Part shown: piece by piece, positions 1 through 18,611 of the stretch
Position numbering within the stretch: the first letter of the stretch is position 1
How the letters are laid out: each line of letters starts with the position of its first letter
NCBI GenBank assembly: GCA_021812735.1
Contig: JAKAMV010000094.1
Coordinates: 1-18,611 of the forward strand
DNA: 18,611 nt
Origin: Chloroflexota bacterium
Lineage (GTDB): Bacteria > Chloroflexota > Limnocylindria > Limnocylindrales > CSP1-4
Direction of reading: 5' to 3'
The notes under the pieces: generated by a model
What the model was told of the DNA's origin: nothing
What the model saw: the letters and a program-made list of their open reading frames with translations, nothing else
Databases searched by the model: none
Translations under genes and position numbers: made by a program

Positions 1-105
1 CGACCCCGTCGAGGACCCGGTTCACGTCATCCGCGCGGGTCGGGGGTGGGGCCAGATCCAAGCATCACGGTGGGGCCAAATCAGGCCATCATTCCCACCA
101 GGAGG
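1..105. mobile_element. possible end of an IS21-like insertion sequence
   Basis: Two direct copies of GGTGGGGCCARATC lie at 45-58 and 69-82, 24 bases apart, and a TTCCCACC segment follows near 93-100. IS21-family elements carry several short repeats of this general kind inside their ends, so this may be the terminal repeat region of an element lying mostly upstream of the window. No transposase gene is visible here and the exact outer end cannot be placed. The call rests on resemblance of the repeat layout only; an ordinary intergenic repeat is the alternative. Confidence 0.3.
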
Positions 106-509
106 GTCCCTGGCGCAAGACCTCGCAGGTGCGGCACGCACGAGCTCGTGGCCGCGTCGCTCAGCGCGACGCCAAGACCCGCTCGGTCCTGCGCCTGCTC
201 GATGGCGAGAACGAGGAGCGCGCCCCGCGCCGGCCTGCCGCCCCTGGCGCCGTCATCGCAGCGACTGTCTTGCGTGCTCCCCCGTGAGCGGGAGGCAACC
301 GAGAGTGATACCGCCGGCGCCTCGGGGTCGATCTGCCATCACGGGTTCGCAGCACCAAGGACCTGCGCCCTCTACATCCCGACCGCCGAACTCGGATTCT
401 CCCGCTGACGCGATCGGGCCACCGGCCCGCGTGCATCTGCCTCGGAAATAGCCGGGCAGCAGCGTCATTCTCTTCCTGACGAGATCGGGTCTGCGGCCCG
501 CGAGCACCT
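106..509. other. non-coding stretch, no supported gene
   Basis: I see no convincing gene between the repeat at the left edge and the end of the operon. Open frames on both strands are long only because the DNA is GC-rich, and their translations are rich in Arg, Pro, Ser and Gly with no recognisable domain. A plus-strand frame ending with TGA at 285-287 has strongly GC-rich third codon positions over about 40 codons (roughly 165-284) and could be the tail of a decayed gene, but it has no start or family. The degenerate repeat listed separately fills much of 320-510. Confidence 0.5.
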
Positions 510-510
510 G
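396..510 (-). repeat. degenerate tandem repeat, ~71-74 bp period
   Basis: Bases 396-439 and 467-510 match at 35 of 44 positions by eye, with starts 71 bases apart; both share a GATCGGG...CGGCCCGCG core and end in CWYCTG. A weaker third copy seems to end at 365, about 74 bases before the end of the first. The period is not a multiple of three and the copies sit just past the end of the operon, next to its terminator-like hairpin. Function unknown. The remains of a small duplicated sequence or an extragenic repeat family are both possible. Confidence 0.4.
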
Positions 511-540
511 TACAGGGGGCGCCGCGAGGGCACCCTGTAC
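510..540 (-). terminator. terminator-like hairpin after the operon
   Basis: GTACAGGG at 510-517 pairs perfectly with CCCTGTAC at 533-540, and after one mismatch two more pairs extend the stem. It begins 6 bases past the stop codon of the last operon gene (547-549). No T-run follows on the minus strand, so this is not a textbook intrinsic terminator. It may still end transcription or protect the 3' end of the mRNA. Confidence 0.45.
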
Positions 541-546
541 GACCAG

Positions 547-1806
547 TCAGTGCGCCGGGACGAGCCGCTCGACTTCGTCCAATAGCCGATCGACCTCGCT
601 TCTCGTGTTGTAGTGAACGAGGCCCAGGCGCAACACGCCTCCGGTGTCCAGCAGACCGAGCCGCTCGATCAGCGCCTGAGCATAGAAGTGCCCGTCCCAA
701 GCGAAGATGCCGGCCTCCCCAAGGGCGGCGGCTGCTGCTCGTGGGGAGATGCCGGTCAGCGTGATACCCACCGTGGGAGTGCGTTCGGCGAGACGTGCGA
801 CGTCAGAAATCCCCCAGACCCGGACTCCTGGCACGCCGCCAAGGCCACTCACCAGCCGTCCGGCCAGTTCTCTCTCGTGGCCGGTGATGACGTCGCCCGC
901 CGCAAGCAATTGCGCTCGCCGCTCCGAGACTCCGCGATGATGATCCGGATTACCGAATCGAGACCCGAGTTGCTGCAGGTAGTCGATGGTTCCCAGGAGA
1001 CCGCAGAGGGCCTCGAAGTTGGGGGTGCCCGTTTCGTACGCGTCATGGGCGGGCCGCACCTTGTACGCAGGGAGCCGCCCGAGCAGTTCCGCTCTCCCGT
1101 ACAGCACCCCGAGGTGCGGACCGAACCACTTGTACGCGGAGCACACCACCATGTCCGCCCCGAGTGCCTGGACGTCCAGAGATCCGTGCGGCGCGTAATG
1201 AACCGCGTCCACGAACACGAGTGCGCCGACCGAGTGCGCGCGCTCGACGAGAGGGGCGACGGGGTTGATGCTGCCGACGGCATTTGACGCGTACCCGAGA
1301 GCGACGATCCGTGTCTTCGGCGTCAGCTTGCGTTCGAAGTCGTCGAGGTCGAGCGTGCAGTCGTCGGGCCGGATGTCAACGGTGCGGACGACCAGGCCAC
1401 GGTCGCGGGCGATGGCCTGCCAGGGCCCGACGTTGGCCTCGTGGTCAAGCGTTGTGACAAGGATCTCGTCGCCCTGGGAGAGCGTGGCGCCGAGGGCGCG
1501 GCTCACGTGGAACGTCAGCGATGTCATGTTCTGCCCGAACTTGATCTCGTCGGGGCTGGCTGCCCCGACGAAGTCCGCGGCCGCCGCATGGGCCTCGTGC
1601 GCCATGGCGTCGCTCGCCTGGCTCGTCTGGAACGCTCCCCCATCGTTCGCGTTCATATCTCGGTAGTACCGGGACACGGCCTCGATCGTTCGCCACGGAA
1701 CTTGCGTGCCACCAGGGCCGTCGGCAAAGAGCACGGGGCGCGTTCCGCGCTGCAGGGCAAGCGCAGGGAACTCCGCCCGAATGAGTTCAGGGTCGTACGT
1801 GGACAT
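547..1806 (-). CDS. PLP-dependent class V aminotransferase, VC1184-type cysteine desulfurase-like protein
   Basis: A fold-type I PLP enzyme of about 419 residues, the usual length for this family. Family hallmarks are visible: FADGPGGTQVP near residues 27-37, NANDGG near 52, NMTSLTF near 93, a DHEANVGPW segment around 121-129 (His122), a PLP-ring aspartate in VDAVHYAPH (about Asp200), and SAYKWFGPHLGVLYGR holding the probable Schiff-base lysine (about Lys226). These match the cysteine desulfurase-like subfamily typified by Vibrio VC1184, whose substrate is not established. I chose the ATG at 1806 because GAGGA sits 7 bases upstream; the in-frame ATG at 1827 has no ribosome site. It is the last gene of the operon, 28 bases after the SDR gene. 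Its role could be elimination, desulfuration or transamination of an amino-acid-like intermediate. The family call is firm; the reaction is not. Confidence 0.9.
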   Translation of the reverse strand: MSTYDPELIRAEFPALALQRGTRPVLFADGPGGTQVPWRTIEAVSRYYRDMNANDGGAFQTSQASDAMAHEAHAAAADFVGAASPDEIKFGQNMTSLTFHVSRALGATLSQGDEILVTTLDHEANVGPWQAIARDRGLVVRTVDIRPDDCTLDLDDFERKLTPKTRIVALGYASNAVGSINPVAPLVERAHSVGALVFVDAVHYAPHGSLDVQALGADMVVCSAYKWFGPHLGVLYGRAELLGRLPAYKVRPAHDAYETGTPNFEALCGLLGTIDYLQQLGSRFGNPDHHRGVSERRAQLLAAGDVITGHERELAGRLVSGLGGVPGVRVWGISDVARLAERTPTVGITLTGISPRAAAAALGEAGIFAWDGHFYAQALIERLGLLDTGGVLRLGLVHYNTRSEVDRLLDEVERLVPAH

Positions 1807-1834
1807 CAGCGTTTCCTCGCTTCCCATGCGCGTG

Positions 1835-2596
1835 TCATGCGATCCCGCCCCCGTCGACCACCAGCGTCGTGCCGGTCACCCACGCCGCCGCGTCGGACAC
1901 CAGGTACAGAACGGCTTGGGCGATATCGGCAGGCGTGCCGACGCGGGCCAGCGGGCGATCCGCGGAAGCGGCGAGGAAGCTGGCCTCGTCGATCCCGAGC
2001 TGGCGGGCCTCCGCGCGCAGCATGGGGGTGTCGGTGTCGCCGGGGCACACACAGTTGACGCGAATGCCCTGGGAGCCGTGATCGATCGCCATCGCCCGGG
2101 TCATGTTGACGACCGCACCCTTCGACGCGCAGTAACTGACCGCGTCAGGACCGCCCTTCAGGCCCCAGCCAGACCCAAGGTTCACGATCGCGCCGCCGCC
2201 TGCCGAGGCCATCACGGGCACGGCATGGCGCGCCATCAGGTACACGGACTTGACGTTCACGGCCATCACGAGGTCCCAGTCATCCACGGCGAGATCGACC
2301 ACGTTCGCCCGGCGGATGATTCCGGCACAGTTGACCAGGACGTCGACGCCCCCGAACGCCTCGAGCGCCTGCCGGACGGCCGCTGCGCAGTCCGCCTCGA
2401 CCGACACGTTGGCGTAGACCGCGCGGGCGGTCCCGCCTTCGGTCTGCACCTCATTCGCGACCGCCTCCGCGCCCGCACGGTCCACGTCGACGACGAGCAC
2501 CTGGGCGCCCTCCCGAGCCAGGACATAGACCGTCTCCCGCCCGATCCCCGACGCCCCGCCCGTCACGATCGCGCGCCTTCCGTGCATCGCTCCCAT
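1835..2596 (-). CDS. SDR-family NAD(P)-dependent dehydrogenase
   Basis: A classical short-chain dehydrogenase/reductase of about 253 residues. The cofactor motif TGGASGIG is at about residues 12-19, and a VDVD segment at the end of beta-2, with its acidic residues, suggests NAD(H) preference. NCAG is near 89-92, and the catalytic Ser, Tyr and Lys are at about 142, 155 and 159 (YCASK). RVNCVCPGDTDTPM follows, as in typical members. A GTG immediately precedes the ATG at 2596, and both are served by the GGAGGGAGG upstream; I take the ATG. It lies between the AcoX-like gene and the class V aminotransferase in the same operon. It probably oxidises or reduces a hydroxy/keto intermediate of the pathway; the substrate cannot be read from sequence. 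It is the second SDR in the operon and clearly different from the one at 7049. Confidence 0.93.
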   Translation of the reverse strand: MGAMHGRRAIVTGGASGIGRETVYVLAREGAQVLVVDVDRAGAEAVANEVQTEGGTARAVYANVSVEADCAAAVRQALEAFGGVDVLVNCAGIIRRANVVDLAVDDWDLVMAVNVKSVYLMARHAVPVMASAGGGAIVNLGSGWGLKGGPDAVSYCASKGAVVNMTRAMAIDHGSQGIRVNCVCPGDTDTPMLRAEARQLGIDEASFLAASADRPLARVGTPADIAQAVLYLVSDAAAWVTGTTLVVDGGGIA

Positions 2597-2623
2597 CACA
2601 GCCTCCCTCCTCGATAGCCTCCG

Positions 2624-2648
2624 GCCGCGACTGTCCGTACGTCGCGGC
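2624..2648 (-). other. intercistronic stem-loop
   Basis: GCCGCGAC at 2624-2631 and GTCGCGGC at 2641-2648 form a perfect 8-bp stem with a 9-base loop. It lies in the 54-base gap between the AcoX-like gene (stop at 2651) and the downstream SDR gene. It could stabilise or process the long mRNA, or attenuate the last two genes. No T-run is present. Confidence 0.4.
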
Positions 2649-2650
2649 GA

Positions 2651-3931
2651 TCACGCCGCCGCGATCACGACCACGGCGCGGTCCCGGTACCCAGTGATCA
2701 CGGTCGTGGGGCCGGCCAATGCCGCGTCGAGCCGCCGGTCACCGGTATCGACGAGCAGCGGCCGGCCGCCGAGGGACGCGAGCTTGCCAGGCGTCGAGAC
2801 GACGGTGATCGCATGGCGTAGGGCGCGCTCCAGCCCACCTCGATCGCTGCCGCAGTCGGCCGCCACCGCGGCCCATATCACCGCCGACGATATCGGCTGG
2901 TTGCCACGCCCAAACAAGAACCCCTGGCCGCCGATCGGCGTCACGATGATTCGCAGGGGCCCGGCCGCCGCGAGCGCCAACAGCTGTCGTTCGCCGACGT
3001 CTTGCGCGACGAGGGACGGACCGCCGCTCCTCCACTCCACGACATCGATGCCAACCAGTGTCTTCGCGACGCCGAGCCGATCCGCGATGGCCCGAACGGT
3101 CGTCCCGGGACCGAGGATCCAGCGGACGCGCTGGTCCAACCCGTCAACCACCGACTCCGCGATGCCCCTCATGGACGCGGCATCGTCGGGAGGCGTGGGC
3201 GCCTTGCGGGCCTGCACCCGGGCGTCCTGGGGGACGCGGAGATAGCCAAACAGGATCGGCCGCACGTCGCCCCGCCGGTACGCGTCCTCGTCGAGGTCGA
3301 GCACCTCGCGTTCGACCGTTCGACGGCGCGCCGATGACAACCATGCGGCAGCGACGCGGCCAGCGGCCGTGGGACTCGTGGCGAAGACCGAGGACTGGAT
3401 CTTCACGCCGGCTGGAATCCCGAGAACTGGCGGGCCGTCCCCGATCGCGACCTGCACATCCCGCGCGGTCCCGTCGCCGCCGGCGAACAGGAGGAGATCA
3501 ACGTGATGGGCCGCGAGACGAGCCGCGATACGCGAGGTGTCCTCACCCGACGTCCGTGCGGGAAGCACGCCCGCGACGACGACAAATCCCACACCATGCT
3601 GGTCCTGGTCGTCAGCGTCGGGCGCGGCGGGCGGCAGCCCTGCCTCGCGACCTGCTTCCTCGCCCATCGGTCCCGGGGCCACGATGAACAGCGGCGGCAC
3701 GCTGCGGCGCGGCCACGACGACACCAGCGCGCGGAGCGCCTGGGACGCCTTCTGACTCGCCTCCGGGCGCGCGCCGAGCGCGGCCGCGCGCTCGGCAAGC
3801 CGCGGCCCGTCGGAGCCGTGGAGGCCGACGCGTCCCCCAAGGCCGGCGATCGGGTTGACGATCAGACCGACTCGGACGCGCAGCCGAGACCCAAGGGCTG
3901 GACTCGGGCCGGCCGTCGGAGCCTCAGACAT
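2651..3931 (-). CDS. AcoX/ATP-NAD kinase family protein
   Basis: About 426 residues. VGLIVNPIAGLGGRVGLHGSDG-type N-terminal sequence (NPIAG at about 26-30) and FAGGDGTARD (GGDGT at 151-155) followed by GIPAGVK (171-177) are hallmarks of the NAD-kinase-like family that includes AcoX of acetoin operons. The C-terminal half contains LGPGTTVRAIADRLG and TPIGGQGFLFGRGNQ, typical of the family's second domain. Residues about 72-133 form a longer, Pro/Ala-rich linker than I would expect, so the protein is rather long. I chose the ATG at 3931; it overlaps the end of the GcvPB-like gene by 8 bases, which favours translational coupling. Upstream ATG at 4111 would read through that gene. Members bind a nucleotide and may phosphorylate NAD, but AcoX itself has no proven activity, so the role here is open. 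Confidence 0.85.
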   Translation of the reverse strand: MSEAPTAGPSPALGSRLRVRVGLIVNPIAGLGGRVGLHGSDGPRLAERAAALGARPEASQKASQALRALVSSWPRRSVPPLFIVAPGPMGEEAGREAGLPPAAPDADDQDQHGVGFVVVAGVLPARTSGEDTSRIAARLAAHHVDLLLFAGGDGTARDVQVAIGDGPPVLGIPAGVKIQSSVFATSPTAAGRVAAAWLSSARRRTVEREVLDLDEDAYRRGDVRPILFGYLRVPQDARVQARKAPTPPDDAASMRGIAESVVDGLDQRVRWILGPGTTVRAIADRLGVAKTLVGIDVVEWRSGGPSLVAQDVGERQLLALAAAGPLRIIVTPIGGQGFLFGRGNQPISSAVIWAAVAADCGSDRGGLERALRHAITVVSTPGKLASLGGRPLLVDTGDRRLDAALAGPTTVITGYRDRAVVVIAAA

Positions 3932-5606
3932 CGGCTCCGGAGGTCGGTGACGGGTGCTTCCGCTGGTACGCACGCCATGTGACCGCCCAGTGATCGGGAT
4001 CGTCGAACCACGACGGGTCGATCTGGTGGATGGTGCTGTCGTGCGGCGCGCTCCGCACCCGCTCCGGCAACGCGTACGCCTCTGCGGCGACCGCGCGAAG
4101 CATCGCCGCATACTCGTCGAGGTCAGCCCGGGAATACGACTCGGTCGGCTCGAGGGTCATCGGTTCAGGCACGACAAACGGGTGATGGCTCGTCCAGTAG
4201 TGGGCCCCGAAGTCCGCCATCCGGATCCCCAGCTCTTCACTGTGGATCCCGGTCGCCTCTGACAGATTCGCCCAGCTGTAGCGCACCTGTTCGATCCGCC
4301 GCCTCCCCGCGGCATACGGGACACCGACCCCCGGGATCGCGCGTACCTGCTCCAGCAGGTAGTTGTTGTTCAGGACGGCCGTCTCCGCGACCTGCCGGAG
4401 GCCGTCAGACCCCAGGCTGCGGATCCACGCATACGCGCGCACGAGATTGGGGGCCACTCCGTACCACGGCCTGATCTTGCCGACGCTGAGCGGCCGATCG
4501 GCGTCGAGCACGAACCGGTCCCCATCCCGCTCGACGGTGGGCGACGGTAGAAACGGCGCGAGATCCGCGGTCACGCCGCACGCCCCGGCCGCGGGGCCGC
4601 CCGAACCGTGTGGCGTGGAGAAGGTCTTGTGCAGGTTGAAGTGGCACAGGTCAAATCCCGCGTCCCGGGCCCTTGTGATACCGAGGATGCCGTTGGCGTT
4701 GGCTTGGTCGTACGAGCACAGCCCGCCCGCCTCGTGCACGATGCGCACGAAGTCGTCGATCTCGGGATTGAAGATCCCCGTGTCCTCGGGATTCGTGATG
4801 AGGAGCGCCGCGGTCCGTCCCGAAACGGCCGCTTTGAGCGTCTCCAGCGAAGGACGACCCGACTCGGCCTCCGGGTAGAGCGTGATCACGCGATAGCCTG
4901 CGACCTTGGCCGCGGCGGCGTTCGACGGATGGCTGAAGATGGTCGTGATGACCTCGTCGCGCGTGACCTCGCCGCGTGCCGCATGGTACGCACGGATCAT
5001 CGCGACGTTGGTATAGATGGCCGACGAGCCCGCGCCGGGCTGCAGCGTGACGCGATCCATCCCCGAGATCTCGGCGAGATACCGCTCCAGGCGCCACAGG
5101 ATCTCGAGCACGCCCTGCACGGTCGAAGGATCCTGGAGCGGATGCAGGTGGGTCAGCTTCGGCGACCTCACGAGCTGATCGTTGACCTTGGGCGAGTACT
5201 TCATCGTGCACGTGCCCTGGCCGATGTCGATGTTGAAGTCGACCCCCAGGTTCTCTTGTGACAGTCGATCGAAGTGGCGCAGGACCTGCAGCTGCGCGAG
5301 CTCCGGGAGCGCGGGCGGATGCTGCCGGCGGACCGCTGCCGGCAGCGCGTCCGCCGGATCGCCGACAGTAGCCCGTATCTCCGGCTCGATCGGTGGGATC
5401 AGCACGCCGCGACTGCCTGGCGTGCTCAACTCGAAGATGATCGGCTCGTCCCAGCGTGCCTGGTGGAAGCGGCGCGGGACGGATTTGCGGTCGACGCGAT
5501 CGGGTGTCCCGCTCGAGGCTTCGTGGGAGATCGGGCGGTGCCCCCCGGTTGCGACATCGGTGGGCCATGAGCGGGGCCCGGTCTCGCGCAGTTCGGGGGT
5601 CGTCAC
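3924..5606 (-). CDS. gcvPB: glycine dehydrogenase (decarboxylating) subunit 2-like, P-protein beta half
   Basis: The PLP-carrying half of a split P protein. In the glycine cleavage system this decarboxylates glycine and hands the aminomethyl group to the lipoyl arm of GcvH. Here the family segment GTCTMKYSPK is at about 131-140, QPGAGSSA near 189-196, and NLHKTFSTPHGSGGP at about 324-338 contains the PLP lysine (about Lys327). At 560 residues it is longer than usual; the first ~50 residues look unstructured and the family match begins near DEPIIFELSTPGSRG. The GTG start at 5606 overlaps the GcvPA stop in a GTGA and has a strong GGAGGTG site 6 bases upstream, so the long N-terminus is probably real. 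No gcvT, gcvH or lpd lies in the window, so glycine cleavage is not assured; another amino acid may be the substrate. Confidence 0.93.
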   Translation of the reverse strand: MTTPELRETGPRSWPTDVATGGHRPISHEASSGTPDRVDRKSVPRRFHQARWDEPIIFELSTPGSRGVLIPPIEPEIRATVGDPADALPAAVRRQHPPALPELAQLQVLRHFDRLSQENLGVDFNIDIGQGTCTMKYSPKVNDQLVRSPKLTHLHPLQDPSTVQGVLEILWRLERYLAEISGMDRVTLQPGAGSSAIYTNVAMIRAYHAARGEVTRDEVITTIFSHPSNAAAAKVAGYRVITLYPEAESGRPSLETLKAAVSGRTAALLITNPEDTGIFNPEIDDFVRIVHEAGGLCSYDQANANGILGITRARDAGFDLCHFNLHKTFSTPHGSGGPAAGACGVTADLAPFLPSPTVERDGDRFVLDADRPLSVGKIRPWYGVAPNLVRAYAWIRSLGSDGLRQVAETAVLNNNYLLEQVRAIPGVGVPYAAGRRRIEQVRYSWANLSEATGIHSEELGIRMADFGAHYWTSHHPFVVPEPMTLEPTESYSRADLDEYAAMLRAVAAEAYALPERVRSAPHDSTIHQIDPSWFDDPDHWAVTWRAYQRKHPSPTSGADV

Positions 5607-7000
5607 GCGAGCACCTCCCGAAGGGCTTCGACCAATCGATCGATCTCGTCCCGGGTGCGGACCTCGGTCACGGCGTAGAGGGCGACATCGCCGAGCGATG
5701 GAAACTGCCCGGAGACGTCGGCGCCGCCGTGAATCCCCCGCCGAAGAAGCTCGGCGTTGATTTCGCCAACGCTGCGACCAGTCCCGCGGAAGTCGACGAG
5801 GAACTCCATGACGTGGTGGGCGTCGGCGAACGGGATGCGTATCCCGGGCAGCGCCCCGAGTCCGTGCATTGCATACCGCGTCCGGGCCATCATCGACTCA
5901 CCGAGGTCACGCATGCCCTGCGGTCCCATCAGGGCCAGGTACACCCCCGCCGTGATACCCCACAGGGCCGCGGCCGTGCCGACCCACTCCTTGCCCTCCT
6001 CGCGCACGGCGAATGAGGTGCGCTCGTATGCGACATCGCCAAAGCCGTACTCACCCTCGACCACGGTCGGCGCGATGCCGAACAGCCGCGAGGGGTATTC
6101 CATGACGATGCGGGGGTCATCGTGCGACGCGATGAAGCCGGCCTGACCGCCGCCGAAGTACTGGTGCATGCCCAGTGACTGAATGTCGCCGCAGACGATG
6201 TCCGCTCCCACGACGGCCGGCGGCGCGAGCACGCCGAGTGTCGAGGGATCGGCCGACACGACACCGAGCGCCCCGGCGGCGTGCGCGGCAGACATAATCT
6301 CGCGGAGGCCACACTCGACGACACCGAAGTAGTTCGGCTGTTCGACGTAAACCGCGGCCACGTCCGTGGACAGCCGGGCATCCAGTTCCCTGCGGTCCAG
6401 CTCGCCCGATACCGGATCGTATGAGATCCGGTCGATGGAGAGGTCCGGCGCGCAGTAGCCGCTGACCTTCGAGAGCTTGTCCAGCCCCATCGCGCCGGTA
6501 ACGAGAATGCGAGAACGGTTGGTTGCCCGGGCGGCCATGCGCAGCGCGGTTGCCGAAGCCTGGAAACCGTCATACACCGGCACGTTCACGACATCCATCT
6601 CGAGCAGCTCGCCCATCATCGAGCTGTACTCGAAGAGCGCCTGGAAGCGGCCGTGGTCTTCGTACGGCTCCCCAGCGTAGGCGGTGAGGAACTCGCCCCG
6701 TCCATTGATCTCGTCGCAGACGGCCGGCACCTGGTGCTCGTAGCACCCGCCCCCCAGGAAGCTGATGATCTCGCGCGTCGACGTGTTGCGACCGAGCATC
6801 CCCTCGACGTGGCGAACCAGTTCGGACTCCGACGGCAGGGCGGGCGGGAGATCGAGCGGTCGGCGGAGCCGCAGGCGCTCCGGGATCTCGACGTACAAGT
6901 CCTCGATGCTGGTGGCACCGATGGCGGCGAGCATGGCGTCCCGGACCGCCGGGACCGAGTTCGGGATGTATGGGTGTGGGGAGGTCCGTTCGATGGTCAT
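5603..7000 (-). CDS. gcvPA: glycine dehydrogenase (decarboxylating) subunit 1-like, P-protein alpha half
   Basis: The partner half of the split P protein, about 465 residues, normal for the family. The N-terminus HPYIPNSVPAVRDAMLAAIG and FLGGGCYEHQVPAV (about 81-94) match GcvPA. It has no PLP lysine, which is expected as that lies on GcvPB. One conserved segment is unusual: where ordinary GcvPA reads FYTAYTPYQPEISQG-like sequence, this one has FLTAYAGEPYEDHG at about 104-117. This could alter substrate or partner choice. I start at the ATG at 7000, preceded by GGAG with a 6-base spacer; the ATG at 7012 lacks a site. It follows the SDR gene by a short gap and overlaps gcvPB by 4 bases, so the two halves are made together. 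The family is clear; action on glycine is not proven. Confidence 0.93.
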   Translation of the reverse strand: MTIERTSPHPYIPNSVPAVRDAMLAAIGATSIEDLYVEIPERLRLRRPLDLPPALPSESELVRHVEGMLGRNTSTREIISFLGGGCYEHQVPAVCDEINGRGEFLTAYAGEPYEDHGRFQALFEYSSMMGELLEMDVVNVPVYDGFQASATALRMAARATNRSRILVTGAMGLDKLSKVSGYCAPDLSIDRISYDPVSGELDRRELDARLSTDVAAVYVEQPNYFGVVECGLREIMSAAHAAGALGVVSADPSTLGVLAPPAVVGADIVCGDIQSLGMHQYFGGGQAGFIASHDDPRIVMEYPSRLFGIAPTVVEGEYGFGDVAYERTSFAVREEGKEWVGTAAALWGITAGVYLALMGPQGMRDLGESMMARTRYAMHGLGALPGIRIPFADAHHVMEFLVDFRGTGRSVGEINAELLRRGIHGGADVSGQFPSLGDVALYAVTEVRTRDEIDRLVEALREVLA

Positions 7001-7048
7001 GGGCGTCTCCATCGTCTTCGCTGGGGCTGCTGCGCGACTGATCGGCGG

Positions 7049-7840
7049 TTACGGTGGTCCGCGGCGAATCCACTCCCGGCTGGCCAGTCCACCCGCGAGT
7101 TCCCCGCCGTCGAGCGGGATGGCCGCGCCGGTCAAGTACGCACCCTCGTCGGAAGCCAGGAAGGCGAACAGGCCGGCCACTTCGTCAGGTCGGGCGTGGC
7201 GGCCGAGGGGGATCTTCGCGTCGGTCTCGTGCAGCATCTCGTCGGTGTACTCGGCGCGCTGCATGGGAGTCATCACGTACCCTGGGCAGACGGCGTTGAC
7301 CCTGATCTTCGGTGCCAGCTCCAGCGCCATCGACCGGGCGAGCAAGATGACCCCGGCCTTCGAGGCGTTGTAGTCGGCGTAGTTGGGGTGTCCGACCAGC
7401 CCGTTCGTGGACGCGGTCATGAGAATGGCGCCCCCAACCCGTGCGCTCATCCGACGGGCCGCCGCCTGGGCACAGAAGAAGATCCCGTCGAGATTGACCG
7501 CCATCACCCTCCGCCACTCCTCGGGAGTGATGTCCAGGAACGCGTGACGGATGCTGATGCCGGCATTTGCGATCAGGACGTCGGGCGACCCGAGGATCGT
7601 GTCGATCTGCTCGAAGGCCCGCGCGACATCAGTCGGGTCCCTTACGTCGCAGCGCACTGCCCCGCTGATCTCGGGCATGTCAGCGCGCGCCGAGTCGAGC
7701 AGCTCGGGGTTGATGTCGAGGATGACCACGCGAGCTTCTTCGGCCAGGAGCCGCGCCGCCGTCGCGAGGCCGATCCCGCTCGCTCCACCCGTGATGACAA
7801 CCCGACGGCCGGACAGGCCTCGACCGGGCGAGGGACTCAC
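7049..7840 (-). CDS. SDR-family NAD(P)-dependent dehydrogenase
   Basis: A classical short-chain dehydrogenase/reductase. From the GTG at 7840 it is about 264 residues with TGGASGIG at 17-24, an LDIN segment after beta-2 suggesting NAD(H), IANAGIS near 90, and Ser, Tyr and Lys of the active site at about 144, 157 and 161 (YNASK). RVNAVCPGYVMTPM follows. The start is uncertain: an ATG at 7930 adds 30 Pro/Ser/Arg-rich residues and would overlap the end of livM by 38 bases, and neither start has a clear ribosome site. I prefer 7840 because it gives the usual SDR length and no overlap. It is the first catabolic gene after the transporter genes and lies directly before the P-protein pair, so it may act early on the imported compound or on its product. 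Substrate unknown. Confidence 0.88.
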   Translation of the reverse strand: MSPSPGRGLSGRRVVITGGASGIGLATAARLLAEEARVVILDINPELLDSARADMPEISGAVRCDVRDPTDVARAFEQIDTILGSPDVLIANAGISIRHAFLDITPEEWRRVMAVNLDGIFFCAQAAARRMSARVGGAILMTASTNGLVGHPNYADYNASKAGVILLARSMALELAPKIRVNAVCPGYVMTPMQRAEYTDEMLHETDAKIPLGRHARPDEVAGLFAFLASDEGAYLTGAAIPLDGGELAGGLASREWIRRGPP

Positions 7841-7892
7841 CGCTCGCAAGTCCGTTGCGCGTCGGCCCGACGTACTCGGGTCATCGAGCTGG

Positions 7893-9071
7893 TCATCGAG
7901 ATTGCGCGCCTGGGTCGATCGAGGTGCCATGGTCCGCGGGGACGGGGCCAGGCCCCGGGCTCGACGTGCTTCCGGATTCTCGAGGGGGGTCCACGAGAGC
8001 TGTCGGTCCATCGGTAAGGCCGAGGCGTGAGCCGACAAACCCCCGGCCGCGCAACCATGAGATCAGGATCTCGTCCGCTTCACGCAACCCGAAGAGCCCG
8101 TCGCGGCGCCAATACATGGTGGCAAGGATGACCAGGGCCAGGGTGATCTCCTGGAGGCCGAACACCTGCCCGTTCATGGCCGCCTCCACGCGCCGGGCGG
8201 CCTCCATGAGCAGCGACACGAGGAACGTCCCTCCGACCGCGCCGCTCACGGTGGTCGAGCTACCGACCACGAGCATGGCGACCAGCTCGAACTGCAGGGT
8301 GAAGTAGAACTGCTTGGGCGAGAAGGCCGTCAACGTGAAGCCGAGCAACGCCCCTGCGAGCCCGACGATCAGGGCGCTGAGCAGCCACGACGTCAGGCGC
8401 AGGTTCGCCACATGCACGCCCGCCGATCGAGAGGCGAGTTCATCTTCGCGGCTGGCCCGGAGGCGCAGCCCAAACACGGAGTCTCGGAACAGCCGGGCGA
8501 TCAGTATGGCCAGCAGTGCCGCGATCAACACGCCCCACATGTCGACCAACGACGGCACCCCGTAGAAGGTCTGACTGCCGCGCGTGAAGTCGGCCGCCCC
8601 CACCAGGACGACATACACGATCATCAGCATGGCCAGGGTGGAGATCGGCGTGGCTGCCGCGGACAGGCGCGTGAGCGGCCAGCCGAACGCAAACGCCACG
8701 ACCAGGACCACAAGGAGCGCCACCGCGACAGCCGGGATCAAGGACAGTTGCGTGTCACGGAGAAAACTCGGCAGCGCGGGAAGCGCCTCCGCCTTGATGG
8801 CCGGCGCGATGGTCAGGATGCCGGCGACGTAGGCGGCGATGCCCATGAAGGCCACGTGCCCGAAGGTCATGATCCCGCTGTTGCCGCTGTAGACCTGGAA
8901 CCCGACGACTGCCACGAGTGAAATCAGAAACGTCACGGCGACCTGCTGGTTGGCTGGCCCCAGGAACGCTTCCACGAACGCGATGACAAGGACAAGCGGA
9001 ACCCCAAGCACGACCCACCCGACGACGCCGCGGGTGTAGGGGCTATCCAGCGTCAACCGATTCCGCATCAT
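7893..9071 (-). CDS. livM: branched-chain amino acid-type ABC transporter permease LivM
   Basis: About 392 residues, a polytopic inner-membrane permease that pairs with LivH to form the channel of the importer. Hydrophobic segments run through the protein, and IMTFGHVAFMGIAAYVAG near residues 68-85 is the LivM signature (usually SFGHAAFFGIGAY). The cytoplasmic segment RASREDELASRSAGVHVANLR-like sequence after residue 200 corresponds to the coupling loop contacted by the ATPases. The last ~45 residues are a Pro/Ser/Gly-rich hydrophilic tail not usual for the family. The start is the first ATG of an ATGATG at 9071, in a 4-base ATGA overlap with the livH stop. The SDR gene follows. Confidence 0.95.
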   Translation of the reverse strand: MMRNRLTLDSPYTRGVVGWVVLGVPLVLVIAFVEAFLGPANQQVAVTFLISLVAVVGFQVYSGNSGIMTFGHVAFMGIAAYVAGILTIAPAIKAEALPALPSFLRDTQLSLIPAVAVALLVVLVVAFAFGWPLTRLSAAATPISTLAMLMIVYVVLVGAADFTRGSQTFYGVPSLVDMWGVLIAALLAILIARLFRDSVFGLRLRASREDELASRSAGVHVANLRLTSWLLSALIVGLAGALLGFTLTAFSPKQFYFTLQFELVAMLVVGSSTTVSGAVGGTFLVSLLMEAARRVEAAMNGQVFGLQEITLALVILATMYWRRDGLFGLREADEILISWLRGRGFVGSRLGLTDGPTALVDPPRESGSTSSPGPGPVPADHGTSIDPGAQSR

Positions 9072-9955
9072 GCCCGGTCACTCACGGAACCGAGCAGGCC
9101 CTGCGGCCGCCACAGGAGCACGCCGATGACGATCGTGAGCGAAATGGCGTCGGCGAACGGCAAAGCCGCCTGGGGAAGAAACGCCTGCAGCGTGATCTCG
9201 ATGAACCCGAGCACGAAGCCGCCGATCACGGCGCCCGGGAGGCTTCCCAGACCGCCCATGACCGCCGCGATGAATGCCTTGATGACGGGCGTAAGTCCCA
9301 TTGTCGGTTGGACCGATCCATGCTGCGCAACCCACAGGAACCCGGCGACGCCGGCGAAGAGACCGGAAATCGCAAATGCGGTCGCGACCACTCCGTCCGC
9401 CCGGATCCCCATCAGGCGAGCGACCGGGAAGTCCTGGGCGGCGGCACGCATGCTGATCCCGAGCGTGGTCCGTCGCAGGAACAGCGTGAGCAGTGCCAGC
9501 GAGGCGAGCACCATCACGATGGCGGTGAGTTGGATCACCCCGACGCTGACGCCGAACAGGGGGATGGCCTGGCTGAGTTGCGTCGGCAGCTGCACTCCCC
9601 TCGGCCGCGGCGAGATCACGTTCGAGAACACGGTCTGCAGGAAGATCGAGATGGCGAAGCTCGTCAACAGCATCGTGGCAGCGCTCGCACCGCGCACGGG
9701 CCGAAAGGCGATCCGCTCCATGAGAAGTGCCGTCACCATGGCCGACCCAAGCGCCGCCACCATCACGATGGGCAAGGGAGTCCCGAACTGGACGATGACG
9801 AACCACATCGAATAGCCAGCGAGGGTCATGATTTCGCCGTGCGCGAAGTTCACGAGCCCCATGATGCTGAAGACCATGGCGAGCCCGAGAGCCAACAGCG
9901 CGTAGATGCCACCAAGGCTGACTGCATTGATCAACTGCTGGATGACGAAGGCCAT
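9068..9955 (-). CDS. livH: branched-chain amino acid-type ABC transporter permease LivH
   Basis: About 295 residues, nearly all in membrane segments, normal for LivH. The N-terminal LGGIYALLALGLAMVFSIMG and NFAHGEIMTLAGY motifs are the family signature. It forms the membrane channel with LivM and takes its energy from LivF and LivG. The ATG at 9955 shares one base with the TGA of livF (TGATG), and GGAG lies 7 bases upstream inside livF, so the start and translational coupling are well supported. The imported ligand cannot be inferred from the permease; family members carry branched-chain amino acids, other amino acids, amides or urea. Confidence 0.96.
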   Translation of the reverse strand: MAFVIQQLINAVSLGGIYALLALGLAMVFSIMGLVNFAHGEIMTLAGYSMWFVIVQFGTPLPIVMVAALGSAMVTALLMERIAFRPVRGASAATMLLTSFAISIFLQTVFSNVISPRPRGVQLPTQLSQAIPLFGVSVGVIQLTAIVMVLASLALLTLFLRRTTLGISMRAAAQDFPVARLMGIRADGVVATAFAISGLFAGVAGFLWVAQHGSVQPTMGLTPVIKAFIAAVMGGLGSLPGAVIGGFVLGFIEITLQAFLPQAALPFADAISLTIVIGVLLWRPQGLLGSVSDRA

Positions 9956-10674
9956 CAGGCGGCTCCGATACCGAGGTAGGCGCGCTCTATTCCACTGGAT
10001 TCCCGCAGCTCGGCCGCGGGTCCCGACGTCCTGAGCTGACCATTCGCCAGGACATACGCCCGATCGGCGATCCCCAGGGCTCGATGCACGTTCTGCTCAA
10101 CGAGAAGAATCGTTGTTCCCTGCTGGCGAAGGTCAACCAGGAGATCGAAGATCAAGTCCACGAAACGGGGCGCGAGCCCGAGCGACGGTTCATCGAGCAG
10201 GAGCAACCGGGGCGCCGACATCAACGACCGAGCGATGGCCAGTTGTTGCTGTTCCCCTCCCGAGAGGGTCCCCGCCGCCTGGTTGCGCCGTTCCGCCAAC
10301 ACGGGAAATCGCGCGTAGATGTCTCGTCGGATCGTGTCGGCCTGCGATTTGTCGCGGATGGCGATCGCCCCGAGCAGCAGGTTCTCGTCGACGGTGAGGC
10401 GCGGGAAGACGTGACGCCCCTCTGGTGTCAGGGTCATCCCAAGGCGAACGATTCGCTCCGGAGGCAGGGCATGGACGTCGTGGGCCTCGAACTGGATGCG
10501 GCCCCCCGACCGCGGTGCGAGTCCCATGATCGCGTTGAGCGTGCTCGACTTGCCTGCCCCGTTCGCCCCGAGAACGGCAACGATCTCGCCGGACTCCACA
10601 GCGAGGCTGAGGTCACGTACGGCGCGGATGGCGCCGTACGTGACCGAAAGGTGATCGACGGACAGAAGAGACAA
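9955..10674 (-). CDS. livF: branched-chain amino acid-type ABC transporter ATPase LivF
   Basis: A cytoplasmic ABC ATPase of about 239 residues, the normal LivF size. Walker A GANGAGKS is at about 36-43, the signature LSGGEQQ at 137-143, and Walker B with the catalytic glutamate in LLLDEPSLGLAP near 157-169. LVEQNVHRALGIADRAYVLANG near the end is typical of LivF rather than LivG. The start is a TTG at 10674, preceded by GAGG at a 6-base spacing; there is no ATG in the right place. It follows livK by 19 bases and leads straight into livH. Confidence 0.95.
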   Translation of the reverse strand: MSLLSVDHLSVTYGAIRAVRDLSLAVESGEIVAVLGANGAGKSSTLNAIMGLAPRSGGRIQFEAHDVHALPPERIVRLGMTLTPEGRHVFPRLTVDENLLLGAIAIRDKSQADTIRRDIYARFPVLAERRNQAAGTLSGGEQQQLAIARSLMSAPRLLLLDEPSLGLAPRFVDLIFDLLVDLRQQGTTILLVEQNVHRALGIADRAYVLANGQLRTSGPAAELRESSGIERAYLGIGAA

Positions 10675-10693
10675 TGCGGGCCTCGGGCGGCTG

Positions 10694-11899
10694 TCAGGGT
10701 GCCGGGATGAGACTCGGATCCGGTGCCATGGTCTTCAGGAACTGGAACTTGCCGTTCTTGATCTCGACGAGGTACACGGTCTTCAGGGGGATCCGGTTCT
10801 GCCCCTTGTAGGTGATCGTTCCGGTGACGCCTTGGACATTCGACAGGTTGTCGATCGCGTCACGGACCTGCTTCGGATCCGTCGAGTTCGCAGCCGTCAC
10901 GGCCGCTTCGATGACCTTGACAAGGTCATAGCCGGTGGCGGCGAACACGCTGTCCGGCGGCGACCCGTACTTGGCCTGATACCGAGTCCAGAAGTCTGCC
11001 ATGGGCGTGCCGGGAACCGGGAAGCCGTGGGTCGTGAACACGAGCCCCTCAACGGCGGTACCGCCGCCGGTGATCGTGTCCTGGGAGTCCACGCCGTCGA
11101 TCGAGATCACGGGGATCGCAACCCCCGCGGCGCGGAGTTGCTTCATGAACGTCGGCCCATCCGGTGGGTACGCGGGCGTCATGATGACGTCGGGCTGAGG
11201 CTGCAGGTTCTTGATCTTGGTGACTTCGGCGCTGAAGTCCGCTGCTCCGAGCGTGTATGAGCCACGGCCAACGACGGTGCCGCCCTTCTTCTCGAACACC
11301 TGCGTGAAGTAGTCGCACGACTTCGACGTGTAGGAGGAATCGGGCGAGCACAGGAGATAGGCGCTCTTGTATCCGGTTTCCGACGCGTAGGTGGCAAGGA
11401 CGGTGGCCTGCGTGTTGTCGCCAAAGACGCTTAGGAACATGTCATTGCCCACGGACGCAGGCAACGTCGGCGAGGTGGCCGCCGTGGACATGGTCGGGAT
11501 GCCCTTAGTCTGCGCGATCTGTCCGGCAGCCGTGCAAGGATCGGCGTCGGACGTGCAGATCAGGAACTGCACGCCACTCGCCAGCAGGTCCTGGGCCACG
11601 ACGGCGCTCTGGGCCGCGTCGCTCCGGTTGTCCTCCAGCTTCAAGCTGATCTTCCATTTGCCGGCGATGCCGCCCTTGGCGTTGATCTCGTCGATCGCCA
11701 TGCGGACGCCCTTTGACGCCGGCACGTCCGAATAGGAGAGCTGTCCGGTCTGGCTCGAGTCGTATCCGATCAGATACGTCCCTCCCCCACCTGCAGCTCC
11801 CGTTCCGGCAGACGGGGCCCCAGTAGAGCTGGTGCCGCCGCACGCCGATGCGACAAGCATGAGCACAGCCGCGAGTGAGATGGCGCCGCTTCTCTTCAT
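10694..11899 (-). CDS. livK: ABC transporter substrate-binding lipoprotein, LivK-like
   Basis: About 401 residues. The first 20 form a lipoprotein signal: two basic residues, a hydrophobic stretch, then a lipobox VASAC with the acylated cysteine at about residue 20, followed by a Gly/Ser/Thr linker. The rest matches the type I periplasmic-binding-protein fold of LivK/urea-amide binding proteins (GYDSSQTGQLSYSDVPASKG near 45-64; INAKGGIAGKWKISL near 75). It captures the ligand outside the membrane and passes it to LivHM. The ligand could be an amino acid, amide or related polar compound. A GGGAGGAGAGGA site precedes the ATG. Unusually the gene sits between the two ATPase genes, behind a strong hairpin at 11935-11971 that may adjust its expression. 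Confidence 0.94.
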   Translation of the reverse strand: MKRSGAISLAAVLMLVASACGGTSSTGAPSAGTGAAGGGGTYLIGYDSSQTGQLSYSDVPASKGVRMAIDEINAKGGIAGKWKISLKLEDNRSDAAQSAVVAQDLLASGVQFLICTSDADPCTAAGQIAQTKGIPTMSTAATSPTLPASVGNDMFLSVFGDNTQATVLATYASETGYKSAYLLCSPDSSYTSKSCDYFTQVFEKKGGTVVGRGSYTLGAADFSAEVTKIKNLQPQPDVIMTPAYPPDGPTFMKQLRAAGVAIPVISIDGVDSQDTITGGGTAVEGLVFTTHGFPVPGTPMADFWTRYQAKYGSPPDSVFAATGYDLVKVIEAAVTAANSTDPKQVRDAIDNLSNVQGVTGTITYKGQNRIPLKTVYLVEIKNGKFQFLKTMAPDPSLIPAP

Positions 11900-11934
11900 G
11901 GTCCTCTCCTCCCGATCCGATCTATGCGTCCCGA

Positions 11935-11971
11935 TGGTCTCGGCCGGTCGCCGATGTCCCGGCCGAGACCA
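11935..11971 (-). other. strong intercistronic hairpin between livG and livK
   Basis: A perfect 13-bp inverted repeat (TGGTCTCGGCCGG at 11935-11947 with its complement at 11959-11971) and an 11-base loop lie in the 99-base gap between the ATPase gene livG and the binding-protein gene livK. There is no T-run after it on the minus strand. Such hairpins often stabilise the mRNA upstream or downstream of them or partly terminate transcription; here it could make livG and livK levels differ. Function is inferred only from position and stability. Confidence 0.7.
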
Positions 11972-11998
11972 CGATTGCCCGGCCCAACCCTTGCCGAC

Positions 11999-12766
11999 TC
12001 AGGGGCTGACCAACTCCTCCGCAGCCTCTCTTCGCCCGAGGTAGGCCTCCCGCACGGATGCATCCTCACTTACTTCTTGTCCCGAGCCGGACGCGATTTG
12101 CCGACCCTCGTTCAGCACGGTGATGCGGTCCGCGAGCCGGAGGATCAACCGCAGGTCGTGCTCGACGACGAGAATGCCCAGCTCGTACTTGCGACGTAAC
12201 GCGGCAATTAGCTCCCGCAACTCGTCCGACTCGGCCTCATTGGTCCCAGCGGCCGGCTCGTCGAGCAGGAGAAACGCCGGCTTCGCTCCAAGGGCGCGCG
12301 CGATCTCGACTCGCCGCCGGGTCCCATATGGGAGGGCGTTGCCACGGCGGTCCGCAACCTCGAGCAGACCGGTTTCGGCGAGGATGGCTCGCGCAGCGGC
12401 CCGCAGGGCGGAGCCGCGCCAGTGGGCTGGGTTGAGCGCGGCGCCAACCTCGACATTCTCGAGGACCGTCAACTGGCCAAACAGCCGGATGTTCTGGAAC
12501 GTTCGTGCGACACCCGCTTCAGCGAACCGGTGAGCCGGCCAGCCGGTAACGTTGCGGTCGGCAAGCAGGACCCGGCCCTGGGTGGGCGCCAGCACCCCGG
12601 ACAGCACGTTGAGCAGCGTGGTCTTCCCCGACCCGTTCGGGCCGATCAGGCCGACAATCGAGCCGCGCGTGATCGTCAGGTCGACCGAGTCGAGCGCGCG
12701 TAGTCCCGCGAAGGAAACCCCGACGGAGTCTGCGCGCAGCGCCGGAGGGGCGGCCGACTCGCTCAC
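11999..12766 (-). CDS. livG: branched-chain amino acid-type ABC transporter ATPase LivG
   Basis: A cytoplasmic ABC ATPase. From the GTG at 12766 it has about 255 residues, usual for LivG. Walker A GPNGSGKT is at about 42-49, the ABC signature is the LivG-type PYGTRRRVEIARAL (about 146-159), and Walker B/LLLDEPAAGTNEAE follows (DEPAAG at about 169-174). The C-terminal VREAYLG is also typical. An alternative GTG at 12829 would add 21 poorly conserved residues; I prefer 12766 because GGTGG lies just upstream and the family match starts soon after. It is the first gene of the operon, facing the divergent DeoR gene across the control region. Confidence 0.93.
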   Translation of the reverse strand: MSESAAPPALRADSVGVSFAGLRALDSVDLTITRGSIVGLIGPNGSGKTTLLNVLSGVLAPTQGRVLLADRNVTGWPAHRFAEAGVARTFQNIRLFGQLTVLENVEVGAALNPAHWRGSALRAAARAILAETGLLEVADRRGNALPYGTRRRVEIARALGAKPAFLLLDEPAAGTNEAESDELRELIAALRRKYELGILVVEHDLRLILRLADRITVLNEGRQIASGSGQEVSEDASVREAYLGRREAAEELVSP

Positions 12767-12856
12767 CGGCCCACCGACGGGCGTCCCGCCCTGCCCCCGG
12801 CTCGAGGCACGCCCCAGCGTGGTCTTCACGGCCGCATCGCTCGGATCGGCCGGTTC

Positions 12857-13050
12857 TCTTGCGCGACCAAGCGTCGAACGAGCATTCAGACTCCGCTACC
12901 TTGCGGTATCACAAGCTTGGACCGGATCGCGCTTACGATACGCGCGGCTGTCAAGGGTTCGACCAGGAGTTCTGTCGCGCTCACCCGAGCGCGAGGTCTT
13001 GCGCGACCGGCATACTATTGCGAGTGCATTGCGTCTCGACGGGCGCGACC
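12857..13050 (+). repeat. three direct GCGCGACC repeats in the divergent control region
   Basis: GCGCGACC occurs at 12861-12868, 13001-13008 and 13043-13050. The first two copies extend to the 12-mer TCTTGCGCGACC (12857-12868 and 12997-13008). The gap between the first and second is 132 bases and between the second and third 34 bases. They could be half-sites of the DeoR-type regulator encoded next door, but the background is GC-rich and chance is not excluded. Confidence 0.4.
12975..12994. promoter_or_regulatory. candidate operator: perfect inverted repeat
   Basis: TCGCGCTC at 12975-12982 and GAGCGCGA at 12987-12994 form a perfect 8-bp inverted repeat around ACCC. It lies about 95 bases upstream of the regulator's start and about 210 bases upstream of livG, and 3 bases before the second GCGCGACC-bearing 12-mer. 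This is a good position for a regulator of both directions. Binding by the DeoR-type protein is inference. Confidence 0.5.
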
Positions 13051-13088
13051 GTTGCGAATACACAAGCATACGAAGGGAAAGACAGTAG

Positions 13089-13892
13089 GTGGACGCGGGG
13101 TTCGAAGAGACTGCCCTCCCCACCGCCACGCGCCGCGCGCGGGTTCTTGAGGCCGTGAGAAGGTCTCGGTTTGCGTCGGTCGCCGACCTGAGTTCGCAGT
13201 TCGGCGTCTCCGAGGTCACCATCCGGAGTGACCTCGACGTGCTCGCGGAGGAGGGTCAAATTCAGCGGGTTCGGGGGGGAGCCGTTCACCGAGCCACGGC
13301 AAGTCTTGAGGCGCCTTTCGAACAGGACCAGGACACGTCGCCCGACGAGAAGCGGGCGATCGCCGCCGCGGCAGTCGAGTTAGTGGAGAGCGGGCAGACC
13401 GTTCTCCTCGATGCGAGCAGCACGGTGGCGACCATGGCACGAGCCCTGGCGGCGCGCTCGGATCTGCACGACGTGACGGTGTTCACCAATGGGCTGCGGG
13501 TCGCGCTTGAGCTTGAGGCCGCTGTCCCGCAGTTCACCGTGCTGTTGACGGGCGGGACCCTGCGCCGGCAACAGCACTCCCTGGTGAACCCGATGGGCAT
13601 GGCCATCCTCGACCAGATCCATGGCCACATCGCCTTCCTCGGGTGTCAGGGGATCGATGCTCAGGCCGGAGCGACGCATGTGAGCGTCGCCGAGGCCGAG
13701 ATCAAGCGGGCCATCCTCAACTCGGCGCGCATGCGGGTGGTGCTCGCAGACGGCGGCAAGGTCGGCCAGGTCAGCCTGGTTCACCTCTTCCCGGTCTCTG
13801 ACGTCGACATCCTCATCACCGGTCAGTCGGCTGACGGCGCGGCCGTATCTGCGCTCCGTGAACGCGGCCTCGACGTCCGGATCGCGAGCTGA
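13089..13892 (+). CDS. DeoR/GlpR-family transcriptional regulator
   Basis: About 267 residues, the usual length. The N-terminal winged HTH covers residues 15-68, with VADLSSQFGVSEVTIRSDLD as the HTH and ends in RVRGGA. The effector domain follows: ILLDASSTVATMAR-like phosphate-binding segment (LLDASST near 107), FTNGLRVALELE, LTGGTLRRQQHS, and FLGCQGIDAQ, then LADGGKVGQ. DeoR proteins normally bind a phosphorylated sugar or related metabolite and release DNA. The GTG start at 13089 has AAGGGA about ten bases upstream; no better start is seen. It lies between the divergent liv operon and the amidase gene (20 bases downstream), so it most likely controls both. A sugar-phosphate type regulator for an amino-acid-type importer is unusual. 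Confidence 0.92.
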   Translation: MDAGFEETALPTATRRARVLEAVRRSRFASVADLSSQFGVSEVTIRSDLDVLAEEGQIQRVRGGAVHRATASLEAPFEQDQDTSPDEKRAIAAAAVELVESGQTVLLDASSTVATMARALAARSDLHDVTVFTNGLRVALELEAAVPQFTVLLTGGTLRRQQHSLVNPMGMAILDQIHGHIAFLGCQGIDAQAGATHVSVAEAEIKRAILNSARMRVVLADGGKVGQVSLVHLFPVSDVDILITGQSADGAAVSALRERGLDVRIAS

Positions 13893-13911
13893 CGAGAAAG
13901 GAAGCGGGCCA

Positions 13912-14850
13912 ATGGCACTCACCTCTTACCACCTTCCCCTCCAAGCCGTCCAGTTCGGCTGGAGCAACGCACGCGAACCCGTGCTTGTCGTGCCCTCGGT
14001 GGCCGAGATCCATGTCGAGGTGGGTGAGTGCTCGAACGGCCAGATCGTGCCCGGATCCACGGCAGAGGCGATTCGCACGATCGATTTCGCTCGGGTCGAC
14101 CCCATCACCGGGCCCGTCTTCGTCGAGGGGGCGCATGCGGGCGACGTGCTCCAGGTGGATCTGCTCGACATGAAGCTCGGGCCGTACGGCTGGTCCGCCA
14201 ACTACCCCGGCGAAGGCCTCCTGCCCGAGGACTTCGCAGAGGCGTGGCTGTACGTGTGGGACCTCACGGGGTCGCGTGCACCTTTCGTCGGAGGGGCGTC
14301 CGTGCCCATCGAGCCGATGCTCGGCATCGTCGGCTGCACCCCTTCTGAGCCGGGAGTCCACGGGTCGATTCCACCCCGTCGCACTGGCGGCAACATGGAT
14401 GTCAAGCACGTCGGGCCCGGCAGCACCGTCTACCTCCCAGTCGAGGTCGAAGGGGCCCTCCTCGGGATCGGCGATCCGCATGCTGCCCAGGGGGACGGCG
14501 AGGTTGGCGGCTCAGGGATCGAGGCATCGATGGATGTTGTTGCCCGCCTGACCGTGCGCCACGACATGACCCTCACGTTCCCGGAGTACGAGGTCCGCCG
14601 CCCCCTCGAACGCGCCTCCAGCGCCGCAGCGGGGTACTACGTCACGACCGGTATCGGCCCCGATCTGGTCGAGAACTCGAAGGCCGCGGTTCGCGCCATG
14701 ATTGCCCGCCTCGTGAGGACTCGAGGGCTTGAGCCAGTCGAAGCATACGAACTGTGTTCGGTGGCACTCGATCTCAAGATCAGCGAGATCGTCGACCACC
14801 CGAACTTCGTTGTCTCTGCGTTTCTCCCGAACGACTTGTTCGGGGATTAG
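13912..14850 (+). CDS. acetamidase/formamidase family hydrolase
   Basis: About 312 residues, the usual size of the FmdA/AmdA family, which hydrolyses short amides such as formamide or acetamide to the acid and ammonia. Segments that match include VDPITGPVFVEGAHAGDVLQVD (near 63-84), ANYPGEGLLPEDF near residues 98-110, the GNMDVKHVGPGSTVYLPVEVEGA-like segment near 161 and the GDPHAAQGDGEVGG run near 186-199. I start at the ATG at 13912, preceded by AAAGGAAG, not at the in-frame ATG at 13858 inside the regulator gene. It is separated from that gene by 19 bases and is probably cotranscribed with it. Here it may release an amide group from the imported compound. Family firm, substrate not. Confidence 0.93.
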   Translation: MALTSYHLPLQAVQFGWSNAREPVLVVPSVAEIHVEVGECSNGQIVPGSTAEAIRTIDFARVDPITGPVFVEGAHAGDVLQVDLLDMKLGPYGWSANYPGEGLLPEDFAEAWLYVWDLTGSRAPFVGGASVPIEPMLGIVGCTPSEPGVHGSIPPRRTGGNMDVKHVGPGSTVYLPVEVEGALLGIGDPHAAQGDGEVGGSGIEASMDVVARLTVRHDMTLTFPEYEVRRPLERASSAAAGYYVTTGIGPDLVENSKAAVRAMIARLVRTRGLEPVEAYELCSVALDLKISEIVDHPNFVVSAFLPNDLFGD

Positions 14851-14959
14851 GACCCCGTCGGTTGCGTCCGAGTGAGGGGCGAGCCACAGGCCTGCTGCCC
14901 CGCTTCCCGCATCGCGCACCCATAGAACGGCTCATCGACGCGTCTGGCTGGTGATCCCC

Positions 14960-15490
14960 ATGTCAGTTGCCGCGCGCCGGCGACGACCGACCGCTCGAAT
15001 CGTCGAGACGCGACTCGGTCCCCCACCCTCAGAGGACTGGGGGGCCTTGCTCGCCATCAGCGGTGGACGCGATGGCCTCGAGGGTGCCCAAGCGCTGCAG
15101 CGCGCGATTGAGGGGTCGTGGTGCATCGGCGCGGCATACGCGGACGGGCAACTCATAGGCGTTGGTCGGGTCGTTTCGGACGGGGTCCTCTACGCGTTCA
15201 TCGTGGACATCATCGTCGACCCCAAGTGGAAGCACCTTCAGGTCACCACCCGTCTGACTCAACTCCTTGGCGATGCGTGCACGGCTGCCGGGATCCCGCA
15301 CATTCATAGCCACGTAATCGACCTTCGGCACCACCTTGCTGAGCATTCGCCTGTGTCGTCGCCTCTGGCCGACCATGCCCGGCGGGTCGGTTCGGCTGCT
15401 CGCTCGGGGCACCGCCACGGGCACCTGAGTCCGACTGCTGCTGCGCAGCCGCGCCGGCCTGGACCGAGAGACGACCGCTTCGGACATTGA
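14960..15490 (+). CDS. GNAT-like acetyltransferase with degenerate acetyl-CoA loop
   Basis: The N-terminal ~120 residues look like a small GNAT: LIGVGRVVSDGVLYAFIVDI and the IVDPKW strand are typical (beta-4), and the following helix (LTQLLGDACTAAGIPHIH) fits. But the acetyl-CoA P-loop, normally PKYQGKGIG, reads PKWKHLQVTT, so all three glycines of the Q/RxxGxG/A signature are missing. The last ~55 residues are Arg/His/Pro/Ser-rich with no GNAT match, in place of the usual strand-5 and C-terminal helix. It therefore looks like a decaying gene or one that lost its end by frameshift. I saw no frame that restores the missing part. The start is uncertain: ATG at 14960 or GTG at 14951. It follows the amidase by 109 bases; a strong hairpin starts right after the stop. 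Confidence 0.6.
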   Translation: MSVAARRRRPTARIVETRLGPPPSEDWGALLAISGGRDGLEGAQALQRAIEGSWCIGAAYADGQLIGVGRVVSDGVLYAFIVDIIVDPKWKHLQVTTRLTQLLGDACTAAGIPHIHSHVIDLRHHLAEHSPVSSPLADHARRVGSAARSGHRHGHLSPTAAAQPRRPGPRDDRFGH

Positions 15491-15530
15491 CGCCGCTGCC
15501 TGATCGGGGTGACCGGATCAGGCAGCGGCG
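15491..15530 (+). terminator. perfect 15-bp hairpin after the GNAT-like gene
   Basis: CGCCGCTGCCTGATC at 15491-15505 and its exact complement at 15516-15530 enclose a 10-base loop, starting one base after the TGA of the GNAT-like gene. There is no T-run on the plus side. It probably ends or stabilises the regulator-amidase transcript, and marks the border of the right-hand accessory DNA. Confidence 0.6.
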
Positions 15531-15623
15531 CAGCTCGGCACGCACGAGGAGCTCGAGGATGCAAGGCCTTGCGGCCGGCGGCTTGCCGGCGGTGGAGGAC
15601 CTCGCGGACCGCGCGGCGCAGCC

Positions 15624-16050
15624 TCAGAGCGCCGGGAGAAGCTTCCGGCATCTCGTCGATGAACCCGCGGCGTCCGCAAGATCGTTCGCCCGGAAGACAC
15701 GATGCGTGCCGCTGGCACCCTCCTGGATGACCAGGTGCAGCACGATCCAACCTGTGTCGGCGGCGGCCGAACTCCGACGGTCGGTCCGGGCAGCCTGCGC
15801 TGGCCAGCCGGACGCGGTCCGTCTCCCACTCACGCATTGCGGCGTCGCTGACACAGATCGAGAACGACTTGCGCTGACCGGTCCACGGATTGCGGGTGAT
15901 CCAGGTGCGAGACTGACGGCGTTGGCGCATGCTCCGAGCTGCTCGGCCCATCTTCTGGCGCCTCCGTTGCTTCGTCGCCTTGTCGGCGACCGGGTCACCC
16001 GTCTCGCGGGCGACGAGAGAGAGTCGTCGGCGCCCGCCAACCGTCAAGGT
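15624..16050 (-). pseudogene. possible decayed coding region
   Basis: Between the right-hand genes and the hairpin I see no intact gene, but two minus-strand frames together look like one broken gene. One frame from about 16050 to 15790 has protein-like composition and GC-rich third codon positions (RKSFSICVSDAAMREW near 15870-15830). From about 15765 to the stop at 15624 a different frame takes over the same character (DTGWIVLHLVIQEGASGTHR). A frameshift near 15765-15800 would join them. No family is recognised. Chance open frames in GC-rich DNA remain possible. Confidence 0.3.
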
Positions 16051-16136
16051 GGTCGGCGCGACAATGTGGTGTCGCCGTGCAACACGACGGCCAAGGGAAC
16101 CGACCGGCCGCCCGCGCCGCCACCGCCATGGACCCC

Positions 16137-16652
16137 TCACAGCTGGTCGCCGAGCCTGATCTCGATCCGTGCCATCGCCGGCTCGGCCGCTTGGTAGGCA
16201 CCGGCCGCGATGAGGGCGGCGAAGGCAGGCCGAGGCCGCAGCGCGGTCACGAAGGGGCCCCATAGCTCGACACGATCGAGCACGGCAGTCGTGAGGTCGC
16301 GGCGGGCGGCCTGCAGCGCGGGCGCGTCATCGTCGGGGTCGCCCGCGAGCTTATGGCGCGACTTCGTCTGCCGCCGTAGCTGGCAGAGCACAAGGAGCTG
16401 CGGCGTTACGTCCGGCGCACGCTCCGTGACGAACCCATGCCGGCCCACGGACACCTGATTGGCGGTGCGCGGCAGGAGCCCGTCCACGACCCAGTCGTGG
16501 ACCTGGGAGGCGGTGACCTCAAACCCCGCAGCCTGGGCAGCCTGCGCCAGCTCCGCGTACGCAGGCGCCTCCCGCCCTCGTACTGCAGTGGGAATCCGGG
16601 ACGAGTTGCGCGGGGGCCGGTTGGTAGAACTGTGACGGCTTCGGGGAGGCAC
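16137..16652 (-). CDS. hypothetical protein with HTH-like segment
   Basis: About 171 residues from the GTG at 16652, which has GAGGAAG with a suitable spacing upstream; the GTG at 16697 lacks one. After a basic, Pro/Ser-rich leader, AELAQAAQAAGFEVTASQVHDW (near residues 39-60) resembles a MerR-type helix-turn-helix followed by VVDGLLPRTANQVS. A basic helix QLLVLCQLRRQTKSRHKLAG comes next, then an Ala/Asp-rich stretch and a C-terminal RPAFAALIAAGAYQAAEPAM. I recognise similar HTH-plus-LLVLC layouts in uncharacterised accessory proteins of high-GC bacteria, but cannot name a family. It is the last of the right-hand minus-strand genes; a DNA-binding role is a guess. Confidence 0.55.
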   Translation of the reverse strand: MPPRSRHSSTNRPPRNSSRIPTAVRGREAPAYAELAQAAQAAGFEVTASQVHDWVVDGLLPRTANQVSVGRHGFVTERAPDVTPQLLVLCQLRRQTKSRHKLAGDPDDDAPALQAARRDLTTAVLDRVELWGPFVTALRPRPAFAALIAAGAYQAAEPAMARIEIRLGDQL

Positions 16653-16777
16653 CGTGCTTCCTCGGTCAAGCGAAGAGGCGGCTCCCGCCGGCTGCACCGG
16701 CGCTTACCGATGGCTCCCCCTCGCCTGCGCCGTACCTCGGCGCGGAGCTGGGGCGAGCCGTCCGGAGCAGGCGCCCG

Positions 16778-17428
16778 TCATCCGACCTGCTCGCACCACA
16801 CGATCTCGTGGCCTGTCGGCCCGTCTTCCCCGCGCATGCTGCGTTCGCACGCGAGCGGCCCGCCCGGCTGCCAGAAGGGATCCCGCCGCCGGGGCTTGCA
16901 GGGCTGCGTCCGCAGCCACCGCTTGGCCACCGCAACGGCGGCACCGAAGGTCTCGCCGGCGAACGGACCGTAGGCCGTGGCGTCCCCGTCGCCCATGGAG
17001 CGGCAGATGACGATCGCCGCGTGCGCAGCCCCTGCACGCTCTTCGTCCGCGTCGGCGGGCCGATCGGCGGGCCGAACCGGCGGGGAGCAGGCCGACGCGT
17101 CAGCCTCCGTCGCGCCGGGATGGGCTCCCGAACGCCAGGTGGCCCGGCCCGGGAAGTCGAGACAGGTGCCGTCCGCCTCGACCTGGGCGTAGGCCGCGTT
17201 GGCCTCCCAGACCACCCTGGCGAGGTCGGCCGCGAACGCCTCCAAGGAGGCCGAGTTGACGAGTTGATCGACGCCCCAGGTGATGATCGTGGTGGGCCCG
17301 TCTGCCGAATACTCGACGGCATTGCGGTCGAGTCCCTCCCACTCGTCGCCGAGCGCAGCGAGGATGGCATCGACGCGCTCGGGCCGCGCGTCATGGATCC
17401 GCAGATCGATCCGCCAGGTGACGGTCAT
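16778..17428 (-). CDS. hypothetical protein
   Basis: About 216 residues, no family recognised. The start is well supported: AAGGAGGAGGG sits 8 bases upstream of the ATG at 17428. Residues 1-90 alternate strands and helices in a beta-alpha-beta-beta-alpha-beta order (TVTWRIDLRIHD, RPERVDAILAALGDEW, TTIITWGVDQL, LEAFAADLARVVWEA) that could fold as a ferredoxin-like domain. A Pro/Ala-rich linker follows at about 110-130, then AAIVICRSMGDGDATAYGP and a region with helix AAVAVAKRWLRTQ and Cys residues. It lies 49 bases after the next gene upstream and 125 bases before the HTH-like gene, probably in one operon with both. Confidence 0.65.
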   Translation of the reverse strand: MTVTWRIDLRIHDARPERVDAILAALGDEWEGLDRNAVEYSADGPTTIITWGVDQLVNSASLEAFAADLARVVWEANAAYAQVEADGTCLDFPGRATWRSGAHPGATEADASACSPPVRPADRPADADEERAGAAHAAIVICRSMGDGDATAYGPFAGETFGAAVAVAKRWLRTQPCKPRRRDPFWQPGGPLACERSMRGEDGPTGHEIVWCEQVG

Positions 17429-17476
17429 GGGCTGGGCCCTCCTCCTTCGAGTTGGCTGTCCGTAGGGAAAGCGGCG

Positions 17477-18301
17477 TCACGCGGCCGCGTCGTGGCCTTC
17501 CTGGCTCGGGACGACGATTGAGGCGGAGGCGGGCCGCGTCGGGCCAGCCTCCGGGTGCCTTCGCGCGCTGGTGATCCGGTGATACGCCCAGCGCAGGGCG
17601 CGCCGGTAGGCGGACCAGGTCAGGGCGGACTCGCGCGCGAAGCCGTCCGGGCCCGTGTTGCGAGCCGCGTACCAGCCGTGCACCGCGCGGCTCATCGAGC
17701 CCTGGGCGTGTCGGGCGCTGAGACCGAGGAAGCGCTCGAAGTCGTCGCGGTTGGTCGCCACGGTCGCCGCCAGCGCGACCGCGAGGAGCAACTCGACGCG
17801 GTATGCCTCGCCGTCGCCGAGCGCGAGCCGGGCGTCGACCTCGAGCGCCGCGTAGGGACCGAGGACGGCGAGGGCGTCGTCCAGCGCGGGGTGCCGTCGG
17901 GTCGCCACCGCCAGGGCATGGGCCGCGTCGAGCGCGTCCCGCACGGCGTACCAGTCGCGTCCCGCGCCGGTAGTATGGTCGAGCCGGGCCGAACCGGCCG
18001 TGGCGCTCGAGAGCAGCCCCCGGACGCCCGGACCGTGCGTGGCGGCGCCAGCGCCATCGCCCAGCACCGACAGGGCGCCCGCCGTGAGCACGACCAGGGT
18101 ATGGCCCTGCCCCGCCAGGTCGCGCTCGAGCCAGCGGCGCAGGATGGGATCGGCATCGAAGAACGAGGGCTGGCAGAGCACCACCGTGGGCCCAGGCAGC
18201 CGCTCGGCCAGTGACCCGAGGGACGGTGCGTCCTGGACGGTCGCGCCGTCGTCCGTCCAGCGGATCCGGTCCCTGTCCCGTTCGATCGCGATGAGCGCCA
18301 T
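17477..18301 (-). CDS. hypothetical protein
   Basis: About 274 residues, no family recognised. Two ATGs lie close together; the one at 18301 is preferred because AAGGA sits 8 bases upstream, while it is only 3 bases from the ATG at 18307. Residues 1-90 show beta strands and a GPTVVLCQPSFFDADPILRR segment with a following LVVLTAGALSVLGDG, which might form an alpha/beta domain; I cannot say which. The C-terminal half is helical (VELLLAVALAATVATNRDDF, and a helix with WSAYRRALRWAYHRI), with a Pro/Ser-rich tail. It is followed 48 bases later by the next gene, apparently cotranscribed. Function unknown. Confidence 0.65.
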   Translation of the reverse strand: MALIAIERDRDRIRWTDDGATVQDAPSLGSLAERLPGPTVVLCQPSFFDADPILRRWLERDLAGQGHTLVVLTAGALSVLGDGAGAATHGPGVRGLLSSATAGSARLDHTTGAGRDWYAVRDALDAAHALAVATRRHPALDDALAVLGPYAALEVDARLALGDGEAYRVELLLAVALAATVATNRDDFERFLGLSARHAQGSMSRAVHGWYAARNTGPDGFARESALTWSAYRRALRWAYHRITSARRHPEAGPTRPASASIVVPSQEGHDAAA

Positions 18302-18447
18302 GGCCATCTTCCTTCTTTGGTGTCGGTTCGCCGCCCCGGCGATGGAGCCGCCCGTCCGGGCGACAGTTCAGGTTCGGCGGGACGCCTCTGTCGTCAAGGG
18401 GGGATTCATCCTGGCGGTGTGCGAGGGCTCATAGGGCTTCGTGACGG

Positions 18448-18611
18448 TCAGTCGGGCTCGTCCGCGTCGACCTCGTCCTCGTCAGTCGACTGGACGTCCG
18501 CCTCGACCTCCTCGGCGACCGGCTTGAAGGTGACCCGCCGGACGCGCACGCCGTCGGCGCGCGCATGCATCCACGCGAAGTCGTCGTCCCCGTGGATGCC
18601 GCAGATCCCCA
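18448..18611 (-). CDS. C-terminal end of a hypothetical protein, cut by window edge
   Basis: The minus strand reads open from the right edge to a TGA at 18448-18450, giving the last 53 or so residues. They begin ICGIHGDDDFAWMHARADG, continue with VRVRRVTFKPVAEEVEVD and end in a very acidic DEDEVDADEPD tail. The acidic tail and clean codon use mark this as a real gene. It precedes the 17477-18301 gene by 146 bases, a gap that contains a CGCCC/GGGCG hairpin near 18352-18365. Too short for a family call. Confidence 0.6.
   Translation of the reverse strand, partial: GICGIHGDDDFAWMHARADGVRVRRVTFKPVAEEVEADVQSTDEDEVDADEPD

Follow-up and report, generated by a model that had tools for sequence, protein, structure and literature searches.

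An 18,611-nucleotide stretch of DNA from a Chloroflexota bacterium (GenBank assembly GCA_021812735.1, contig JAKAMV010000094.1; here called the window) carries eleven minus-strand genes, with a regulator and an amidase gene divergent from them. The locus raises the question of whether these genes make up one conserved catabolic system, as the initial annotation proposed, and what reaction is catalyzed by the two subunits that it named a split P protein. We find that the pair forms a family of its own, here encoded beside a kinase rather than the usual glycine-cleavage partner genes.

In the order of transcription, the minus-strand genes encode a LivG-type ABC ATPase (11999..12829, starting at 12829 or 12766; PF00005 and PF12399, from a Pfam scan only), a LivK-type substrate-binding protein (10694..11899; PF13458, 208.6 bits), a LivF-type ABC ATPase (9955..10674; LivF/UrtE models), a LivH-type permease (9068..9955; LivH/UrtB models), a LivM-type permease (7893..9071; UrtC/LivM models), the short-chain dehydrogenase SDR1 (7049 to about 7840, start uncertain; PF13561), a GcvPA-like subunit (5603..7012; NF001696), a GcvPB-like subunit with the PLP lysine (3924..5606; NF003346), an AcoX-like kinase of the "ATP-NAD kinase family" (2651..3931; PF01513 and PF20143, scored on the longer ORF 2651-4111), which has a kinase-type N-terminal fold, a second short-chain dehydrogenase, SDR2 (1835..2599; PF13561), and a VC1184-type class V PLP enzyme (547..1806; TIGR01976). 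The plus strand encodes a DeoR-family regulator (13089..13892; PF00455, PF08220) and an acetamidase/formamidase (FmdA_AmdA) family protein (13912..14850, ORF possibly from 13858; PF03069, 168.5 bits). The gene order given in the initial annotation is thus confirmed. Family scores are far above chance for the GcvPB-like (576 bits, cut-off 441), GcvPA-like (464, cut-off 364) and VC1184-type (446, cut-off 352) proteins. The five LIV-type importer subunits stand together as annotated, but LivK, LivF, LivH and LivM do not reach the cut-offs set for the named LIV and urea models, so the family models do not fix the ligand. By their coordinates, adjacent genes overlap by up to 8 bases or are separated by up to about 100. 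A pattern scan of the coding strand found no terminator-like site between the genes, its sole minus-strand match lying inside livF; this says little, since the same scan found no sigma-70-type promoter.

The conserved part of the locus is narrower than the proposed eleven-gene system, and comprises SDR1, the GcvPA-like and GcvPB-like subunits, the AcoX-like kinase and SDR2. This order is identical in loci L001 and L128, and the triad of kinase, GcvPA-like and GcvPB-like genes recurs in several bacterial phyla, in archaea and on plasmids, including pRHL1 of Rhodococcus jostii RHA1. A GcvPB-like gene is present in 53 of 80 kinase loci, within 500 bp of the kinase in 48 of them; conversely, the kinase adjoins the GcvPB-like gene in 18 of 22 loci when the count starts from the GcvPB side (13 of 17 without five loci from genomes first met via the kinase). 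The association is looser at its edges: SDRs lie close to the P-like pair in only 29 of the 53 loci, and 28 of 88 kinase sequences have no P-like neighbour. VC1184, LivK, LivH, LivM and DeoR matches occur in none of the 53 kinase loci with a GcvPB-like gene, and an FmdA match in one, many of these loci being cut by contig ends. Since liv, VC1184, DeoR and FmdA do not accompany the core, the idea of a conserved unit of all eleven genes with regulator and amidase was rejected; the importer, the VC1184-type enzyme, the regulator and the amidase look like local additions. In L128, a single 1,055-codon frame suggested that GcvPA and GcvPB are naturally fused; this was also rejected, because the two tblastn matches lie in different frames.

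The GcvPA-like and GcvPB-like subunits are both homologous to the glycine-cleavage P protein over their full length and score above the curated cut-offs. In a 103-sequence tree, GcvPB-like and canonical GcvPB proteins nevertheless split cleanly (31 versus 72 sequences, support 1.0, branch 0.80), and the GcvPA-like proteins also form a clade separate from canonical GcvPA. The two groups differ in their motifs: GSCTMK (31/31 canonical) and HGTNPA (28/31 canonical GcvPB) are each found in 0/54 P-like sequences, NPED occurs in 53/54 P-like and 0/31 canonical sequences, and SNIC, present in 29/29 canonical GcvPA, is missing from all 49 P-like sequences, including that of the window. The PLP-lysine motif HKTF is kept in both (50/54 P-like, 28/31 canonical); the PLP lysine of the window's GcvPB-like protein aligns to human K754, and the active-site residues K754, Y161, G618 and T894 are retained in the pair. 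Five sequences were dropped before these counts and the 103-sequence tree, three from the GcvPB set (L050_6968, L008_6927 and L006_6980) and two from the GcvPA set (L029_4180 and L097); earlier trees had included all five, and their long branches there led us to read them as cross-hits to the other subunit. Three sequences of the canonical set come from L029 and L065 and were assigned to it on the basis of an earlier tree. Together with the separate canonical GcvPB of most carrier genomes (see below), the tree split and the motif loss show the pair to be a predicted PLP enzyme family that split off from the P protein. Judged by sequence, what the initial annotation called a split P protein is a paralogous family in its own right, distinct from the canonical P protein.

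The pair might still be a second glycine decarboxylase, served by GcvH and GcvT encoded at other sites in the genome, with the cassette feeding glycine into one-carbon metabolism. Both subunits do exceed the cut-offs for glycine dehydrogenase, and an H-protein encoded elsewhere could serve the pair, as 45 of 49 carrier genomes have a GcvH match above the family cut-off (that in G004 being marginal) and 41 a GcvT match. In three of the 49, GcvT or GcvH even lies less than 15 kb from the P-like gene: in G010 the triad and a DUF436 gene are followed by the start of a GcvT gene running to the contig end (L014), in G042 GcvT and GcvH lie about 8 kb from the triad, and in G031 GcvH lies about 12 kb away. 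Set against this are the invariant SNIC motif that all 49 GcvPA-like proteins lack, a separate canonical GcvPB (at least 648 bits) in at least 37 of the 49 carriers, and five carriers, of unstated genome completeness, in which no convincing GcvH was found (G001, G004, G006, G015 and G040). Against our own reading of the pair, the kinase adjoins a canonical pair in 1 of 30 canonical loci and in L029 lies about 4 kb from one, and the active-site residues are retained, as noted above. In a published docking model, R373 and K376 of human GLDC are H-protein contacts (PMC7259800); at these modelled contacts the window's GcvPA-like protein has V and E, and the R373 position is basic in 10/49 P-like versus 29/29 canonical sequences, the K376 position still in 20/49 versus 28/29. 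On balance we consider a second glycine decarboxylase unlikely. From the remodelled motifs, and from the lack of GcvH and GcvT among the window's genes, we infer decarboxylation that would proceed without an H-protein.

A different doubt concerns the AcoX-like protein, which could be a NAD kinase that tunes NADP supply, the rest of the cassette being an SDR and decarboxylase route. It has Pfam NAD_kinase domains, and in the six annotated plasmid records where its gene adjoins the pair it is labelled ATP-NAD kinase family or NAD(+)/NADH kinase. The family carries the kinase motif GGDG (as GGDGTARD), and has other residues where E. coli NadK has its NE pair and GSTAY, a comparison that is weak at an identity of only about 21%. 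NE and GSTAY are the defining motifs of the NAD site in NAD kinase. The best kinase matches in a structure comparison are diacylglycerol kinases, with NAD(H) kinases ranking lower. Both SDRs, inspected by eye, carry the Asp that is typical of NAD users, and this too speaks against a role in NADP supply. A NAD kinase is accordingly rather improbable here. In the VIA structure comparison, kinases are mixed with other folds at similar Z; a Foldseek fold search gave no match at E 0.001 or better, and query A1 had no sequence match in the PDB. It could also be argued that the genes are chance neighbours in a patchwork region and not one pathway. The neighbourhood is rare, occurring in 8/301 Chloroflexota, 2/296 Actinomycetota and 2/21 Bacillota genomes (centre genomes included), and conservation of the core does not extend to liv, VC1184, DeoR and FmdA. 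The initial annotation held that rare and inconsistent neighbourhoods would speak against a system; they are rare per genome, yet the core is consistent, and both bacteria and archaea retain the triad despite very different flanks. We therefore regard chance association as very unlikely.

The genomic context agrees with the earlier proposal that the genes break down an amino-acid- or amide-like compound. Among the 70 neighbouring proteins scanned, mostly same-strand ones out of 159 listed, APC amino-acid permeases are the commonest family (9/70), M20-type hydrolases recur and acyl-CoA synthetases are also found. No general helper gene emerged: permeases, M20 hydrolases and DUF436 recur, but none of them is present in most loci. 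The earlier view that no named pathway is known to have this gene set also stands, in that a literature search, with preprints and most subscription papers outside its coverage, yielded no paper that we recognised as describing the triad.

We tentatively read the locus as a probably inducible operon for an amino-acid-like compound, the most likely of the readings considered here, though with somewhat less than an even chance of being right. The compound would be taken up by the LIV-type importer, and may be freed from an amide by the divergent amidase. The GcvPA/GcvPB-like PLP pair would most likely decarboxylate an α-amino acid larger than glycine, without a lipoyl H-protein; the kinase would phosphorylate a hydroxyl group of the substrate or product, not NAD, and the SDRs would oxidise or invert a hydroxyl group. 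A more specific sequence of steps, which we consider very unlikely, would have the kinase phosphorylate the hydroxyl of a β-hydroxy-α-amino acid, after which the PLP pair would strip CO2 and then the β-phosphate from the same intermediate, with no lipoyl carrier. The resulting enamine would break down to an aldehyde and ammonia, and the two SDRs, by inverting the hydroxyl, would give the kinase the correct stereoisomer to act on.

A family named glycine dehydrogenase in public genomes, including the annotated plasmids, probably does another job, and such labels would carry over as glycine metabolism into metabolic models of anaerobes and archaea. The motif switches offer a simple means of telling the P-like from the canonical family. 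To our knowledge, the P-protein enzyme type is known only within the four-protein system; should the pair need no H-protein, this type would reach beyond that system. The small size of the gene set opens the substrate question to testing in a laboratory strain, for instance R. jostii RHA1 with its plasmid-borne triad.

Several known systems resemble parts of the cassette. The kinase shares a GGDGT-type motif and an N-terminal kinase fold with NadK and with diacylglycerol and sphingosine kinases, but has TPIGGQGFLFGRGNQPIS and GPGTT conserved in place of the NadK motifs. The acoX gene of acetoin operons, which by its name we take to belong to the same kinase family, differs in context, as the window's genes include none for acetoin dehydrogenase. 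A kinase beside a PLP decarboxylase also recalls the logic of CobD, a phospho-amino-acid decarboxylase that acts after a kinase in the formation of the B12 side chain, and in P. acidaminophilum a kinase of the same family overlaps a HisC/CobD-like gene; the GcvP-like pair belongs to a PLP subfamily other than that of CobD. The HisC/CobD-like protein of P. acidaminophilum scores below both family cut-offs, and a HisC/CobD-like partner was rejected as a rule, the 80 loci holding two weak matches, on the opposite strand. The pair itself resembles the two-subunit glycine dehydrogenase GcvPA/GcvPB, for example T. thermophilus 1WYT, in having two homologous subunits, the PLP lysine in the B subunit and full-length alignment. 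Identities are 36-44% for the B subunit, compared with 30 canonical GcvPB, and 28-38% for the A subunit, compared with canonical GcvPA, apart from one value of 21%. From glycine-cleavage GcvPA/GcvPB the pair differs in its separate clade and in the replacement of GSCTMK, HGTNPA and SNIC, and the window differs from the glycine cleavage system in having a kinase and SDRs instead of GcvH and GcvT.

Re-examination of the window upholds the reading frames, families and gene order given in the initial annotation: eleven genes lie on the minus strand, livG first and the VC1184-type gene last, with the DeoR gene and an FmdA_AmdA-family gene on the opposite strand. GcvH and GcvT are absent from the window, and neither tRNA genes nor Rfam matches were found in it. 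The junctions between the genes are tight and a simple scan finds no terminator-like site between them, which fits, though does not prove, a single operon. By eye, an open frame at 14951-15490 is a putative GNAT acetyltransferase, possibly shortened.

With the AcoX-like kinase as query against one-genome-per-species contigs, at least 80 kinase loci are found, and those listed include Chloroflexi, Clostridia, Synergistaceae, Aminicenantes, Desulfobacteraceae, Bathyarchaeota and Heimdallarchaeota. Among the matches listed, 53/80 loci carry a P-like GcvPB gene, which lies no more than 500 bp from the kinase in 48 of the 53; an SDR is near in 29 of the 53 (both SDR types in 12). Two loci (L001 and L128) have the order SDR1-GcvPA-GcvPB-kinase-SDR2 exactly as in the window, and their core proteins are 72-81% identical to those of the window except the kinase (60-62%). 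VC1184, LivK, LivH, LivM and DeoR are matched in none of the 53 loci listed and FmdA in one, many of these loci ending at contig edges. From these co-occurrence counts and absences, the conserved core is at most five genes and at minimum the triad of kinase, GcvPA and GcvPB. The proposal that all eleven genes, with DeoR and the amidase, form one set thus narrows to the SDR1-to-SDR2 core. One genome (G016) carries three P-like pairs (L022, L137 and L138), each with its own kinase gene.

The same link is recovered when GcvPB alone is the query for a genome survey and a plasmid tblastn. GcvPB scores form two groups separated by a gap (511 versus 414 bits in Chloroflexota), and the high-scoring group comprises 8/301 Chloroflexota, 2/296 Actinomycetota and 2/21 Bacillota genomes, each count including a centre genome taken from the kinase scan. 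Eight plasmid records score at least 432 bits (next best 357), from Sphingomonas psychrotolerans, Rhodococcus qingshengii, R. jostii RHA1, Gemmobacter fulvus, Natronosalvus halobius, Roseicitreum antarcticum, Antarctobacter heliothermus and Paracoccus aminophilus. The kinase adjoins the GcvPB-like gene in 18/22 loci, or 13/17 once five loci (three genomes) first met via the kinase are removed. The loci lacking an adjacent kinase are L130 and L131 (on contigs <10 kb), L132 and L119, the last with a kinase gene elsewhere on the same plasmid.

GcvH, GcvPB and GcvT were searched in the 49 carrier genomes; GcvPB reaches at least 648 bits in 37 of them, and kinase-linked GcvPB scores about 415-615 bits. 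The kinase-linked sequences were compared with those of 30 canonical loci in the carrier genomes: GcvPA and GcvPB each separate in trees, and a GcvPB tree including plasmid and survey sequences splits cleanly into 31 canonical and 72 P-like members (support 1.0, branch 0.80). Motifs follow the split: SNIC in GcvPA (canonical 29/29, P-like 0/49), GSCTMK (31/31, 0/54), HGTNPA (28/31, 0/54) and NPED (0/31, 53/54). At the sequence level, the kinase-linked pair is thereby shown to be a PLP-enzyme family distinct from the canonical P protein. The eight plasmid copies have GTCTMK and lack both NPED and FSHP, and so look like a sub-branch of the P-like family.

The residue positions examined are those named in PMC7259800, mapped on alignments to PDB 6i33, the offset of 43 being fixed by K754 (human GLDC numbering). 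In the window pair K754, Y161, G618 and T894 are conserved in the alignment, while the Y164 position falls inside a one-residue deletion and that of W897 is His. R373 and K376, for which that paper proposes H-protein binding by docking, correspond to Val336 and Glu339. The R373 position is basic in 10/49 P-like versus 29/29 canonical sequences, and the K376 position in 20/49 versus 28/29, so the docking-proposed contacts are relaxed across the P-like family, not uniformly lost. These changes point to an altered pocket and weaken the case for H-protein, without amounting to proof.

A connection with glycine cleavage, which counts against the mechanism proposed below, is nevertheless seen in several genomes. 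Behind the triad in L014 stand DUF436 and then a GcvT gene interrupted by the contig end (L014:11179-12371), a direct link in one genome. Elsewhere a P-like gene lies ~8 kb from GcvT and GcvH (G042) or ~12 kb from GcvH (G031), a kinase lies ~4 kb from a canonical pair (L029), and an AcoX-like kinase match stands beside canonical GcvPB in 1/30 canonical loci (L100, in G009). Going by these linkages, the cassette may, in some lineages, supply or deplete glycine or one-carbon units. A DUF436 (TIGR01440) protein cluster occurs near the triad in seven loci, including L014 and L077, two members being Pfam-confirmed.

Neighbouring genes give clues to the substrate. Of 159 neighbour proteins listed, 70 were scanned, and the APC amino-acid permease is the commonest family among these (9/70). 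M20-type hydrolases occur at L018, L062 and L134, an ArgE/DapE-type hydrolase near the triad in R. qingshengii, and in Natronosalvus a neighbour annotated M20/M25/M40 that aminopeptidase models match. Acyl-CoA synthetases are also present, as are a protein of the acetyl-CoA hydrolase/transferase family at L138 and a primary-amine oxidase in Gemmobacter. Together these neighbours point to an amino acid, at times freed by cleavage of an amide, and to an amine, aldehyde or acid further along the route. On plasmids (L120, L121 and L124), DHDPS-family and SDR genes recur by the triad or kinase, and L120 has FAD oxidoreductase genes too, which may indicate hydroxy- or cyclic amino acids. A class V aminotransferase beside the M20 hydrolase near the triad (L062:4902-6440) recalls the VC1184-type gene of the window, yet is not matched by the VC1184 query.

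The structural matches of the predicted kinase model (mean pLDDT 84.5, pTM 0.64) include diacylglycerol, sphingosine and NAD(H) kinases, covering its N-terminal part only, and other folds at similar Z. The GGDGT motif is kept throughout the family, and a low-identity alignment to E. coli NadK shows no counterpart in the family to the NE pair and GSTAY of NadK; the label 'ATP-NAD kinase' is unsupported, not disproved. On a Peptoclostridium acidaminophilum plasmid (L125:8992-11068) an AcoX-like kinase gene overlaps that of a HisC/CobD-like enzyme, giving the kinase family another type of PLP partner.

The distinct PLP family, its kinase link, the spread of the family and a window without GcvH or GcvT are established. 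In the proposed mechanism, the P-like pair would decarboxylate a larger amino acid without H-protein, the kinase would phosphorylate a hydroxyl, and the SDRs would oxidise or invert; the boldest version would have decarboxylation followed by phosphate loss. The literature searches made found no description of the triad, and every protein of the cassette falls in a known superfamily.
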